From a virus: 56,476 bases of DNA. Each line of letters begins with the position of its first letter. The stretch's first letter is position 1. Shown one piece after another: positions 1-56,476 of this stretch. The position numbers were made by a program, and so were the translations under genes. The notes under the pieces are model-generated. The model was not told where the DNA came from and ran no database searches. It saw only the letters and a list, made by a program, of their open reading frames with translations. The stretch lies in the IMG/VR virus record IMGVR_UViG_3300028802_000186, positions 1-56,476 of that record; one strand, given 5' to 3'.

Positions 1-132
1 TTCGTGCACCGCCAGATGACTAAGGGCCAGTTCGACAGCCTTGACGACGCCACCCAGAAGAAGGTCCTCGACGACCTGGACCACCAGATCGCCAACGGCT
101 CGGGTGCGCGGACGAAGCAGCTTGCCCAGGAT
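1..132. repeat. Left copy of the 132-bp terminal repeat
   Basis: Identical to 56345-56476 except for one base (C at 127, A at 56471). Both copies lie in the same frame of the same giant ORF. The simplest reading is an assembly overlap of a circular or circularly permuted molecule, not a biological cohesive or direct terminal repeat. Confidence 0.95.
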
Positions 133-3100
133 GTGAAGGACCGCTTCCAGCCTGCGGCGGCACCGTCCGGCCCGGCCGCCTTGAAGCCCTCCGCGCCGCT
201 TGCGCCCGGCACTGCCGCGCACGTGCAGCACGCCAACGCCGTCGCCAACCGGACGGCACCCAAGGCGCAGATGTCGAAGACGCAGGTCGACTCGTACGGC
301 ACGCTGTCCAAGGCCGACTTCGACCAGCTCGCTCCGGCCGCGCAGAAGACGATCCGGGACGACCTGGCCAACGCCAAGGGCAAGTTCCTCGACCCGAAGA
401 AGCGGCAGGCCGCACAGGATCTCCTCGATCGTTTTGGATCGAGGCACCCCGCTTCGGCCGCTCCCGGGCCGTCCGCGACACCTGCCAGCCCAGCCCACCC
501 CAAGGGCTACAGCGACCCGATGAGCGAAGTCATCAAAGCTGCGCAGGGTGGCGACAACGGCAAATTCCTCCAGACGGTCGCCCGCATCTCCCCGGCCACC
601 GCCGCCAATTTCGACAACGGCGACCGCAAACAGATCCTCGCCCACCTCGACTTCATCGCCAGCCACCCGAAGGCCACCGACGAGCAGAAGGCGAAGGCGT
701 CCGCGTACGGCCGGATCTTCGGTGGGGGCACCCACGTGCCCGCCGCAACGAAGTTCGACCACACCCCGTCGATCGGAGAACTGCACACCGAGGAGCAGAA
801 GGGCGGCCACGCCGCCGCATTCGACGCCCTCAAGGCCGCCGACGATACGTCGATGCCGCGCGCCGATCGGATGAAGGCGCTCACCGCGCTGGACAAGGCC
901 CAGTTCGACGCCCTCGCCCCCGACGAGCAGCGCAAGATCACTGACGCACTGCACGTGCTGCACACCGACCAGAAGGGCACGACCGGCGGGATCACCCTGG
1001 ACAAGGCGGCCGGGCTGGCTATTGAGCGGCTGACCGGGGTGCGGCCGGGCCTGCACCGGCTGAGGCAGGCCGAAGCCGACTTCCGGGCCGGGAAGATCGA
1101 CGCCAAACAGTTCTGGGCCCAGCTTCTCCGCGCCCGGGTCCAGGACCCCGGATCCAGCCACACCCCCGGATCGGCCGGGGCCCTCCTCGAAAAGGAGGCC
1201 GCCCGGGTCGCACGGGACAACCCGACCCTGCCGCTGTGGCTGCGCGCCTCCATGATCGAGAACCCGTACAACGCCATAGGGCGCACCTACAATGCCGTCG
1301 CCATGGCAAGCATGGAGCACACCTGGGAGCCCGCCCCCCGGCTGTCAGGCAGCGACATCACAGCTATCTTCGGCCCCACCGTCGACGACCTCGCCGCCGC
1401 CGACCCGATCCACGCCGAGGCGATCAAGGCGCTGCGCGGGCACCTCATCGAAACCGGCCTGAAGGGTGACCCCGGCGTTCCCACCGGGAGCCCCTGGTCT
1501 CTCGCCACCCGCAACCATGTGGTGGACAACCTCCTGGGGATCTCCAGCGTCAGCCCGGAGGTCCCCGCCGAACGGCTGGCCGAATACAACGCCCTGCCGC
1601 ATGGTCAGCAGGCGCTGGTCCGCAAGGTGCTCCGCGAGCGCCTCGACAGCCAGACCAGCGATCATGCGAAGACTGGCACCTGGCTTGCCCTGCGCGAACT
1701 GGAGGGCCGCGCACCCCTTTCCCCGGAGCAGCGGGACGCCGCCATGGCCGCAACCGACAGCTTCCCCCGGTCCGGCGCGGACGACACCTACCGCAAGCTG
1801 CTCATCGCGGAGTTCGACGAGCTGCCCACGTACACCCGGGCCGCGATCCGCGCCAACCTGCTCCAGTTTCAGACGCGCGCCGAGCGCAGCGGCCCCGTCC
1901 GTACCTGGGGCGCCTCCGATAACCCGCTGGAGGTGTTCCCCGGTGCGCTCGCCGACCACCTGGCCGGGGTGCGCACCTTCTACGCGGATCGTCGCCTGCG
2001 TAACGCGTCGGACATCGCCAACTTCGGCACGAAGATCATCAACCCGTTCGACCGGACCCGGGCATACGAAGAGGTGCCGATCGGCCTCTTCCGCAACATG
2101 CCCCTGGGCGATCAGGCCCTGATCAACGACGACCTGGACAAGATCGCAGCCGACACGGCCAACCCCCTGCAAATCCGGTACGGCGCGCAGGTCGCCAGGG
2201 ACGTGCTGCTCAACACGCCCGCCCACATCAACACCCCGCAGCTCGTCGCCCTCAAGAAGGCCGACCCCCGACCCGGCCGCGAATCGTCCGACGCCGACGT
2301 GATCGGTGCGCTCGGCTACCTCGACAAGAGCGACTACGACAAGCTCAACAAGACGTACCGCGAGGCCATCGACGCGCGGATTGCGGCGCTGCCCGGCGCC
2401 GTGCAGCAGGCCATGACCGCCAAGTACCACCCGGCCGCCCCTGCAGCGACCCCCGCCGGGTACACGCCGACGACAGTGCAGGCGAACGTGCCGCCGCACG
2501 TGCAGGCCGCCCTGGACACCATCTACGGCGTCCACAAGTCCGGCAAGTCGCACACCATGGCCCACCAGCTGTCCACCTACGGGGCGCTACGCGGGTCCGA
2601 CTTCAGCCAGCTCAACGCGCAGGAGCAGGGCCACCTGCTCGGTGATCTGTCGTTCATCGCGACCACCGCCAAGGGGCCGTCCGCCGACAAGGCCCGCAAG
2701 TTGATCGACCGGTTCACCCCGGCTGGTACGCCGTCTGGGCAGGTGCCGACCGGCGCGGTCATCCCCCCGGCCAACGCCGTGCCCGGCCAGGTCCGCTACG
2801 CCACCCCGCTGAAGGGCCTGGAGCAGGCGAAGGACTCCGGCAAGTCCGGTGACGGCTGGATCTCCCTGCCGGGCGGCGGGCGGGTGTGGGGCGCGCACGG
2901 CGCGGCCGGTCTGCTGCTGCAGCACGTCGATCCGCAGACCGGCGAGAAGCGCTACCTGATGGTGCAGCGCGGCCCGGCCATCTCCGACCCGGGCAAGTGG
3001 ACGTTCCCCGGCGGCGCCAGCGACTCGAAGGAGACCCCGCACCAGGGCGCAGCCCGCGAGACGATCGAGGAGCTGGGCCTCAAGGCCGACGCCCTGAAGG

Positions 3101-4167
3101 ACGCCCTGGTCCACGGCGACCACACGTTCTCGGTGCCGAACCACTCGTGGAAGTACACGACGGTGGCCGCCCAGGTCCCGACGATGATCAAGCCGAACCT
3201 GACCACCGCCCACGCCCGCGCCGAAACGTCGGACGCGAAGTGGATGACGATCGATGAGATCCGCGCTCTCGACAAGAGCGGCCAGCTGCACGGCCCCATC
3301 GCAGGCGGCAAGCTGGAGCAGAACGTCATCTCCCTGTACCCGCAGGGCACCGGCCAGACACTGGGCCAGGTCGCCCGGCCCGGCCCCGTCACCAAGCGTC
3401 CGGGGCGGCTCCGCCTGCCGTCCGCCGGTCGCCAGGCGCCCGCCACGTTCAACGCGTGGCCGCACGCCCACAAGCCCTCGAAGGGCAAGGACCTCATCCC
3501 CGACAAGGCCGCCTTCGACGCCCAGCGGCAGAAGATCAAGCAGGACCGCAAGCTGTACGACGGCAAGACCGCCGACGGCCGCCTCGCCGCCATCGGAGCC
3601 CAGCAGGGATTCGACGACACCCCCACCGTCGTGGACCGCAAGGAGATCGATCGGCTCCTGGCCACCGGCGACTACATCGAGGCGTGGCGCGGCGTGTCCG
3701 GCGCCGGTGGCTGGTCGGCGCGCTCCCGGGGCGGCTCTGGCGGAAAGACCGCCGCCGACATCAACGAGGAGATGCGCACCGGCCCCGCCTACTACGGCAA
3801 GGGCATCTTCGGCAACGGCTACTACCTGGCCACTCAGAAGCGGGTGGCTGAGCAGTACTCCGACCACACCCACGGCTCCGTGGTGCGCATCCTCATCCCG
3901 AAGAGCGCCGTCACCCAGAAGTACGACAAGGTGTCGAAGGAGTCCCACGCCAACCCCCGGATGTCGAAGGCCAAGGGCGGCGGCTACGACGTCAGCACCT
4001 TCTACGACCCGGGTCGGTACGCCGCCGCGAAGGGCCTCGACGGTATCGAGATCAACGCGCACCACAGGTCCCCGAGCGGCGGCGCCGCGCACGTGGCGTC
4101 CAGCGGCAAGCCTGCCTTCAACTGGCTGAACCGCTCCGTGTTGATCCTCCAGAAGGAGCCCGCATGA
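1..4167 (+). CDS. Giant virion-associated protein, C-terminal part: helical repeats, NUDIX domain, ADP-ribosyltransferase domain
   Basis: This is the in-frame continuation of the ORF that begins at 54992. Joined, it is about 1839 residues, and residue 452 is the codon at position 1. Residues about 230-1350 contain roughly ten diverged helical repeats of the form F/Y-D-x-L-x4-Q-x2-I-x2-D/E-L, such as GQFDSLDDATQKKVLDDL and ADFDQLAPAAQKTIRDDL. A NUDIX hydrolase domain follows at about 1400-1530. Its Nudix box runs from G1456 to L1478, with R1470, E1471, E1474 and E1475 in place. The last 190 residues look like an ADP-ribosyltransferase: EAWRGV with R1681, then GKGIFGNGYYLAT at 1717-1729, then a strand before A-E-Q-Y. 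The gene sits between MuF/glycosyltransferase and the prohead protease, so a virion or injected protein is likely. I infer modification of host proteins or RNA with NAD as substrate, as for T4 Alt. The NUDIX substrate cannot be read from sequence. Confidence 0.85.
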   Translation, partial: FVHRQMTKGQFDSLDDATQKKVLDDLDHQIANGSGARTKQLAQDVKDRFQPAAAPSGPAALKPSAPLAPGTAAHVQHANAVANRTAPKAQMSKTQVDSYGTLSKADFDQLAPAAQKTIRDDLANAKGKFLDPKKRQAAQDLLDRFGSRHPASAAPGPSATPASPAHPKGYSDPMSEVIKAAQGGDNGKFLQTVARISPATAANFDNGDRKQILAHLDFIASHPKATDEQKAKASAYGRIFGGGTHVPAATKFDHTPSIGELHTEEQKGGHAAAFDALKAADDTSMPRADRMKALTALDKAQFDALAPDEQRKITDALHVLHTDQKGTTGGITLDKAAGLAIERLTGVRPGLHRLRQAEADFRAGKIDAKQFWAQLLRARVQDPGSSHTPGSAGALLEKEAARVARDNPTLPLWLRASMIENPYNAIGRTYNAVAMASMEHTWEPAPRLSGSDITAIFGPTVDDLAAADPIHAEAIKALRGHLIETGLKGDPGVPTGSPWSLATRNHVVDNLLGISSVSPEVPAERLAEYNALPHGQQALVRKVLRERLDSQTSDHAKTGTWLALRELEGRAPLSPEQRDAAMAATDSFPRSGADDTYRKLLIAEFDELPTYTRAAIRANLLQFQTRAERSGPVRTWGASDNPLEVFPGALADHLAGVRTFYADRRLRNASDIANFGTKIINPFDRTRAYEEVPIGLFRNMPLGDQALINDDLDKIAADTANPLQIRYGAQVARDVLLNTPAHINTPQLVALKKADPRPGRESSDADVIGALGYLDKSDYDKLNKTYREAIDARIAALPGAVQQAMTAKYHPAAPAATPAGYTPTTVQANVPPHVQAALDTIYGVHKSGKSHTMAHQLSTYGALRGSDFSQLNAQEQGHLLGDLSFIATTAKGPSADKARKLIDRFTPAGTPSGQVPTGAVIPPANAVPGQVRYATPLKGLEQAKDSGKSGDGWISLPGGGRVWGAHGAAGLLLQHVDPQTGEKRYLMVQRGPAISDPGKWTFPGGASDSKETPHQGAARETIEELGLKADALKDALVHGDHTFSVPNHSWKYTTVAAQVPTMIKPNLTTAHARAETSDAKWMTIDEIRALDKSGQLHGPIAGGKLEQNVISLYPQGTGQTLGQVARPGPVTKRPGRLRLPSAGRQAPATFNAWPHAHKPSKGKDLIPDKAAFDAQRQKIKQDRKLYDGKTADGRLAAIGAQQGFDDTPTVVDRKEIDRLLATGDYIEAWRGVSGAGGWSARSRGGSGGKTAADINEEMRTGPAYYGKGIFGNGYYLATQKRVAEQYSDHTHGSVVRILIPKSAVTQKYDKVSKESHANPRMSKAKGGGYDVSTFYDPGRYAAAKGLDGIEINAHHRSPSGGAAHVASSGKPAFNWLNRSVLILQKEPA
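427..440 (-). repeat. GATCnAAAACGATC site with both GATC halves
   Basis: GATCCAAAACGATC on the minus strand inside the giant gene, where the coding strand encodes L-D-R-F-G-S. Confidence 0.8.
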
Positions 4168-4397
4168 ACCCCGTAGGCCAGCTGTTCCACCGCCTCGGCG
4201 AGGCTCTCGGGAGCGTTGACGTGCAGCCCGATGAGCGCGATCAGATCCTCACCGCATGGACGGCGGCGGGCGGCGAAGACGGGGCCACCTGGGAGAAGCT
4301 GCCGCTCGGCATCCAGCACCTGGTGACGCAGATCGAGGGGCGCCCCCGGCAGTCGTGGGACGACCCGGCCGACCTGCCGGACCAGAAGGGCCTGTAG
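4164..4397 (+). CDS. Small hypothetical protein coupled to the giant ART protein
   Basis: A 77-residue protein whose ATG overlaps the stop of the giant gene (ATGA), so the two are probably translationally coupled. It is acidic and helical, with VQPDERDQILTAW near residue 20 and a WDDPADLPD tail. I do not recognise the family. Its position suggests a head-morphogenesis accessory or a partner of the giant protein, but nothing in the sequence proves that. Confidence 0.75.
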   Translation: MNPVGQLFHRLGEALGSVDVQPDERDQILTAWTAAGGEDGATWEKLPLGIQHLVTQIEGRPRQSWDDPADLPDQKGL

Positions 4398-4432
4398 CGC
4401 GCTGTATCATCTGGGCCGACAGGAGGAATGTC

Positions 4433-4549
4433 ATGAAGAAGATCATCGCCGCGCTCGCGCTCGCCGCCGACCTGGCGTTCGGTGCGACGCTCGTCGTCAT
4501 CGGCACCGGCGTCATCGTCGGATTCTCCACCGGAGCGCTCTGGTACTGA
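4433..4549 (+). CDS. 38-residue single-pass membrane peptide
   Basis: A strong AGGAGG ribosome site 5-10 bases upstream supports this start. The peptide begins MKKIIAALALAADLAFGA and is almost entirely one hydrophobic helix. No charged cytoplasmic domain follows. It could be a tiny membrane protein or signal-anchor peptide expressed with the head genes. Family unknown. Confidence 0.6.
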   Translation: MKKIIAALALAADLAFGATLVVIGTGVIVGFSTGALWY

Positions 4550-4599
4550 ATCCGTCCCGCAGCCGTACCATGTGCCCTATCCGGAGAAGGGGATAACGC

Positions 4600-6627
4600 A
4601 TGGGGACCGCCTGGCAGATGCCGCTAGCCGTCATCGGTAAGCCGACCGGCGACGGCCGTCAGTTCGATGCGGGGGCGCTGTCGCACCGCGACCTGCCGTT
4701 GCCGCTGCGGTACGTCGCCTCCGACTCCGGCGGGCACGCTAACGCCGTGATCGTCGGACACATCGCGAAGATCGGCAAAGAGAAAGACGGAATGCTTCCC
4801 GGCAGAGGGGAGTTCTACGACGACGAATCCTGGCCCGAGGATGTGCGTAACGCCGCCACGGCCGCCCGGATGTTCACCGAGAACAAGGTGATCGGCCCGT
4901 CCGTCGACCTTGATCAGCAGGAAGTCGAACACGTCCCCGAGCCGAAGGCGTACGCGAGCTGGAAGAAGGATCAGGCCGGGAAGCTGAAGGCCGCGAAGAT
5001 GGCCCACTCGAAGGCCACCGGCGGCGACTGCGGCTGTGGCAGCGATCCGGTCATGGCCGAGGAGTCATACGAGGGGCCCCGCCTGCGGATGATCCGCTCC
5101 GGCCGGATGGCGTCGGCCACGCTGGTGCACATCCCGGCGTTCGCCGAGCTGTCCGGGCACGCGAAGCTGATCCCGATCGACTCGTCTGACCCGAACGTGG
5201 ACGGCACCACCTCCTCGGCGATGGTCGCGGGCGCTCTGCTCGAATTCGACTGGGCCGCCGTCGAGTGGGACAAGATCGAAAACGATGCGGAGATGACTCC
5301 CGAGCGGCTGGCTAATGTGCTTTCGGACGGCGCCGTCGCCCCCGGCAAGGCGGTCAGTCCTATCCCCCATCGCAAGGCCAAGAAGAAGCCGAACGTGGAC
5401 GGCTCGCAGGACACGCAAGAGATGGCCGCCGACTCCGGCATCTGGCTTTCGGACGCCGAGTACGAGGGGTTCGCCCGCAAGAAGCTGCCGCGCCCCTCCA
5501 AAGAGGGCGAGCCCGAGCAGCAGGGCACCGACGGCGAGCAGGCCCAGGGCGGCGGCGGACTGGGTGGCGGCACCTACGCCATGGACCGGGCCAAGATCGA
5601 CTCGCAGGACTTCGTCGACCCCGACGGCCGCCGCTTCCCGATCACCGACTGCGCCTCCATCGGCGACGCCATCAGCTCGTACGGCCGGGCCGACCCGAAG
5701 ATCCCATACGCGAAATTCAAGGCCCGCGTGACGGCCATCGCCAAGCGCAAGGGCTGCCAGGGCAGCCTGCCCGACAACTGGAAGGCCGGAGAGAAGATGG
5801 CCGCACTCATGGCGGCAGCCGCCCCGGCCGCCCCGGCCGCCCCACCCAAGGAATGGTTCGACGATCCGAAGCTGACCGGCCCGACCCCGCTGCACATCGG
5901 CGACGACGGCCGCGTGTACGGCCACGCCGCCACCTGGGGCACCTGCCACATCGGTATCGGCGACTCGTGCACCCTGGCCCCCAAGTCGGCCACCAACTAC
6001 GCCTACTTCCACACTGGCGAGGTGGTCACCGCCGACGGATCCCGGATCCCCGTCGGCCGCCTGTCGTACGGCAAGGGCGGCCACGCCGGGCCGAACCTGG
6101 GCTACCGGGCGGCGGCCGAACACTACGACAGCACCACCAGCCTCGGCGCCCTCGTGCGCGCGGGCGAAGACCAGTACGGCATCTGGGTGGCGGGCGCCCT
6201 CGTGCCTGAGGCCGACGAGGCGGCGATCCGCACCATGCGGGCAACCCCACTGTCCGGTGACTGGCGACGTGTCGGCGCCAACCTGGAGATGGTGGCCGCC
6301 CTGCACGTCGTCACCGCCGGGTTCCCCATCCCTCGCGCGGTCACCGCCTCGATCGGGCAGGAGGAGGCCGTACTGAGCCTGGTCTCGGCTGGCGTCCTAT
6401 GGACCGAGCAGCCCGGCGACTCGGTCACGGCCTCCTTGCCGATCGACACGGAGGCTCTGGGGCGGGCCATCGCTCGGGGCATGCTCGCCGAGCAGCAGGA
6501 GGCCGTCGCGCTCTCCGCGCGCGCGGAGGAGTGGCGCCAGCTGGTGGCCGCCGCCACGGCGGTGGACCTCAGCGCCGATTACGATGACGCCATGGGCGAC
6601 CTGATGGCCGTCCTGGTTCAGGAGTGA
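4600..6627 (+). CDS. Prohead (capsid maturation) protease, long actinophage form
   Basis: A 675-residue protein with an N-terminal protease-like region. VGHIAKIG contains H54 and VIGPSVDLD contains S101. That spacing and the G-x-S-V-D context are typical of phage capsid maturation proteases. HIPAFAEL follows at about 177. Cys-rich GGDCGCGS and low-complexity Ala/Pro linkers (about residues 405-420) separate it from a second domain at about 420-600. That domain has GHAATWGTCH and the stretch RATPLSGDWRRVG that recurs in actinophage protease fusions. It lies upstream of the major capsid gene and is expected to cleave the capsid N-terminal delta domain during head assembly. The catalytic assignment is inferred from motif context. 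Confidence 0.8.
   Translation: MGTAWQMPLAVIGKPTGDGRQFDAGALSHRDLPLPLRYVASDSGGHANAVIVGHIAKIGKEKDGMLPGRGEFYDDESWPEDVRNAATAARMFTENKVIGPSVDLDQQEVEHVPEPKAYASWKKDQAGKLKAAKMAHSKATGGDCGCGSDPVMAEESYEGPRLRMIRSGRMASATLVHIPAFAELSGHAKLIPIDSSDPNVDGTTSSAMVAGALLEFDWAAVEWDKIENDAEMTPERLANVLSDGAVAPGKAVSPIPHRKAKKKPNVDGSQDTQEMAADSGIWLSDAEYEGFARKKLPRPSKEGEPEQQGTDGEQAQGGGGLGGGTYAMDRAKIDSQDFVDPDGRRFPITDCASIGDAISSYGRADPKIPYAKFKARVTAIAKRKGCQGSLPDNWKAGEKMAALMAAAAPAAPAAPPKEWFDDPKLTGPTPLHIGDDGRVYGHAATWGTCHIGIGDSCTLAPKSATNYAYFHTGEVVTADGSRIPVGRLSYGKGGHAGPNLGYRAAAEHYDSTTSLGALVRAGEDQYGIWVAGALVPEADEAAIRTMRATPLSGDWRRVGANLEMVAALHVVTAGFPIPRAVTASIGQEEAVLSLVSAGVLWTEQPGDSVTASLPIDTEALGRAIARGMLAEQQEAVALSARAEEWRQLVAAATAVDLSADYDDAMGDLMAVLVQE
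5274..5286 (+). repeat. GATCnAAAACGAT site, full match
   Basis: GATCGAAAACGAT in the protease gene, encoding K-I-E-N-D. Confidence 0.75.
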
Positions 6628-6646
6628 GGTAGGAGGAGGTTCACCG

Positions 6647-6805
6647 ATGGGCTGCAACTGTGGAGGCAACGGCTCCGGACTCGGCAACTACGAGGTGAGA
6701 GACGCGCAGGGAAATCTGCTCAAGCGTTTCACGGCCGTACGCGAGACTGAGGCCAAGGTGTTCGCGGTGAAGACGGTCGGCGCTACCTGGCGCAAGACCA
6801 GCTAG
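6647..6805 (+). CDS. Small Cys-rich hypothetical protein
   Basis: A 52-residue protein preceded by AGGAGGAGG. It starts MGCNCGGNGSG, with CxC near the N-terminus that could bind metal, followed by a short basic tail. It is the last plus-strand gene before a strong hairpin, so it ends the protease transcription unit. Small proteins of this type are common beside actinophage capsid genes. Function unknown. Confidence 0.7.
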   Translation: MGCNCGGNGSGLGNYEVRDAQGNLLKRFTAVRETEAKVFAVKTVGATWRKTS

Positions 6806-6811
6806 AACGCA

Positions 6812-6855
6812 GCAGAAGAGCCCGACCCCGGGGAAGTGGGGTCGGGCTCTTCTGC
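6812..6855. terminator. Bidirectional terminator between convergent units
   Basis: An 18-bp perfect stem (6812-6829 with 6838-6855) and an 8-base loop. It separates the plus-strand protease unit from the convergent minus-strand genes. Confidence 0.85.
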
Positions 6856-6859
6856 CCGC

Positions 6860-7183
6860 CTACTCGGGTGAGCCGAACGCCTGGTCGCGTGCCCGCTTCA
6901 GCACCTTGATCAGCCGGTTGGCCTCCGCCCAGTCGTCGAGGATGGCGTGCCAGCCGTCGAATTCCGGCGTGTACGCGAGCTTCTCACGTAGGGCCCTCAT
7001 GTCGATGACCGGCTGCCCGGCCTCGATCAGCCACTGATTGACGATGGCGATCAGGCGGTCCGTAGCCTCGTTCGGGTGTGCCTGGCTGGACGCCAGGGTG
7101 GCTACCTGGATGGTGCCCTCGTGGTTGCTGCCCCACGCCACGCGCACGTGCACGCTGGGGGCGTAGATCGTCTCGCTGGGCAT
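6860..7183 (-). CDS. Hypothetical protein
   Basis: A 107-residue soluble protein with a GGGAGAAG ribosome site just upstream of its ATG. It has an N-terminal beta-like part (SVHVRVAWGSNHEGTIQVA) and a C-terminal helical, charged part. It is the last gene of a minus-strand run starting at 8720. Family not recognised. Confidence 0.7.
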   Translation of the reverse strand: MPSETIYAPSVHVRVAWGSNHEGTIQVATLASSQAHPNEATDRLIAIVNQWLIEAGQPVIDMRALREKLAYTPEFDGWHAILDDWAEANRLIKVLKRARDQAFGSPE

Positions 7184-7244
7184 CGCTTCTCCCGTCTCGG
7201 GGTGGTGCGCCCGGCGTCTCGCCGGTGCACGTGCAGGCTACCCC

Positions 7245-7445
7245 TCAGATGGAGTCGCGGTAACTGACCGGCGGGTTGCGCACGCCGTGGTCGACGATCA
7301 GCCCGGCCCACGGGTCGATCTCGATGTCCACCTTGGTGGAGTTGCCTGCGCCCCCCGTCGCGCCCATCGTCGAGTACCCGGATTCGCCTACGCTGAGCAG
7401 CAGCACAACCTTGCAGCCATGCCAGATCCGCAGGGTCTTTTCCAT
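7245..7445 (-). CDS. Small hypothetical protein
   Basis: 66 residues starting MEKTLRIWHGCKVVLLLS. The start was chosen because AGGGGAT lies immediately upstream; an upstream in-frame ATG lacks a site and overlaps the neighbouring gene. It has a Gly-rich middle and an acidic beta-like end. Nothing identifies a function. Confidence 0.65.
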   Translation of the reverse strand: MEKTLRIWHGCKVVLLLSVGESGYSTMGATGGAGNSTKVDIEIDPWAGLIVDHGVRNPPVSYRDSI

Positions 7446-7453
7446 GCCATCCC

Positions 7454-8140
7454 CTAGCTCTCGTCGTACCGCGCCGCATCGGCGTGGGCGTCCCAGCCCG
7501 TCTGCCGGGCGCGTTCCTGATCCGCCAGCCACCCGGCAACGAGCCGCTTGGTCGCGCTGGCCGGGAGGCCGAAGCCCTCAATGAACGCGGCCACCTCGTC
7601 TCGCGTCAGCGGCGCGGTCCGTGGCTGCCGTGCGGAGACCGCCACGTTTGCCCGCGCATCCGCGACCCGCCTCTCCCAGTGCACCACCTGGACCTTCTTC
7701 ATCTGCGGCGCGATCGGCTTGCCGTCGAGCACGTCAAGCGTGAGCTGGTGCGGGCGCCCGTCGTAGAACCTGTCCAGCACCGCGTTCGGAAGCGTCGGAT
7801 CGGCGACCACCGTGGAAAACAGGGTCATGCAGGCGTGCAGCTTGTAGTTGTCCGGGTAGCTGAACATCAGCCGCCGGTGACTGAGGACGCCCATCGTGCA
7901 TTCGGCCAGCCGGGCGCGCAGCACCGGATCGCCGATGTAGGCGGCGGCCTCGGCCTTGTCGGCGAGCCCGTAGTGCTGCGCGGTTTCGCTCTTCGCCAGG
8001 ACGCGCAGCTGCGGGAACACAAACCACATCCAGTGGGTGCGCTTACGCCCTGCCACGATCTCGCTGCGCGCCCTGGCGTACGCGCCCTGCCGGGCGTGGG
8101 CGACGTGGAAGCGGTCCAAGCCGACCGCGCGCTGCGTCAT
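7454..8140 (-). CDS. DUF1810-family protein (Rv1873-like)
   Basis: 228 residues from the ATG at 8140, five bases after the stop of the upstream gene. Family hallmarks are clear: a basic GRKRTHWMWFVFPQL stretch at 31-45, then Y-x2-A-D-K-A-E-A-x2-Y, and K-L-H-A-C-M-T-L-F at 100-108. Known members are all-helical and lack an assigned activity. Residues about 145-228 form an extra C-terminal extension ending in a charged helix. Neighbours are small zinc-ribbon and hypothetical genes, so the island looks like host-takeover cargo. A link to the phage's ADP-ribose enzymes is only a possibility. Confidence 0.85.
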   Translation of the reverse strand: MTQRAVGLDRFHVAHARQGAYARARSEIVAGRKRTHWMWFVFPQLRVLAKSETAQHYGLADKAEAAAYIGDPVLRARLAECTMGVLSHRRLMFSYPDNYKLHACMTLFSTVVADPTLPNAVLDRFYDGRPHQLTLDVLDGKPIAPQMKKVQVVHWERRVADARANVAVSARQPRTAPLTRDEVAAFIEGFGLPASATKRLVAGWLADQERARQTGWDAHADAARYDES

Positions 8141-8145
8141 GGCGC

Positions 8146-8466
8146 TCACGGCCGCCACCTGTGCTTGTTCAGCACGGCAACCACCAGGTCCAGGCCGACG
8201 CCGCTGATCAGCGTCTCGGAGCACCCCTCGCAGCCGAGGTGGAGGGTCGTCTCCGTGTCCCAGTCGTACAGGCTGCGCGCGCCCGGGAAGGCCGCCCAGG
8301 TCAGCTTCTCCTCGCCGCACTCCGGGCATACGCCCCGGTTGATCAGGGCGGCCCGGCAGCTCGGGCAGGTCATCTCGGCCAGCTGGGTGGTCAGCTCATC
8401 CCGGCGGGCGGCCGAGAGGCGGCACTCGGTCAGCGCCGTACCGCGACCGTTCAGCAGGTGCCTCAC
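8146..8466 (-). CDS. Zinc-ribbon protein
   Basis: 106 residues from a GTG that overlaps the upstream stop (GTGA). A zinc ribbon lies at about 36-52 (CPSCRAAL then CPECGEE). A second Cys pair (LGCEGCSET) comes later, so one or two metal sites are plausible. It could bind nucleic acid or protein; no catalytic domain is visible. Confidence 0.7.
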   Translation of the reverse strand: MRHLLNGRGTALTECRLSAARRDELTTQLAEMTCPSCRAALINRGVCPECGEEKLTWAAFPGARSLYDWDTETTLHLGCEGCSETLISGVGLDLVVAVLNKHRWRP

Positions 8467-8720
8467 TCCTTGCCCGCCTCGTCGTTGTCGGCCACGGTCT
8501 CCCACTCGCCAACGGGGCGGCGGAGCAGTTCGCTGGCGGCGAGGCGCTGGTACTTGGGGGTGACGCGGTCGGTCCGGGCAAGCGTGTCCTGGATCGCATC
8601 GTGCCGGGCGCGTGCCTCCATCTCGTGACGCACCTCCCGGATCTCGACGTGCGTCTGCTCTACCGCGCCTGTGCCGTCGAGGTATTCCATGGTGATTTTG
8701 ACTGCCCACTGGTACTGCAT
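8463..8720 (-). CDS. Small charged hypothetical protein
   Basis: 85 residues starting MQYQWAVKITMEYLDG. GAGGAGG eight bases upstream selects this ATG over one farther upstream. It has a beta-like start then a long Glu/Arg-rich helix (VEIREVRHEMEARARHD). It is the first gene of the minus-strand unit read leftward from the dyad at 8738. Confidence 0.7.
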   Translation of the reverse strand: MQYQWAVKITMEYLDGTGAVEQTHVEIREVRHEMEARARHDAIQDTLARTDRVTPKYQRLAASELLRRPVGEWETVADNDEAGKE

Positions 8721-8737
8721 GATGGCCTCCTCGTGTC

Positions 8738-8756
8738 TGTCTGCCGTAAGCATACG
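8738..8756 (-). promoter_or_regulatory. Dyad element with -10-like TATGCT upstream of the 8720 gene
   Basis: On the minus strand this reads CGTATGC-N5-GCAGACA, matching the TGTATGC-N5-GCATACA element found at four other sites. TATGCT is a plausible -10 hexamer, with TTGCGC 18 bases upstream. Confidence 0.55.
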
Positions 8757-8784
8757 CTATGCGCGCAGGCTAGCGCAACGGTGG

Positions 8785-8803
8785 TGTACGCTGGCAGCAT
8801 ACA
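8785..8803 (+). promoter_or_regulatory. Dyad element upstream of the 8818 gene
   Basis: Reads TGTACGC-N5-GCATACA, seven-base half sites with one mismatch. With the site at 8738 it forms a divergent pair in the 97-base gap between opposing genes. Confidence 0.55.
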
Positions 8804-8817
8804 AGCTGGAGGTGGCC

Positions 8818-9021
8818 GTGACCGAAGCGCTGTTCGACGTAGCCGACCCCGACCCGGGCCGTGAGCATCAGGCGTGCGACCGCTGCCTCATCGCGGCCTG
8901 GGCCTCCAACGACGGGCTCCGCGCTCGCGGCTGGCACGTCTACGACGGCACCTCCCAAACCGGCCTGCCCCTGCACGTCCGGATCTGTCCGGCATGCCAA
9001 CGGAAAGGAACGCACCCATGA
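8818..9021 (+). CDS. Small CxxC zinc-binding protein
   Basis: 67 residues from a GTG seven bases after GGAGG. CDRCLIAAW and CPACQR form two CxxC pairs, as in the short zinc fingers often found in actinophages. Its stop overlaps the ATG of the next gene. No enzymatic domain. Confidence 0.65.
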   Translation: MTEALFDVADPDPGREHQACDRCLIAAWASNDGLRARGWHVYDGTSQTGLPLHVRICPACQRKGTHP

Positions 9022-9203
9022 GCTACGACCCCTCGGCCGAACCTGTCGACTGGAGCGCTTACCGCGCCTGTTCGACGTGCCTCGCCAAGATGGGTAAGCC
9101 GTGCTTCTCCCGGAGCGGCAGGATCGTAGGCGGGCAGCCGGACGGGATACGGACCGCGCTCCCCGCCCCGCACGGGGGCCGCAAGCTGCGCGTGAAGCGA
9201 TAG
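9018..9203 (+). CDS. Small zinc-finger-like protein
   Basis: 61 residues, translationally coupled (ATGA) to the upstream zinc gene. CSTCLAKMGKPCFSRSG is the C-x2-C-x-A-x-x-G-x-P-C pattern of a widespread actinobacterial and phage zinc-finger family. The C-terminus is basic. Possibly nucleic-acid binding. Confidence 0.7.
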   Translation: MSYDPSAEPVDWSAYRACSTCLAKMGKPCFSRSGRIVGGQPDGIRTALPAPHGGRKLRVKR

Positions 9204-9228
9204 CCTGTCCCGGTCACCCTCCCTGACG

Positions 9229-9267
9229 CAGAGCGGCCCCCTACCGGTTCGGTGGGGGGCCGCTCTG
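9229..9267. terminator. Hairpin between convergent genes
   Basis: A 13-bp GC-rich stem (9229-9241 with 9255-9267) with a 13-base loop between the plus-strand zinc genes and the minus-strand glycosyltransferase. It could serve both directions. Confidence 0.8.
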
Positions 9268-9278
9268 TCTGTCGCGGG

Positions 9279-10289
9279 TCAGGCCGCGTCTACCGCGTCG
9301 TTTTCGATCTTGGCACCCGCCTGCCGGTCCCGCATCGGCGAATCCCTCGCCGCATCCTCAGCGGCCTTCCGGTTGATCACCAGCTTCGGCCACTGGTCCG
9401 GAGGCAACGGCAGGATGTTCGCCTTCGGCGGCGGGAACGGCTTCGCGCGGTACTCCGGCACCCCGTACCAGACGGTCTTCTGGTGGGTGGTCGACACGCC
9501 CGTGTGCACCAGGACAGGCAACCCCACCTGATGGGCGCGCAGGCAGAACGAGATGTCCTCCCCGCACATCTCGCCGTCCGGGCCCGGAATCCGCTCGAAC
9601 CAGATGTGCGGCGGCGCGCCCTGCTCAAGTAGCCAGGCGCTGATCTTCTCGTACACCGATCGGTGAGTCAGCAGGAAACCGGTGCCGGTCGCACCGACCC
9701 GGGTCACCTCGTCCGGCGCCCACTCCGGCCGGGACGCCAGCTTGTACGCGCCGGGCATCCCCGACTTCGGCTCCACCCACGACCAGTCGTACAGCGTCGG
9801 CGCCAGGCTGGACCGCAGCCCGCCCCGGAAGTCGTAGGTGTAGTCACCCTCGACGAAGCACAGGCCGCCGACGATCGGCGCGGTGTCCGGGTCAGCGACC
9901 GCGAGCAGCTTCTCCAGGGCGTCCTGCTCGGCGCCGATGTCCGAATCCCACCAGAGCAGCCACTCCGAGTCGCTGGCCAGGAAGGCGGCGGCGGCCGTGT
10001 TGCGGGCGTGGGCCAGCTCCATCGAGCGACCCCACACGGCGGCCAGTGCGCCGTTGTTCATCAGGCCCGAGTTGTGCAGCAGATGGTTGCCGTGCGCCTT
10101 GTCGTAGGCGGCCACCCGCAGCACCGACTCGACGAAGTTCCATCCCGCCTCGTTCAGGTGCGGCACCCCGATGCACACCTTCTCCCCGGCGCGGGGATCC
10201 AGGGCCCTGCCGAGGTGCTTCTGCGCCTCCCGGGCGATCCGCTCGGGGTCGCACTCAAAGCTGGGCTGGTCGGCGTCGTTCAACGTCAT
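9279..10289 (-). CDS. GT-A type glycosyltransferase
   Basis: 336 residues, about the usual length for a single-domain phage GT-A enzyme. ARNTAAAAFL then LLWWDSDIG supplies the metal-binding D-S-D (115-117). GEDISFCLRAHQVG matches the acceptor-side E/D motif of family-2-like enzymes. VHTGVSTTHQK follows near the end, and the last 30 residues are charged. It stands alone between two hairpins, upstream of the major capsid gene on the opposite strand. The acceptor (virion protein, DNA or host envelope) is unknown. Confidence 0.8.
   Translation of the reverse strand: MTLNDADQPSFECDPERIAREAQKHLGRALDPRAGEKVCIGVPHLNEAGWNFVESVLRVAAYDKAHGNHLLHNSGLMNNGALAAVWGRSMELAHARNTAAAAFLASDSEWLLWWDSDIGAEQDALEKLLAVADPDTAPIVGGLCFVEGDYTYDFRGGLRSSLAPTLYDWSWVEPKSGMPGAYKLASRPEWAPDEVTRVGATGTGFLLTHRSVYEKISAWLLEQGAPPHIWFERIPGPDGEMCGEDISFCLRAHQVGLPVLVHTGVSTTHQKTVWYGVPEYRAKPFPPPKANILPLPPDQWPKLVINRKAAEDAARDSPMRDRQAGAKIENDAVDAA
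9297..9309 (-). repeat. GATCnAAAACGAT-type site
   Basis: GATCGAAAACGAC on the minus strand, inside the glycosyltransferase C-terminus, where it encodes K-I-E-N-D. Confidence 0.7.
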
Positions 10290-10324
10290 ACGGGCTCCTC
10301 CTCCAGGAATCAGCAGACTACCGC

Positions 10325-10330
10325 TATGAT
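10325..10330 (+). promoter_or_regulatory. Possible -10 hexamer ahead of the major capsid gene
   Basis: TATGAT stands out in the GC-rich gap 10290-10393. No good -35 is visible at the usual spacing, so this is weak. Confidence 0.3.
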
Positions 10331-10393
10331 CCCCACCAGGTGTATCCGTGCTGCCACGGTCCGGCGGAGCGCTCGAAGTGAAGAGAGCACGCA

Positions 10394-12274
10394 GTGGCCA
10401 ACCTGCCTTTCCGGGTCCCGACTGCCGACGACGGCTCGTACGCCTTCGCCGGAATGTCGACCGATGACCTGACTTCGATTCGCTCGCAGGCGCGTGAAGC
10501 GGCTGCCCAGTACGCGGAGATGGACGTCTCCGACGTGTCGGCCGATGACATCGAGACGATGCGCGAGCTGACCACCATCGTTCAGGGTGTCGACGCCGAG
10601 CGGACCCGACGTAGCGGCGCGGCTGGCGCTTTCGCCGCCCTCACTGACAGCCTCGGCGACGAGGACGAGACCGACGCCGGAGCGGACTCCGACGGCGCGG
10701 GCGCCGAGGGGACCGGCACCCCGGAGACTCCCGCAGCGACCACCACGGCTGCGGCGGCCAAGCCGACCGCGCCGAGCGTCGCCGCTGTAGCCTCCCGGAC
10801 CACTCCCGCCGTCCCGGCCGAAACGGAGACGTCCCGAGTCCCGGCCGTCATCCTCGCCGGGGCCAACAACTCCGACTACCCGACCGGCGCGGAGCTGGAC
10901 TGGAATGCGGTCGGCGCGCTGGTCGAGAAGCGGTTCCTGCAGTACAACGCGGCATCCGGCATGGGCGGCCGTCGGCAGGACCCGATCGCGCAGTTCAAGC
11001 TGGAGTACCCGAAGGAGCTGACCGCGTCGGGTGGTCTCAACGACGACGCGACCGCGATCATCGACTACGCGGCCAGCGAGAAGCGCCTACCGGGCGGCTC
11101 CCTGCTCGCGTCGATCAACCTGGCTCGCAAGAAGATCGAGAGCCAGGGCGGCAACAGCCTGACGGCTGCGGGCGCCGGTTGGTGCGCCCCGTCGGAGGTC
11201 ATCTACGACCTGTGTGAGCTGGAGTCTTCGGACGGCCTGCTGGACATTCCGGAGATCAACGTCTCGCGGGGCGGCATCAAGTTCACGACCGGCCCGGACT
11301 TCAGCTCGATCTACTCGGGTGCCGGGTTCTTCCACTACACCGAGGCGCAGATCATCACCGGCGTGACCAAGCCGACGATGCCGGTGCCGTGCCCGTCGTT
11401 CACGGACGTCCGCCTCGAGGCTGACGGTCTGGCGATTCAGGCGGACCTGCTGCAGCTGCGCGGCTATCCGGAGCTGATCGCCCGGTTCGTGCGGGGGGCG
11501 ATGGTCGCCCACACGCACAAGATCAACCAGTTCATGATCAACGCCTTGGTGACCGGCTCGACCGCGCTCAGCCTTCCGAGCAACGTCGCCGCCCACACCC
11601 CCGGCCTGGGCACCACCTGGTACTCCGACCACTCGGTGGTCTCCACCCTGCTGGGCGCCCTCGACATGGCCATCCAGGACTACAAGTACCGCCAGCGGAT
11701 GCAGCTCTCCAGCACCCTGGAGATCGTGCTCCCGTACTGGGTGCAGTCGTGGATCCGCGCCGACATCACCCGCAAGGCGTTCTACGACGGCGACGGCGGC
11801 TCGGACCAGTACGCCATCACCATGCAGAAGATGGCGGAGTGGCTGGCCGTTCGCGGCGCCCGCGTGCAGTGGGTGTACGACTGGCAGGACGCTTTCTACT
11901 GGGCGGCCTACCCGACCGGCGCCCCGTCGCAGTGGCAGCAGTTCGGCACCGACCCGACCTCCAGCAACTTCGTGCAGGACTGGCCGCACACGCTCCAGAT
12001 CCTGATGTACGCGGCCGGTACGTGGGTGCGCGGCAACGCCGACATCATCACCCTCGACACCGTGTACGACTCGACGCTGCTGGCGCAGAACAAGACCACC
12101 CAGCTCTTCACCGAGCAGGGCATCCTCGCGGCCAAGACCTGCTTCGACAGCCGGGTCTACACCATCGGCACCGCGACCGGCGGCCTGATCCCGGACGGCG
12201 CGGCGGCGTACGCCCTGAACGCCCAGGCGGTCGCCTCCACCGGCACCTTCGCCACCTTCCCCACCAACCCGTGA
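10394..12274 (+). CDS. HK97-fold major capsid protein with N-terminal scaffold-like domain
   Basis: 626 residues from a GTG. Residues 1-90 are a charged helical region and 90-140 an Ala/Thr/Pro/Glu-rich linker, which resembles a cleavable delta/scaffold domain. The remaining about 480 residues are rich in beta segments typical of capsomers, such as LDIPEINVSRGGIKF and LEIVLPYWVQSWIRADI. It sits downstream of the protease and upstream of the connectors and is followed by a strong hairpin, as expected for the most abundant virion protein. The cleavage site cannot be placed from sequence alone. Confidence 0.85.
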   Translation: MANLPFRVPTADDGSYAFAGMSTDDLTSIRSQAREAAAQYAEMDVSDVSADDIETMRELTTIVQGVDAERTRRSGAAGAFAALTDSLGDEDETDAGADSDGAGAEGTGTPETPAATTTAAAAKPTAPSVAAVASRTTPAVPAETETSRVPAVILAGANNSDYPTGAELDWNAVGALVEKRFLQYNAASGMGGRRQDPIAQFKLEYPKELTASGGLNDDATAIIDYAASEKRLPGGSLLASINLARKKIESQGGNSLTAAGAGWCAPSEVIYDLCELESSDGLLDIPEINVSRGGIKFTTGPDFSSIYSGAGFFHYTEAQIITGVTKPTMPVPCPSFTDVRLEADGLAIQADLLQLRGYPELIARFVRGAMVAHTHKINQFMINALVTGSTALSLPSNVAAHTPGLGTTWYSDHSVVSTLLGALDMAIQDYKYRQRMQLSSTLEIVLPYWVQSWIRADITRKAFYDGDGGSDQYAITMQKMAEWLAVRGARVQWVYDWQDAFYWAAYPTGAPSQWQQFGTDPTSSNFVQDWPHTLQILMYAAGTWVRGNADIITLDTVYDSTLLAQNKTTQLFTEQGILAAKTCFDSRVYTIGTATGGLIPDGAAAYALNAQAVASTGTFATFPTNP

Positions 12275-12278
12275 CACT

Positions 12279-12318
12279 GATCCGCCGGGCTGACAGCGCT
12301 CCGTCAGCCCGGCGGATC
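12279..12318 (+). terminator. Hairpin just after the major capsid gene
   Basis: A 16-bp perfect stem (12279-12294 with 12303-12318) and 8-base loop, beginning five bases past the capsid stop. Likely an attenuator that lowers expression of downstream connector genes relative to capsid. Confidence 0.85.
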
Positions 12319-12346
12319 ACCCCACGACGGAAGGGAAGGAGCAGGC

Positions 12347-13279
12347 ATGGCCGCACTAACACCGATGACCGGGCCGGTCTTCGTACCGCAGCCCGCCGTC
12401 GGCAACATCCGGTACGGCCTCTTCTCGGCGGCCAACGGGCCGTTCCCGATGCCGCAGCACGGCGACGTGGGTGGCGTGCAGTACCTGGAGGAGCACTGCG
12501 GGCAGGCGCACCTGATCGCGGCGGCCTCCTGCTCCAGCCCGACCGTCACCCTCGCCACGCTCGACAGCTGCGACGGGACGGCCATCGGTCTGCCCTACCA
12601 GGTCGGCGCCACCCTCAAGGCGGGAGCGTTCCCGTACGACGCGGCCGATGTTGAGCGGCGGCTGCGAATCCGGCTCGGCGACAACGCGCAGTACGTTGCG
12701 GAGACGGCGTTCTGGGGCGGCAACGCGGACGTTCAGCCCGCCCTCCAGCGGGCCGAGCTGAACGGCGGCTCCGGCATCCTCGACCTCACCCCGACGCCGG
12801 GCACGGCCATCACGATCGAATACGGTGTCGGCCTGCTGGAGGACGCCCTGTCGGCGTACAGCTATCCGGGCATCATCCATGCGCGGCCGGTCGTGACCCC
12901 GTACCTCGTCGAGCGGCAGATGATGCCGCTCCCGCAGCGTGCGGCGAAGGGGTTGACCGGCGTGCAGTACACGCCGATGGGCAACGTCTGGTCGTTCGGG
13001 CGCGGCTACTCCGGCAACAAGCCGAACAACGACGCGACTGCGCCCGCCGCCGGTACCGCCTACCTGGTAGCCACCGGGGCGGTGACGATCTGGCGCGACG
13101 ACAACGTGTTCGTCACCCCGCCGGAGCGGGAGTTCGACCGGTCAGGCAACGCCTGGCAGGCGAACGCTCAGCAGGCGTATGCCACCACGGTCGACTGCGT
13201 GGCGTTCTTCGTGCTCGTCGAGTTGGATGCGATGACGCGGGGTACCGGTCCTGCGGCAATCGCAACGACGGTGTACTGA
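12347..13279 (+). CDS. Putative minor capsid or head-associated structural protein
   Basis: 310 residues with GAAGGGAAGGAG upstream. It is beta-rich, with no membrane or catalytic motif. QYLEEHCGQAH and several Cys in the first 80 residues may be structural. It lies directly after the capsid gene, where actinophages often keep a minor head or decoration protein. The assignment rests on position only. Confidence 0.55.
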   Translation: MAALTPMTGPVFVPQPAVGNIRYGLFSAANGPFPMPQHGDVGGVQYLEEHCGQAHLIAAASCSSPTVTLATLDSCDGTAIGLPYQVGATLKAGAFPYDAADVERRLRIRLGDNAQYVAETAFWGGNADVQPALQRAELNGGSGILDLTPTPGTAITIEYGVGLLEDALSAYSYPGIIHARPVVTPYLVERQMMPLPQRAAKGLTGVQYTPMGNVWSFGRGYSGNKPNNDATAPAAGTAYLVATGAVTIWRDDNVFVTPPEREFDRSGNAWQANAQQAYATTVDCVAFFVLVELDAMTRGTGPAAIATTVY

Positions 13280-13290
13280 GGAGCTGATCG

Positions 13291-13572
13291 ATGACTGGGA
13301 TCGTGATCGTCGACTTGCACGAGCCGCACCACGAGGTGGCGGGTCGCCTGCTGGAGCTGGCCGATGAGCTGGGCTACGGCGTCCGCAGCGTTGTGGCGCA
13401 GCGCGGGGAGCATGACGCTGCCCTGTCCTTCCGGGTGCCGCAGGATGTGGCCGACGCGTTCGACGCGGAACGCGCCGGGCGCTGGCCCGCTGACGGCGGC
13501 CTGGTGGACGATGATGGAGACCCGACCACGCCGCCGGTCCGCAAGTCGCGGCCGGTCAAGGCCAAGGAGTAA
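13291..13572 (+). CDS. Small head-region hypothetical protein
   Basis: 93 residues with GGAGCTGATCG before the ATG. An alpha/beta start (IVIVDLHEPHHEVAGRLLELA) leads to a Lys/Pro-rich tail ending in PVKAKE. It lies between two structural genes. Function not evident. Confidence 0.65.
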   Translation: MTGIVIVDLHEPHHEVAGRLLELADELGYGVRSVVAQRGEHDAALSFRVPQDVADAFDAERAGRWPADGGLVDDDGDPTTPPVRKSRPVKAKE

Positions 13573-13575
13573 CAG

Positions 13576-14268
13576 ATGACGGCCGTATGTCAGGCACCCA
13601 TCCAGGGAACCACCATGCGGGTCCAGACAGTCAACTCGTGCGGTACCCCGTCGACGGGTTCCTGCGTGTCGGCCGTCTCGACCGGCTTCGTTTCGGTGGA
13701 GATGCAGGATCAGGTCGAGTCGGGTCAGGAGATCGTCGTCCTGAATGCGGCTGGCGTGATGTGCGTCAACGAGAAGTCGCCGAAGCAGTTGAAGTGGATC
13801 GATGTCACGGTCACCTTCTGCAACGTCGACCCGGAGCTGTTCGGGCTGATCACCGGTTCCACGCTGGTGCTCAACGACGCGGCCTCCCCGGCAGCCGTGG
13901 GCTTCCAGACGCGGACGAGTAACTATGCGGCGGGGGCGTTCGGGCTGGAGGTGTGGACGAACATCGCTGCCGGGACGTGTGTCACGGTCGGCACGTTCTC
14001 GCTGGTGCCGTACGGGTATTTCCTGCTGCCCAACATCGTGGAGGGCACCGTCGGTGATCTCAAGATCGAAAACGGTGCTATCTCGTTCACGGTGAACGGG
14101 CGCACCAAGCAGGGCACCAACTGGGGCACCGGCCCCAAGAACGTGCTCGCCAACATGACCACCGCCGCGTCAGAGAAGCTGCTGATCGCCCTGCCCAACG
14201 ACACCCACCGGCACCTCCAGTGGACGTACCTGGCCCCGCCTGCCGCATCCTGCGGCTGCGCGAGCTGA
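13576..14268 (+). CDS. Probable major tail tube protein
   Basis: 230 residues, beta-rich, with no signal peptide. ISFTVNGRTKQGTNWG near 180 and LSFSLVPYGYF-like strands suit a tail-tube fold. A very strong hairpin follows, as for abundant structural proteins. Its position before the connectors rather than directly before the chaperones is a little unusual, so a second head protein remains possible. Confidence 0.6.
   Translation: MTAVCQAPIQGTTMRVQTVNSCGTPSTGSCVSAVSTGFVSVEMQDQVESGQEIVVLNAAGVMCVNEKSPKQLKWIDVTVTFCNVDPELFGLITGSTLVLNDAASPAAVGFQTRTSNYAAGAFGLEVWTNIAAGTCVTVGTFSLVPYGYFLLPNIVEGTVGDLKIENGAISFTVNGRTKQGTNWGTGPKNVLANMTTAASEKLLIALPNDTHRHLQWTYLAPPAASCGCAS
14064..14076 (+). repeat. GATCnAAAACGAT-type site
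   Basis: GATCGAAAACGGT inside the tail-tube gene, encoding K-I-E-N-G. Confidence 0.65.
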
Positions 14269-14270
14269 CT

Positions 14271-14343
14271 CGATAGGGGCCGGGGCTTTCCCGGCCAAGC
14301 TGGCGCCGGTAACGAGCCGGACCGTCTGCCCCGGCCCCTGTCG
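14271..14343 (+). terminator. Large stem-loop after the tail-tube gene
   Basis: A 16-bp stem (14271-14286 with 14328-14343, one T-G pair) encloses a second GC hairpin. It probably sets the expression step between the abundant tail protein and the connectors. Confidence 0.8.
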
Positions 14344-14362
14344 CCCATAAGGAGGAGACGAG

Positions 14363-14479
14363 ATGGGCAGGCTCACGGACGATCCTTCGGACCCCGGCCT
14401 GACGCGTGGCGCCGATCCGGAGGGCTCGCGCGTTCCGCAGGCTGCGGCGTATCTCGTCCTGTCGGAGGAGGAACGCTGA
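14363..14479 (+). CDS. 38-residue hypothetical protein
   Basis: GGAGGAGACGAG precedes the ATG and the stop overlaps the next ATG (TGATG). The peptide is acidic, ending LSEEER, and may mainly couple translation to the connector gene. Family unknown. Confidence 0.6.
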   Translation: MGRLTDDPSDPGLTRGADPEGSRVPQAAAYLVLSEEER

Positions 14480-15288
14480 TGACCAGCGCGACGCCGGACG
14501 GGTGGGCTGTCACGAACTTCCCGGCCTGCTCGACGTCCTGGACGGCCCTCACTCCGGACCAGCGTGAGCTTGCCCTGCGCCTTGCGGCGTTCACGGTGTA
14601 CTCGCTGACCGGTCGGCAGTTCGGGACCGTCACGCTCACGCTCAGGCCGTGCAACGCCCCCCTGCTGCCGCCGCTCTACCAGGTGTACCCGGTGAACCTG
14701 ATCAACCCGTGGGGCACCGACGAAGGAAACAGCTACTACCCGCTGTACATCCAGAACGGGGTATGGCACAACGCCGGGTGTGCGGGCATCAACTGCTGCG
14801 GCGCCACCTGCGAGGTGGAGCTGCCGAAAACCGTGTCCATCACCTCCGTGATCGTGGACGGCGCCACCGTGGACCCGAGCGCCTACCGGGTCGACAACGG
14901 GTTCCTGCTGGTCCGCACGGACGGCGCCTGCTGGCCGCAATGCCAGGACCTCGACAAGAACCTCGGCGTTGCGGACACCTGGTCCGTGACCGGCGTGTTC
15001 GGCCGCTCGGTGCCGCAGGAAGCCCTCGACGCTGCGAGCCTCCTGGCCTGCGAGATCGGCAAGTCGCTTGCCGGTCAGCCGTGCCGCCTGCCGCAGCGCA
15101 TGCAGTCACTGTCCCGGGCGGGCGTCTCCGTGCAGTTCCCGGCCGTGAACACCTACCTGGACCGGGGGCTGACCGGCCTCAACGAGGTTGATCAGATCGT
15201 GGTGCAGCTCAACCCGCACCGGCTGATCCAGTCGCCGAAGGTGTTCTCGATGGACCAGTCCCCCAGCCGTATCACCACCTGGCCATGA
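14479..15288 (+). CDS. Head-tail connector (adaptor) protein
   Basis: 269 residues. An N-terminal helical part (LTPDQRELALRLAAFTVYSLTGRQFG) resembles gp6/gp15-type adaptors of actinophages. A Cys-rich beta insert follows (GCAGINCCGATC). QEALDAASLLACEIGKSL gives another helix typical of connector rings. It opens a run of five head-completion genes. Confidence 0.7.
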   Translation: MTSATPDGWAVTNFPACSTSWTALTPDQRELALRLAAFTVYSLTGRQFGTVTLTLRPCNAPLLPPLYQVYPVNLINPWGTDEGNSYYPLYIQNGVWHNAGCAGINCCGATCEVELPKTVSITSVIVDGATVDPSAYRVDNGFLLVRTDGACWPQCQDLDKNLGVADTWSVTGVFGRSVPQEALDAASLLACEIGKSLAGQPCRLPQRMQSLSRAGVSVQFPAVNTYLDRGLTGLNEVDQIVVQLNPHRLIQSPKVFSMDQSPSRITTWP

Positions 15289-15824
15289 CCGCCCCGACAG
15301 ATCCGATCGGCATGCCCGTCGCGCAGGAGCTGCTGGCCTGCTTCACGGAGCAGCTCAGCCAGCTGGCCGACCCTCCCAAGTACGTTCAGCTGCGCCTTGG
15401 CCAGGAGACCGGCCCGCTCGTCGGCCCGAACATCGACGAGTGCTGTTCGGGCCTGGCGTGGGTGCGCATCACCAGCATCTACCCGTCATGGGACAGCTTC
15501 CCCGGCCCCGACAACACGTGGCTGCCGTGCGGCCCCCTCGCCTACGCCGTGGTGCTGGAGATGGGTGTCGCGTTCTGCATGCCCTGGTCGGATTCCGGCG
15601 ACACGCTCGACAACATCGACCCGCCCAGCGCGGCGGACTGGTCGACGGCCGCCGCAACGCAGATGGTCCACCAGACGTTGATGCGCCGGACGGCCGCCTG
15701 CTGTTTCCGCCCGACGCAGCGCCGCGCGGTCGGCGAGTGGTCGCCGCTGCCGGTGGAGGGCGGCTGCACCGGCGGTAAACTGCTGGTCACCGTGTCGGTG
15801 CCCGCGCCGTGCGCGGACTGCTGA
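15285..15824 (+). CDS. Head-tail connector or neck protein
   Basis: 179 residues starting in an ATGA overlap with the adaptor. Its many Cys residues (CCSGLAWVR, TAACCFRPTQRR, PCADC) are unusual for a cytoplasmic structural protein and could be metal sites. Size and position suit a head-completion or tail-terminator subunit. Not proven. Confidence 0.55.
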   Translation: MTAPTDPIGMPVAQELLACFTEQLSQLADPPKYVQLRLGQETGPLVGPNIDECCSGLAWVRITSIYPSWDSFPGPDNTWLPCGPLAYAVVLEMGVAFCMPWSDSGDTLDNIDPPSAADWSTAAATQMVHQTLMRRTAACCFRPTQRRAVGEWSPLPVEGGCTGGKLLVTVSVPAPCADC

Positions 15825-15834
15825 GGAGGATGTC

Positions 15835-16023
15835 ATGGGCAAGGTCGTGGTCGAGTCGCGCACGTTCGAGGTGCTGGTGAGCTTCAGCGGCCTGAACATC
15901 GGCGAACGGTTCACGCTGAACGCGGGCGATCCGTGGGCCGCGCAGCATGTGGGGACCGGCTATCTTCGGGACGTGACGGAGGAGGTTCCGGATGCCGGGC
16001 GGGGTGAAGTCGACCAGGGTTGA
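15835..16023 (+). CDS. Small head-tail region protein
   Basis: 62 residues after GAGGAGG. A compact beta-rich peptide (VVVESRTFEVLVSF) overlapping the next gene by 32 bases. Such small proteins recur between connectors in actinophages. Function unknown. Confidence 0.6.
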   Translation: MGKVVVESRTFEVLVSFSGLNIGERFTLNAGDPWAAQHVGTGYLRDVTEEVPDAGRGEVDQG

Positions 16024-16444
16024 CCTGTTCCTGCCGGTCATCAAGGGGATCTTGCAGGACGATGTGGGCCGCGAGGTCGTGAAGACGACGCTCAAGGTGC
16101 TCAACCGGGCCCGGGTGATGACGCCCGTGCTCCACGGTAATCTGCGGGCGAGCCACCAGTTCAAGATCACAAACGGCGCCAACAAGATCACGGGTGAGGT
16201 GTTCACCAAGGTCAAGTACGCGCTCGCCGTGCACGAAGGCCGCCGCGCCCTCACCATCTACCCGAAGACCAAGAAGGCCCTCGCATTCGTCTGGCACGGC
16301 CAGCCGATGGTGCGCAAATGGGTCCACCAGCCCGCCCGACGGGGACGCCCGTGGCTGAGGGACTCCCTACGCGAAGTCGCGACCAGCGAGGGCTACAAGA
16401 TGCAATCCGGCGCGGCAGCAGACGCCAGCGGCGGAGATCTGTAG
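15992..16444 (+). CDS. HK97 gp10-like head-tail connector
   Basis: 150 residues. The pattern LNRARVMTPVLHGNLRASH followed by YALAVHEGRRA and WLRDSL near the C-terminus is characteristic of gp10-like connector proteins. The start is inside the upstream gene with GGAGGAGG ahead. Likely part of the neck or tail terminator complex. Confidence 0.75.
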   Translation: MPGGVKSTRVDLFLPVIKGILQDDVGREVVKTTLKVLNRARVMTPVLHGNLRASHQFKITNGANKITGEVFTKVKYALAVHEGRRALTIYPKTKKALAFVWHGQPMVRKWVHQPARRGRPWLRDSLREVATSEGYKMQSGAAADASGGDL

Positions 16445-16456
16445 GAGGAGGAAGAC

Positions 16457-16657
16457 ATGAAGAATCTCAAGGTGAGATGGCTGGACGAGTCGTCGGATCT
16501 GGGCGGCGGCCCGCTGATCGCCTCCATGGTTATGGACTACAGGACGAGGATCAACCTCCTCGGCGCGACGCTGGTCTTTCAGGACCCGAAGGGGGAGGAA
16601 ACCATCTTGGTAATCCCCGAAGGCCGCCTGATCTCAGTTGTCGCGGTGATGCTGTGA
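16457..16657 (+). CDS. Small hypothetical protein
   Basis: 66 residues after GGAGGAGG. A small beta-rich protein (MKNLKVRWLDESSDLGGGP) whose stop overlaps the GTG of the chaperone candidate. It sits between connector and tail chaperone. Role unknown. Confidence 0.65.
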   Translation: MKNLKVRWLDESSDLGGGPLIASMVMDYRTRINLLGATLVFQDPKGEETILVIPEGRLISVVAVML

Positions 16658-17019
16658 GCGAATTGACGGTGCTGGTTGAGCTGGGCGGCCGGAAGGTCGA
16701 GATGCGTAAGCCGACCGATGGGGCGCTGGTGGTTTTGGCCAGGGTTGCCCGTGGCCTGCCCACCGGCAAGATCGAAAACGATTCCGAGATCCCTCAGGAG
16801 ATGCGGGATCGTCTGGTCCGCAACCTCGGCACCCTCGGCAAGATCGTCGACGGCATGATCGTCAAGGACGACGACAAGGAATGGCTCGAAGACGCCATGA
16901 TCGACGGCGACGTCAAGGCCGAGGAGGTCTTCTCGTCGATCCGTATGGCGGGCGAGAAGTTCAACGGCACGACGACCGCCGCCAAGAAGGCAGCAGCGCC
17001 GGTCCGGCGGCGGCGATGA
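16654..17019 (+). CDS. Tail assembly chaperone candidate (G-like)
   Basis: 121 residues from a GTG overlapping the upstream stop. The start MSELTVLVELGGRKVEMRKP leads to a helical body and a Lys/Arg/Ala tail. Length and layout match the first of the two chaperones that coat the tape measure during tail assembly. The usual partner does not follow; it appears at 19976. I saw no obvious need for a frameshift product here, but the end of the gene was not tested for a slippery site. Confidence 0.6.
   Translation: MSELTVLVELGGRKVEMRKPTDGALVVLARVARGLPTGKIENDSEIPQEMRDRLVRNLGTLGKIVDGMIVKDDDKEWLEDAMIDGDVKAEEVFSSIRMAGEKFNGTTTAAKKAAAPVRRRR
16770..16782 (+). repeat. GATCnAAAACGAT site, full match
   Basis: GATCGAAAACGAT within the chaperone gene, encoding K-I-E-N-D. 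Confidence 0.75.
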
Positions 17020-17186
17020 CCGGCCCGGAGCACTACGAGGCCGCCGAGGAGCTGCTAGAGAAGGCCAACGGGAAGGTCCCGCCAACTCAGGAGCAGCTTG
17101 TTGCGCGGGCCCAGGTGCACGCCATGTTGGCCCTGGCCGCCGCCGTGGCCTGGGCGACCTCCGAGAAGACGGGGCAAGCCTGGTGA
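17016..17186 (+). CDS. Small helical hypothetical protein
   Basis: 56 residues in ATGA overlap with the chaperone gene. Helical throughout (HYEAAEELLEKANGK, VHAMLALAAAVAWA), with no membrane topology strong enough to call. It belongs to the insert between the two chaperone candidates. Confidence 0.65.
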   Translation: MTGPEHYEAAEELLEKANGKVPPTQEQLVARAQVHAMLALAAAVAWATSEKTGQAW

Positions 17187-17452
17187 CTGCCGTCGTACAC
17201 ATCGCCGGGGTGCACGTGGTGATCGGCGGCCGGTACCTGCGTCAGCGCTGCGCCTGGTGCGGGGCCACCCTGCTCGACTACGACCTTGCCCGCATCGCCG
17301 TACCGGAGGGGCAGGATCCGACGCCGGGCACCTGGACGCACGGCGGCCTCGTGTTGATCGACGAGGGCTTGTCGGCGGCCGTGGAGCACGAGGACGGCGC
17401 GGAGCTGCCGGATGGCGCCTGCGCCAAGCTGGACCCGCAGGTGACGGTATGA
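17183..17452 (+). CDS. Small protein with zinc-binding Cys pair
   Basis: 89 residues from a GTG in GTGA overlap. An N-terminal beta part and CAWCGATLLDYD suggest half a zinc site, possibly completed by H residues or C79. Acidic overall. It looks like a regulator or metabolic helper, not a tail part. Confidence 0.6.
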   Translation: MTAVVHIAGVHVVIGGRYLRQRCAWCGATLLDYDLARIAVPEGQDPTPGTWTHGGLVLIDEGLSAAVEHEDGAELPDGACAKLDPQVTV

Positions 17453-17682
17453 CCGCCCCGACGGAGCAACCGATGCCGACACCCAATGGGCGGCCGTCGG
17501 TGCAGGGCATGGTGATCGACGACCTGGAGACCCGGCTGCGGGTCGGTATCCAGCGGTACGGCACTCCGTTGCAGGCGTTCAACGGCCGGGACGCGCTGCG
17601 GGACGCATACGAAGAGGCGCTCGACCTGGCGTGCTATCTGCGGCAGGCGATCGCCGAGCGCGACGCGGAGGTAGATGGCTGA
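17449..17682 (+). CDS. MazG-like/DUF small helical protein
   Basis: 77 residues. RVGIQRYGTPLQAFNGRDAL then AYEEALDLACYLRQAI is a common actinophage motif block. The E-E-x-x-D pattern recalls all-alpha NTP pyrophosphohydrolases, but the protein is shorter than a full MazG. It could be a nucleotide-binding remnant. The stop overlaps the tailspike start (TGATG). Confidence 0.55.
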   Translation: MTAPTEQPMPTPNGRPSVQGMVIDDLETRLRVGIQRYGTPLQAFNGRDALRDAYEEALDLACYLRQAIAERDAEVDG

Positions 17683-19673
17683 TGTCCTTCCCTGCTGGCC
17701 TGACCCTGGTCACCGTGCACTGCCGCCTCGACCTGCCGCCGAGCGGCGGATCGTCCGGCACCATCACCTTCACCAGCCAGGGCCCCCTGGTCGGCGCGGT
17801 GGACAACAGCATCGTCCCGCCGTTCGACATTGACGGGACTCTGGTCAACGGGCAGTGCACGGTGCAGCTCCCGGCGACCAACGACCCCGACTGGACGCCC
17901 GTGGGTTGGTCGTATCTGGTGCAGGTGGTCATCGCCAACGGCGTCAACTGGGTCACCGGCACCGCGCAGTTTGACTATCAGGTCACCTCGGTTGAGTTGG
18001 CCGACGTGTTTCAGCCCAACGGTGCCGCGCTACCTGGGGTGTCGTATGTTCCGTCGTCCCTGCTGTCGGTGGTCACTCCCTCGGGGGATGTCACCGGCGT
18101 CGCGGATACGGCGGCGATTCAGGGGGCCGAGAACGGCGGCCGGTCGATGATCAGCCTCGCGCCGGGCATCTTCTACGTGACGGGTCTGACCAAGAACGCG
18201 AACACTGTCTGGCAGGGGTCCGGTCGTCTCGGGACCACGATCAAGCTGGCCGACAACGTCAACGCCGCCGCCGTGATCACGACGGCGGGCTTCAACTCGC
18301 TCACCGGCACCGGCGTCGAGGGCGGCCCTGGCGGCTGGGGGATCCGGGATCTGACGGTCGACGGCAACAAGGCGAATCAGACGGTCAAGCCGGACGGTAT
18401 CCGCCTGTACGGGTACAACTTCGACATCACCGATGTCAGCTTCACCAACGTCGCCAAGGGCATGTATACGGAGTGGCGCGACTTCGGCGGGTCGGGCATT
18501 CCGGGCAAGACGATGGAGTCCCGCTACCTCGGCGTCAAGATCAACGCCTTCGACACCTACGGCTGGCAGAACAGGGGCCCGCACGACTCCCGCGCCTTCG
18601 ACCTGACCATTTTCGGCCCCGATCTGGCCACCGCCTACGGCTACTGGGGGCAGGAGTCGACCGGGCTCTACTCGTCGGCGGGCACCCAGATCATCGGCGG
18701 CCACGTGTGGGGCTCCCCGTTGTGGGATTGGGTGCTCGACAGCCAGACCCACCTGTTCGAATGCATCAGCGAGGTTTCCGCCCCCGGCGGCGGTCAGGTC
18801 CTCATCCGGGCGAACCTGTGCCAGGTCAACGGCGGCGTCCTGGTCATCTACCAGGGCTTCACGGCGGACGGCTGCGGCATTCAGCTGGGCGACCTCACGC
18901 ACCCCGTGAGTGGGGTGCGGGTCGACACGACCATGCTCGGCTTCACCGGGGTGGACGCGGCGCACGCGGCGATCAACGTCGTCAACGACGCGGGCTCCAA
19001 CGCCATCGACGCCACGGTCTACCAGCCCACCGGCACCGCCCTGTGGGGCACCCCGAACACGGGCTTCTCCCGCTACAGGATTGCCGGGGCGGGCGCGGCG
19101 ACGCGGGGCGCCAACGCCGCGATCAGCCTGCAACTGCTGCTCGGGCGCCACGTGTTCGACATCCCGGCCGGTGTCGGGCAGGCGTTCCTACTGACGAGCA
19201 ACGGCAGCGACGTCGTCAACGTCAACACCGCCAGCAACCGCCTGGAGATCATCGGGGGGATGCTGGCCCGGATGTACTCCGACCCGTTCTACTCGACCCC
19301 GGCGATCGAACTGGACTCCACCAAGGGGCACATCAACATCCCGGCGCCGACCACCGCCCCCGGGGTGACGCTCGGACCGGCGATCGGCACCAGCGGCAAC
19401 GGTGCTTCCGTCACCGTGTCCGGCAACGACATGCGCGGCACCGTGTCCATCACCACCGCCTCCACCGGCGTGGGTACCGGCACCGCCGTGACGTTGACGT
19501 TCGCCAGTTCGTGGGGCGTGACCCCCGCCGTCTCGCTGACGCCGGTCAGCGCGATCGCGGCGGCCCGGCAGGCGTACGCGCAGGCGATCTCGCCGACGCA
19601 GGCCCTGATCGGTTTCGGGGTGGCCCCGGCGATCAGCACGACCTACGTGTTCGCCTACCAGGTGCTTGGCTGA
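17682..19673 (+). CDS. Pectate-lyase-like beta-helix tailspike
   Basis: 663 residues. The start was taken at the TGATG junction. Residues 1-115 form a beta-sandwich-like virion-attachment domain (PPFDIDGTLVNGQ). Residues about 120-480 have right-handed beta-helix features: repeated G/N/D-rich turns and GIRDLTVDGNKANQ followed by DITDVSFTNVAKG, as in pectin-lyase-fold spikes. The C-terminal about 150 residues are Thr/Ser/Ala-rich strands. Expected to bind or cleave surface glycans. Its place between tail chaperone candidates, before the tape measure, is unusual. Confidence 0.7.
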   Translation: MSFPAGLTLVTVHCRLDLPPSGGSSGTITFTSQGPLVGAVDNSIVPPFDIDGTLVNGQCTVQLPATNDPDWTPVGWSYLVQVVIANGVNWVTGTAQFDYQVTSVELADVFQPNGAALPGVSYVPSSLLSVVTPSGDVTGVADTAAIQGAENGGRSMISLAPGIFYVTGLTKNANTVWQGSGRLGTTIKLADNVNAAAVITTAGFNSLTGTGVEGGPGGWGIRDLTVDGNKANQTVKPDGIRLYGYNFDITDVSFTNVAKGMYTEWRDFGGSGIPGKTMESRYLGVKINAFDTYGWQNRGPHDSRAFDLTIFGPDLATAYGYWGQESTGLYSSAGTQIIGGHVWGSPLWDWVLDSQTHLFECISEVSAPGGGQVLIRANLCQVNGGVLVIYQGFTADGCGIQLGDLTHPVSGVRVDTTMLGFTGVDAAHAAINVVNDAGSNAIDATVYQPTGTALWGTPNTGFSRYRIAGAGAATRGANAAISLQLLLGRHVFDIPAGVGQAFLLTSNGSDVVNVNTASNRLEIIGGMLARMYSDPFYSTPAIELDSTKGHINIPAPTTAPGVTLGPAIGTSGNGASVTVSGNDMRGTVSITTASTGVGTGTAVTLTFASSWGVTPAVSLTPVSAIAAARQAYAQAISPTQALIGFGVAPAISTTYVFAYQVLG

Positions 19674-19683
19674 GGGGGAGTCG

Positions 19684-19986
19684 ATGAGCGGGTTGCGCGT
19701 GAAGCGGGTCATCTGGACTGTCGTGTTCCTCGGGATCACCCTGGCGGCGATCGTCATGGAGGTCGTGGCGGGGCTGTGGCATCCGACCGGCTGGACGATC
19801 CCGTGGACGGAGTACATCGCCACCTACGTGCCGTGGCCGGTGCAGCTGGCCGCCTACGTGGTGCTGGCCGTGTGGCTGCCGTTCCACTTCTGGCGCCACG
19901 ATCACATGCGCAAAGCCGCATACGAGCAGGGCTATCGCGAAGCGGTCGACAACGCCAACGCCATGCGCCGGTTCGATGGCGGCTGA
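19684..19986 (+). CDS. Two-helix membrane protein
   Basis: 100 residues after GAGGGGGAG. Hydrophobic helices at about 9-29 and 51-69, the second Trp-rich and ending HFWRHDH, then a soluble helical tail. It could be a holin-like or membrane accessory protein; the lysis genes are elsewhere, so the role is open. Overlaps the next gene by 11 bases. Confidence 0.65.
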   Translation: MSGLRVKRVIWTVVFLGITLAAIVMEVVAGLWHPTGWTIPWTEYIATYVPWPVQLAAYVVLAVWLPFHFWRHDHMRKAAYEQGYREAVDNANAMRRFDGG

Positions 19987-20545
19987 CGCCCTCGCCGCGC
20001 TGCGAATCTGGGCGCTTGAGGTAGAGCTGGCGGGGGAGACCTTCGTGGTGCCCGCCCGTCCGGCGGCCGACTGGTTCCTCGCCATCCTCGACGAGGATGT
20101 GCCGCTGCCACTGATCCCCGGGATGATGGGCGACGGCGCGGAGGACCGCATCACTGACCTGCTGCTGGACGAGAAGGTGACGCCCGAGCTGATCGCCACA
20201 CGCTCGCGGGAGCTGCTCACGGCGGCGGCGGGACGGCCCTGGTGGGAGGCGGACCGGCTGATCCGCTCGTCCGGCGCGTCCTGGCACATCATCGGCGGCG
20301 AACTGACCCGGCTCGGGGTGGACCTGAACGCGGTAAGCCTGGCGGCGGCCCTGAATGCGATCTACGTGGTGTGCGTGCGGACGATGGACGAGAAGGAACG
20401 CAACCGCTTCGACATCGACCTGCGGCTGCCCCCGATCGGTGTGGAGGGCGTGAAGGCGGAGGAGATGTACGACCAGCGGGCGGCCGAGTCGGCGTTCGCG
20501 GCCCTGATGGGCCAGGCCCAGCCGCCTGCACCCGTAGGATCCTGA
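19976..20545 (+). CDS. Second tail assembly chaperone candidate
   Basis: 189 residues immediately before the tape measure, the position of the T-type chaperone. The core ETFVVPARPAADWFLAIL and later GRPWWEADRLIRSS are like actinophage tail chaperones. It has its own ATG and is not obviously a frameshift extension of the gene at 16654. Confidence 0.65.
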   Translation: MAADALAALRIWALEVELAGETFVVPARPAADWFLAILDEDVPLPLIPGMMGDGAEDRITDLLLDEKVTPELIATRSRELLTAAAGRPWWEADRLIRSSGASWHIIGGELTRLGVDLNAVSLAAALNAIYVVCVRTMDEKERNRFDIDLRLPPIGVEGVKAEEMYDQRAAESAFAALMGQAQPPAPVGS

Positions 20546-20548
20546 GTC

Positions 20549-22951
20549 ATGGCTGGTGTGCTGGGTCGGGCGTTCGTGCAGGTGTTCGCCGACCTGTCGA
20601 AGTTCACGCCTGGCCTGCGTCAGGAGATCAAGAAGGCGCTCGACGAGCAGACCAAGGGCCTGAAGTTCGAGGAGCTGGACAAGTCGGCGACCAAGGCGGG
20701 CGAGTCGGCGGCCGACGAGCTGGGCAAGGGCGTCGACAACAAGATCGACAAGAACATGGACAAGGAGGGCCGCAAGGGCGGGTCCTCCTTGTGGAAGGGC
20801 CTCTCCGCCGGGCTCAAGGCCGGTGCCGCCCTCTTCCTGCCCGCGCTGATCGCCGTCGCCGTTGAGCTGGTCGCCGCCCTCGCACCGGCCGCCACCGCCC
20901 TCGCCGCGACGCTGCCCGCCGCGATCGCCACCGCCATCACTGCCGGGGTGGCGCTGAAGCTGGCGTTCGACGGGGTGGGCGGGGCGCTGAAGAACGCGTT
21001 CGATCCAGCCAAGGCGGCGCAGTTCGACGAGGCCATGAAGAAGCTCACGCCGTCGGCGCGCGCCTTCGTCATGGAGATCAAAAACTTGCACCCGGCGTTC
21101 AAGCAGTTGCAGCAGGACGTGCAAGAGGTCTTCTTCGCCCAGCTGTCCGGGACGCTGACCCGGGTGTCCAAGACGCTGCTGCCGACGCTGCACACCGGGC
21201 TGACTCAGATCTCCAAGGATCTCGGCAAGGTGGGCAACAGCTTCCTCAGCGCGTTCGGTAGCCGCAAGCAGGACATCGCGTCGATCTTCACCTCCGCACA
21301 CGAGGCCATCAAGCCGTTCATCCCGGCTCTCGGCGCCGTGGCGGGCGCGTTCGTCACCCTGGCGGCCGTGGGCGGCCCGCTGTTCGCCAGCCTCTCCGGC
21401 GGCCTCGCGAACATGCTGATGACCTTCTCGCAGTTCATCGACAAGGCGGCGGCCTCGGGGGCGCTGGCGCAGTTCTTCAATGACGCCCTGGTGATCCTGA
21501 AGCAGCTGGGCGGCTTTCTCGGCAGCGTTTTTGATCTTGTCACCGCGATCATCTCCGCCCTCCAGGCGGACGGCGCCCAAGCCCTCGGCTTCCTGACCAC
21601 GCTAGTCGGCCAGCTGGCCGCGTTCTTCGCCACCGCCCAAGGCAAGGAAGCCCTCAGCGAGCTGTTCCGGCTGCTGAATACCGCGCTGTCCACCATGGCG
21701 CAGGTGCTGACGCCGCTGCTCCCGGTGGTCGGCCAGCTCGCGGGGACGTTCGCGGGGACGTTCGCCGACGCCCTGGTCACGATCACGCCGTTCCTGGTGT
21801 CCATCGCCGACCTGCTCGCCAAGCATCCTGATCTGCTCGCTGCTGCGGTTACCGCGTGGATGGCGTACCGGGTGGCCCTGCTCGCCGTCGCCGTCGCAGA
21901 GGGGATCGTGGACGCCCTCAACCCGGTCGGCTGGATCATCCTGGCCATCGCCGCGATCGCCGCCGGGGCGTACCTGATCTACAAGAACTGGGGTGCGGTC
22001 ACCAGCGCGCTGACCTCCGCCTGGGGTGCCATCAAGGGCTTCTTCTCGGGCATCTGGCAGTGGATCATGTCGGTGGGCAAGGACATCGGCAACTGGTTCA
22101 CGGTCACCCTGCCCGGCTTCTTCGCCAGCATCCCCGGCCGGATCTGGGCGGTCCTGAGCGCGCTCCCCGCCCTGCTCGGGCAACTCTTCCTCAACGCCCT
22201 CAACGCCGCCGGGTTCGCCATCGGCGTCGGCATCGGCCTGATCCTCGCGTTCTTCATCAAGACGCCCGGCCTGATCTGGGAGGCCATCAAGGGGATCGGA
22301 CACCTGTTCGTCGACCTGTGGAACCTGGCCTTCTCCTTGGGTAGGGCCGCCCTCGACGCGGGCGTGGCCGCCGTGATCTTCGTCTTCACCGAGCTGCCCG
22401 GCAAGATCGCCGGGTTCGTGGCCAAGCTGCCCGGCATCATCGGCGGTGCGTTCAAGAATGCATGGGACTGGGCGAGGCGCGAGGTGCGCGATGGCGCCGA
22501 CGCGGTGGTGACCTTCGTCAAGAACCTGCCCGGCCGCATCTCCGGCTTCATGCGCAACGTGGGGCATGACATCCTGTCCGGGCTCCGGTCCGGGATCAAC
22601 TCCGTGATCGGCAGCTTCAACTCCGGCATCAACCGGGTCGGAAGCCTGATCCATATCGGGCTTCCGAACATTCCTCTGCTGGCGTCCGGCGGCATGGTCA
22701 ACGCGCCCACCCTCGCGGTCGTCGGCGAGGCCGGGCCGGAGGCCGTGGTCCCGATGAGCGACCCGTCCCGGGCGGCGGCCGTCGCCAAGAGCACGGGCCT
22801 GCTCGACATGCTCGGCAGCAAGCTGGGCAGCGCAGGCACCACGCTGGTCAAGGTCTACCTCGGCACCCGGGAGATCACCGATATTCTCGACACGCAGATC
22901 GACAAGAAGATGAACGATCAGGCCAACGAGCTGGCGTACGGGACGAGGTGA
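20549..22951 (+). CDS. Tape measure protein
   Basis: 800 residues, the longest tail gene. A charged helical N-terminus is followed by long hydrophobic alpha segments (about 90-140, 280-300, 430-490), repeated W-x-x-I motifs, and a C-terminal GGMVNAPTLAVVGEAGPEAV signature common in tape measures. It sets tail length; at roughly 1.5 angstrom per residue the tail would be about 120 nm. No lysozyme or peptidase insert is seen. Confidence 0.85.
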   Translation: MAGVLGRAFVQVFADLSKFTPGLRQEIKKALDEQTKGLKFEELDKSATKAGESAADELGKGVDNKIDKNMDKEGRKGGSSLWKGLSAGLKAGAALFLPALIAVAVELVAALAPAATALAATLPAAIATAITAGVALKLAFDGVGGALKNAFDPAKAAQFDEAMKKLTPSARAFVMEIKNLHPAFKQLQQDVQEVFFAQLSGTLTRVSKTLLPTLHTGLTQISKDLGKVGNSFLSAFGSRKQDIASIFTSAHEAIKPFIPALGAVAGAFVTLAAVGGPLFASLSGGLANMLMTFSQFIDKAAASGALAQFFNDALVILKQLGGFLGSVFDLVTAIISALQADGAQALGFLTTLVGQLAAFFATAQGKEALSELFRLLNTALSTMAQVLTPLLPVVGQLAGTFAGTFADALVTITPFLVSIADLLAKHPDLLAAAVTAWMAYRVALLAVAVAEGIVDALNPVGWIILAIAAIAAGAYLIYKNWGAVTSALTSAWGAIKGFFSGIWQWIMSVGKDIGNWFTVTLPGFFASIPGRIWAVLSALPALLGQLFLNALNAAGFAIGVGIGLILAFFIKTPGLIWEAIKGIGHLFVDLWNLAFSLGRAALDAGVAAVIFVFTELPGKIAGFVAKLPGIIGGAFKNAWDWARREVRDGADAVVTFVKNLPGRISGFMRNVGHDILSGLRSGINSVIGSFNSGINRVGSLIHIGLPNIPLLASGGMVNAPTLAVVGEAGPEAVVPMSDPSRAAAVAKSTGLLDMLGSKLGSAGTTLVKVYLGTREITDILDTQIDKKMNDQANELAYGTR
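21076..21088 (+). repeat. GATCnAAAAC site
   Basis: GATCAAAAACTTG within the tape measure, encoding E-I-K-N-L; the right half diverges. Confidence 0.5.
21534..21546 (-). repeat. GATCnAAAAC site
   Basis: GATCAAAAACGCT read on the minus strand; on the coding strand it encodes V-F-D, a different protein frame from the K-I-E-N copies. Confidence 0.6.
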
Positions 22952-22955
22952 GCTG

Positions 22956-24248
22956 ATGTCCACGATCACCGCCACCGCCGACAGCGCGAAGTCCCAGATC
23001 AGACTTGACGTCGATTTCAGTGACATCGATGCCCCCTACGTGCTGGTGAACCGGGTCGACCCGGCAACCGGCGCCACCACTGCGGTGCGCGGCCACGGCT
23101 CTTCGACGACCATCGCAGGCGTTGCGTACGCACCCATGCAGGCCGGGTACAAGGCGGTCCTGTATGACACGGAGGCGCCGCTGGACAGTGCGGTCTACTA
23201 CACGGCTGCGGCCCCCCTGGTGACCCTGAACGCCAACCCGACGTTCGCCGGTGGCTACGTCGACCCGTGGTACCCCACCGACGCGGCCGTCACCATCCGG
23301 CCCACCTCCTCGCGGTCCGGCGCCGACTTCCTGTCGTTCTTCACGGCGGGGGCGACGGCGACCCCGACGATCCGGGCGGAGGACATCGCGGCCACGCCGG
23401 GCGCCTCGTTCACGGTGACGGCCACCATGTCCGCCAATGTGTCGCAGGGCGTCTCCGTGGGGATCAGCTTCCGGGATGCCGCCGGGGCCATCCTGTCGAG
23501 TACCAGCACTTCCGCCACCGTGCTGGCCGCAACCGTCGTGACGGCCACTGCGGTCGCCCCCGCCAATACGGTGTCCGTGCAGGCGTTCATGACGATGTCC
23601 GGCACCCCGGCCGCGACGACCATCGTCAGCGTCAGCTCGATCACCGTGGTCTCTGCCGCCGGTTCGGCGACCTCGGGCGGCGCACTGCTGCCGTCGCTGG
23701 GGGCCAGCCAGCTGAAGGATCCGCTGCGTCCCGGCAACAATGTTCGGGTCGATTTCGCGTTCGACCCGAACCCGCTGTGCATCCCGGCGGAGGGTGTCTT
23801 CTGGCAGAGCCTGGACGTCGAGCAGCAGGCGGCCAACGCGGCGACGTTCAACGTCAACAACCAGCCGAACCCGGTCGTCGTCTCCAAGGTGCGCAGCTCA
23901 CCCACGTCCACCCTGACTCTGGTGTCACGCACCTTCCCCGACCGGGACCGGCTGATCACGCTGCTGGCGCCCGGCTCACCGCTGCTTTTCCAGGCGCCCG
24001 ACGAGTACGGCCTGCCCGACCGGTACCTGTCCGTCGCCGCCGACTCGATCGCCCGGGTGCTGCCCGACCACAGGTTCCCCATCCGCGTCTTCTCGCTGCC
24101 CCACGCGGTCGTGAGCTCACCCGGCGGCCCCATGCAGGGCACCGTGGGCGCCCGCTGGCAGGACACCTGCAACCGGTATGCGACCTGGGCGCTGGTCACC
24201 GCCGCCGGGCTGACCTGGACACAGGTCCTGCAAGGGCTGGCTGGCTGA
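22956..24248 (+). CDS. Minor tail protein (distal-tail-like)
   Basis: 430 residues. It has an N-terminal immunoglobulin-like strand series (IRLDVDFSDIDAPYVLVNRV), a carbohydrate-binding-like beta-sandwich at about 85-230, and a C-terminal tail-tip region with RDRLITLLAPGSPLL and WQDTCNRYATWA. It lies directly after the tape measure, matching a distal tail protein that opens the tip complex. Its ATG is five bases after the upstream stop. Confidence 0.65.
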   Translation: MSTITATADSAKSQIRLDVDFSDIDAPYVLVNRVDPATGATTAVRGHGSSTTIAGVAYAPMQAGYKAVLYDTEAPLDSAVYYTAAAPLVTLNANPTFAGGYVDPWYPTDAAVTIRPTSSRSGADFLSFFTAGATATPTIRAEDIAATPGASFTVTATMSANVSQGVSVGISFRDAAGAILSSTSTSATVLAATVVTATAVAPANTVSVQAFMTMSGTPAATTIVSVSSITVVSAAGSATSGGALLPSLGASQLKDPLRPGNNVRVDFAFDPNPLCIPAEGVFWQSLDVEQQAANAATFNVNNQPNPVVVSKVRSSPTSTLTLVSRTFPDRDRLITLLAPGSPLLFQAPDEYGLPDRYLSVAADSIARVLPDHRFPIRVFSLPHAVVSSPGGPMQGTVGARWQDTCNRYATWALVTAAGLTWTQVLQGLAG

Positions 24249-25390
24249 TGGTGTGGGCCGGGGGTCTCGACGCGCAGTACCGGGACGCGCTGACGCGCCC
24301 GCACACGGTCTTCAACCAGATCGACGTGCTCGACCGGCAGGGCGACGTTCTGCTGTCCAATCTGCCGATCATCGACGGCAGCGTGCGCGCCACCCTGAAC
24401 AGCCGGGTGGCGCGCGTTCTGAGCCTGTCGGTAGACCGGTCCTGGTTCCCGCTGCTCCCGAACGGCAGCGTCGACACGGGCGGGCTGCTGACCCCGTTCG
24501 GGAACCGGCTGCGCGCCTCCCGTGGCATCGTCTACGGGGATGGCTCGCTCGCGGAGTTCCCGGTGTTCTACGGGCGCATTGAGCAGGTCCAGATGGGCCG
24601 CAACGGATCGGTCAGCGTGTCCGCTAATGATCTCGCCGCCGACGTTGTGGACGCGCAATTCGAGAGCCCGCAGTCCTCGGTGACGACGAATACGATCACC
24701 ACCGAGTTCCGGCGCCTCGTGCAGGGAGCGCTCTCCGACGCCACGTTCGGCACCTCTGACCTGACCGGCGTGCTCATCCCGCCTCTGGCCTGGCAGTCCG
24801 ACCGGGCGCAGGCCCTCGACGACATGAGCGCCACCGTCGCCATGCTGTGGTACCCGCTCGCCGACGGGTCGTTCGTGCAGCGCCTCGTGCCGTGGACCAA
24901 CCCGGGCCAGGTCGCCCAGGTCACCCTGGCCGACGGCACCAACGCGGCACCAGGGGTGAGCAACACCGTCGCCGACTGGCAGATCAGCGTGTCCCGCACC
25001 GGCGTCTACAACAGCGTGGTGTTCGCCTCGGAACGGCAGGACGGTACGGCCCCGGTCTACGCCATCGTCCGCGACGTGATCGAGGGCTCCCCCACCAACT
25101 ACCTGGGCAACTTCGGCAAGAAGCCGCTCTTGATCCAAAACCAGGCGGCGTTGACGCAGTCGCAGTGCCTCGCCGCCGCGCAGTCCGCCCTGAAGGCCGC
25201 GACCGCCATCACCCAGGTCTGGGACCCGGTGTCGATCGTGCCCGACGCCTCCCTCGAACTGGGCGATCTGATCGCCATGCGCGCCGAGGACGCCGCGAGC
25301 GTGCAGGTGGTCGTCGGTTTCACCCTGCCCCTGCGGGAGACTGGCGACATGAGTCTGAGCCTGCGCGCGTATGCACCGGTGGCGTCGTGA
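24248..25390 (+). CDS. Minor tail protein, DUF5047-like
   Basis: 380 residues starting in TGATG overlap. The start MVWAGGLDAQYRDALTRPH and IDVLDRQGDVL with DGSVRATLNSRVAR is the DUF5047-type N-terminus of actinophage tail-tip proteins. The body resembles a baseplate hub. Likely part of the tail tip. Confidence 0.75.
   Translation: MVWAGGLDAQYRDALTRPHTVFNQIDVLDRQGDVLLSNLPIIDGSVRATLNSRVARVLSLSVDRSWFPLLPNGSVDTGGLLTPFGNRLRASRGIVYGDGSLAEFPVFYGRIEQVQMGRNGSVSVSANDLAADVVDAQFESPQSSVTTNTITTEFRRLVQGALSDATFGTSDLTGVLIPPLAWQSDRAQALDDMSATVAMLWYPLADGSFVQRLVPWTNPGQVAQVTLADGTNAAPGVSNTVADWQISVSRTGVYNSVVFASERQDGTAPVYAIVRDVIEGSPTNYLGNFGKKPLLIQNQAALTQSQCLAAAQSALKAATAITQVWDPVSIVPDASLELGDLIAMRAEDAASVQVVVGFTLPLRETGDMSLSLRAYAPVAS
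25132..25144 (+). repeat. GATCnAAAAC site
   Basis: GATCCAAAACCAG within the DUF5047-like gene, encoding L-I-Q-N-Q. Confidence 0.55.
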
Positions 25391-25860
25391 GCACCAGGCT
25401 GGCGCACCAGACGCAGAAGGCCGCCGGGATCGGCAACGGCATGCGCACCGCCACCATCGCGGAGGTCTCCCCGCTCACCCTGTCCGTGAGCGGCGGCACG
25501 ATCTCCTCCGGCGTCGGCGTGCTCGGCTCGTACATCCCGAACGTCGGGGACGTCGTCGCGGTCTTCCGGCAGGACTCCTCGTGGCTGATCCTGGGTCTCA
25601 CCCAGGCCGGGCCGAGCGCTGCCGTCGGCGTCGTGACCATCACTCCCGTGGCCAACACCCCCACGTCGCTCGCCGTGGTCTTCCCCGTCGCCCTGGTGGG
25701 CGACAACTTCGCCTGCCAGGTAACCGCCAACACGACCGTGCCCGGCTCGGCCGTGCTGGAGGTTTCGTACACCGGCCTCTCCGCCGCCGGTGTGACGTTG
25801 TGGATCTACCGCACGGGCACCACCCCCACCCAGCTCTCCTACAGGGTAGAGGCGTACTGA
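25387..25860 (+). CDS. Tail-tip OB-fold-like protein
   Basis: 157 residues from a GTG in GTGA overlap. GMRTATIAEVSPLTLSVSGG and YIPNVGDVVAVFRQDSSWLI is the OB-fold pattern of phage spike or hub proteins. The C-terminal half is another beta domain. Probably a tail-tip component. Confidence 0.7.
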   Translation: MSTRLAHQTQKAAGIGNGMRTATIAEVSPLTLSVSGGTISSGVGVLGSYIPNVGDVVAVFRQDSSWLILGLTQAGPSAAVGVVTITPVANTPTSLAVVFPVALVGDNFACQVTANTTVPGSAVLEVSYTGLSAAGVTLWIYRTGTTPTQLSYRVEAY

Positions 25861-27093
25861 ATGGCCACCACCGGGTACAGCGACACGTTCAACCGGACCG
25901 TGGCCAACGGGCTCGGCACGGCCACCTCCGGCCAGGTCTACACGCTGTCCGGCGTCGCGACGCAGTTCAGCGTGGCACCCAGCCAGGCCAGCATCGCGAT
26001 CGCCACCAGCGGGGAAAAGATCGGCTACATCGACTTCCAGACGCAGGACGTCGACATCACCGGGCAGGTGGCGTTCACCGCGATACCGGCCACCAACCTG
26101 GCCACCGCCGGTTTCGCCGCGAAGCTGTCCAGTCCGAGCAACTACTTCGTCGGCTCGATGATGGTCGCCGCCGGAGGTGCGATCTCGCTGCGCTTCTCCA
26201 AGCTCGTCGCGGGCAGCCTGGTGACCATCTCGACAACCGCGACCGGGCTGACCTACGTCGCGAACACCTTCTACAACCTGCGGTATTCGATCTTCTGGAG
26301 CCGCACGCTGCAGACCAACGTGATGCAGCTGAAGCTGTGGGTGGTGGGCGGCACCCCGCCGGGCGGCTGGATGGCGACCGCCACCGATCCGAGCTTCACC
26401 GACTACACCGCAGGCCGGTCGGTGGGCATCCACGCCCGTGACGAGTCGACGGTGGCGGGCACGATCACCACCCGGTACCGCAGCGTCCTGGCCAGCTCGT
26501 ACAACCTGCCGATGCCCGCCACGACGGACCCGATGTGCTACGACCCGGCCATCACCTACCCGAAGCAGACCGCCCTGGAGTCGCTGGCCGACGCCGCTGA
26601 CGCCGCCATGGCCACGATCGACCCGCTGACCTCGCTCGCCGGGCTGTTCCCGCGCGTGCGGGTCAGCAACAGCAACGTGCCCATCGACACGGCCACGTTC
26701 GGCGGCACCCTCGTCTTCAACGCCACCGAATTCAACGTCGGCACGGACACCAACCTCGGATATGACAACACATCGCTGTATCTGCCGGTCGGCATCTGGT
26801 TGGTAACCTTCGAAATCCGACTCACGGAGGCCGCGAGCAATTACCTGTCCCTGTTCGCATTCGGCACCGGCCCTGCCATCGGGGAACCGGCGGTGAACTT
26901 CCGCTCCAACGCGGTGCAGACAAACGATCTGGGTGTCGGAGGCTGCGGGCACATGTCCATGCTCACCTACTCCACGGACCCGACGACGCCCATCCAGTAC
27001 GGCATGACGATGTTCCCGAACAATCTCGCGACGACGTACGTCATCCAATACATGGCCCTGTCCGCCATCAAGGTCTCGGACTATTTCGCATGA
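25861..27093 (+). CDS. Tail fibre or receptor-binding protein with lectin-like domain
   Basis: 410 residues directly abutting the upstream stop. Residues 1-210 look like a concanavalin/LamG-type sandwich (YSDTFNRTV, FSKLVAGSLVTI). Residues about 270-410 resemble a C1q/TNF-like trimer head (YDNTSLYLPVGIWLVTFEIR). A candidate for host-surface binding. Confidence 0.65.
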   Translation: MATTGYSDTFNRTVANGLGTATSGQVYTLSGVATQFSVAPSQASIAIATSGEKIGYIDFQTQDVDITGQVAFTAIPATNLATAGFAAKLSSPSNYFVGSMMVAAGGAISLRFSKLVAGSLVTISTTATGLTYVANTFYNLRYSIFWSRTLQTNVMQLKLWVVGGTPPGGWMATATDPSFTDYTAGRSVGIHARDESTVAGTITTRYRSVLASSYNLPMPATTDPMCYDPAITYPKQTALESLADAADAAMATIDPLTSLAGLFPRVRVSNSNVPIDTATFGGTLVFNATEFNVGTDTNLGYDNTSLYLPVGIWLVTFEIRLTEAASNYLSLFAFGTGPAIGEPAVNFRSNAVQTNDLGVGGCGHMSMLTYSTDPTTPIQYGMTMFPNNLATTYVIQYMALSAIKVSDYFA

Positions 27094-27686
27094 GCGCAAC
27101 CACACCGGTCGAGGGCTACCCGTACCCCCTCACGACCGACTTCGCGGACGTCCAGGATTCCTTCCGCCTGGCCATGGCGATCGACGAGGACCTGCGCGCC
27201 GAGCAGGCGCCGTTCAGGGCGTTCATCGGCCGCCCGTCGTTCATCGCCCGGCAGACGGTCACCGGCAGCGGCTTCATCGCGGGCTCCCAGAACTTCTCGG
27301 TCGGCGCCATCGAATGGGACAACACGGGCGGTCTCACAGTGGGACAGTCGTCGTGGTTGCAGCCGAACAATCAGCAGCCCTCGTGGTGGCTTTTCGGGGC
27401 GATGATCCTGGTCAACATCGTTTCTGGCACCCCGGTTGTCGGCGACATGAACATGGGTCGCATCGCCGTGAATTCCACCGATCAGGTGACGAGCCTTGTG
27501 TCCACGACGAGTTTCTTTCAGCGCAACGACGACACCAACACCGGCGGCGAGTGGATCAACGTGTTCGGGATGGCGCCCGTTTTCCAGGGCTCGGCCTTCT
27601 GCCAACTCAACCTCAACGGAAGCACTCAGAAAGCGATTCAGCTGGGGTCGCGTTTCTGGGGCATGTACCTGGGGCCGGTGAACTGA
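27090..27686 (+). CDS. Minor tail protein
   Basis: 198 residues in ATGA overlap. The N-terminus (GYPYPLTTDFADVQDSFRLA) is a short attachment motif shared in layout with the next gene; the rest is a beta-rich head. Likely an alternative or accessory receptor-binding subunit. Confidence 0.6.
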   Translation: MSATTPVEGYPYPLTTDFADVQDSFRLAMAIDEDLRAEQAPFRAFIGRPSFIARQTVTGSGFIAGSQNFSVGAIEWDNTGGLTVGQSSWLQPNNQQPSWWLFGAMILVNIVSGTPVVGDMNMGRIAVNSTDQVTSLVSTTSFFQRNDDTNTGGEWINVFGMAPVFQGSAFCQLNLNGSTQKAIQLGSRFWGMYLGPVN

Positions 27687-27687
27687 T

Positions 27688-28314
27688 ATGGCGATGCGCA
27701 AGACGCCGAACCTGCGGCTGCGTTACCCGTGGACCGATGACGTCGTCAACGCCGCCGACGTGCAGTCCATGGCGGCGGATATCGATCAGGGGCTGGTTTC
27801 GACCGCGACGCTGGGCACGAATTTCTCGAAGTTCGCTTCGGTCGCCGTGTCTCGTAATGCAGTACAGAGCATTACGAAGGGCAGCCTGACCGCGATTTCT
27901 TTCGACACAGTCGTGCTGAACAACGGGGCAAACAGCCCGCTGTCCAACGGCGCCTGGTTTAGCGCTGGTGCCCCGACCCGCCTGACCGCGCCCGTCCCGT
28001 GCGTCGTTCTGGCGGCGGGGTTCGGCGGCATCAACATCGGCTCGGCGCTGGGCACGAGCGGCGTCGTTCAGGCCACGGTCGCCATCAACGGTGCGACAGG
28101 CGGCACCGGCGTGCAGGGCGAGAAGTGGGCTCCGGTCAGCACGGTCACCGGCCAGCAGTGGGCGTCAGTGCTTTCGATGTGGAAGCTCGTGGCGGGCGAT
28201 TTCCTGGAGCTGAAGATGTTCTGGACGGGCACGCCCGCCGGGCCGTTCAACACGGACAACGTGATCCCGCCGTCGCTGAGCTTGATGATGGTCGCACTGC
28301 CCACCGTTTCCTGA
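27688..28314 (+). CDS. Minor tail protein, layout paralogous to the preceding gene
   Basis: 208 residues. LRLRYPWTDDVVNAADVQSM aligns by pattern with the N-terminus of the 27090 product (D-x-x-x-A/V-D-V-Q-x-x-x-x-A-x-I-D). The C-terminal beta region is different, suggesting domain swapping of a common anchor. Confidence 0.6.
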   Translation: MAMRKTPNLRLRYPWTDDVVNAADVQSMAADIDQGLVSTATLGTNFSKFASVAVSRNAVQSITKGSLTAISFDTVVLNNGANSPLSNGAWFSAGAPTRLTAPVPCVVLAAGFGGINIGSALGTSGVVQATVAINGATGGTGVQGEKWAPVSTVTGQQWASVLSMWKLVAGDFLELKMFWTGTPAGPFNTDNVIPPSLSLMMVALPTVS

Positions 28315-28320
28315 TTCGTC

Positions 28321-28344
28321 AGACCTTTATGAAAGGATTGGTCT
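28321..28344 (+). terminator. Weak AT-rich hairpin after the tail genes
   Basis: A 5-bp outer stem and an alternative inner stem in a 56-base gap between tail and lysis genes. Modest stability. Confidence 0.35.
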
Positions 28345-28370
28345 AAGCAGGTACGGGAGAACGGGGCGAG

Positions 28371-28685
28371 ATGACCTTGGTGAACGCGCAGAATTTGCCC
28401 TGGTATCTGATTGGGATTCTGGTTTCCGCGCTGATCGCGGTGTTCTACGCACTGCTCGGGGGGAAGGTCGTCTCCAACCGGGTCGCCGAGCTGCTGCGGG
28501 AGAGCGCCGAGAAGCGGGCCGAGATCGCCGAAGCCGGGGTGGCCGCGAATACTGAGAGCGTCAGGTCACTCGTGGAATCGGTGGGGAAGCTTATGGTGCT
28601 CGCAGAGAATCAGGACAAAGTCCTGAACGCCCTGCATCAGCGCGCGGGCCGGGGGGACACTAGAAGCCGAGGTGGTTCCTCGTGA
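28371..28685 (+). CDS. Single-pass membrane protein with coiled coil (holin-like)
   Basis: 104 residues: one hydrophobic helix at 10-30 (WYLIGILVSALIAVFYALLG), then a heptad-like charged helix to about 95. It opens the lysis region and could be a holin or spanin-like accessory. Not decisive. Confidence 0.6.
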   Translation: MTLVNAQNLPWYLIGILVSALIAVFYALLGGKVVSNRVAELLRESAEKRAEIAEAGVAANTESVRSLVESVGKLMVLAENQDKVLNALHQRAGRGDTRSRGGSS

Positions 28686-28891
28686 CGTGGTGGCGGTGGC
28701 GCAAGAAGGTGCAGCAGTCGCAGGAGGCGGTACGTGCGGCTGAGCGCCTGCGCGACACCGCCCAGGCGCAGCAGCGCCAGGTCGAGCGGATCACCCCACG
28801 CGTGGACGCTGTGTCGGCCTCCCTGCAGAAGCTGCGCACGGACAACCACATCGGACCGCTGATCGAGGCAATCCTGGGAGGCCGCGAGTGA
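28682..28891 (+). CDS. Small coiled-coil protein
   Basis: 69 residues from a GTG in GTGA overlap. A Trp/Arg-rich start (MTWWRWRKKVQQ), a charged coiled coil, then RTDNHIGPLIEAILGG. This arrangement recurs in lysis cassettes of actinophages. Role unknown. Confidence 0.65.
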   Translation: MTWWRWRKKVQQSQEAVRAAERLRDTAQAQQRQVERITPRVDAVSASLQKLRTDNHIGPLIEAILGGRE

Positions 28892-29241
28892 CGCCTCAGC
28901 TTCTGGGCACCATCGGCATCCACCTCTCGGCGGTCATCTCCACCGTCGGTCTCGTGCTCTTCGTCGGCCTGGCCCGCTTCTGGCGCTCGCGGGGCGGTTG
29001 GCACGTCTTCTGGTACATGCTGATGATCTCGTGGGTGCTGGATCTCAGCTCGATCTCTCACCTGTTCGACGCCCCCTGGTTCGTCTGGCTGCGCGTCGCG
29101 ACCTTCGCCGTCGGGATGCCGCTGGTGCTCGGCTGGCGTTCCTGGATCATTTTTGATCTTCAACTCATGCGGCGGTGGCGGACGGCGCAGGCGTACCGTA
29201 AGGCAGACAGTCGCCCGGCCGCCTGGGAGGAGCGCAGATGA
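28888..29241 (+). CDS. Three-helix membrane protein, holin candidate
   Basis: 117 residues with hydrophobic helices at about 9-29, 40-55 and 67-83 and a basic cytoplasmic tail. Immediately upstream of the endolysin and coupled to it (overlap of four bases). Topology and context fit a holin. Confidence 0.65.
   Translation: MTPQLLGTIGIHLSAVISTVGLVLFVGLARFWRSRGGWHVFWYMLMISWVLDLSSISHLFDAPWFVWLRVATFAVGMPLVLGWRSWIIFDLQLMRRWRTAQAYRKADSRPAAWEERR
29145..29158 (-). repeat. Degenerate GATCnAAAAC site
   Basis: GATCAAAAATGATC on the minus strand, one base off the core but with both flanking GATC halves intact, inside the holin candidate. Confidence 0.5.
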
Positions 29242-29966
29242 GCTGGCACGTCGCACCGGATCTCCAGGTGCTGATCAACGAGATCAAGGCAGAGCACCCC
29301 GGCGTCACGATCGGCACGATCGGGGACGAGGCGCACCAGGGAGAACCGTCCGACCACAACCCGGACAAGGACGGGTCGGTCAACGCGGCGGACCCGATGA
29401 TCGACGGGAAGCACTTCACGGCCGCCGACGCCAAGCGCCTGTTCGCCCGACTGGCCGAGCTGCTGGACCCCCGGATGGCCTATGCCATCTACAACCGGGA
29501 GATCGTGTCGACCACGGTCCAGCCGGGCAAGGTTCGGGATTACGACGGATCGGACCCGCACACGGGCCACGTGCACATCTCGGTCAAGCACACGAGCGAG
29601 TCCGACACTCGCCCCTGGCACATCACGGAGGAAGACATGCCCCTGACCGCCGCCGACGTCAAGACGCTGGCCAACACGGACAACGTGTTCAAGGCTCCGC
29701 CCGGGTCCAAGAACGCGGACGGCACCCCCAACGAGTACTGGTCGTTGGCCAGCTACGTCACGAACACGTACAACAACTCGGTGGCCGCCAAGACGTACGC
29801 CTCGCAAGCCCTCGCAGCGGTCAAGGCTCTGGGTGGCTCCGCGAGCATCGCGGCGGCAGTGGTGGCGGCTCTGCCTGCCGACCGCGATGACATCTCGCAG
29901 GCCGAGGTGACCATCGCCGTCTCGGCTGCCGTGGACGCGGCGATCGCCAAGCTGGCGGCGGCATGA
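29238..29966 (+). CDS. Endolysin, M15-like peptidase
   Basis: 242 residues. An N-terminal M15-type zinc peptidase domain: EPSDHNPDKDG gives D39/H40, and HTGHVHISVK gives H111 and H113, the metal-binding pattern of D,D/L,D-peptidases in phage lysins. Residues 130-242 are an Ala-rich helical region, possibly wall binding or multimerising. Flanked by holin candidates on both sides. Expected to cleave peptidoglycan stem or cross-bridge peptides. Confidence 0.8.
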   Translation: MSWHVAPDLQVLINEIKAEHPGVTIGTIGDEAHQGEPSDHNPDKDGSVNAADPMIDGKHFTAADAKRLFARLAELLDPRMAYAIYNREIVSTTVQPGKVRDYDGSDPHTGHVHISVKHTSESDTRPWHITEEDMPLTAADVKTLANTDNVFKAPPGSKNADGTPNEYWSLASYVTNTYNNSVAAKTYASQALAAVKALGGSASIAAAVVAALPADRDDISQAEVTIAVSAAVDAAIAKLAAA

Positions 29967-30217
29967 ACCCGTTCAAGAAGGCCCCCATCGCCACTCTGGT
30001 GGCGTGGTCGACCACTGTGCTGGCCGTGCTGGTGACGCTTCAGTCCACCGGCGTACTCGCCGGGTCCGCCGCGCACTGGGCGGACGTGGCAGCCGGAGTG
30101 CTCCAGGTGCTGCTAACCGCCTACGCCCGGCAGCATGTGACGCCCGTGGCGGCCCCGAAGGACAACCTGGGCCGGGCCCTCGTGCCTGGCAAGATCATGC
30201 CCCCGTCGGGCTTCTGA
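29963..30217 (+). CDS. Two-helix holin candidate
   Basis: 84 residues in ATGA overlap with the endolysin. Helices at about 8-28 and 38-54 with a basic start (MNPFKKAP) match short class II holins. The C-terminal 25 residues are soluble. Confidence 0.7.
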   Translation: MNPFKKAPIATLVAWSTTVLAVLVTLQSTGVLAGSAAHWADVAAGVLQVLLTAYARQHVTPVAAPKDNLGRALVPGKIMPPSGF

Positions 30218-30567
30218 TGGCCGGGCGCACCCCTCTGGCTGTGGCCAGCGTGAGCCGTCTCGTGCAGACGCCTTTCCCGGCGCCCTCGGTGGCCGGGGAT
30301 GTGACCAACGGCAACGTCAGCCCCAACGACGGGGCGACCTTCCTCGCCGTGCTATCCGGTGACACCAACCCGCACGGGCTGACGGTGACGGTGGTCAATG
30401 GGGTGGACGGGCTGACCGCCGGGCCGCGCTCGTACACGGTCCCGGGGTCAGCGTCCGGCACGCAGCTCGTCGGCCCGTTCCCGCTGCAGTTCTACGGCTC
30501 GCAGCTGCTATGGAACGTCGACTCCGCGCAGCTCAAGGTTGCGGCGTATTCCCTGCTGGGGCCCTGA
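30217..30567 (+). CDS. Small beta-rich protein at the end of the lysis unit
   Basis: 116 residues in TGATG overlap. Gly/Thr/Val-rich strands such as NGVDGLTAGPRSYTV suggest a small beta-sandwich, more like a decoration or minor tail protein than a lysis factor. The 3' end overlaps a minus-strand gene by 60 bases. Confidence 0.6.
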   Translation: MAGRTPLAVASVSRLVQTPFPAPSVAGDVTNGNVSPNDGATFLAVLSGDTNPHGLTVTVVNGVDGLTAGPRSYTVPGSASGTQLVGPFPLQFYGSQLLWNVDSAQLKVAAYSLLGP

Positions 30568-30696
30568 CTCCTCGCCGTTTTTGATCTTGCGCCTGGGCCG
30601 GTACGACCTCTGGATCTCCAGCAGTTCCCGGCGCCGGGCGTTGGCGGCTCGCCGCTCATCCGCCCGGCGCTGAGTCCGTTCCCCCCGGCTGGTCAC
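30508..30696 (-). CDS. Small highly basic protein
   Basis: 62 residues from a GTG in GTGA overlap with the upstream minus-strand gene, which supports it as real. Arg-rich (RRADERRAANARRRELLEIQ), probably nucleic-acid binding. Its last 60 bases run under the plus-strand gene at 30217-30567, so the true end may be affected. Confidence 0.5.
   Translation of the reverse strand: MTSRGERTQRRADERRAANARRRELLEIQRSYRPRRKIKNGEESGPQQGIRRNLELRGVDVP
30574..30586 (-). repeat. GATCnAAAAC site
   Basis: GATCAAAAACGGC on the minus strand at the convergent boundary, encoding K-I-K-N-G in the basic protein. Confidence 0.65.
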
Positions 30697-31202
30697 CCGA
30701 TGGGGGTCTGCGGCCCGAACGTCGGCAGGTCGGGGGCCGTCATCTGCACCGGCACGTCCATGTCGCGCGCCCAGGCCAGCAGCCGGGTCACGGTGGCGCC
30801 CGGGTCCGCCCCGTCCCACTTCGGCGCGTGCTCCACCTCGGGCACCTCGGCGAAGTCGTCCCAGTGGGTCAGCTTGTAGTGGTAGGTGATCGTCCCGGCG
30901 GGCGTGTCGATCCCCACGACGAAGTAGCCGCCCTCGAACATCGGGCTGTCGTCGGGGTGGTGTGCCTTGGACCGCCAGGAGATGTCCGCCCGCTCGGCGG
31001 CGAGGGCTGCCGTGAGGGCGCGCCGGTGGTCGTACAGCTCCTCCATCGTGTGGAAGCCGTCAGTGAGCTGCGCCGGATGGCCGCCCATGACGGGCTTCGG
31101 ACCCTCCTCGTCGGTGATCGGCCGCTGGTGCAGCTCGTACTCGTCGGCGTCGTGCTGGTGCCAGCCGTGCTGCCCGTGCGCGTGAACGATGGGCGCGCTC
31201 AT
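30693..31202 (-). CDS. Hypothetical actinophage protein
   Basis: 169 residues, His-rich at the start (HAHGQHGWHQHD). Middle part: EELYDHRRALTAALAAERA, a helix. End part: HWDDFAEVPEVEHAPKWDG followed by a helix, a motif seen in several small actinophage proteins. No enzyme signature. Coupled to its neighbours on both sides. Confidence 0.7.
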   Translation of the reverse strand: MSAPIVHAHGQHGWHQHDADEYELHQRPITDEEGPKPVMGGHPAQLTDGFHTMEELYDHRRALTAALAAERADISWRSKAHHPDDSPMFEGGYFVVGIDTPAGTITYHYKLTHWDDFAEVPEVEHAPKWDGADPGATVTRLLAWARDMDVPVQMTAPDLPTFGPQTPIG

Positions 31203-31573
31203 GCCTGCGGCCGATCCTGGACCGGCCCGAACGGCGGGAGGTCCCCGAAGGTGAGGGCCGGGTTCGGGGGGTCCATGACGGTGGCCGGACGCGGGACCGG
31301 GCCGGGCCTGCCGTAGTCGGAGCGGATGCCCGCGCGGACCATCCAGTCCTTCGCCTCGACGAGCGTGTTCAGTGCGGTGGTCAGCTCGGCGGAGTCGGTG
31401 GGGATGCGTTCCAGCAGCTCGACGGCGGCCGTGTAGATGGGCGCCGACAGGGACTGGAGTTCGTCGGGCAGGTGGGAGAACGCCAGCCAGGCGAGGGCGG
31501 TCACGACGCCGGGGTGCCGGTCGTGGGTGACCATCGCGGCGTGGTCGGCTGAGCCGATACGGGGGAGCATCAT
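31199..31573 (-). CDS. Acb2/Tad1-hairpin-like protein, anti-CBASS candidate
   Basis: 124 residues from the ATG that overlaps the HNH gene stop. Residues 28-83 form two helices: LAFSHLPDELQSLSAPIY, then LERIPTDSAELTTALNTLVE followed by AKDWMVRAGI. That layout (F-x-H-L-P, helix, I-P-x-S-x-E-x-x-x-A-L-x-x-L-x-E-A-K) matches the Acb2-type hairpin, which sequesters cyclic nucleotide signals of CBASS defence. The Pro-rich C-terminus adds nothing recognisable. The match is by eye and needs a profile or structure test. Confidence 0.55.
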   Translation of the reverse strand: MMLPRIGSADHAAMVTHDRHPGVVTALAWLAFSHLPDELQSLSAPIYTAAVELLERIPTDSAELTTALNTLVEAKDWMVRAGIRSDYGRPGPVPRPATVMDPPNPALTFGDLPPFGPVQDRPQA

Positions 31574-32079
31574 GCGGTGTCTTCCTCCTGGTTTTTGATC
31601 TTGCGGGGTTCGGCGTGCTCGGCCGGGCAGGTGCCCTCGCCGAAGTCCGGGCAGGTCGGCTCCTGGCAGCTCGGCCCGTCTATGAGGGCGAGCGCGTCGT
31701 AGCTGAGTTCGTAGAAGGGGTTCATGTTCAGGTCGTCGGCCCACTCGTAGCCGCCCGCCTCGGTCAGGTACCACCAGCCGTAGCCGTTCACGGTGTGGAT
31801 CTTCGCCGGAACCTCGCGCGGGTCGACCCCGGCCCGCCGCTCGACCACCCAGCCGACCGCCACGCACCCGGCAGCGTCGGAAAGCGTCAAGTCATGGCAA
31901 GTGCGGCAGAGCATGAGCAGGTTCCGGGGATCGTTCGACACGTCGGACCCGGCCCGGTGCACGCCGCCGATGCCACGCGTCATCCGGTGGTGCGGGTCCA
32001 GGTCCCTGAACGCACGGCAGCCCTCGCACGACCCGTACGAACGGGCCTGCGCGAGGGCCTTGGCGATCTCGAAGCTCAC
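31570..32079 (-). CDS. HNH endonuclease with extra C-terminal domain
   Basis: 169 residues. C18-x2-C21, DPHHRMTRG with H30/H31, N53 in PRNLLMLC, and C58-x2-C61-H62 form a complete zinc-stabilised HNH core. Residues 90-169 are a separate Trp/Tyr-rich part with more Cys (CQEPTCPDFGEGTC). Terminase is far away, so this may be a free-standing or homing-type nuclease, not a packaging HNH. Confidence 0.75.
   Translation of the reverse strand: MSFEIAKALAQARSYGSCEGCRAFRDLDPHHRMTRGIGGVHRAGSDVSNDPRNLLMLCRTCHDLTLSDAAGCVAVGWVVERRAGVDPREVPAKIHTVNGYGWWYLTEAGGYEWADDLNMNPFYELSYDALALIDGPSCQEPTCPDFGEGTCPAEHAEPRKIKNQEEDTA
31588..31600 (-). repeat. GATCnAAAAC site
   Basis: GATCAAAAACCAG on the minus strand, encoding K-I-K-N-Q near the HNH protein C-terminus. 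Confidence 0.6.
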
Positions 32080-32276
32080 CGGACCGGCTCGTCCGGAGCC
32101 GGGGCGTGCCGGGCGTCGACGACCTCGCGGTAGCCCTGCCTGCTGGGCGGGTAGCCCATGCCGTCGTCGCGGATGACGATGGCGTACGGGTCGCGGCCCG
32201 CCTTCTTGACCATCCGGCGGCGCTGCTTGGGAGTCATCTGTGTTCCGGCCCGTGCGATGCGGGTGGCTGTGTCCAT
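32076..32276 (-). CDS. Small basic protein
   Basis: 66 residues starting MDTATRIARAG. GAGGAG nine bases upstream favours this ATG over two upstream ones. TPKQRRRMVKKAGRDP is a basic helix common in tiny phage proteins. Its promoter dyad lies at 32293. Possibly nucleic-acid binding. Confidence 0.65.
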   Translation of the reverse strand: MDTATRIARAGTQMTPKQRRRMVKKAGRDPYAIVIRDDGMGYPPSRQGYREVVDARHAPAPDEPVR

Positions 32277-32292
32277 CCTGCTCATCTCCTCG

Positions 32293-32311
32293 TGTATGCC
32301 ACCAGCATACA
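32293..32311 (-). promoter_or_regulatory. Perfect dyad TGTATGC-N5-GCATACA
   Basis: The only perfect copy of the element. It contains TATGCT on the minus strand as a possible -10 for the 32276 gene and the operon below it. Confidence 0.6.
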
Positions 32312-32322
32312 CCACGGCGGTG

Positions 32323-32613
32323 TCAGCAGGGGCAGTGCCTGGTCTTGCTGTGTTCCGGATTCGGCCAATGCCCGGTTGCCTTCTTCTCCAGCCGGGCGCA
32401 GTGCCCCTTGACCTGCTCAGGTTTCACGTACTTGCCCAGATGGTCCAGGCAGCGGCAGAACGCGCACGGCTCCGGCCAGCGGATCTTCGCCGCCCCCTCG
32501 CCCGCCGTCCAGTAGGCGTCTAGCCGCGCCTCCCCCGCCGCACCCTTGGGGGTCACTGCGAAGGAGGCGCGGATGGCGTAGCCGAGGTCGCGGGCGAGCT
32601 GCACGAGCTGCAT
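32323..32613 (-). CDS. Cys-rich hypothetical protein
   Basis: 96 residues from an ATG after CTGAGG. EPCAFCRCLDHLGKY and a C-terminal HCPC give five Cys and several His, suggesting a zinc-bound fold. Family unknown. The next dyad element lies just downstream, so this gene ends its own transcript. Confidence 0.6.
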   Translation of the reverse strand: MQLVQLARDLGYAIRASFAVTPKGAAGEARLDAYWTAGEGAAKIRWPEPCAFCRCLDHLGKYVKPEQVKGHCARLEKKATGHWPNPEHSKTRHCPC

Positions 32614-32618
32614 GCGCC

Positions 32619-32870
32619 TCAGGATAGGGGTCGCCGGAACCGCCAGGCCCGGTACTGCCGGGGCGCGTCTCGCAGCTCCCACCACGGGTGGACGTGCAGG
32701 TGGCCGTGGGACTGGATTACCAGGCGGTCGCCGCGCACGGCTACCACCACCCCCAGCCGCCAGTAGGTGCGGGTCACGTGCCGATCGCGGTGGCCCATGC
32801 GCACCTCGTACGCGGCGATGCACCGATCGCCGACGTGCCACCGTCGGACGGGGGCACGTCGGCGGGACAT
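32619..32870 (-). CDS. Small Arg/Trp-rich hypothetical protein
   Basis: 83 residues, TGATG-coupled to the lipoprotein gene upstream. Basic beta-rich (GVVVAVRGDRLVIQSHGHLH), like an SH3-type barrel. Function unknown. Confidence 0.6.
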   Translation of the reverse strand: MSRRRAPVRRWHVGDRCIAAYEVRMGHRDRHVTRTYWRLGVVVAVRGDRLVIQSHGHLHVHPWWELRDAPRQYRAWRFRRPLS

Positions 32871-33334
32871 CAGAGCCCGGCAGCCTTGACGCCGTGGACG
32901 GCCTGAGCGTGGGTGAAGCCCTCGTACTCCAGTTGCTCGGTGAGCCCCTTGCTGGAGAACGCCTGCCCGCTCAGGTAGCTCTTGGCCGAGCGAGCGGCCT
33001 GCGCGTTCCAGTCGACGCCCAGCGAGTCCACGGCGGCCGTGGACGCCTTGGCCGGGTAGCCCTCGTATTCGAGCTGTTCGATCAGGCCCTTGCGGGAGAA
33101 GCCGTGTCCGCCGTCCAGGTAGCTGCGCGCCGATGCGGCGGCGTTGAGCTGTTCCGCGCTGATCGTCTTGGTTACCCGGGGCGTCGGCACCGCCCCGGTC
33201 GGGGTCCTGGTCGTCGGCTCGACGACCGGCGCTGATGCGGCCTGGTCGATGGCCCGGTCGGTACGGCTGGGGCTGCCGCAGGCGATCAACGCGGCCAGCG
33301 CCGCCGCGCCGAGGGCGATTCGGATCTTGCTCAT
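32870..33334 (-). CDS. Ltp-type lipoprotein with two Ltp repeats, superinfection-exclusion candidate
   Basis: 154 residues. A lipoprotein signal peptide ends in LIAC with C19 as the lipidation site. A Pro/Thr linker (about 35-55) follows. Two tandem Ltp domains sit at about 65-109 and 112-153, recognisable from SARSYLDGGHGFSRKGL and SAKSYLSGQAFSSKGL, each followed by I/T-E-Q-L-E-Y-E-G-Y/F. In the streptococcal phage TP-J34 such a lipoprotein blocks DNA entry of related phages. In an apparently lytic phage this would act during infection. GGAGGAG precedes the start. Confidence 0.8.
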   Translation of the reverse strand: MSKIRIALGAAALAALIACGSPSRTDRAIDQAASAPVVEPTTRTPTGAVPTPRVTKTISAEQLNAAASARSYLDGGHGFSRKGLIEQLEYEGYPAKASTAAVDSLGVDWNAQAARSAKSYLSGQAFSSKGLTEQLEYEGFTHAQAVHGVKAAGL

Positions 33335-33347
33335 CTCTCTCCTCCAT

Positions 33348-33360
33348 GATCAAAAACGAT
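33348..33360 (+). repeat. GATCnAAAACGAT site, full match
   Basis: GATCAAAAACGAT in the untranslated leader just upstream of the Ltp gene, i.e. a non-coding copy. Confidence 0.75.
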
Positions 33361-33386
33361 GGAATGATGCCTTGCTGCCTGCGCGG

Positions 33387-33584
33387 TTACTGCCAACCCC
33401 CGGGCGGCGGCAGGCAGGCCCTCCTGACGCCGTGGCCGTGCCGCTGCGTAGAGACGTGGCCGCCCCTGACCGTGCAGTCCCGGGTGAACTTGTCCGGCTC
33501 GGCCGGAGTGTTGCCGCCACATCCGGCGGCCGTGGTCGAGACGAGCACAACGACTGCCACCAGGGTCAGGATGAGCCGCCTCAC
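33387..33584 (-). CDS. Second small lipoprotein
   Basis: 65 residues from a GTG in GTGA overlap. Signal peptide MRRLILTLVAVVVLVSTTAAGC with lipobox AAGC (C22). The mature part is a short basic peptide with CTVRGGHVS and RRACLPP, possibly disulphide-bonded. Adjacent to the Ltp lipoprotein, it may act at the same envelope site. Confidence 0.7.
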   Translation of the reverse strand: MRRLILTLVAVVVLVSTTAAGCGGNTPAEPDKFTRDCTVRGGHVSTQRHGHGVRRACLPPPGGWQ

Positions 33585-34102
33585 GCCCCGGCCTCCAGCA
33601 TGGCGACGAAGCCGTTCGCGAGCGCCGCCATGCGCCCGACGCCCTCGTCGGTGGTGGTGACCGTGACGTACGGCTTGCCTTGGGTTACTTCGATGAAGCC
33701 CAGGACCTCGCCGGTGGCCGAGTCCAGGCCCTCGCTGCCGACGGGCAGCGAGCCCGCCACGTCGAGGAGCTTCTTCAGGAATGCGGGCCGGACGACCCGT
33801 ACGGTCTGCACTTCGTCCGGGTAGTTCCTCTCGGCCCACGCCAGGGCGGCGGGCTCGTCGGTGATCTTGACGCTCTTGCGGCCGTCGGAGTGGCCCACGG
33901 CGGCCAGCTTGGTGCCGTCCGGCAGGAACGCCCCGACCCGCTCCACGTGCATCCGGCCCATGTCGGCGGTCACCTTCGCCCGCAGCGCGTCAGCGACGGG
34001 CTTCAGCACCTTCAGGTAGGCCTCAAGCGCCGCCAGCTTCTCCGCGTCGGTCAACCCCCCGGGGCCGTCGTCGTGGACGGCCCCGGGGACGTTGTCGGTC
34101 AT
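33581..34102 (-). CDS. Hypothetical protein
   Basis: 173 residues with AAGGAG upstream. A helical N-terminus (EKLAALEAYLKVLKPVADAL), a beta part with a K-I-T-D-E-P-A-A-L-A-W-A-E block and RVVRPAFLKKLLDV, and a Val/Thr-rich strand series. It resembles small single-strand annealing accessory or nuclease-associated phage proteins, being two genes from ERF, but no family is certain. Confidence 0.6.
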   Translation of the reverse strand: MTDNVPGAVHDDGPGGLTDAEKLAALEAYLKVLKPVADALRAKVTADMGRMHVERVGAFLPDGTKLAAVGHSDGRKSVKITDEPAALAWAERNYPDEVQTVRVVRPAFLKKLLDVAGSLPVGSEGLDSATGEVLGFIEVTQGKPYVTVTTTDEGVGRMAALANGFVAMLEAGA

Positions 34103-34314
34103 GCGCACTCCTTCATCGGTTGTGGCCTGCACGCCCGCAGGGTGCGGGCAATATCGGCCCGGGTATTGGCTATCGATCGGCCCTTGCCGGGCGTGGCAGG
34201 GCAGACGAGCTGGGCGTGCCCGCAGGGGCAGCGCCAAATCTGGTGGACCCGCTGGCGGGCCAGCGTGAATCCGGCCAGCTCGAACGCGCGGCGCAGTATC
34301 GTCCCGTCCCTCAT
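34099..34314 (-). CDS. HicA-like small protein
   Basis: 71 residues in ATGA overlap. GFTLARQRVHQIWRCPCGH and GKGRSIANTRADI match small HicA-like phage proteins with a beta-hairpin and a CPC zinc-like pair. HicA toxins are RNases paired with HicB antitoxins; no HicB is seen here, so a non-toxin role is likely. Confidence 0.55.
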   Translation of the reverse strand: MRDGTILRRAFELAGFTLARQRVHQIWRCPCGHAQLVCPATPGKGRSIANTRADIARTLRACRPQPMKECA

Positions 34315-35264
34315 CGCACGTCGGCCGAGTCGTAGGCGGTGTCCTCGGGCGCGGTCTCCTGCGAGCCCTCGGCGTCCGCCGCGTGCTGGGCCAGCTCCCG
34401 GGCCGTGAACAGCGCCTCCTCCAAGGTCTCCGTCGCCGAGACCTTGATCTTCATCAGGCCCCGCGTCTCGCCGATCGCCTTGAGGGCAGCGATCTCCTCC
34501 GGGGTGGTCTGCGGCAGCAGTGCGGTGTCCGCCAGGCGCAGCGCCAGCACGAGGGTGGCCGTCTTGCCGGAGGGGCCCACGCCCCGGTTGTGCAGGTCCC
34601 GGCTGGCCATCCAGTCGTACGCCTTGCCTACCGCCGTCAGGTCGACTTGGGTCAGCTTGGCCTGGTAGTCGGCCACCTCATCGTCGGTCCAGGAGGTCTT
34701 GGGCGGCGTGGCCGGTGCGGGCTCGTCGGTGTGGTTGACGCCGCGCCGGTGCTGGTCCATGGCCTGCTGAACGGTGGCCTGCACAGGCCGGGCGCTGTCC
34801 CAGCTCTCGCGGGCCGTGGCCTGCGCCTGCTTGCCGTCGTCGTCGATGCCGCCGGGGAATGTGCCGGTCAGGCCCCATCCGAGATACCGACGGCCGTAGG
34901 TCATGGCCGAGCCGATGTCCTGCGGTCCCATCCGGCGGGGGTCGGGCAGCGGCCAGTAGGCCGTCTCCCGCTCGCCCATCTCGTGCAGCAGCGTCACCTC
35001 CAGCATGAACACGCCCTCAGGCGTGAACGTGGTGCGTGAGGTGACGGCCAGGCCGTGCTTGCCGAGGACGGGTTCGACGATCTCGACGAACTGGTCCAGG
35101 CCCGCATAGCCGTAGGTGTAGTTGGCCTTTTCGCTTTTGACCTTGGCCGTCTCGTCCTTGGACATCTTCGGCACTTCGGCCTGAAAAGCGGCCAGCGCCT
35201 CGGCAAGGCTGGAGTGCGGGGCGGTTCCGTTGTCCCAGACCTTGGGGGTTTCCTGCTCTGCCAT
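34311..35264 (-). CDS. erf: ERF-family single-strand annealing recombinase
   Basis: 317 residues. The ERF core lies at about 15-150: SLAEALAAFQAEVPKMSKD, YAGLDQFVEIVEPVLGKHGL and DIGSAMTYGRRYLGWGLTG. Residues 180-317 are a helical, acidic C-terminus typical of these proteins. Promotes annealing of complementary single strands in phage recombination and replication. First gene of a minus-strand operon under the dyad at 35286. Confidence 0.85.
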   Translation of the reverse strand: MAEQETPKVWDNGTAPHSSLAEALAAFQAEVPKMSKDETAKVKSEKANYTYGYAGLDQFVEIVEPVLGKHGLAVTSRTTFTPEGVFMLEVTLLHEMGERETAYWPLPDPRRMGPQDIGSAMTYGRRYLGWGLTGTFPGGIDDDGKQAQATARESWDSARPVQATVQQAMDQHRRGVNHTDEPAPATPPKTSWTDDEVADYQAKLTQVDLTAVGKAYDWMASRDLHNRGVGPSGKTATLVLALRLADTALLPQTTPEEIAALKAIGETRGLMKIKVSATETLEEALFTARELAQHAADAEGSQETAPEDTAYDSADVR

Positions 35265-35285
35265 GCGTGTGCCTCCTCGATCGAC

Positions 35286-35324
35286 TGTCTACGCACAGCA
35301 TACACGATGGCCGCCAGCGGTCAA
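35286..35324 (-). promoter_or_regulatory. Promoter and dyad upstream of the ERF operon
   Basis: On the minus strand: TTGACC (35319-35324), 16 bases, TATGCT (35297-35302), then GTAGACA completes TGTATGC-N5-GTAGACA. The 19-base dyad is identical to the one upstream of the macrodomain gene. Confidence 0.65.
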
Positions 35325-36040
35325 TCGTCCGTGATGCAGTAGCACTCTCCCGGCTCGCACCGGCAGGCCTGGTCCGCGCAGCACCGCTCCGTCGCCTGCG
35401 GCCCGTGCGTCGGGCACTGGGGTCCGTGCTCCGGTCCGCAGCCGCAAGGGGTCAGCCTCGCGCCGGGCCTGAACGGGTAGTTGTGCGCGTGATCTATGCG
35501 GTAGCAGACCCCTGGATCGGTGCACGTCTCCGTCTTCGGCCGGTAGTGAGGGTTGGGCTCGGCGTCCTGCTGTCGCCGGAACGCGGCGTGCTCCCGCTCC
35601 CAGGCCACCGTGCGGGGCTTCAGCGCCTCCCTGGAGCCCTCCGGCAGGTCGGCCCGTACGCGGGCCACCAGATCGGCCACGGCCGCCGGGAGGTCACTCA
35701 GAGCCAGCCGCTTGATCTCCTGCCCGGTCTCCGCCGCCGACGGCCGCAGCTCGGTCGGCATCGGCCGATCTTTCGGCACCCCGGCCTGCCCTGGCGCCCA
35801 CCCGGTGTGCCGGGCGGCCATGTCCCGCTGGCTCACCATGTCCCGGACGGCGCGCCGGACGTGGGCGGGCATCATCCAGTCGGTCTGCTCCGCGTAGTGC
35901 TGCTTGACCGCCTCCAGGCAATCCTCAAAAGACGCATCGGGGAGGACGGCCTGCCAGGCGACCACATCGCCGTCGCCGACGGTGCGGCGGTCGAAGGACG
36001 CCATGGCACCCAGAAGGCGGGCGGTTTCCGAGAGATTCAC
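35321..36040 (-). CDS. Helicase-loader-like replication protein
   Basis: 239 residues. The N-terminus (LLGAMASFDRRTVGDGDVVA, then SFEDCLEAVKQHYAEQTDWM) has the pattern of G39P-like loaders and actinophage replisome organisers. The C-terminal 65 residues are Cys-rich with CGCGPEHGPQC and QACRCEPGECYC, an unusual added metal-binding tail. It overlaps the next upstream gene by four bases. Confidence 0.65.
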   Translation of the reverse strand: MNLSETARLLGAMASFDRRTVGDGDVVAWQAVLPDASFEDCLEAVKQHYAEQTDWMMPAHVRRAVRDMVSQRDMAARHTGWAPGQAGVPKDRPMPTELRPSAAETGQEIKRLALSDLPAAVADLVARVRADLPEGSREALKPRTVAWEREHAAFRRQQDAEPNPHYRPKTETCTDPGVCYRIDHAHNYPFRPGARLTPCGCGPEHGPQCPTHGPQATERCCADQACRCEPGECYCITDD

Positions 36041-36822
36041 AGTCCCTGCTCCTCGTACTTTCGGGCGATGTCGAGCGCCTGCCCGACTCGCTGATCGGTC
36101 GTGCTCGGGCGGTATGGCGCGCCGGAGGTGGGCGCCAGGGCGTTGCCGGGCCGTCGTGTTGCGCGCTCGGCCGCCGAGCGCATCCAGTTACGCCACGTCG
36201 CGGGCCAGTCGTGCTTGCGGCCCTTCACGCCGGGCGCACCGAGCCAGTAGTCGACGAACTTGGCGTGTTCGGTGCGGACGTCAACCACGTGGTGCAACTG
36301 CTCGGCAGCGAACCAGGCGCGCAGGCTCTCGTCGGGGATGAAGTTCGCGGGGAGCCTCGTCGCGCGTGAAGACTCCGAAGGAGTCTTAGTCTTCTTCTGG
36401 TCTTCTAGAGAGGAACGAGGGGGCGTTTTCCTGCCGTTCGGTTCACCTGCGGAAACGCCCTGCTCTCCCTGGTCGGACCGAGGGGGCGTTTTCCCGCCGT
36501 TCCCGAGGGGGCTGTTCCCGCCCTCTCGGGGGTCGGTCAGTACGTAGCTGACGCGCGATCCGCCGGTGACGATGGGGGTCCGTTCGCGGCGCAGATACCC
36601 GGCCTCTTCAAGGGCGCGGGTCATGGTCCGCACGGCCGCGCGTTCCCCGGGCCCCGCCGCGATGATGCCCTCTTCGGTGATCGGGTAGCCCTCGGCGTGG
36701 CTCTGCATCCAAGCCAGCAGGCCGCGCGCCGCCCAGGACAGCGAGTCGTCACGCACCCAGGCGTTAGAGATGATCGTGAAGTGGTCGGTCGGCAGTGGAC
36801 CGCGCCTGATGGTGATTGCCAT
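36037..36822 (-). CDS. Replication initiation protein with winged helix
   Basis: 261 residues starting MAITIRRGPLPTD; an in-frame GTG at 36846 is an alternative. Residues about 10-95 form a winged-helix DNA-binding domain (LSWAARGLLAWMQSHAEGY). A disordered basic linker spans 105-150. A DnaD-like helical end (FVDYWLGAPGVKGRKHDWPA) is followed by WRNWMRSA. Likely origin binding and helicase recruitment with the gene below it. Confidence 0.7.
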   Translation of the reverse strand: MAITIRRGPLPTDHFTIISNAWVRDDSLSWAARGLLAWMQSHAEGYPITEEGIIAAGPGERAAVRTMTRALEEAGYLRRERTPIVTGGSRVSYVLTDPREGGNSPLGNGGKTPPRSDQGEQGVSAGEPNGRKTPPRSSLEDQKKTKTPSESSRATRLPANFIPDESLRAWFAAEQLHHVVDVRTEHAKFVDYWLGAPGVKGRKHDWPATWRNWMRSAAERATRRPGNALAPTSGAPYRPSTTDQRVGQALDIARKYEEQGL

Positions 36823-36906
36823 AGGTGCCACTTTCAGATAGGGCACCCTGCGGAGTTGCCGTGCCTGTATGGCGTCGGTAGACTCCGGGGTGACGATTTG
36901 AGCACT

Positions 36907-36939
36907 GCAACGCCTCGGGTTCGCACCCCGGGGCGTTGC
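36907..36939 (-). terminator. Hairpin upstream of the replication gene, after the 36955 gene
   Basis: A 13-bp stem with one G-U pair (36907-36919 with 36927-36939), then a T-rich stretch on the plus strand. Confidence 0.65.
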
Positions 36940-36954
36940 TCATTTCTACACCCG

Positions 36955-37302
36955 TCAGGCTGCGGGCGACAGCTCCGCCTCGTCCGGGTAGTCATGCCAC
37001 ACCCGGCCGGTCGGGACGACGAACCCGCCCTTGATCGTCGAGGCGTACCAGAGCGGTTCCTTGATCAGCGGAAAGTCCACCGGCGGCAGGTGGTCGCGCT
37101 GCTTCCACTGCTGCGGAGTGAACCGCTCCACCCTCATGTGCCGGGCGATACCGGCCAGGTCCACAACCTGCCGGATCCGCTCCAGCTCGCGCAAGGTGTC
37201 ATCGGGGCTGAGGGCGACCAGGCCATTGAGCCGGTTCACCTCCCGCTTCAGGCGCTCGATCTCCTGGACCGCCTCCTGCCACATCGTCTTATAGCTAGGC
37301 AT
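36955..37302 (-). CDS. Coiled-coil hypothetical protein
   Basis: 115 residues with GTGAGGAC upstream. Residues 8-45 form a coiled coil (EIERLKREVNRLNGL). The rest is mixed, with WKQRDHLPPVDFP and WYASTIKGGFVV. It is monocistronic and divergent from the ParB-like operon. Function unknown. Confidence 0.65.
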   Translation of the reverse strand: MPSYKTMWQEAVQEIERLKREVNRLNGLVALSPDDTLRELERIRQVVDLAGIARHMRVERFTPQQWKQRDHLPPVDFPLIKEPLWYASTIKGGFVVPTGRVWHDYPDEAELSPAA

Positions 37303-37408
37303 ATCTGTCCTCACCTGTGTTTCGGGTGTTCGTCAGCCAGCAGCTTACAGGAGTTGACCTCGCGGAGGCTATGTGACCGCCGCGCTGACGTGCTCTGTAA
37401 TGTCCCGG

Positions 37409-37437
37409 TTGACAGCGGGAGCCGAGGTGTGGATGAT
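37409..37437 (+). promoter_or_regulatory. Sigma-70-like promoter for the ParB operon
   Basis: TTGACA (37409-37414), 17-base spacer, GATGAT (37432-37437). The start of the first gene is 34 bases downstream. Confidence 0.65.
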
Positions 37438-37470
37438 GAAGACGTTCACACCCCCCGAGGAGGGACCGAG

Positions 37471-37896
37471 ATGCTCAACCCGGTTGTACTGCCGCTGCCC
37501 CTGGCCCTGGCCGTCGTCGCCGCCCTGGCCCTCGCCGCCTACGCCTACCGGCGCTGGCTGGAGGACACCCCGAACCCGTGGGCAGGCCAGCCGTGGGCCG
37601 AGAAGGCGCCCCGCCGCGCAAGAAGTTCACCGTCACCCGGCCGCCACCGCATGACCCGCGCTATCGCCGCCGACCCCAACCGCCGAGACTGGGCGGCCAT
37701 CGCCGCCGAACGGATCGACGAAGCCCACCGCCGCGCCTCCCTCGTCGTCGCCGACTGGCGTCAGCCCCTCACGGACTTCGAGCGCCGCGTCGGCGTGATC
37801 GAGATCGCCGGGCTGCCCGACCGGAGCCCGGTCGGGCCGGGCCCGCTGCACGTCGCCGGTGACATCGACACCCACGAACTGGCGACCATCGCATGA
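37471..37896 (+). CDS. Membrane-anchored small protein
   Basis: 141 residues after GAGGAGGGA. A hydrophobic helix at 5-25, then W-x-x-D-T-P-N-P-W. Residues about 47-60 are encoded by the 33-base segment shared with 48355-48387, read here in a different frame. The downstream part (DWAAIAAERIDEAHRRA) is helical. An internal ATG at 37651 could start a separate soluble product. The odd middle may mark a recombination join or frameshift. Confidence 0.55.
   Translation: MLNPVVLPLPLALAVVAALALAAYAYRRWLEDTPNPWAGQPWAEKAPRRARSSPSPGRHRMTRAIAADPNRRDWAAIAAERIDEAHRRASLVVADWRQPLTDFERRVGVIEIAGLPDRSPVGPGPLHVAGDIDTHELATIA
37610..37642 (+). repeat. 33-bp direct repeat, copy 1
   Basis: Identical to 48355-48387. 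In copy 2 it encodes P-P-R-K-K-F-T-V-T-R-P; here it is out of that frame. Confidence 0.85.
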
Positions 37897-38780
37897 AGGA
37901 CCCGACCGAGCACACGATCCGGACTGAGACTGTGCGCATCCCGCGCCTGCGCTACAGCTACGGCAGTTGCATGGCCCTCGGCGCCAGCATCCGCGACGAC
38001 GGCCTGCGCCGCCCGATCACCCTCTGGCAGGACGGCACGATCATCTCCGGCGGCAGGCGACTGTTCGCGCACCTGCTGATGGAGAAGCCACGCATTCAGG
38101 CCGTCTTCGTGCACACCATCGAGGACGCCGCCAAGCGCATGCTCGCCGACAACCAGGACGAGTACCTGTCGCTGCCGTGGAAGTGGTCCGAGGTGTGCCG
38201 TCTGTGGGAGCTGCTGCGCCGCCTCGACGCCCCCGCCGCTGTCAAGCGCAACGACGAATCCCGCCGCCGGGGTGTCCTGCTGCGCAAGCAGACGCAGGCC
38301 GGTAAGCGCAAGCCCGGCCGCTCACACAACCGCACCGACGACTACGCGCTGCACGTCATCTGCGAGCCGTTCGGCATCTCCTCGGCCACCGCCCGCCGCA
38401 TCGAGGTCATCTACCAGACCGGATACGGCACCCTGGACGCGTCGGACGAGAAGCGCGAACTGGCCCGCGAGATCATGCGCGACATCGACGAGAGTGGAAA
38501 CGTCTGGGGCAACTACCAGCGCTTCAACGGTGCCCGCACCGTCGTGACCCGGCCGCGTCCGATCGAGCCGATCGAACCCGCCACCGCCGCCCGCCAGGTC
38601 GCCGCATGGTCCAGGTCCCTGCCGCAGATGGAGGGGCTGACGGCCGGGCTCGTCGAGCTGGGACCGCCGAATGCCGAGCTGACCTGGGAGCAGGTCGGGC
38701 CGGTGCACGCCCGCCTCATGGCCGTACGCCGTGAGCTGGAAAAGATCATCAAGCAGATGAAAGAGAGCAGCCAGTCATGA
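37893..38780 (+). CDS. ParB-like protein
   Basis: 295 residues in ATGA overlap. Residues about 15-60 resemble the ParB N-terminal/Srx fold (IRDDGLRRPITLWQDG, then IISGGRRLFAHLL). A long basic helical centre follows (RKQTQAGKRKPGRSHNR), then a helix-turn-helix-like ICEPFGISSATARRIEVI. The end is a coiled coil (VRRELEKIIKQMKESS). Could be a DNA-binding CTPase or nuclease-like regulator. No ParA is seen. Confidence 0.7.
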   Translation: MKDPTEHTIRTETVRIPRLRYSYGSCMALGASIRDDGLRRPITLWQDGTIISGGRRLFAHLLMEKPRIQAVFVHTIEDAAKRMLADNQDEYLSLPWKWSEVCRLWELLRRLDAPAAVKRNDESRRRGVLLRKQTQAGKRKPGRSHNRTDDYALHVICEPFGISSATARRIEVIYQTGYGTLDASDEKRELAREIMRDIDESGNVWGNYQRFNGARTVVTRPRPIEPIEPATAARQVAAWSRSLPQMEGLTAGLVELGPPNAELTWEQVGPVHARLMAVRRELEKIIKQMKESSQS

Positions 38781-39562
38781 GCAACCCGAACGCCGCCCGC
38801 GTGTCGTACCGGATGGCCGAACGCAAGGTGGGAGACCTGTGGGTCGACCCCAACGTGCAGCGCAACCTGAAGAAGGCTCGCGTCACGAAGATGGCCGCCG
38901 ACTTCAGGCCGGACGCCATCGGGGTGCTGACCACCTCCTACCGCTCACCCAGGCGCATCCACGTCATCGACGGCCAGCACCGCTACCGCGCCGCCGAGGG
39001 CGCCAACTACACCGGCACCATCCAGACCATGGAATACCTGGGGCTGACCGTGCCGGAGGAGGCTGCGCTGTTCCGCCTGCTCAACACCACCGAGAAGGTC
39101 TCCCGCATCGACCAGTTCCTGATCTCCTGCGTCGAGCAGGATCCTGGCGCGATGCGCCTGGCCGGGTTCCTCGCCGACCACGGCTGGTCGGTCGGCGTCG
39201 GCGCCACCGAGGCCCGCCTGTCCGCCATCGCCAGCCTGGAGCGCGTCTACGCCCTCTCTCCCGAGGCCGCAGACGGCGTCCTCGCCGTGCTCACGGCGGC
39301 GTTCGGCCACCGTCCCGCCGCCGTGCAGGGCGCCCTGATCGAGGGCCTGGGCCGGATGCTCGCCCGCTACGGCCGCGATGTCGACCTGGACGATCTGGCG
39401 AAGCGGCTGGGCGGCATCCCCGGCGGTCCTGACGGTCTGGTCGGCAACGCCCGGGGCCAGTCGTTCACCCGCACCAGCAGCCTGTCCACGCAGGTCGCCC
39501 GGATCATCACCCAGCTCTACAACCAGCGCCGTCGCACCACCGGCGTGCCCGAGTGGTCGTGA
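38777..39562 (+). CDS. Second ParB/DndB-like protein
   Basis: 261 residues in ATGA overlap. HVIDGQHRYRAAEGANYTG at about 60-80 is the central ParB/DndB-type motif. VPEEAALFRLLNTTEKVSR follows, as in DGQHR-type proteins. Residues 120-261 are helical. Usually DGQHR proteins are linked to DNA modification or defence; in phages they occur without known role. It pairs with the upstream ParB-like gene. Confidence 0.7.
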   Translation: MSNPNAARVSYRMAERKVGDLWVDPNVQRNLKKARVTKMAADFRPDAIGVLTTSYRSPRRIHVIDGQHRYRAAEGANYTGTIQTMEYLGLTVPEEAALFRLLNTTEKVSRIDQFLISCVEQDPGAMRLAGFLADHGWSVGVGATEARLSAIASLERVYALSPEAADGVLAVLTAAFGHRPAAVQGALIEGLGRMLARYGRDVDLDDLAKRLGGIPGGPDGLVGNARGQSFTRTSSLSTQVARIITQLYNQRRRTTGVPEWS

Positions 39563-39624
39563 CGACCCAGCTCGACATCGAGTGGCCGCCGTTCCCCGGA
39601 CCGGCGGCCACTCGCCGTGCCTAG
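39559..39624 (+). CDS. Possible 21-residue leader peptide
   Basis: A GTG in GTGA overlap with the ParB-like gene, ending at TAG inside a strong hairpin. It could be a chance ORF or a leader whose translation opens the hairpin at 39579. Confidence 0.35.
   Translation: MTTQLDIEWPPFPGPAATRRA
39579..39614 (+). terminator. Hairpin after the ParB-like pair
   Basis: A 13-bp perfect stem (39579-39591 with 39602-39614) and 10-base loop, just upstream of the next start at 39617. Confidence 0.7.
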
Positions 39625-40000
39625 ACAATTCGGCAAGATCGACGGGTCCACGACGTGGGCGTGCGACAGGTGCCCACACAAGCACGAGCCCGGCTCCAGA
39701 TGTCCCCCGGCGGGCGTCTGGCTGGTCCGGGGAGGACCGGTCGGCCGCCTTGGCGTGGTGTGGCTGAAGCGGCTCATGCCCGACGGCCAGTGGCCCGTCA
39801 ATCAGCGACTGCCCCGCGACGACTCGTTCTCCTTGCTGGTGCGCTCGCACTGCGGCCACCAGGGCGGGGCTAGGCAGTGGGCGTTCTACGAGGAGCGGTA
39901 CGCCGACCTGTACGGCCACCTGTTCCGCAGCAATCCGTGCTGGTACACCCGCTGCCCCGACTTCATGATCCAAAACGATAAGAGGATGAGCCGTGGCTAA
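39617..40000 (+). CDS. Hypothetical protein with Cys/His cluster
   Basis: 127 residues from a GTG. TWACDRCPHKHEPGSRC near the start is a probable zinc-binding knuckle; later SHCGHQGG adds more ligands. Trp-rich C-terminus. Start lies three bases after the hairpin, so a readthrough or attenuation link is possible. Confidence 0.6.
   Translation: MPRQFGKIDGSTTWACDRCPHKHEPGSRCPPAGVWLVRGGPVGRLGVVWLKRLMPDGQWPVNQRLPRDDSFSLLVRSHCGHQGGARQWAFYEERYADLYGHLFRSNPCWYTRCPDFMIQNDKRMSRG
39967..39979 (+). repeat. GATCnAAAACGAT site, full match
   Basis: GATCCAAAACGAT near the end of the 39617 gene, encoding M-I-Q-N-D. Confidence 0.75.
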
Positions 40001-40388
40001 CTGGGCCTGGCCTCACACCCCCGCAAGCTACTACGCCCGCATCGTGCTGACCGGCGGCCCGTTCGACGGCCAGGAGGTCGCCTTCCTACCGCCCGACCTG
40101 GCCGCCCCCGTCCAAATCGTCTGGTCCGGCTGGTTCCCGTGGGGCTTCAGCGCCTACCTGTACGAGTGGCACGGCGAGACGTCCACCGACCGGGGTCGCA
40201 CCGACGCCCTGATCTACCGCCCCCCCCTCGGCCAGGACGAACACCTGCGCGTCCACCGGGGCCGTCGCCTCGGCCCCGAGGAGATCCCCTCGCTGATCGC
40301 TGAGGACGCCGAAGTGTGGGCCGACGGCGCGGCGATGATCGTCTCCGCGTTCGACGTCCCCGCCGAGCTGATATGGCCCGGCCTGTGA
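39993..40388 (+). CDS. Hypothetical protein
   Basis: 131 residues from a GTG overlapping the upstream gene; GATAAGAGG is the likely ribosome site. VLTGGPFDGQEVAFLPP at about 18-34 is a motif of small phage beta-barrel proteins. No catalytic or membrane features. Confidence 0.65.
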   Translation: MANWAWPHTPASYYARIVLTGGPFDGQEVAFLPPDLAAPVQIVWSGWFPWGFSAYLYEWHGETSTDRGRTDALIYRPPLGQDEHLRVHRGRRLGPEEIPSLIAEDAEVWADGAAMIVSAFDVPAELIWPGL

Positions 40389-40428
40389 AGGCTTTACCAT
40401 TCCGCAGTACCCAACCAAGGAGGAGCAC

Positions 40429-41223
40429 ATGAAGGCTCGCATCCAGGCGGCACTCGCCGCCCTGGTCCTCGCCACGGCCGTGATCGTCGGGGGCTTCGCC
40501 GCCCCCGCGCACGCGGCCCTGACCTACTTCTACGCCGGTGGTCGCCAGACCTACACGACCACTGGCGCCGGGGCCAACTTCGGCATCGGCATCCCCGCGA
40601 TCACGAGCGGCGACTTCCACTCGCTGTTTGAAATCTCGGTCTCCACGACTGACCAGAACCAGGCTGTCGAGGCTGGCTGGACCGTCGACCCGGGCACCTA
40701 CGGCGACAGCCACCCGCACCTGCTCGTCAGCAAGTGGGTCAACGGGGCCTTCGGCGGCTACAACGACGCCAGTTGGAACGACTGGGCGGCCAACGGCCTC
40801 GACCGGGGCGCTGACCTCAGCGCCTACGTCGGCGGCGCCGAGAAGTCGATCACCATTCAGTACCAGGGCACCGGCACGACCGGCTGGTGGGTGTTCTTCG
40901 ACGGCAGCCCGGTCGGCTGGTTCTCCAGCGGCCTCTGGACGTCCCCGACGTTCACGCAGAGCGGTAAGGTCCAGCTGTTCGGCGAGGTGGCGGCCAACGT
41001 GGCGGCGCCCTGCACGAACATGGGCAACAGCATCTACCCGAACGGCCTGACCTACCCAGCCGCCGGTGCACCGCTGCGCATCTCGAACACGACCTACGCC
41101 GACGGCACCACGAACGTCAATCTGACCCTGTTCCGGACCAACTCCGCGTACTACGAGACGGCCTTCCAGCCGTCGACCAGCGTGCGGAGCATGGCCATCG
41201 GCGGCACCGGCAACGCCTGCTAA
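40429..41223 (+). CDS. Secreted neprosin-like protein
   Basis: 264 residues after AAGGAGG. A classical signal peptide ends AHA-A (cleavage after residue 29). The mature 235 residues match the neprosin (DUF239) layout: VEAGWTVDPGTYGDSHPHL, then SITIQYQGTGTTGWWVFFDG and VGWFSSGLW, then LFGEVAAN. The family's catalytic glutamates correspond plausibly to E81 and E186. Known neprosins are prolyl endopeptidases of the glutamic type. A secreted enzyme in a phage could act on the envelope, or be a moron altering the host's surroundings. C195 and C264 could pair. Confidence 0.7.
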   Translation: MKARIQAALAALVLATAVIVGGFAAPAHAALTYFYAGGRQTYTTTGAGANFGIGIPAITSGDFHSLFEISVSTTDQNQAVEAGWTVDPGTYGDSHPHLLVSKWVNGAFGGYNDASWNDWAANGLDRGADLSAYVGGAEKSITIQYQGTGTTGWWVFFDGSPVGWFSSGLWTSPTFTQSGKVQLFGEVAANVAAPCTNMGNSIYPNGLTYPAAGAPLRISNTTYADGTTNVNLTLFRTNSAYYETAFQPSTSVRSMAIGGTGNAC

Positions 41224-41233
41224 GGGGGCGACT

Positions 41234-41278
41234 CGGCGCCCGCTCGCGCGCTGTGCAAAGGCGCGGGAGCGGGCGCCG
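41234..41278 (+). terminator. Hairpin between neprosin-like gene and small terminase
   Basis: A 12-bp stem (41234-41245 with 41267-41278), extended by GCGC pairs around the loop. Confidence 0.75.
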
Positions 41279-41305
41279 GTAGGCTGGCTCCCGTAGGAGG
41301 AGCCC

Positions 41306-42034
41306 ATGCCACGCCAGAAGCGCAGCAACGACCACAGCCGTTCGCCCGAGGTGCTCGACGCCCTGGAGCGCCGCAAGATCGAAATCGATCCGCTGCTTGA
41401 CGCCTGGGCGCAGCAGCCCGGAGAGACGCCACGCAACTACGGCCTCTTCCTGATGTACCGGGACTATGGCCGGATCCGCACCGTCGCGCAGATCGCCACC
41501 ATGTCCCCGATCAGCTTCGCGGCCACCGCCCGGGTCGCCCGCTACAACCTCTGGGTAGAGCGCGCCGGACGGTGGGACGCCGAGCAGGACCGTATCGCCG
41601 GTATCCGACTCCAGGACGCCCGCGAGGAGATGGCCCGCACTCACTCCAAGGCCGCCCGCGCCCTGATGAAGAAGGCCCTGGAGCGGCTGGAAACCCTCGA
41701 CGTCGACTCGATCAGCCCCCACGCCCTGGTGCTGATGCTCGACACCGCCGCCCGCATCGAACGCGCCGCGCTGGGTCTCGAAGTGCTCAACAAGGGTGCC
41801 AGCTCGCAGACCTCCGTCACCGTGGCCGCCACCGCCAAGACCGACGCCGCCGGTAAGTCGGAGGTGCGTGTGGAGGTCGGCGTGCAGCACGACAACATCA
41901 TGAAGACCCTGGACGCGATGGTGCAGCGCATGAGCCCTGAGCAGATCGCCGCCGGATATCAGGAGCTGACCGCGAGCGCGGAGGAGGCGACTCGCGAGCT
42001 GGACGCCGCCCTTCCTGCACCTCCTCCGCAGTGA
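41306..42034 (+). CDS. Terminase small subunit
   Basis: 242 residues. A helix-turn-helix region at about 45-85 (YGRIRTVAQIATMSPISFAA) leads to YNLWVERAGRWDAEQDR, typical of small terminases of this type. The central helical part oligomerises in known members, and the C-terminus is Ala/Pro-rich. It binds the packaging site and stimulates the large subunit encoded next. Confidence 0.75.
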   Translation: MPRQKRSNDHSRSPEVLDALERRKIEIDPLLDAWAQQPGETPRNYGLFLMYRDYGRIRTVAQIATMSPISFAATARVARYNLWVERAGRWDAEQDRIAGIRLQDAREEMARTHSKAARALMKKALERLETLDVDSISPHALVLMLDTAARIERAALGLEVLNKGASSQTSVTVAATAKTDAAGKSEVRVEVGVQHDNIMKTLDAMVQRMSPEQIAAGYQELTASAEEATRELDAALPAPPPQ

Positions 42035-42201
42035 GGGCTGGCGCGGCCGGAGGTCGCCCTGCCGGGCGGATGGGCGGCCTCCGGGCACCGCGCATGTACG
42101 ACCCGTGCATGTCGTGCGGGGAGGACCGGCACGGTCCGGCACCCGAACGGTGTCTTCAACCGGCAGGTCATGCACCATCCCCGCGTAGTTTTCGATCATG
42201 A
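42031..42201 (+). CDS. Tiny zinc-binding protein between the terminase genes
   Basis: 56 residues from a GTG overlapping the TerS stop (GTGA), ending in ATGA overlap with TerL. YDPCMSCGEDRHGPAPERC then Q-P-A-G-H is a C-x2-C-x11-C-x5-H pattern. Double coupling supports it being translated. It may start internally at 42070 or 42094. Confidence 0.5.
   Translation: MRAGAAGGRPAGRMGGLRAPRMYDPCMSCGEDRHGPAPERCLQPAGHAPSPRSFRS
42185..42197 (-). repeat. GATCnAAAAC site
   Basis: GATCGAAAACTAC on the minus strand, touching the TerL start codon. Confidence 0.6.
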
Positions 42202-43655
42202 GCCTGTCTGCCGCGCAGAAGCTGGCCCTGCTCCCGGCCGCGCTGCGTCGTCGCTGGCTACAGGGCCAGACCCGCGAAACGCTGGAGGACATCCAGAAGG
42301 GCGCCTGGTGGTGGCTCGGCCGCCCGGAGCAGTTCCGCCCTCCCGGCGACTGGCTTGTCTGGCTGATCCGCTCCGGCCGTGGCTGGGGCAAGACCCGCAC
42401 CGGCGCCGAAGACCTCCTCGACCGCCTGTTCCGCCACCCCGTGGACGCCTTCGGCCAGCGCACCGAATGGCTGGTCGTCGCCGAGACCCTCAACGACTGC
42501 CGCACGGCGTGCATCGAGGGCAACTCGGGCCTGCTGACCGTGCTGCGCCGTATGGGCATGGAGAATCACCGGGACTTCGAATACCGCAAGAGCCCCAAGC
42601 TGATGATCGAGTTCCGGTCTGGCCAGATCATCTACTTCGAGGGCGCCGACAACGACGACGTCGGCCGTGGCTACAACGCCGCCGGGGCCTGGCTCGACGA
42701 GCTGGCCAAGTGGCGTTACACCTGGGGCGCCTGGTTCGAGGGCATCCTCCCGTCGATGCGCGCCCCGCTGATCGACGACCGTCCCCGCGTGGTGGTCACC
42801 ACCACCCCGAAGCCGATCAAGCTGCTGATCAAGTGGCAGCACGAGACCGACGGCACCGTCGTCATCACCACCGGCTCAATCTTCGACAACATCGCCAACC
42901 TCTCCCGCGAGGTCGTCGAAGAGCTCAAGAAGATCTACGAGGGCACCCGGGCCGGACTCCAGGAGCTGTACGGCCACCTCCTGGAGGACATCGAGGGCGC
43001 CTTGTGGAACCGGGCCATGATCGAAAACAATCGCATAAAGCCCGCCGAGCTGCCTGAACTGAAGACCGTCGTCATCTCCATGGACCCCGGCGCCACCGGC
43101 GCAGGCGACGAAACCGGCCTGCTCGCCGCCGGACGCGGCTACAACGGCGACGACTACGTGCTAGCCGACTGGACCAAGAAGATCGTCGGCCACGCCGCCG
43201 CCCGCCGCGCCTGGGAGATGTTCCTCCGCTACGACGCCACCTGGCTGATCATCGAAACGAACATGGGCAAAAAATGGCTCATGCAGGTCGTCACCGACGC
43301 CTACGCCGAGATGCAGAAGGAGCACGCCCCCGGCTGTACTGACGAGGACTGCAAGGGCTGCCTGTTCCCGCCCGGACCCCCGCCGGTCAAGGAGGTCACC
43401 TCCCTCGCGGGCAAGAAGCTGCGCGCCGAACCGGTCGCCTCCCGCTACGAGCAGAACCGCTGGCACCACGTCGGCACCTTCATCGAGCTGGAGGACCAGT
43501 GCTGCACGTGGGTGCCCGAAGATGCCAAGTCCCCCGACCGCATCGACGCCCTCGTGCAGGCCGGACTGTTCCTCATGGGCAAGGAGAAGGGGCTCGTGCG
43601 TGTCGCCGCCCCCTCGGCCGACGCGTACATGCCGGTCAGCTCCCCGTACGGCTAG
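42198..43655 (+). CDS. terL: Terminase large subunit
   Basis: 485 residues, normal length. Walker A RSGRGWGKT at 58-66. Walker B is AWLDE at 164-168 with the catalytic Glu. An ATPase coupling Thr lies in TTTPKP. The RNase-H-like nuclease domain begins ISMDPG with D296, and the conserved Asp near the C-terminus lies in SPDRIDAL. It powers DNA packaging into proheads and cuts the concatemer. Confidence 0.9.
   Translation: MSLSAAQKLALLPAALRRRWLQGQTRETLEDIQKGAWWWLGRPEQFRPPGDWLVWLIRSGRGWGKTRTGAEDLLDRLFRHPVDAFGQRTEWLVVAETLNDCRTACIEGNSGLLTVLRRMGMENHRDFEYRKSPKLMIEFRSGQIIYFEGADNDDVGRGYNAAGAWLDELAKWRYTWGAWFEGILPSMRAPLIDDRPRVVVTTTPKPIKLLIKWQHETDGTVVITTGSIFDNIANLSREVVEELKKIYEGTRAGLQELYGHLLEDIEGALWNRAMIENNRIKPAELPELKTVVISMDPGATGAGDETGLLAAGRGYNGDDYVLADWTKKIVGHAAARRAWEMFLRYDATWLIIETNMGKKWLMQVVTDAYAEMQKEHAPGCTDEDCKGCLFPPGPPPVKEVTSLAGKKLRAEPVASRYEQNRWHHVGTFIELEDQCCTWVPEDAKSPDRIDALVQAGLFLMGKEKGLVRVAAPSADAYMPVSSPYG
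43019..43031 (+). repeat. GATCnAAAAC site
   Basis: GATCGAAAACAAT within TerL, encoding M-I-E-N-N. Confidence 0.6.
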
Positions 43656-43683
43656 GATGGACACCATGAGGCAGCACGCTCTA

Positions 43684-43725
43684 CAGGGCGGGTCTTGCTA
43701 AGCCGGGAGAATCGACCCCGCCCTG
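43684..43725 (+). terminator. Hairpin after TerL
   Basis: CAGGGCGGGTC pairs with GACCCCGCCCTG with one bulge. Too short for a tRNA despite a faint resemblance. Confidence 0.6.
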
Positions 43726-43852
43726 AACCCGCACTCGTACCGGCAATCCCTGCAACCCCGGATAGACTGCCCGGCGGAGATGATCCAGCGCGGCCCCTGG
43801 CCTAGCGGATCGGCAACCGGGATGAAGCGCGGCAGTGCCGCGACACTCAAGA

Positions 43853-43997
43853 CGCCCCGACTACCCCGTGAGGGGCTCGGGGCGTTCCCATGTCCGGGTA
43901 AGGGGAAAGGCCCGGCCCCACGGGGGGAGGACCGGGCCTTTCCGTCTATGCGACGGTGGAACGTGATAGCCCCTCCGGTGGCATCGGAAGGGCTATC
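43853..43997. terminator. Array of three hairpins
   Basis: Stems at 43853-43884 (8 bp plus inner stem), 43905-43942 (11 bp) and 43965-43997 (8 bp plus). Likely a tandem bidirectional terminator insulating the accessory island. Confidence 0.7.
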
Positions 43998-44082
43998 GTT
44001 TGCCATGCGCTTGCCCGGAAGAGCGATCAGACCCTCAGGCGTTTGCGCAGGTCGGTCGACTAGAGGGGCTCCAGGGCCGATG

Positions 44083-44346
44083 CTACCGCCGTCTCCGCGA
44101 GCGCCGCAAACGTGCCAGCCGCTTCGCCCGCACGTCCTTCAGTCGGGCGATCAGCTCGGACACGGCGGCGCCGTCCAGCACGCTGAAGGTGCGGATGGTG
44201 GCGGTGCGCTCCGCGTAGGGCAGCTCGGTGCGGCAGAGGTCCATGGCGAAACGGATCTGCTCCCGGCTCGGCGGTGCCGGTGGCCGCCGCCACGGGTTGA
44301 CCGTCGGCAGCTCGAACGCTTCCTTCTCCTGTACCTGCGTGCCCAT
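44083..44346 (-). CDS. Small basic hypothetical protein
   Basis: 87 residues starting MGTQVQEKEAFELP, chosen because GGAGGTGG lies six bases upstream. PPSREQIRFAMDLCRTEL and SVLDGAAVSELIARLKDVRA are helices; the end is all Arg. Divergent from the 44514 unit. Possibly a small DNA-binding regulator. Confidence 0.6.
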   Translation of the reverse strand: MGTQVQEKEAFELPTVNPWRRPPAPPSREQIRFAMDLCRTELPYAERTATIRTFSVLDGAAVSELIARLKDVRAKRLARLRRSRRRR

Positions 44347-44449
44347 CTCGCCCACCTCCGTCGGGTTCCTCCTCCTTCACCTTCCAGGGTCCCCGATGAC
44401 CGGCGTATGTCAAGCGTGAATCTACGCACTCCCAATCGTCTATCCGGGG

Positions 44450-44478
44450 TTGACAGGCGCTCCACCTCGGACTAACGT
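44450..44478 (+). promoter_or_regulatory. Sigma-70-like promoter for the 44514 unit
   Basis: TTGACA (44450-44455), 17-base spacer, TAACGT (44473-44478). A minus-strand TTGACA at 44408-44413 may serve the divergent gene. Confidence 0.65.
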
Positions 44479-44513
44479 GGAACACGACAGACCGACCAGG
44501 GAGGATGTGCCAA

Positions 44514-44717
44514 ATGGCGACTTGGACCGCAGGTCAGATCGGAAAAAGCGGCGGGGCCTACTCGGGTAGCAAGGTGTCGTTCAGCCTCGGTGGCGAAACC
44601 ATCGAGGGAACTCTCACCCGCTCCGACCACACCACGGACGGCAGTGACCACGCCTACCTCACGGTTGACGGCGTGTGGCGCTCCGTTCCTGCCGCCGTCC
44701 CGGTCGAGGTGTCCTGA
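44514..44717 (+). CDS. Small beta-rich hypothetical protein
   Basis: 67 residues with GGGAGG upstream. SFSLGGETIEGTLTRSD suggests a small barrel. First gene after a good promoter, so probably an early-expressed product. Stop overlaps the next ATG. Confidence 0.65.
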   Translation: MATWTAGQIGKSGGAYSGSKVSFSLGGETIEGTLTRSDHTTDGSDHAYLTVDGVWRSVPAAVPVEVS

Positions 44718-45070
44718 TGGACGCAGGGATCGCCGACACGCTCAACCGCCACGCCGTGCAGCTGATGGTCGGCCAGCTCGACCGCGTCGACATCGACCTG
44801 TGCGCCACCGAGGAAGGCCCGTGGTATCGCGTCAGCCTCGCCGACACGCTCATGGGCACCAACGACGCGACCAACGCCGACCGCGCCTGGCTCGTCGGCA
44901 TCATCGCCCACGCGACCCCCGGCCTCGACTTCGACGGGCACCCGGCCGACTGCGACTGGGACAACCTGTTCAGCCACTTCCGGGCCGAGATCCTGGCCCG
45001 GCGTGACCCGCAATCCCATCCTGCGCGCGCGGCAGAGATCCCCGCGCGGGATGGTGTAGGGTCACGGTAG
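44717..45070 (+). CDS. Hypothetical protein
   Basis: 117 residues in TGATG overlap. Helical with LNRHAVQLMVGQLDRVDIDL and WLVGIIAHATPGLDFDGH. No known motif; the last 20 residues are basic and may be less conserved. Confidence 0.6.
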   Translation: MDAGIADTLNRHAVQLMVGQLDRVDIDLCATEEGPWYRVSLADTLMGTNDATNADRAWLVGIIAHATPGLDFDGHPADCDWDNLFSHFRAEILARRDPQSHPARAAEIPARDGVGSR

Positions 45071-45073
45071 ACG

Positions 45074-45168
45074 GAGGGGACCGGGGCAGGCCCCACGCCT
45101 CCTTCGGTCTGTCAACCCGAGCGGGTGGCCCCCCGCCCGCTCGGGAGGTCGGGCCACCCGGTCCCCTC
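45074..45168 (+). terminator. Nested stem-loop structure
   Basis: An outer 12-bp stem (45074-45085 with 45157-45168) encloses an inner 10-bp stem (45116-45125 with 45136-45145). Confidence 0.65.
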
Positions 45169-45204
45169 CCCCGCCCGAGTTATGCACAGCCTGAGGAGAA
45201 ACCT

Positions 45205-45405
45205 GTGGATCTGGTCCTGCACCGCGTCGACGGCCGTAACCGTCTCAACCTGGACGGTGTCGTCGCGCCTGGCGTGGAGTTCTACACCGCCGAGGTGGAA
45301 GAGACGGACGACGACCACATCCCGACCGGACGCATCATCCTGTCGCCGGTGAAGGTCGCCACGACCGCAGTCAAGCGCACCGCCGAGGCCGAGCCCGACG
45401 CCTAA
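45205..45405 (+). CDS. Small hypothetical protein
   Basis: 66 residues from a GTG with GAGGAG seven bases upstream. A beta-rich core (LVLHRVDGRNRLNLDGVV) and an acidic-basic tail. Unknown family. Confidence 0.6.
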   Translation: MDLVLHRVDGRNRLNLDGVVAPGVEFYTAEVEETDDDHIPTGRIILSPVKVATTAVKRTAEAEPDA

Positions 45406-45425
45406 ACCCCAGAAGGGGAGAGAAC

Positions 45426-45620
45426 GTGAAACGCCTGTTCGGCAAGATTACGAACCGCATCATCGGAGGAGAAATCCCCCACGACGCCGTGTTCCCCGCC
45501 AAGCGCCCCGGCGCCGCGCCGCCCACCTCCGCAGCCATCAGGGCTGCCGAAGGCCACGGGCTCGGCCGGGGAGCCACCCGCAAGCGCTCCGGCCCCGGCG
45601 CCCGCGCATCGGAAGACTGA
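45426..45620 (+). CDS. Small basic hypothetical protein
   Basis: 64 residues from a GTG after AAGGGGAGAG. MKRLFGKITNRIIGGEIPHD then a low-complexity Ala/Pro/Arg stretch. Possibly an RNA- or membrane-associated peptide; not recognised. Confidence 0.55.
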   Translation: MKRLFGKITNRIIGGEIPHDAVFPAKRPGAAPPTSAAIRAAEGHGLGRGATRKRSGPGARASED

Positions 45621-45672
45621 AAGCCCTCCCTGGCTCTGACCGGCGGCCAGGGGTGATTCACCGGCCGGTCAC

Positions 45673-45775
45673 GGGGAGATAGCTCAACAGGCAGAGCGAT
45701 CCCGCTTCCGCAGCGGAGGGTTACGACTCGCGCGCGGTAGGGATATAGATGCAGGTTCAAGTCCTGCTCTCCCCT
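45673..45775 (+). tRNA. tRNA-like gene 1, expanded variable region
   Basis: Acceptor GGGGAGA/TCTCCCC, D arm GCTC/GAGC and T arm GCAGG-TTCAAGT-CCTGC are perfect. A 4-bp stem CCGC/GCGG closes TTCCGCA with CCG (Arg) at 45708-45710. About 34 extra bases lie between that arm and the T arm. An alternative ATCCC/GGGAT pairing would make them an insertion. No CCA end. Confidence 0.6.
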
Positions 45776-45943
45776 CGACCGAAAGTGCTTCGTGGACGGC
45801 CTGATATGGCCGTGACGTCCACCAGAGGTCGCGCATGAGGAGGGCCCGCTCTCCACCGCCGGGCCAGATGCACCCGGCAGGTAACAGGAACGGCAGGGCA
45901 ACGCCTAGCGGGTCGACACGCGAAGCGGAAGAGCGCCGTACCC

Positions 45944-46013
45944 GCCACGTAGCTCAGATGGCCAGAGCTGGGGCCCTAAGCCCTGAGTCGGAGGTTCGAA
46001 TCCTCCCGTGGCA
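45944..46013 (+). tRNA. tRNA-like gene 2, five-base anticodon loop (CCTAA)
   Basis: A 6-bp acceptor, GCTC/GAGC D arm, and GGAGG-TTCGAAT-CCTCC T arm are canonical. The anticodon stem GGGGC/GCCCT closes only CCTAA. The likely triplet is CTA (amber) or TAA, uncertain because the loop is short. Confidence 0.6.
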
Positions 46014-46334
46014 CGGAAGACGCACCGGGGCACCGGGTGCGACACCCCACGCAACACCCACAGGTGCAAGCGCTGGACGACGCCCCCACGCCTCGGGGGA
46101 TGAGGCCCAGTTCGGCGCGACGGCCGCTAGATGACCCGGGACATACTCCGGGCGGCCGGGATCGGGCAGCGTCCCGCAAGGGGTACGGCCGTACGGCTGC
46201 TGGGCTTCAATGCCACCGATCCGCGCGAAGGAACGACGAGGACGACCTGTCCCGCAAGGCCCTTGGCCCCCTGCATGGACCTGTCGACTGCTCACCTCGC
46301 CGCTAACCGACGCCCTCGCCCTGAGCAAGCGAGG
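46014..46334. other. 321-base tRNA spacer without a gene
   Basis: No ORF with a ribosome site, and no T-arm consensus. It contains several short hairpins. Nothing else seen. Confidence 0.6.
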
Positions 46335-46408
46335 GACGCTGTAGCTCACCCTGGATAGAGCGTCCGCCTCACGGCGGGAGGATGGCGGTTCGAATCCGTC
46401 CAGCGTCA
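46335..46408 (+). tRNA. tRNA-like gene 3, probably Val (CAC)
   Basis: A 7-bp acceptor GACGCTG/CAGCGTC, GCTC/GAGC D arm and T arm GGCGG-TTCGAAT-CCGTC. The anticodon stem TCCGC/GCGGG closes six bases, CTCACG, with T33 and CAC in place but one base missing 3' of the anticodon. Confidence 0.65.
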
Positions 46409-46609
46409 CGGAGGCAGCCATGCCTAGCCGACATGCCCGCCGGGGCTCAGCCCAAGCGAAAAATGGCACCCGCCCCAGCCCGGGAGACGAACCCTGGCAC
46501 ACGGACGGGAGCACGAGGTAACAGGAAAGGCCAGCACGGGCCCGCCTCCTGAGGCATCAGGACATAGGTGAGCCGCCGTATGGGTGGATACCCGGACTGG
46601 CCAAGTACC

Positions 46610-46676
46610 GCCGTGAAGCTCTGGAGGTGGGCGCCCCCTAACCCGGGGAAGACGGGGTTCGACTCCCCGCACGGCA
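46610..46676 (+). tRNA. tRNA-like gene 4, anticodon uncertain
   Basis: Acceptor GCCGTG/CACGGC (6 bp), D arm GCTC/GGGC and T arm CGGGG-TTCGACT-CCCCG. The anticodon arm is 15 bases (CCCCC-TAACC-CGGGG with one C-C mismatch) or a 4-bp stem with CTAACCC. Only 66 bases long. Confidence 0.55.
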
Positions 46677-46828
46677 CGAGGTGACCACCTGCTCCATACG
46701 TGAGGGGACCGGGAACAAAAGCGGCTAGAACCGCCTCAAGCCCGGCACGACGTACGGGCAGGCCGACGGGACCTCTGACACCCCGGAGAGACGGGGCGCG
46801 GACCGCCTAGCGTTATCGGCGGGCGGCG

Positions 46829-46917
46829 CTGGCATAGAGGCCAGCTGATCGAGGGGGTGTGGTGGTGCCGGGTGAGCCGGTGAACCAAGCAGTCCACGAC
46901 CCGCCCACCCCCTCGAT
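46829..46917 (+). ncRNA. Structured RNA segment between tRNA-like genes
   Basis: A 6-bp hairpin GCTGGC/GCCAGC at 46829-46846 abuts a 12-bp stem (46848-46859 with 46906-46917) enclosing about 46 bases with a further small stem. No coding signal. Its nature is unknown. Confidence 0.45.
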
Positions 46918-46931
46918 TGACAACTGAACAC

Positions 46932-47031
46932 GCCCCGACGGTAAGCGGATCGAGCGCACGCCCTGCGCGCCGTCGCCCGGCAAAGCCAGCCCGCTGAGGG
47001 GTGGCGAGGTGGTTCGAGTCCACCAGGGGCA
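46932..47031 (+). tRNA. tRNA-like gene 5, 5' half unclear
   Basis: T arm GGTGG-TTCGAGT-CCACC and AGGGGC acceptor end are clear. Upstream, CCAGCCC-GCTGA-GGGGTGG is an anticodon-like stem with five-base loop (CTG, Gln?). The 5' acceptor could be 46932 or 46960; neither gives a full fold. Confidence 0.35.
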
Positions 47032-47130
47032 CGGATGCAGAGGAACACCGTGGCGGGCCTACCCGTCCAGGACCTCTGCTGTCGCCCTCCCTGGGCCGCC
47101 GCACGTTGACCAAGCAGGGGAGGACGGCGG

Positions 47131-47191
47131 GTCGCCGGGATGCACCGAGGGAATCTCCCGTGGCCACGGCGTGGATTCGTGTCCCGGCGAC
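47131..47191 (+). ncRNA. 10-bp stem with tRNA-like interior, possible tRNA remnant
   Basis: GTCGCCGGGA pairs with TCCCGGCGAC around a GATTCGTG T-loop-like stretch. No proper D or anticodon arm. Confidence 0.35.
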
Positions 47192-47220
47192 CTACCACAT
47201 ATCCACACGAGGAGGACAAA

Positions 47221-47358
47221 ATGGGCTGGCCGTTCGGGCGGAAGCAGCCGCGCGTCGACAAGGCTGGCAGGGTCACCACCCCGCCGTTGCAGCAGCAGAA
47301 GCCGAAGTACGGGGACAAGAAGATCGTCAAGGCCGTCAAGCCGAAGAAGGGCAAGTGA
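47221..47358 (+). CDS. 45-residue strongly basic protein
   Basis: GAGGAGGACAAA precedes the ATG. MGWPFGRKQPRVDK then Lys-rich (KPKYGDKKIVKAVKPKKGK). It may bind RNA or DNA. Lies among the tRNA-like genes. Confidence 0.65.
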   Translation: MGWPFGRKQPRVDKAGRVTTPPLQQQKPKYGDKKIVKAVKPKKGK

Positions 47359-47417
47359 CGGCGACCAAGCCGAAGCCTCGCCCCCGGCCGATCCTCAATC
47401 CGAACCACGGCCGGTGA
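47355..47417 (+). CDS. 20-residue basic peptide
   Basis: A GTG in GTGA overlap with the previous gene: Lys/Pro/Arg repeats (KPKPRPRP). Coupling is the only support. Confidence 0.4.
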   Translation: MTATKPKPRPRPILNPNHGR

Positions 47418-47443
47418 TGCTGCAGGCCAGCACGTAACGGCGC

Positions 47444-47456
47444 GACGTTTTCGATC
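47444..47456 (-). repeat. GATCnAAAACG site
   Basis: GATCGAAAACGTC on the minus strand, three bases ahead of tRNA-like gene 6 in non-coding DNA. Confidence 0.65.
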
Positions 47457-47458
47457 AT

Positions 47459-47532
47459 GGACCAGTAGCTCAACGGGAGAGCCGCGCCGCGAAGGCGAAG
47501 ATGAGGGTTTGTTCAAGTCCCCTCCTGGTCCC
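47459..47532 (+). tRNA. tRNA-like gene 6, five-base anticodon loop (GCGAA)
   Basis: Acceptor GGACCAG/CTGGTCC and D arm GCTC/GAGC are perfect. The anticodon stem CGCC/GGCG closes GCGAA, with CGA (Ser) the likely triplet. T stem GAGGG/CCCTC holds a 12-base loop instead of seven. Confidence 0.6.
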
Positions 47533-47664
47533 GATCCCCGGCGCCCTGGCTGACGCCCCGGGGATGTTGTTGACCCTGCCGTGCGCTGGGCGCAGAACGC
47601 GGTCCATCGTGGCTCACGGGCGTTGTGATGGTGTCCGAATGCGTACCTCCACGGCAGGGTTCCA

Positions 47665-47735
47665 GGCGAGGTAGCTCAACAGGCAGAGCACCGGCGCCAA
47701 GCCGGGGGATGCAGGTTCGACTCCTGCCCTCGCCG
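47665..47735 (+). tRNA. tRNA-like gene 7, five-base anticodon loop (GCCAA), probably Trp (CCA)
   Basis: Acceptor GGCGAGG/CCTCGCC, D arm GCTC/GAGC, variable loop of five and T arm GCAGG-TTCGACT-CCTGC are all canonical. The 5-bp stem CCGGC/GCCGG closes GCCAA, two bases short of normal and without T33. Confidence 0.7.
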
Positions 47736-47815
47736 CTCGTCCCTTCCGGGTGGACGCAGCCCGGATCAGCGCGTAAGCTGAGGACTGACAGAAAGACCCG
47801 ATGGAGGAGATCGTC

Positions 47816-48538
47816 GTGCAGCACCCGAACCCGAGCGACGCCTGGACCGACTGGCTCGCCGCCAACGACCTCGCCGACGAGGCCGACAAGCTCACCGCGC
47901 TGCACGAGATCATCGTGCGGACCGCCCGCGACCAGGTGAGAAACGAAACCTACAGCCGCATCACCGCCGAATGGGCCAACAAGAAGCTGGCCAAGCTGGG
48001 CATCCCCGACCGGATCGGCGTGCGCAACTCGTACGTCATCGAGGCGCCCATCTCCGGCACGATCCGGCTCCCGGTCGGTGCCGCCAACCGGACCGCCGCC
48101 CTCGCGCTGTTCGAGTCGCGCGTGACCAATGCGGCCTCCTGGGAGGTCTCCGCCCTTGTCGTCCAGGGCGCCCCGGTCTTCGCGTCCGGCCCCGCCGACG
48201 AGGACCCGAACGTGGTGGACCCGGACGTGCCGACCACCGTGCAGGGCACCTTGGACATGCTGCGCGAGATCATCATGCTGGGCCACATTGCCGGTCCTAA
48301 GTACTGCGAAGACGAGGCAAACGACGTCCTCGCGAGCTTCGGCCTGGCGCCGATCCCGCCGCGCAAGAAGTTCACCGTCACCCGGCCCGTGACGGCCGAG
48401 ATGTCCACGACCGTGGATGCGTACGACGAGGAGTCGGCGGGGCGCGTGGCGGCCTGGCGCTGGGCCGACGGCCGGGGCGGATACAACCTGGCCAACGTCG
48501 ACCCCACCGACGAGCTGACCGTGACTGCGGCTGCCTGA
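47816..48538 (+). CDS. Hypothetical protein with shared FTVTRP module
   Basis: 240 residues from the GTG at 47816; GGAGGAG six bases upstream decides it over the ATG at 47801. Helical N-terminal half (NDLADEADKLTALHEIIVRT), then a part ending at residue about 180. The last 60 residues start KKFTVTRPVTAEMSTTVDAY, a small repeat-like module whose coding DNA is shared with 37610-37642. Function unknown. Confidence 0.7.
   Translation: MQHPNPSDAWTDWLAANDLADEADKLTALHEIIVRTARDQVRNETYSRITAEWANKKLAKLGIPDRIGVRNSYVIEAPISGTIRLPVGAANRTAALALFESRVTNAASWEVSALVVQGAPVFASGPADEDPNVVDPDVPTTVQGTLDMLREIIMLGHIAGPKYCEDEANDVLASFGLAPIPPRKKFTVTRPVTAEMSTTVDAYDEESAGRVAAWRWADGRGGYNLANVDPTDELTVTAAA
48355..48387 (+). repeat. 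33-bp direct repeat, copy 2
   Basis: Encodes P-P-R-K-K-F-T-V-T-R-P in frame; identical to 37610-37642. Confidence 0.85.
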
Positions 48539-48546
48539 CCCGAGCC

Positions 48547-48586
48547 CATACAGCCCCCTTGCCCCGCCAGGCAAGGGGGCTGTATG
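48547..48586 (+). terminator. Strong hairpin overlapping the macrodomain promoter
   Basis: A 17-bp perfect stem (48547-48563 with 48570-48586). Its 3' arm includes the start of the dyad and the TATGCT hexamer, so termination of the upstream gene and initiation of the next are physically linked. Confidence 0.8.
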
Positions 48587-48599
48587 CTGTGCGTAGACA
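48581..48599 (+). promoter_or_regulatory. Dyad TGTATGC-N5-GTAGACA upstream of the macrodomain gene
   Basis: Identical to the ERF-operon copy, with TATGCT at 48583-48588. ATCGAGGAGG follows directly in both places. Confidence 0.65.
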
Positions 48600-48615
48600 G
48601 ATCGAGGAGGACACC

Positions 48616-49245
48616 ATGACCGAAACCATCGCCGCCGCCGTTGCCATCCTGGCCCTGGCCGCTCTTGCCGCCCTGATGCTGGCCGCCAGCACTGGCCTGC
48701 CGTTCCGCGTCCGTCACCGGCCCGCCCTGCGGATCGAGGTCGTGATCGGCGACATCACCACCCAGCGCGTGGACGTCATCGTCAACGCCGCCAAGTCCAG
48801 CCTGCTCGGGGGCGGCGGGGTGGACGGGGCGATCCACCAGGCGGGCGGACCGGCCATCCTGCGAGAGTGCCGCGACCTGCGCGCCCGCCAGTACCCCGGC
48901 GGGCTGCCCGCCGGTCAGGCCGCGTTGACCGGCGCTGGGCGCCTGCCCGCCGAGCACGTCATCCACACCGTCGGCCCCATGTACGACCCGTTCGTCGACC
49001 AGTCGGCCATCCTGCGCAGCTGCTACACCGAGTCGCTGGCCCGCGCCGACGAGGTCGGCGCCCGCACGGCCGCCTTCCCGCTGATCTCTGCCGGGGTGTA
49101 CGGCTGGCCCAAGGACGACGCGGTCAGGCAGGCTCTGGCGGCGCTGCGCACCGCGAGCACGAGGGTGAAGACCGTACGGCTGGTCATGTTCGACGAGGGC
49201 ACCTACCGCACCGCCCTGGCCGTCGATTCGCTGGAGGATTTCTGA
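48616..49245 (+). CDS. Membrane-anchored macrodomain protein
   Basis: 209 residues after GAGGAGG. Hydrophobic helix at 5-24, then a MacroD-type domain: GDIT at 45-48, VDVIVNAAKSSLLGGGGVDG at 52-71, VIHTVGPMY at 115-123 and SAGVYGWP at 158-165. Macrodomains bind ADP-ribose and many remove it from protein. In the usual N-A-A-N motif the second Asn is replaced by K60, while D70 is kept. The Asn helps position substrate in MacroD enzymes, so activity may be lowered or changed to binding. It heads an operon with two small genes. It is the only second ADP-ribose protein visible besides the giant ART/NUDIX gene. Confidence 0.8.
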   Translation: MTETIAAAVAILALAALAALMLAASTGLPFRVRHRPALRIEVVIGDITTQRVDVIVNAAKSSLLGGGGVDGAIHQAGGPAILRECRDLRARQYPGGLPAGQAALTGAGRLPAEHVIHTVGPMYDPFVDQSAILRSCYTESLARADEVGARTAAFPLISAGVYGWPKDDAVRQALAALRTASTRVKTVRLVMFDEGTYRTALAVDSLEDF

Positions 49246-49442
49246 TGAAGCTGGCAGTCGTATTCGACATCCCCGACGACCAGGCCGACACGTACGCTGG
49301 AGTCGTCGTCCGCATGATCAAACACCACCAGTTCGCCACGGAGCAGGGCATCAGGCATTGGTCGTTTGATCAGGAGATGCGCCCGATCGCCGCCGCCGTC
49401 ATCGGCAACGATGCGCTTACCGGCCTGTTCCTGAAAGGCTGA
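49245..49442 (+). CDS. Small hypothetical protein in the macrodomain operon
   Basis: 65 residues in TGATG overlap with the macrodomain gene. MKLAVVFDIPDDQADTYAGV is an alpha/beta start. It could be a partner of the macrodomain; no motif. Confidence 0.65.
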   Translation: MKLAVVFDIPDDQADTYAGVVVRMIKHHQFATEQGIRHWSFDQEMRPIAAAVIGNDALTGLFLKG

Positions 49443-49451
49443 GGAAGCCCG

Positions 49452-49808
49452 ATGTACCTGATCACGGCAATCCAGGAGCTGCTGCCCGAAGGTGCCCAGG
49501 CGCGGCGGATCTCCGAAGACGTCGTCAACATCCTCGCCCCCGGCCGTGACCTCACCAAGGAGGATGCAGACGCCGCGCGGATGGCCATCGCCGCAGCGGG
49601 CTACACGGAGGTCAAATCCTGGATAGCCACTGAGGGTATGTCGTGGCTGTCCAGCGGAATCCAGAGCGCGTCGTTCAAGGTCCAGCGGGACCCGTTCGTG
49701 CACGAGCAAGCGCTGCATGAGAACTGGGCACGCGGTCAGGTCACCGCCGCCGGGAAAAGCTGGGCCACCCACATGGTCAAATTCGATGGGACCGTACTGG
49801 AGCGCTGA
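49452..49808 (+). CDS. Hypothetical protein
   Basis: 118 residues nine bases after the previous stop, with GAGG in that stop region. Helical (RRISEDVVNILAPGRDLTKE) with IATEGMSWLSSGIQSASF. Family unknown. Confidence 0.6.
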   Translation: MYLITAIQELLPEGAQARRISEDVVNILAPGRDLTKEDADAARMAIAAAGYTEVKSWIATEGMSWLSSGIQSASFKVQRDPFVHEQALHENWARGQVTAAGKSWATHMVKFDGTVLER

Positions 49809-49845
49809 CCACCGCTTACCGGCAGAGCCGGGCTGACCACCTACG

Positions 49846-50154
49846 ATGGTGGTCATGCCCGGCTCTTCCACGCTGTACGCCATCTACTTGCTCGCGTTCG
49901 CGCGTCTCGTCGTGCTGCTCACCCGCGACACCATCACTGAGGTGCCCCGTGACGCCTTCGTGACGGCCCTCAAAGAGCGCGGCCACAACAGCCTCGCCTA
50001 CCTGGTGCTATGCCCCTGGTGCATCTCGGTCTGGCTCGCCATCCCTGCCGCCCCGATCATCTACGCTTACGGCGATTCGCCGTGGCTGTTCGTGCCCGCC
50101 CTCGGGCTGGCCCTGTCCGCAGCCGCCGGTTGGCTCGCGCGCGTGAAGGGGTGA
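49846..50154 (+). CDS. Membrane protein with CPWC motif, DUF1360-like
   Basis: 102 residues; an alternative ATG is at 49855. Helices near 10-26, 58-75 and 78-98. LVLCPWCISVWLA is typical of DUF1360 membrane proteins found in phage and Bacillus sporulation loci. CPWC could form a disulphide. Precedes the portal by four bases. Confidence 0.7.
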   Translation: MVVMPGSSTLYAIYLLAFARLVVLLTRDTITEVPRDAFVTALKERGHNSLAYLVLCPWCISVWLAIPAAPIIYAYGDSPWLFVPALGLALSAAAGWLARVKG

Positions 50155-50158
50155 CCGG

Positions 50159-52114
50159 ATGGGGCTGCTGACCCGTAAGGCCAAGCTCGTGCCCGCCGGT
50201 GGGCAGGACGGCCCGGGAACGCGACCTGCCGCCCTGACCGCCGCCGCCGTACCCATCAACCTGGGCGACGCCGCCTCCTGGCAGATGTTCAAGCTCGGCG
50301 ACCACCGCTGGCAGTGGGAGGCCTGGCGCCACTACGACATCTGCGGGGAGATGCGTTTCGTCGTCAACTGGATGGGCAACAGCATCTCCCGCTGCCGCAT
50401 GTACGCGGCGCAGATCACCGACGATGGGGTGGTCGGTGACGAGGTCGAAGACCCCCGCGTGAAGATGATCGCCGAAACCATGTTCGGCACCCCGGCCGCG
50501 AAAGCGCAGGCCCAGCGCCTGATGGGCATCAACATGATGACCGCCGGGGATTGCTTCATCGTCGCCGAGGGGTACCGGTCCGCCCAGGACGGCGAGGTCG
50601 GCACCGACAAGTGGTACGTATGCTCCTCGTCCGAGGTGTACCGGCGCGGTGACGACATCATGGTTCGCCGTTCCATCACCCACGGCGGCGGCACGTACAA
50701 GCTGGACAAGGCCAAGGATCTGCTGATCCGGTGCTGGAATCCGCATCCGCGCCGCCATGACGCCGCCGACTCCACCGTGCGGGCCATCCTGCCGGTGCTG
50801 CGGGAGCTGGAGCAGTGCACGAAGCGGGTGTTCGCCGAGCTTGACTCCCGCCTGGCCGGTGCCGGGATCCTGCTGCTGCCGGACAACATCGACTTCCCGC
50901 GTCCGCCGCAGGAGACGCCCAATGTGCCGCAGCGTTCCGGGGTGGAGGGCTTCGCGGACTTGTTGCAGAGGACGATGGCTACGTCGATGCAGCAGCGCGA
51001 CAACGCTGCCGCCGTGGTGCCGATCATCTTGCAGGTGGCGGTCGACGCCCTCGACAAGATCAAACACTTGACGTTCGATTCGACCATCTCCGAGCATATC
51101 TCCCAAATGCGCAAGGACGCCGTGGCCCGCATGGCGATGTCGCTGGACATTCCGCCCGAGGTGCTGACCGGCATGGGCGGCTCGAACCACTGGTCGAGCT
51201 GGCAGATCGAAGAGTCCTCGATCAAGATCCACATCGAGCCGCTGCTGATCCAGCTCGCCGACGCCCTCAACATCGGCTACTTCCAGCCCGCCCTCAAGGC
51301 CGCAGGCATCCCGAACCCGGAGAAGATGACCCTCTGGTTCGACATCGCCGCCCTCACCGTACGGCCCAACCGCTCCGAGCAGGCCATGCAGTTCGCCGAA
51401 AAGGAGTACATCTCCGCCGAGGCCGCCCGCAAGAACGCCGCCTTCACCGAGGACGACGCCCCCAAGAAGGCGGAGCTGGTCTACAACATCACCAAGGCCC
51501 TGGTCCTGGCGCAGCCCGCCTACGCGGGCGACCCGGAGGTGCAGAAGATCCTCGGCCTGCCCAACATCCAGATGCCCGCCCCGGCCGCTCCCCCGGCGCC
51601 GCCCGGAGACCTGATGCCCGGCGACCCCGGCTATGACACGGCCGGTAGCGAACCGGCAGATGTGGGTGCTCGCGGCCTGCCGCAGTTCCCGTCCGTCGCC
51701 GAAGCGGAGTCCGGCGCCGTCCCAGGCAAGGGCCAGAAGCTGGCGGCCCTGGCGGCTTCCGCCCTGAAGCCCCTCGGTGACGCCGCCCTGTTCTACGCCG
51801 CCGACGCCGCCGTGCGCCGCGCCTTGGAGCTGGCCGGTGGCCGCCTCGTCGCGGGGCCGCAGCGCACCCGGTACGGCGTGCCGAAGCACGAGCTGCACAC
51901 CCAGGTCGTCCCGGACCGGTCCCGCGTGCCCGCTCTGCTGGCCGGAGCCTGGACTCACGCCCGCGACCAGGCTCTCGCCCTAGGTGTCGACCCGGACGCG
52001 CTGGAGGAGCTTCTGGGCGGCTACTGCACGGAGCTGCTGACCCGGGGCGTCCCGCATGAGGCGGGTCTGCTGCGGGCCACGCTGCACCAGGCACGAGGAG
52101 ACCTGAAGTCATGA
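50159..52114 (+). CDS. Portal protein
   Basis: 651 residues. Core features: RFVVNWMGNSISRCRMY (wing start), GDCFIVAEGY, SSSEVYRR and EHISQMRKDAVARMAMSLDI with PPEVLTG, matching actinophage portals. SIKIHIEPLLIQLADAL is the stem region. Residues 475-651 add a Pro-rich linker and a helical tail. Twelve copies should form the packaging vertex. Confidence 0.85.
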   Translation: MGLLTRKAKLVPAGGQDGPGTRPAALTAAAVPINLGDAASWQMFKLGDHRWQWEAWRHYDICGEMRFVVNWMGNSISRCRMYAAQITDDGVVGDEVEDPRVKMIAETMFGTPAAKAQAQRLMGINMMTAGDCFIVAEGYRSAQDGEVGTDKWYVCSSSEVYRRGDDIMVRRSITHGGGTYKLDKAKDLLIRCWNPHPRRHDAADSTVRAILPVLRELEQCTKRVFAELDSRLAGAGILLLPDNIDFPRPPQETPNVPQRSGVEGFADLLQRTMATSMQQRDNAAAVVPIILQVAVDALDKIKHLTFDSTISEHISQMRKDAVARMAMSLDIPPEVLTGMGGSNHWSSWQIEESSIKIHIEPLLIQLADALNIGYFQPALKAAGIPNPEKMTLWFDIAALTVRPNRSEQAMQFAEKEYISAEAARKNAAFTEDDAPKKAELVYNITKALVLAQPAYAGDPEVQKILGLPNIQMPAPAAPPAPPGDLMPGDPGYDTAGSEPADVGARGLPQFPSVAEAESGAVPGKGQKLAALAASALKPLGDAALFYAADAAVRRALELAGGRLVAGPQRTRYGVPKHELHTQVVPDRSRVPALLAGAWTHARDQALALGVDPDALEELLGGYCTELLTRGVPHEAGLLRATLHQARGDLKS

Positions 52115-52344
52115 CCGTTCCCTACGTCCCCGGCAATGATGTACGCAGCGTGACTGGAAACGGGCAAAACGATGTTACTAGCCAGTACATGTGCCCGGAT
52201 CCCCGGGCTGGCACCCACCGCCGGTCACCGCGCGTAACAACGGACTGGTCCAGTCACGGGATCCTGGCCGTCATCGCCGCCCTCGCGCTCGCCCTCACCG
52301 CCGACGGGGGCATGCTGCTGCTCATCGCCTGGTGGCAGCAATGA
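52111..52344 (+). CDS. Small membrane protein
   Basis: 77 residues in ATGA overlap with the portal gene. Soluble N-terminus then a transmembrane helix at about 50-75 (ILAVIAALALALTADGGMLL). AT-rich for this genome near 52135-52190, perhaps acquired. Role unknown. Confidence 0.6.
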   Translation: MTVPYVPGNDVRSVTGNGQNDVTSQYMCPDPRAGTHRRSPRVTTDWSSHGILAVIAALALALTADGGMLLLIAWWQQ

Positions 52345-52526
52345 CCCCCGAACAGATGGCGACGATAGGCGCCTTCGCGGGCGCCCTCGGCAAACTCAAG
52401 GCGAAACAGGAGCTGGGCCAGGGCGCCGAGCTGACGGCCGACGAGGTGAACGGCATCATCTGGGGAATCAAGCAGCTACGAGGAGGCGCCCAGCATGGCC
52501 CAGCCGACAACCCTGCCGAACGCTGA
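52341..52526 (+). CDS. Small helical protein overlapping MuF
   Basis: 61 residues in ATGA overlap, extending 32 bases into the MuF gene. Helical (EQMATIGAFAGALGKLKAKQ). Short linkers like this occur between portal and MuF in related phages. Confidence 0.55.
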   Translation: MTPEQMATIGAFAGALGKLKAKQELGQGAELTADEVNGIIWGIKQLRGGAQHGPADNPAER

Positions 52527-53910
52527 CGCGCAGAGGGCCGCCGCCCTGGAGGTGTTCGCCCAGTACGAGCCGCCCCTGTATGAGGCATACCTGGAGATGA
52601 TGCTGGAGTGGATGGCCGCCGTGAAGGCCGCCATGTTCGCCGGTGGCGTCGCCGCACTCGGGCTGGTGCCCGACCCGCTGGCCGTGTTCTCCCAGACCCC
52701 CAAGTGGACGGCGTTGACCGCGCAGTACACCGCTCAGGTGGCCCGTGAGGTCCTTGCGGCCCCATACCGGGACCTGTTCGCCGACGACGCGCTGTTCGAG
52801 TCGCGGCCGTTCGTGCGTAACTGGATCGTCGAGCGGGAGAACCGGCTGTCGGCCATGCCTGATCAGGTGTTCGGTCTCGTCTCCCAGATCATTGACTCGG
52901 CAACAGTCAACGGCGCAAGCATCCCCGACGTGACCGCCCAGGTCGAACAGCTGTTCTCCGACACCAGCATCCCCACGTGGAAGAACCGGGCCCGCACCGT
53001 CGCCCGCACCGAGGTCGTCGGCGCCTACAACGGCGGGCTGCACGACGCCTTCGCCATGATCGTCGAGAACGACCCCGACACCGAATACGTGCACCGCTGG
53101 CTCGCCACCGAAGACCACCGCACCCGCCCCGACCACGTTGAGGCGGACGGCCAGACTCAGCCGTTCGGCCAGCCGTTCATCATCGGCGCCCAAGAGGGCG
53201 AGGGCGCCCACCCGGGCTACGCCATGATGTTCCCCCACGACCCCGCCGGACCCCCTCACGAGGTGATCAACTGCCGGTGCGTCGAACTGCTGGAGATCAA
53301 AAACGAGCCGACGAAGATGGCCAACCGCCAGTACCTCGGCGCCTCCGGCATGACCCTCGAGCAGACCATCGGCCCCGACTGCGGGTTCTGCATGCTCACC
53401 CACAAGCCCGGCCTGTGCAAAGGGCAGAAGCGCGGCCAGACCGAGCCCGGCGCGCAGGACGAAACCAAGAAGACGCCCGCCCAGGTGGCCCAGACCGCCG
53501 TCACCGGCCTGTCCGACGCCATCACCCGAGCCGAGCAGGTCGCCGCCCAATCCGCAGGCACCAACCCGAAGCTGGCCGCCATGGCACGCCGGGCCATCGC
53601 CGGATACCGCAAGGCCCTGCGCCCGCACCAGCAGACCCTCAAGCAGGCCGCAGGTGCCAACGCCAAAGCAAAGCGGACCGCCACCCAGGACACCAAGCAG
53701 CAGGACACCCTCGACAAGCGGGCCAAGCGGCAGAAGGAGAGCCTCGGCAAGGCCGCGCAGCGCATCCTCGACCGCCGCGCCGAAAAGGCCAAGCTGAAGA
53801 AGATGACCCCGCACCAGCGCACCGCCTACCACAAGGCGAAGTCGGCAGCTGCCAAGGCGAAGCGCGAGGCCCAGGAGAACAAGACGTTGAAGGAGGCGGG
53901 CAAGGGGTGA
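52495..53910 (+). CDS. MuF-type minor capsid protein
   Basis: 471 residues after GAGGAGG. The MuF core: RARTVARTEVVGAYNGG at about 165-180, LATEDHRTRPDH at 203-214, and HEVINCRCVE with C260 and C262. Residues 330-471 are Lys/Ala-rich helix, probably coiled coil. MuF proteins are head-morphogenesis proteins often carrying toxin tails; here the toxin-like domains are in the separate giant gene. Confidence 0.8.
   Translation: MAQPTTLPNADAQRAAALEVFAQYEPPLYEAYLEMMLEWMAAVKAAMFAGGVAALGLVPDPLAVFSQTPKWTALTAQYTAQVAREVLAAPYRDLFADDALFESRPFVRNWIVERENRLSAMPDQVFGLVSQIIDSATVNGASIPDVTAQVEQLFSDTSIPTWKNRARTVARTEVVGAYNGGLHDAFAMIVENDPDTEYVHRWLATEDHRTRPDHVEADGQTQPFGQPFIIGAQEGEGAHPGYAMMFPHDPAGPPHEVINCRCVELLEIKNEPTKMANRQYLGASGMTLEQTIGPDCGFCMLTHKPGLCKGQKRGQTEPGAQDETKKTPAQVAQTAVTGLSDAITRAEQVAAQSAGTNPKLAAMARRAIAGYRKALRPHQQTLKQAAGANAKAKRTATQDTKQQDTLDKRAKRQKESLGKAAQRILDRRAEKAKLKKMTPHQRTAYHKAKSAAAKAKREAQENKTLKEAGKG
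53295..53307 (+). repeat. GATCnAAAACGA site
   Basis: GATCAAAAACGAG within MuF, encoding E-I-K-N-E. Confidence 0.6.
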
Positions 53911-54803
53911 AGCTGCGGACCGGAAGGCGTAACCCGCGCAACCTGTACCTACAGCTGGGCGACGAGCCGGGAGAGCGGGATCCGTGCGTCGGGTTCATGG
54001 TCGACGACGGCTCGGCCGCGCTGATCGCTGACGCGCTGAACAGTCCGTGGCACCTGAACGAGATCAAGATCAACGCCGAGGTGCGGCACGAAAACCCCTT
54101 CAACCCCGAACTGCTGGTGATCGTCCCGTCCCGGGGCAGGCCGCAGCACCTGGCCCGCACGGTCGACGCCTGGCGCACCACCGGCGCCTTCGACCGGGCA
54201 GCACTGCTGTTCGCCGTCGACGCCGACGACCCGGAGATCGGGGCGTACCGGGAAGCCCACCGCGCGGTAGCCCACCTGCCGGTAGGGCTGCGCGTCGCCG
54301 TCCGGTGGCTGCCGATGGTCACCAAGCTCAACCGGGTAGCCGTCCAGCACTGCGAGGCGCCGTTCGCGCTCGGCTTCGCCGGTGACGATCACGTGCCCCG
54401 CACTCCCGGCTGGGCCGGACGCTACCTGGACGAGCTGCACGCGCTAGGCACGGGAATCGTGTACGGCGACGACGGCATGCAGGGCGAGGCGCTGCCCACC
54501 CAATGGGCGATGACCTCGGACATTGTGCGCGCACTCGGGCGCATGGTGCCCGCCGACGTGGAGCACTTGTACTGCGACAACGCCGTCCAGGAGCTGGGCC
54601 TCAAGGCCGACTGCCTGCGGTACCTGCCGGACGTGCTGATCGAGCACATGCACCCGATGGCGGGCAAGGCCGCGACGGATCGTGGCTACGCGCGCGTCAA
54701 CCAGCCCGAGCAGTACAGCCGCGACCAGAAGGCGTTCCTGGAGTGGACGACCGGCCTGATGGGGATCCAGGTCGCGACCGTGCGGGCCCTGCGTGTTCGG
54801 TGA
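53907..54803 (+). CDS. Second GT-A type glycosyltransferase
   Basis: 298 residues from a GTG in GTGA overlap with MuF. LLVIVPSRGRPQHLARTVDA is a family-2 nucleotide-sugar start, GDDHVPR (D160, D161, H162) the metal site. GTGIVYGDDGMQGE and HLYCDNAVQELG follow. Position among head genes hints at glycosylation of virion proteins or host surface; acceptor not shown. Confidence 0.75.
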   Translation: MKLRTGRRNPRNLYLQLGDEPGERDPCVGFMVDDGSAALIADALNSPWHLNEIKINAEVRHENPFNPELLVIVPSRGRPQHLARTVDAWRTTGAFDRAALLFAVDADDPEIGAYREAHRAVAHLPVGLRVAVRWLPMVTKLNRVAVQHCEAPFALGFAGDDHVPRTPGWAGRYLDELHALGTGIVYGDDGMQGEALPTQWAMTSDIVRALGRMVPADVEHLYCDNAVQELGLKADCLRYLPDVLIEHMHPMAGKAATDRGYARVNQPEQYSRDQKAFLEWTTGLMGIQVATVRALRVR

Positions 54804-54954
54804 TCCGTGCGACGAGGAGACCTGGTCGTGGTGGCACTTCACCCCGAGCCAGCTCGACCCGTACTGGATCCGGTGCGCCCTGACGCTGCCGCACGACCGG
54901 CACGAGGACGAGAACACGGGGCTCCGGTGGACCACCGAGGACGAGACGCTGTGA
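54793..54954 (+). CDS. Small acidic hypothetical protein
   Basis: 53 residues from a GTG, overlapping the glycosyltransferase by 11 bases. Trp-rich (WSWWHFTPSQLDPYWIR) and acidic at the end. Coupled by GTGA to the micro-ORF at 54951. Confidence 0.5.
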   Translation: MFGDPCDEETWSWWHFTPSQLDPYWIRCALTLPHDRHEDENTGLRWTTEDETL

Positions 54955-54995
54955 CCGCTGAAGATCAAAAACGATCCCGTATGCTCAGCCCATGA
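54951..54995 (+). CDS. 14-codon micro-ORF carrying the GATC element
   Basis: GTG start inside the upstream stop, stop inside the giant gene start (ATGA). Its codons include the full GATCAAAAACGATC site. Could couple translation into the giant gene. Confidence 0.35.
   Translation: MTAEDQKRSRMLSP
54963..54976 (+). repeat. GATCnAAAACGATC site with both GATC halves
   Basis: GATCAAAAACGATC, 16 bases upstream of the giant gene ATG, followed by TATGCT. Confidence 0.8.
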
Positions 54996-56476
54996 CGACG
55001 CTCGGCACGCTGGTCAAGGGCCTCGGCCTTTCGATCGCTCCGCTGCCATTCGACCCAGCCCGCGTCATGCTCGAACTGGGTCACGCCATCGCCCGGCACA
55101 ACATGACGGCGTCCATGGCGGGGCCCGGCCACAGCCCTAGCCCCGCCGCCGGTCTCGGCAACCCGGCCAGCGTCCTCGCTTCCGTCATCGCCTGGACCCA
55201 GCAGGACGACGACGCTCACGAACCGTGCTCGCTCACCGCCTGCCGCCACCCGCTGCACCCCGGTCCCTGCAAGGGCTGGAAAGGCACCCTGCATGCCGTC
55301 TCCCCTGGCACGTATCGGCAGCTCGAAGAGGCCCGCGTCGAGAAGGCCAACACCCGCCGCCTCAAGCGCATCGCCGACCTGCGATCCCAGGGCAAGCCGA
55401 TCCCCCGCAAGCTGCTCGAAGAGATCAAGCCGAAGCCCGCCCCCGTCCACCCCGCCAACAACGCCCAGGCCGTGCCGCTCGGGCAGGTCAACCAGAAGGC
55501 CGACCTCGCCGGAGGCCAGGCGCACACCGCCGGTCAGGCCGTCTCCAAGGCGGCGGGCGTCCAGGTCAAGACGGCCCCGCCGCTGCCGCTCGGGCCGAAG
55601 CAGAAGAAGCCGACCATCGCCGGTCGCGGCCCCGCGTTCGTCATCACTCAGCCGAAGGTCACCGACACCTACAAGCTGGACAAAGCCGACAAGATTACCC
55701 CGCAGGAGTGGAGCAGCCTCACCGACGCGGACAAGACGACCATCCGCAACGAGCTGACCGCCATCAAAGCGCGTGGCTTCGGCCCGCAGCAGACCAAGGC
55801 TGACGCCCTCCTGGCCAAGCTTCCCGCCCCCGGCGCCGCCAACGGCCTCGCCCCCGGCACCCCCGGCACCATCACCACGCCGAGCGGCAAGGTGTACCAG
55901 AAGGTCAGCGTTGCCCCCGGCAAGGTCAGCCTCGGACAGGCGTCCAAGACGGTCCCCGCCGCGCCGTCCGCAACGCCCACGCCGCAGCTCCCCGCCCCGC
56001 CCCCGGCGCCCAGGCGGGGCACCCGCGACCAGAACGGCATTCTGAACAAGCCGCTCCCCGGCGGCTCGGTCTCCTCGACCTCGGTGGGTCTACCCCAGGG
56101 CTACCGGATCACCCGCGACGGCATGGGCTACAGCCTCAAGCACAACGGGAGGCTGATCCGCACCAGCTCGACGCAGGCCGCCCTGGAGAAGTACGCCGCC
56201 GAGCACCACGCCAGCGCGGTGCTCGGTCTGCCTGCGCCCGCCACGCCGCCGCCCGCCGCGCCGTCGGCCACCAAGCCCGACATCACCGACCAGGTGAAGA
56301 AGGCCCTCGACCCGTCGGCCAAGCTCGGCCCGCCCGCCCGCCTGTTCGTGCACCGCCAGATGACTAAGGGCCAGTTCGACAGCCTTGACGACGCCACCCA
56401 GAAGAAGGTCCTCGACGACCTGGACCACCAGATCGCCAACGGCTCGGGTGCGCGGACGAAGCAGCTTGCCAAGGAT
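54992..56476 (+). CDS. Giant virion-associated protein, N-terminal part
   Basis: Continues at position 1 across the circular join. Residues 1-70 include a helical start (MTTLGTLVKGLGLSIAPLPF). A Cys/His set at about 80-95 (CSLTACRHPLHPGPC) could bind zinc. RRLKRIADLRSQGKPIPRKL is a basic helix. A Pro/Lys linker leads to the first helical repeat at about residue 234 (ITPQEWSSLTDADKTTIRNE). Long Pro/Ala linkers follow before the repeats in the continuation. No signal peptide. The start is fixed by ATGA overlap with the micro-ORF. Confidence 0.85.
   Translation, partial: MTTLGTLVKGLGLSIAPLPFDPARVMLELGHAIARHNMTASMAGPGHSPSPAAGLGNPASVLASVIAWTQQDDDAHEPCSLTACRHPLHPGPCKGWKGTLHAVSPGTYRQLEEARVEKANTRRLKRIADLRSQGKPIPRKLLEEIKPKPAPVHPANNAQAVPLGQVNQKADLAGGQAHTAGQAVSKAAGVQVKTAPPLPLGPKQKKPTIAGRGPAFVITQPKVTDTYKLDKADKITPQEWSSLTDADKTTIRNELTAIKARGFGPQQTKADALLAKLPAPGAANGLAPGTPGTITTPSGKVYQKVSVAPGKVSLGQASKTVPAAPSATPTPQLPAPPPAPRRGTRDQNGILNKPLPGGSVSSTSVGLPQGYRITRDGMGYSLKHNGRLIRTSSTQAALEKYAAEHHASAVLGLPAPATPPPAAPSATKPDITDQVKKALDPSAKLGPPARLFVHRQMTKGQFDSLDDATQKKVLDDLDHQIANGSGARTKQLAKD
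56345..56476. repeat. Right copy of the 132-bp terminal repeat
   Basis: Matches 1-132 with A for C at 56471, within the giant ORF. Confidence 0.95.

Follow-up and report, generated by a model that had tools for sequence, protein, structure and literature searches.

A phage genome of 56,476 nt (the window, analysed whole) encodes among its head genes a giant protein of 1839 amino acids, whose C-terminal 440 residues appear to form a mobile two-domain cassette: a Nudix hydrolase domain followed by a domain that resembles the ADP-ribosyltransferase (ART) superfamily in fold. The reading that we prefer, and which we put at about an even chance, is that this head-associated cassette acts on NAD/ADP-ribose chemistry and is probably delivered at infection. 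That ART or Nudix domains may be linked to phage heads is, of course, an idea already in print (PMC9503650, PMC5512222). What is new is a conserved Nudix and ART-like pair in one chain, which all the relatives examined retain and which has also been shuffled onto MuF and onto three families of portal. The conserved pairing ties together two chemistries that were previously known as head-linked separately.

The window looks like a complete phage genome, and the gene crosses its ends. Because the first and last 132 bases are nearly identical, the giant frame continues from an ATG at 54992 through the junction, and positions 1-4167 alone hold only its last 1388 codons.

54992..56344, + strand: giant protein residues 1-451, start ATG 54992; the frame resumes at window base 1
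56345..56476, + strand: end overlap of 132 bp, matching bases 1-132 with 1 mismatch; circular or terminally redundant record
1..4167, + strand: giant protein residues 452-1839 and stop TGA; ORF across the junction

Independent support for the join comes from the relative G003/L008, where a single unbroken frame of ~1839 codons runs through the homologous junction; its giant is 72% identical to that of the window over residues 1-494. A wrong residue count as an artefact is ruled out by the overlap and by this frame, and the original prediction of a single protein of about 1839 residues proves to be exact, numbering included.

The neighbors of the gene place it in a head module, as had been proposed.

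50159..52114, + strand: portal protein (phrog_776, 6e-163)
52495..53910, + strand: MuF-like minor head protein (PF04233, 3e-11)
4600..6627, + strand: head maturation protease-like protein, downstream of the giant (phrog_859, phrog_18402)
10394..12274, + strand: major capsid protein (phrog_777)

The order portal-MuF-giant-protease-capsid is common to about 20 relatives, and segments of the protease-like protein are 48-50% identical to the proteases of phages Clown and GodonK. Here, then, is the pattern of a polyvalent head effector: multiple functional domains in one chain, lying among head genes or fused to portal or MuF. The head genes of Gordonia phage Clown stand in the same order but include no giant, so related phages can assemble heads without it. 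Carriers of the giant protein are uncultured soil phages, with the gene inside the block of capsid genes.

Ahead of the cassette lie a Cys/His motif and the helical repeats that had been predicted, recovered by an iterated profile as about nine copies of ~45 aa. This N-terminal part probably serves as a scaffold, either for binding the head or as a spacer.

55226..55276, + strand: Cys/His motif CSLTACRHPLHPGPCKG in the giant protein, a possible zinc site, kept in relatives
53380..53424, + strand: CGFCMLTHKPGLCKG, the Cys/His motif of the MuF protein that echoes that of the giant
55688..55819, + strand: helical repeat copy 1, aa 233-276
10..2712, + strand: helical repeat copies 2-9, with copies 2-5 at aa 455-499, 550-595, 643-684 and 744-792, and copies 6-9 at aa 1047-1094, 1139-1181, 1221-1248 and 1310-1355

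The first cassette domain is certainly a member of the Nudix superfamily, by its box, by a profile match above cut-off and by its fold.

2845..3273, + strand: Nudix domain, RenU-like, aa 1400-1542 (Pfam, phrog, PDB and Foldseek matches)
3013..3081, + strand: Nudix box GX5EX7REXXEEXGU, aa 1456-1478, GASDSKETPHQGAARETIEELGL, beginning at residue 1456

The box lies exactly where it had been predicted and follows the consensus GX5EX7REUXEEXGU, with Thr at the first U in the window, and Val or a similar residue at this place in other members. Matches to Pfam PF00293 (1.3e-14, 54.8 bits against a curated cut-off of 21.1), to phrog_1198 (7.8e-20) and, by sequence, to RenU in the PDB (3.1e-17) are far beyond chance. 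The structure check that had been proposed for this region gives the same answer, the nearest solved structure being RenU 6uuf (Foldseek E 2e-10, TM 0.78). All 32 giants tallied (32/32) have the box intact, and the catalytic residues are invariant. RenU cleaves ADP-ribose, FAD and NADH, not NAD+ (PMC4401782). The domain is ~33% identical to RenU, a level at which a Nudix substrate range is hard to predict; most likely, it would cut ADP-ribose-type molecules.

The second domain is less conventional. Modeled jointly with the Nudix domain, its part was of low confidence, and a domain-only model was used instead.

3463..4164, + strand: ART-like domain, aa 1606-1839 (AlphaFold2 pLDDT 88, pTM 0.86)

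This model points to a probable ART-superfamily-like fold. PARP catalytic domains make up nearly all of its best 50 matches in the PDB; these matches are weak, with a best E of 0.0066 and TM mostly 0.2-0.35. Thus the structure check returned a confident model with PARPs ranked first, but only with a PDB E of about 0.007 and low TM. Against BFVD, 13 matches reach E<=1e-3; among them are a protein named as a PolyVal ADP-ribosyltransferase and a fusion of protease with MuF. A pre-ejectosome chain of cyanophage A4 also matched, too weakly to be used (Foldseek probability 0.44). Among 23 members of the family, Pfam ART-PolyVal gives weak matches in 21 (best 8.5e-4) and Pfam PARP in 13 (best 4e-3); the window domain itself scores 14.1 bits against ART-PolyVal PF18760, below the gathering cut-off of 31.2. 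Aligning its profile with that of the RPP1 ART-PolyVal prototype gave a negative result (hhalign probability 0.5%), and the domain is therefore not claimed for family PF18760. Profiles do reach Gordonia phage GodonK gp67 (hhalign 95%, 3.6e-8) and Bacillus phage SP-15 gp271 (91.7%, 7.8e-7).

The putative active site is where this domain departs from the ART families.

3688..3690, + strand: R1681 in AWRGV, at the end of strand 1; invariant, sitting where H-Y-E/D ARTs have His
3802..3831, + strand: GIFGNGYYLA, aa 1719-1728; Y1725 and Y1726 invariant
4117..4158, + strand: strand-5 region FNWLNRSVLILQKE, aa 1824-1837, without a conserved acid where the catalytic Glu/Asp is expected

Both motifs on which the original prediction relied, R1681 and G-x-F-G-N-G-Y-Y-L-A, are present. 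In 34 of 34 distinct sequences, the strand-1 His of the H-Y-E(D) triad is absent and Arg1681 is found, while the strand-2 Tyr is represented by Y1725 and Y1726. A strand-5 Asp or Glu was sought in the same 34 sequences; no acid is conserved after D1798, and the aligned site holds A, S, G or N. Two other candidates for a catalytic Glu were rejected: E1801 (GIEI) varies to Q, R, V and I, and E1678, invariant in the 34 sequences, is Gln in L084. The R-S-E signature of Alt/VIP2 (ADPrib_exo_Tox) is represented in the window domain by its R, with STS and ExE absent. With no invariant strand-5 Glu in the set, canonical ART identity is ruled out. Given this atypical site, with R1681 for the strand-1 His and no conserved strand-5 acid, ADP-ribosyltransferase activity is not supported. 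Of the original claim of an ADP-ribosyltransferase, the fold is probable and the working enzyme is not supported.

The pair itself is robust. All relatives covering both regions (37/37, all uncultured phages) hold Nudix and ART-like domains in one ORF. In some, the cassette is attached to a portal, with three portal families represented (phrog_776, 6e-156; PF04860, 6e-26 and 7e-24; Portal_Mu, 1e-59), and a fusion to MuF is also present. Such portal fusions suggest that virions carry the pair as a means of handling molecules derived from NAD. Median identity is 0.78 for the Nudix domain and 0.75 for the ART-like domain, against 0.52 for the repeats; NG86 dN/dS (0.40-0.77) serves for ranking only, its absolute values being unreliable because of strong GC bias. 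A tblastn search of 50,697 phage records returned no close homologue and no direct sequence homologue in cultured phages, those of GodonK and SP-15 being reached by profiles and folds only; scans of bacterial genomes (prophage or host) confirmed none. The pair also brings to light a clade of ART-like domains whose active site is unusual.

The sequences themselves establish domain identity, conservation, synteny and the portal and MuF fusions; packaging, ejection, substrate and biological role are what we infer. The giant would be built into the head, possibly freed by the neighboring maturation protease, and would enter the cell together with the DNA. The portal itself stays behind with the empty capsid, and a cassette fused to it could be injected only after being cleaved off; no cleavage site was identified. 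The pocket of the ART-like domain is conserved but non-standard (R-Y, no Glu); its most likely ligands are NAD+ or ADP-ribose groups, which the domain may or may not transfer or hydrolyze. Within the cell, the protein would capture or degrade molecules derived from NAD or ADP-ribose, with host defense signals or ADP-ribose marks as the most plausible targets. Should it prove to be virion-borne, one could test concretely whether phages deliver enzymes that process NAD/ADP-ribose at the very start of infection.

A bolder version is tentative and less likely. Here, the Glu-less R-Y fold would perform a non-standard NAD+ reaction coupled directly to an ADP-ribose-type Nudix, in a mobile virion cassette repeatedly attached to unrelated portals for delivery. 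The reaction might be transfer to a nucleic acid or small molecule, or capture of NAD+ or ADP-ribose.

It is doubtful that the protein works as an injected ADP-ribosyltransferase in the manner of T4 Alt, modifying host proteins while the Nudix trims or recycles the ADP-ribose product. Against the ART-like fold, the invariant R1681 and Y1725/Y1726 and the head context stand the strand-5 region without a conserved acid, the missing STS motif, the strand-1 Arg for His and the sub-threshold Pfam score. Class-2 PARPs retain the His, which is absent here. One relative (L023) does carry an extra canonical ART exoenzyme domain (PF03496, 5e-13) beside the cassette in the same chain, with R, STS and ExE motifs all present. 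Class-2 ARTD/PARPs, moreover, mono-ADP-ribosylate despite missing the catalytic Glu (PMC3508985). The T4 Alt precedent holds as a functional analogy only; the Alt-type R-S-E signature fails.

Nor is it likely that the Nudix alone is catalytic, steered by a dead ART-like sensor or capture module to ADP-ribose-derived immune signals. The Nudix box is fully intact while the ART-like site has no Glu, and a role in countering such signals has been suggested for phage Nudix domains (PMC9503650), but the ART-like pocket is conserved as strongly as the Nudix, more than a simple remnant would call for. Quite improbable is an assembly or packaging element associated with portal or MuF, its enzyme ancestry incidental, for although the cassette is head-linked wherever context is known, with portal and MuF fusions and a long helical-repeat scaffold, the Nudix catalytic residues are invariant and Clown keeps the head order without the giant.

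The preferred reading, a delivered cassette for NAD/ADP-ribose chemistry, can be set beside known systems. RenU of Mycobacterium smegmatis is the best match in sequence and structure, including an upstream GDGW...WGxHGAAGLLL; RenU itself is a 17-kDa enzyme free in the cell, whereas the Nudix here sits inside a giant phage head-module protein. ART-PolyVal (prototype RPP1 vRNAP) shares a probable ART-like beta-core, a GxGxYxxT-like strand 2, a GxDG motif ahead of the last strands, and weak Pfam and fold matches; the giant's domain has R for H and no strand-5 D/E, the motifs of RPP1 itself being LYHGT...LFFT...GEIMVV. PARP/ARTD catalytic domains, the top PDB fold matches, include class-2 members that likewise have no Glu (PMC3508985), but the giant's domain is without the H-Y-E triad and only about 10% identical.

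GodonK gp67, which directly follows the portal and so is head-adjacent, and SP-15 gp271 are cultured-phage homologues of the ART-like domain; no Nudix domain was found anywhere in GodonK, and none was detected in SP-15 gp271. The Bodo saltans virus KptA-Nudix fusion also joins an ART-superfamily domain and a Nudix in one chain (PMC9503650), but as an RNA-repair enzyme of a giant eukaryotic virus with no head link. MuF-fused ARTs and T4 Alt offer, as is probable here, a head-linked ART fold (PMC9503650, PMC5512222), in Alt with the R-S-E signature that the giant's domain is missing. Finally, phage NudE-like Nudix domains are joined to MuF, portal or capsid protease, with injection proposed (PMC9503650). 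These place Nudix on head proteins, as here; the Nudix of the giant differs in being RenU-like by match and in being always paired with an ART-like domain.

The giant protein of the head module had been placed at positions 1-4167 of the window, which hold only the final three quarters of its gene. The ends of the window, a virus record of 56,476 bases, repeat 132 bases with 1 mismatch, and a single frame runs from an ATG at 54992, on the other side of this junction, to a TGA at 4167, giving 1839 amino acids. This is no accident of assembly, because a relative (G003/L008), 72% identical across residues 1-494, has the complete frame of ~1839 codons within one contig. The original residue numbers are correct: the Nudix box begins at 1456, and R1681 and GIFGNGYYLA (1719-1728) lie beyond it.

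The helical repeats originally proposed were recovered by an iterated profile search as ~9 copies of a predicted ~45-residue unit between residues 233 and 1355, with similar copy numbers in most close relatives. Near its N-terminus, the giant protein carries CSLTACRHPLHPGPCKGWK. This has a counterpart, CxxC...H.PGLCKG, in the adjacent MuF protein, and the same pair recurs in relatives. The two adjacent head-module proteins carry the Cys/His-PGxCKG motif at:

53380-53424, in the MuF protein
55226-55276, in the giant protein

We regard it as a possible head-docking or zinc element shared by the two.

The Nudix domain is as predicted. It matches Pfam NUDIX at 1.3e-14, far over the cut-off, and PHROG MutT/NUDIX at 7.8e-20. 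Its top PDB match is RenU of M. smegmatis, both by sequence (3e-17) and by structure (Foldseek 2e-10, TM 0.78), and every relative retains each acidic residue, Arg and Gly of the Nudix box. RenU acts on ADP-ribose, FAD and NADH; it does not hydrolyze NAD+ (PMC4401782).

The C-terminal domain we read as probably belonging to the ART superfamily, in divergent form. Pfam matches fall under the curated cut-offs: ART-PolyVal in 21 of 23 members (weak, best 8.5e-4) and PARP in 13 (best 4e-3). An AlphaFold2 model of the domain alone is confident (pLDDT 88.2, pTM 0.86). Nearly all of its top 50 PDB matches are catalytic domains of PARP1, PARP2 or other PARPs, at E of about 0.007-0.3 and low TM. A viral structure library gave 13 matching models at E<=1e-3, including a protein named PolyVal ADP-ribosyltransferase, A0A127AWP1 of Bacillus phage SP-15, a 1479-residue protein of Gordonia phage GodonK, and a protease/MuF fusion. 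Cultured homologs are SP-15 gp271 (profile search 3.3e-7; hhalign 91.7%) and GodonK gp67 (6.9e-12; 95%).

Wherever the 34 distinct sequences cover them, R1681, N1723, Y1725, Y1726, Y1737, D1739, S1744, R1747, D1798, N1828 and R1829 do not vary. The "ART-like R1681" of the original prediction is thus an invariant arginine, but one that replaces the histidine of H-Y-E ARTs, as the active-site alignment and comparison with the prototype PolyVal ART of phage RPP1, which retains H...F...E, indicate; the STS of R-S-E ARTs is absent. No conserved acidic residue was found in the strand-5 region of the 34 sequences. The site aligned to the catalytic Glu/Asp holds Ala, Ser, Gly or Asn, and this region reads PNYVVLNRS in two relatives (L077 and L084). 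The missing glutamate neither proves nor excludes activity, because class-2 human ARTDs mono-ADP-ribosylate without it, while class-3 ARTDs are thought inactive through lost NAD+ binding (PMC3508985).

At all 37 viral-contig loci that cover both regions, a single ORF encodes the Nudix domain together with the ART-like domain. Scans confirmed no relatives in bacterial genome contigs, and tblastn of the ART-like domain against 50,697 phage records gave no match at E<=0.01. The C-terminal cassette also occurs in more distant relatives, joined there to other head proteins:

L032/L033, phrog_776 portal, 6e-156
L022 and L024, HK97-type portal (PF04860), 5.7e-26 and 7.1e-24
L036, Mu-type portal, 1.3e-59
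Two members by Pfam, MuF, 2.7e-14; our own profile points to L027/L028

In locus L023, the chain that bears the cassette also has a canonical domain of the ART exoenzyme type (PF03496, 5.4e-13), whose R, STS-like and ExE motifs are VIRGT, YVSTTAN and EEAEV. Given these portal and MuF fusions and this canonical ART, the cassette behaves as a mobile module that is linked both to head proteins and to the chemistry of ADP-ribose. Two genes of L023 may be noted:

6956-10681, giant protein with three NAD/ADP-ribose-related domains (canonical ART exoenzyme-type, Nudix, ART-like)
3487-6963, portal gene with an intein that contains a homing endonuclease domain of the LAGLIDADG type (PF14528; PF14890 weak)

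In ~20 relatives, the order is portal, MuF, giant, protease, (DUF1810 and glycosyltransferase on the opposite strand), capsid. Gordonia phage Clown keeps this order of head genes but lacks the giant. Many relatives conserve the DUF1810 gene between protease and capsid; in Clown this slot holds an annotated RNA ligase, in GodonK a metallophosphoesterase. These differing genes suggest that the slot is a cargo position of the head module. Other features of the window are:

7454-8329 (-), DUF1810 protein (PF08837, 1e-40), between protease and capsid genes
9279-10289 (-), glycosyltransferase-like gene in the head module (phrog_34859 match)
53907-54803 (+), second glycosyltransferase-like gene in the head module, by eye and by partial presence in relatives
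40429-41223 (+), Neprosin-domain protein (PF03080, 5.5e-15), a peptidase type unusual in phage
45943-46014 (+), tRNA of the amber suppressor type (anticodon CUA) predicted by ARAGORN, in a small tRNA cluster

Despite this tRNA, TAG still serves as stop in a few genes (terL, the DUF1810 gene).

Synteny and fusions suggest that the giant protein would be expressed with the late head genes and built in near the portal and MuF. The maturation protease of the neighboring gene may release it; no cleavage site was identified. It would then enter the cell together with the DNA. There, the Nudix domain would cut molecules of the ADP-ribose type. The ART-like domain would bind NAD+ or ADP-ribose, possibly catalyzing a non-standard reaction. 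Candidate targets are a host protein, an immune signal or NAD-capped RNA.

The papers searched contain no description of Nudix and ART-like domains paired in a single phage head protein, which does not prove absence. Earlier work describes ARTs linked to the head, as well as fusions of Nudix domains to MuF, portal or protease, and proposes that they are injected (PMC9503650; PMC5512222). Bodo saltans virus has a fusion of KptA and Nudix (PMC9503650).
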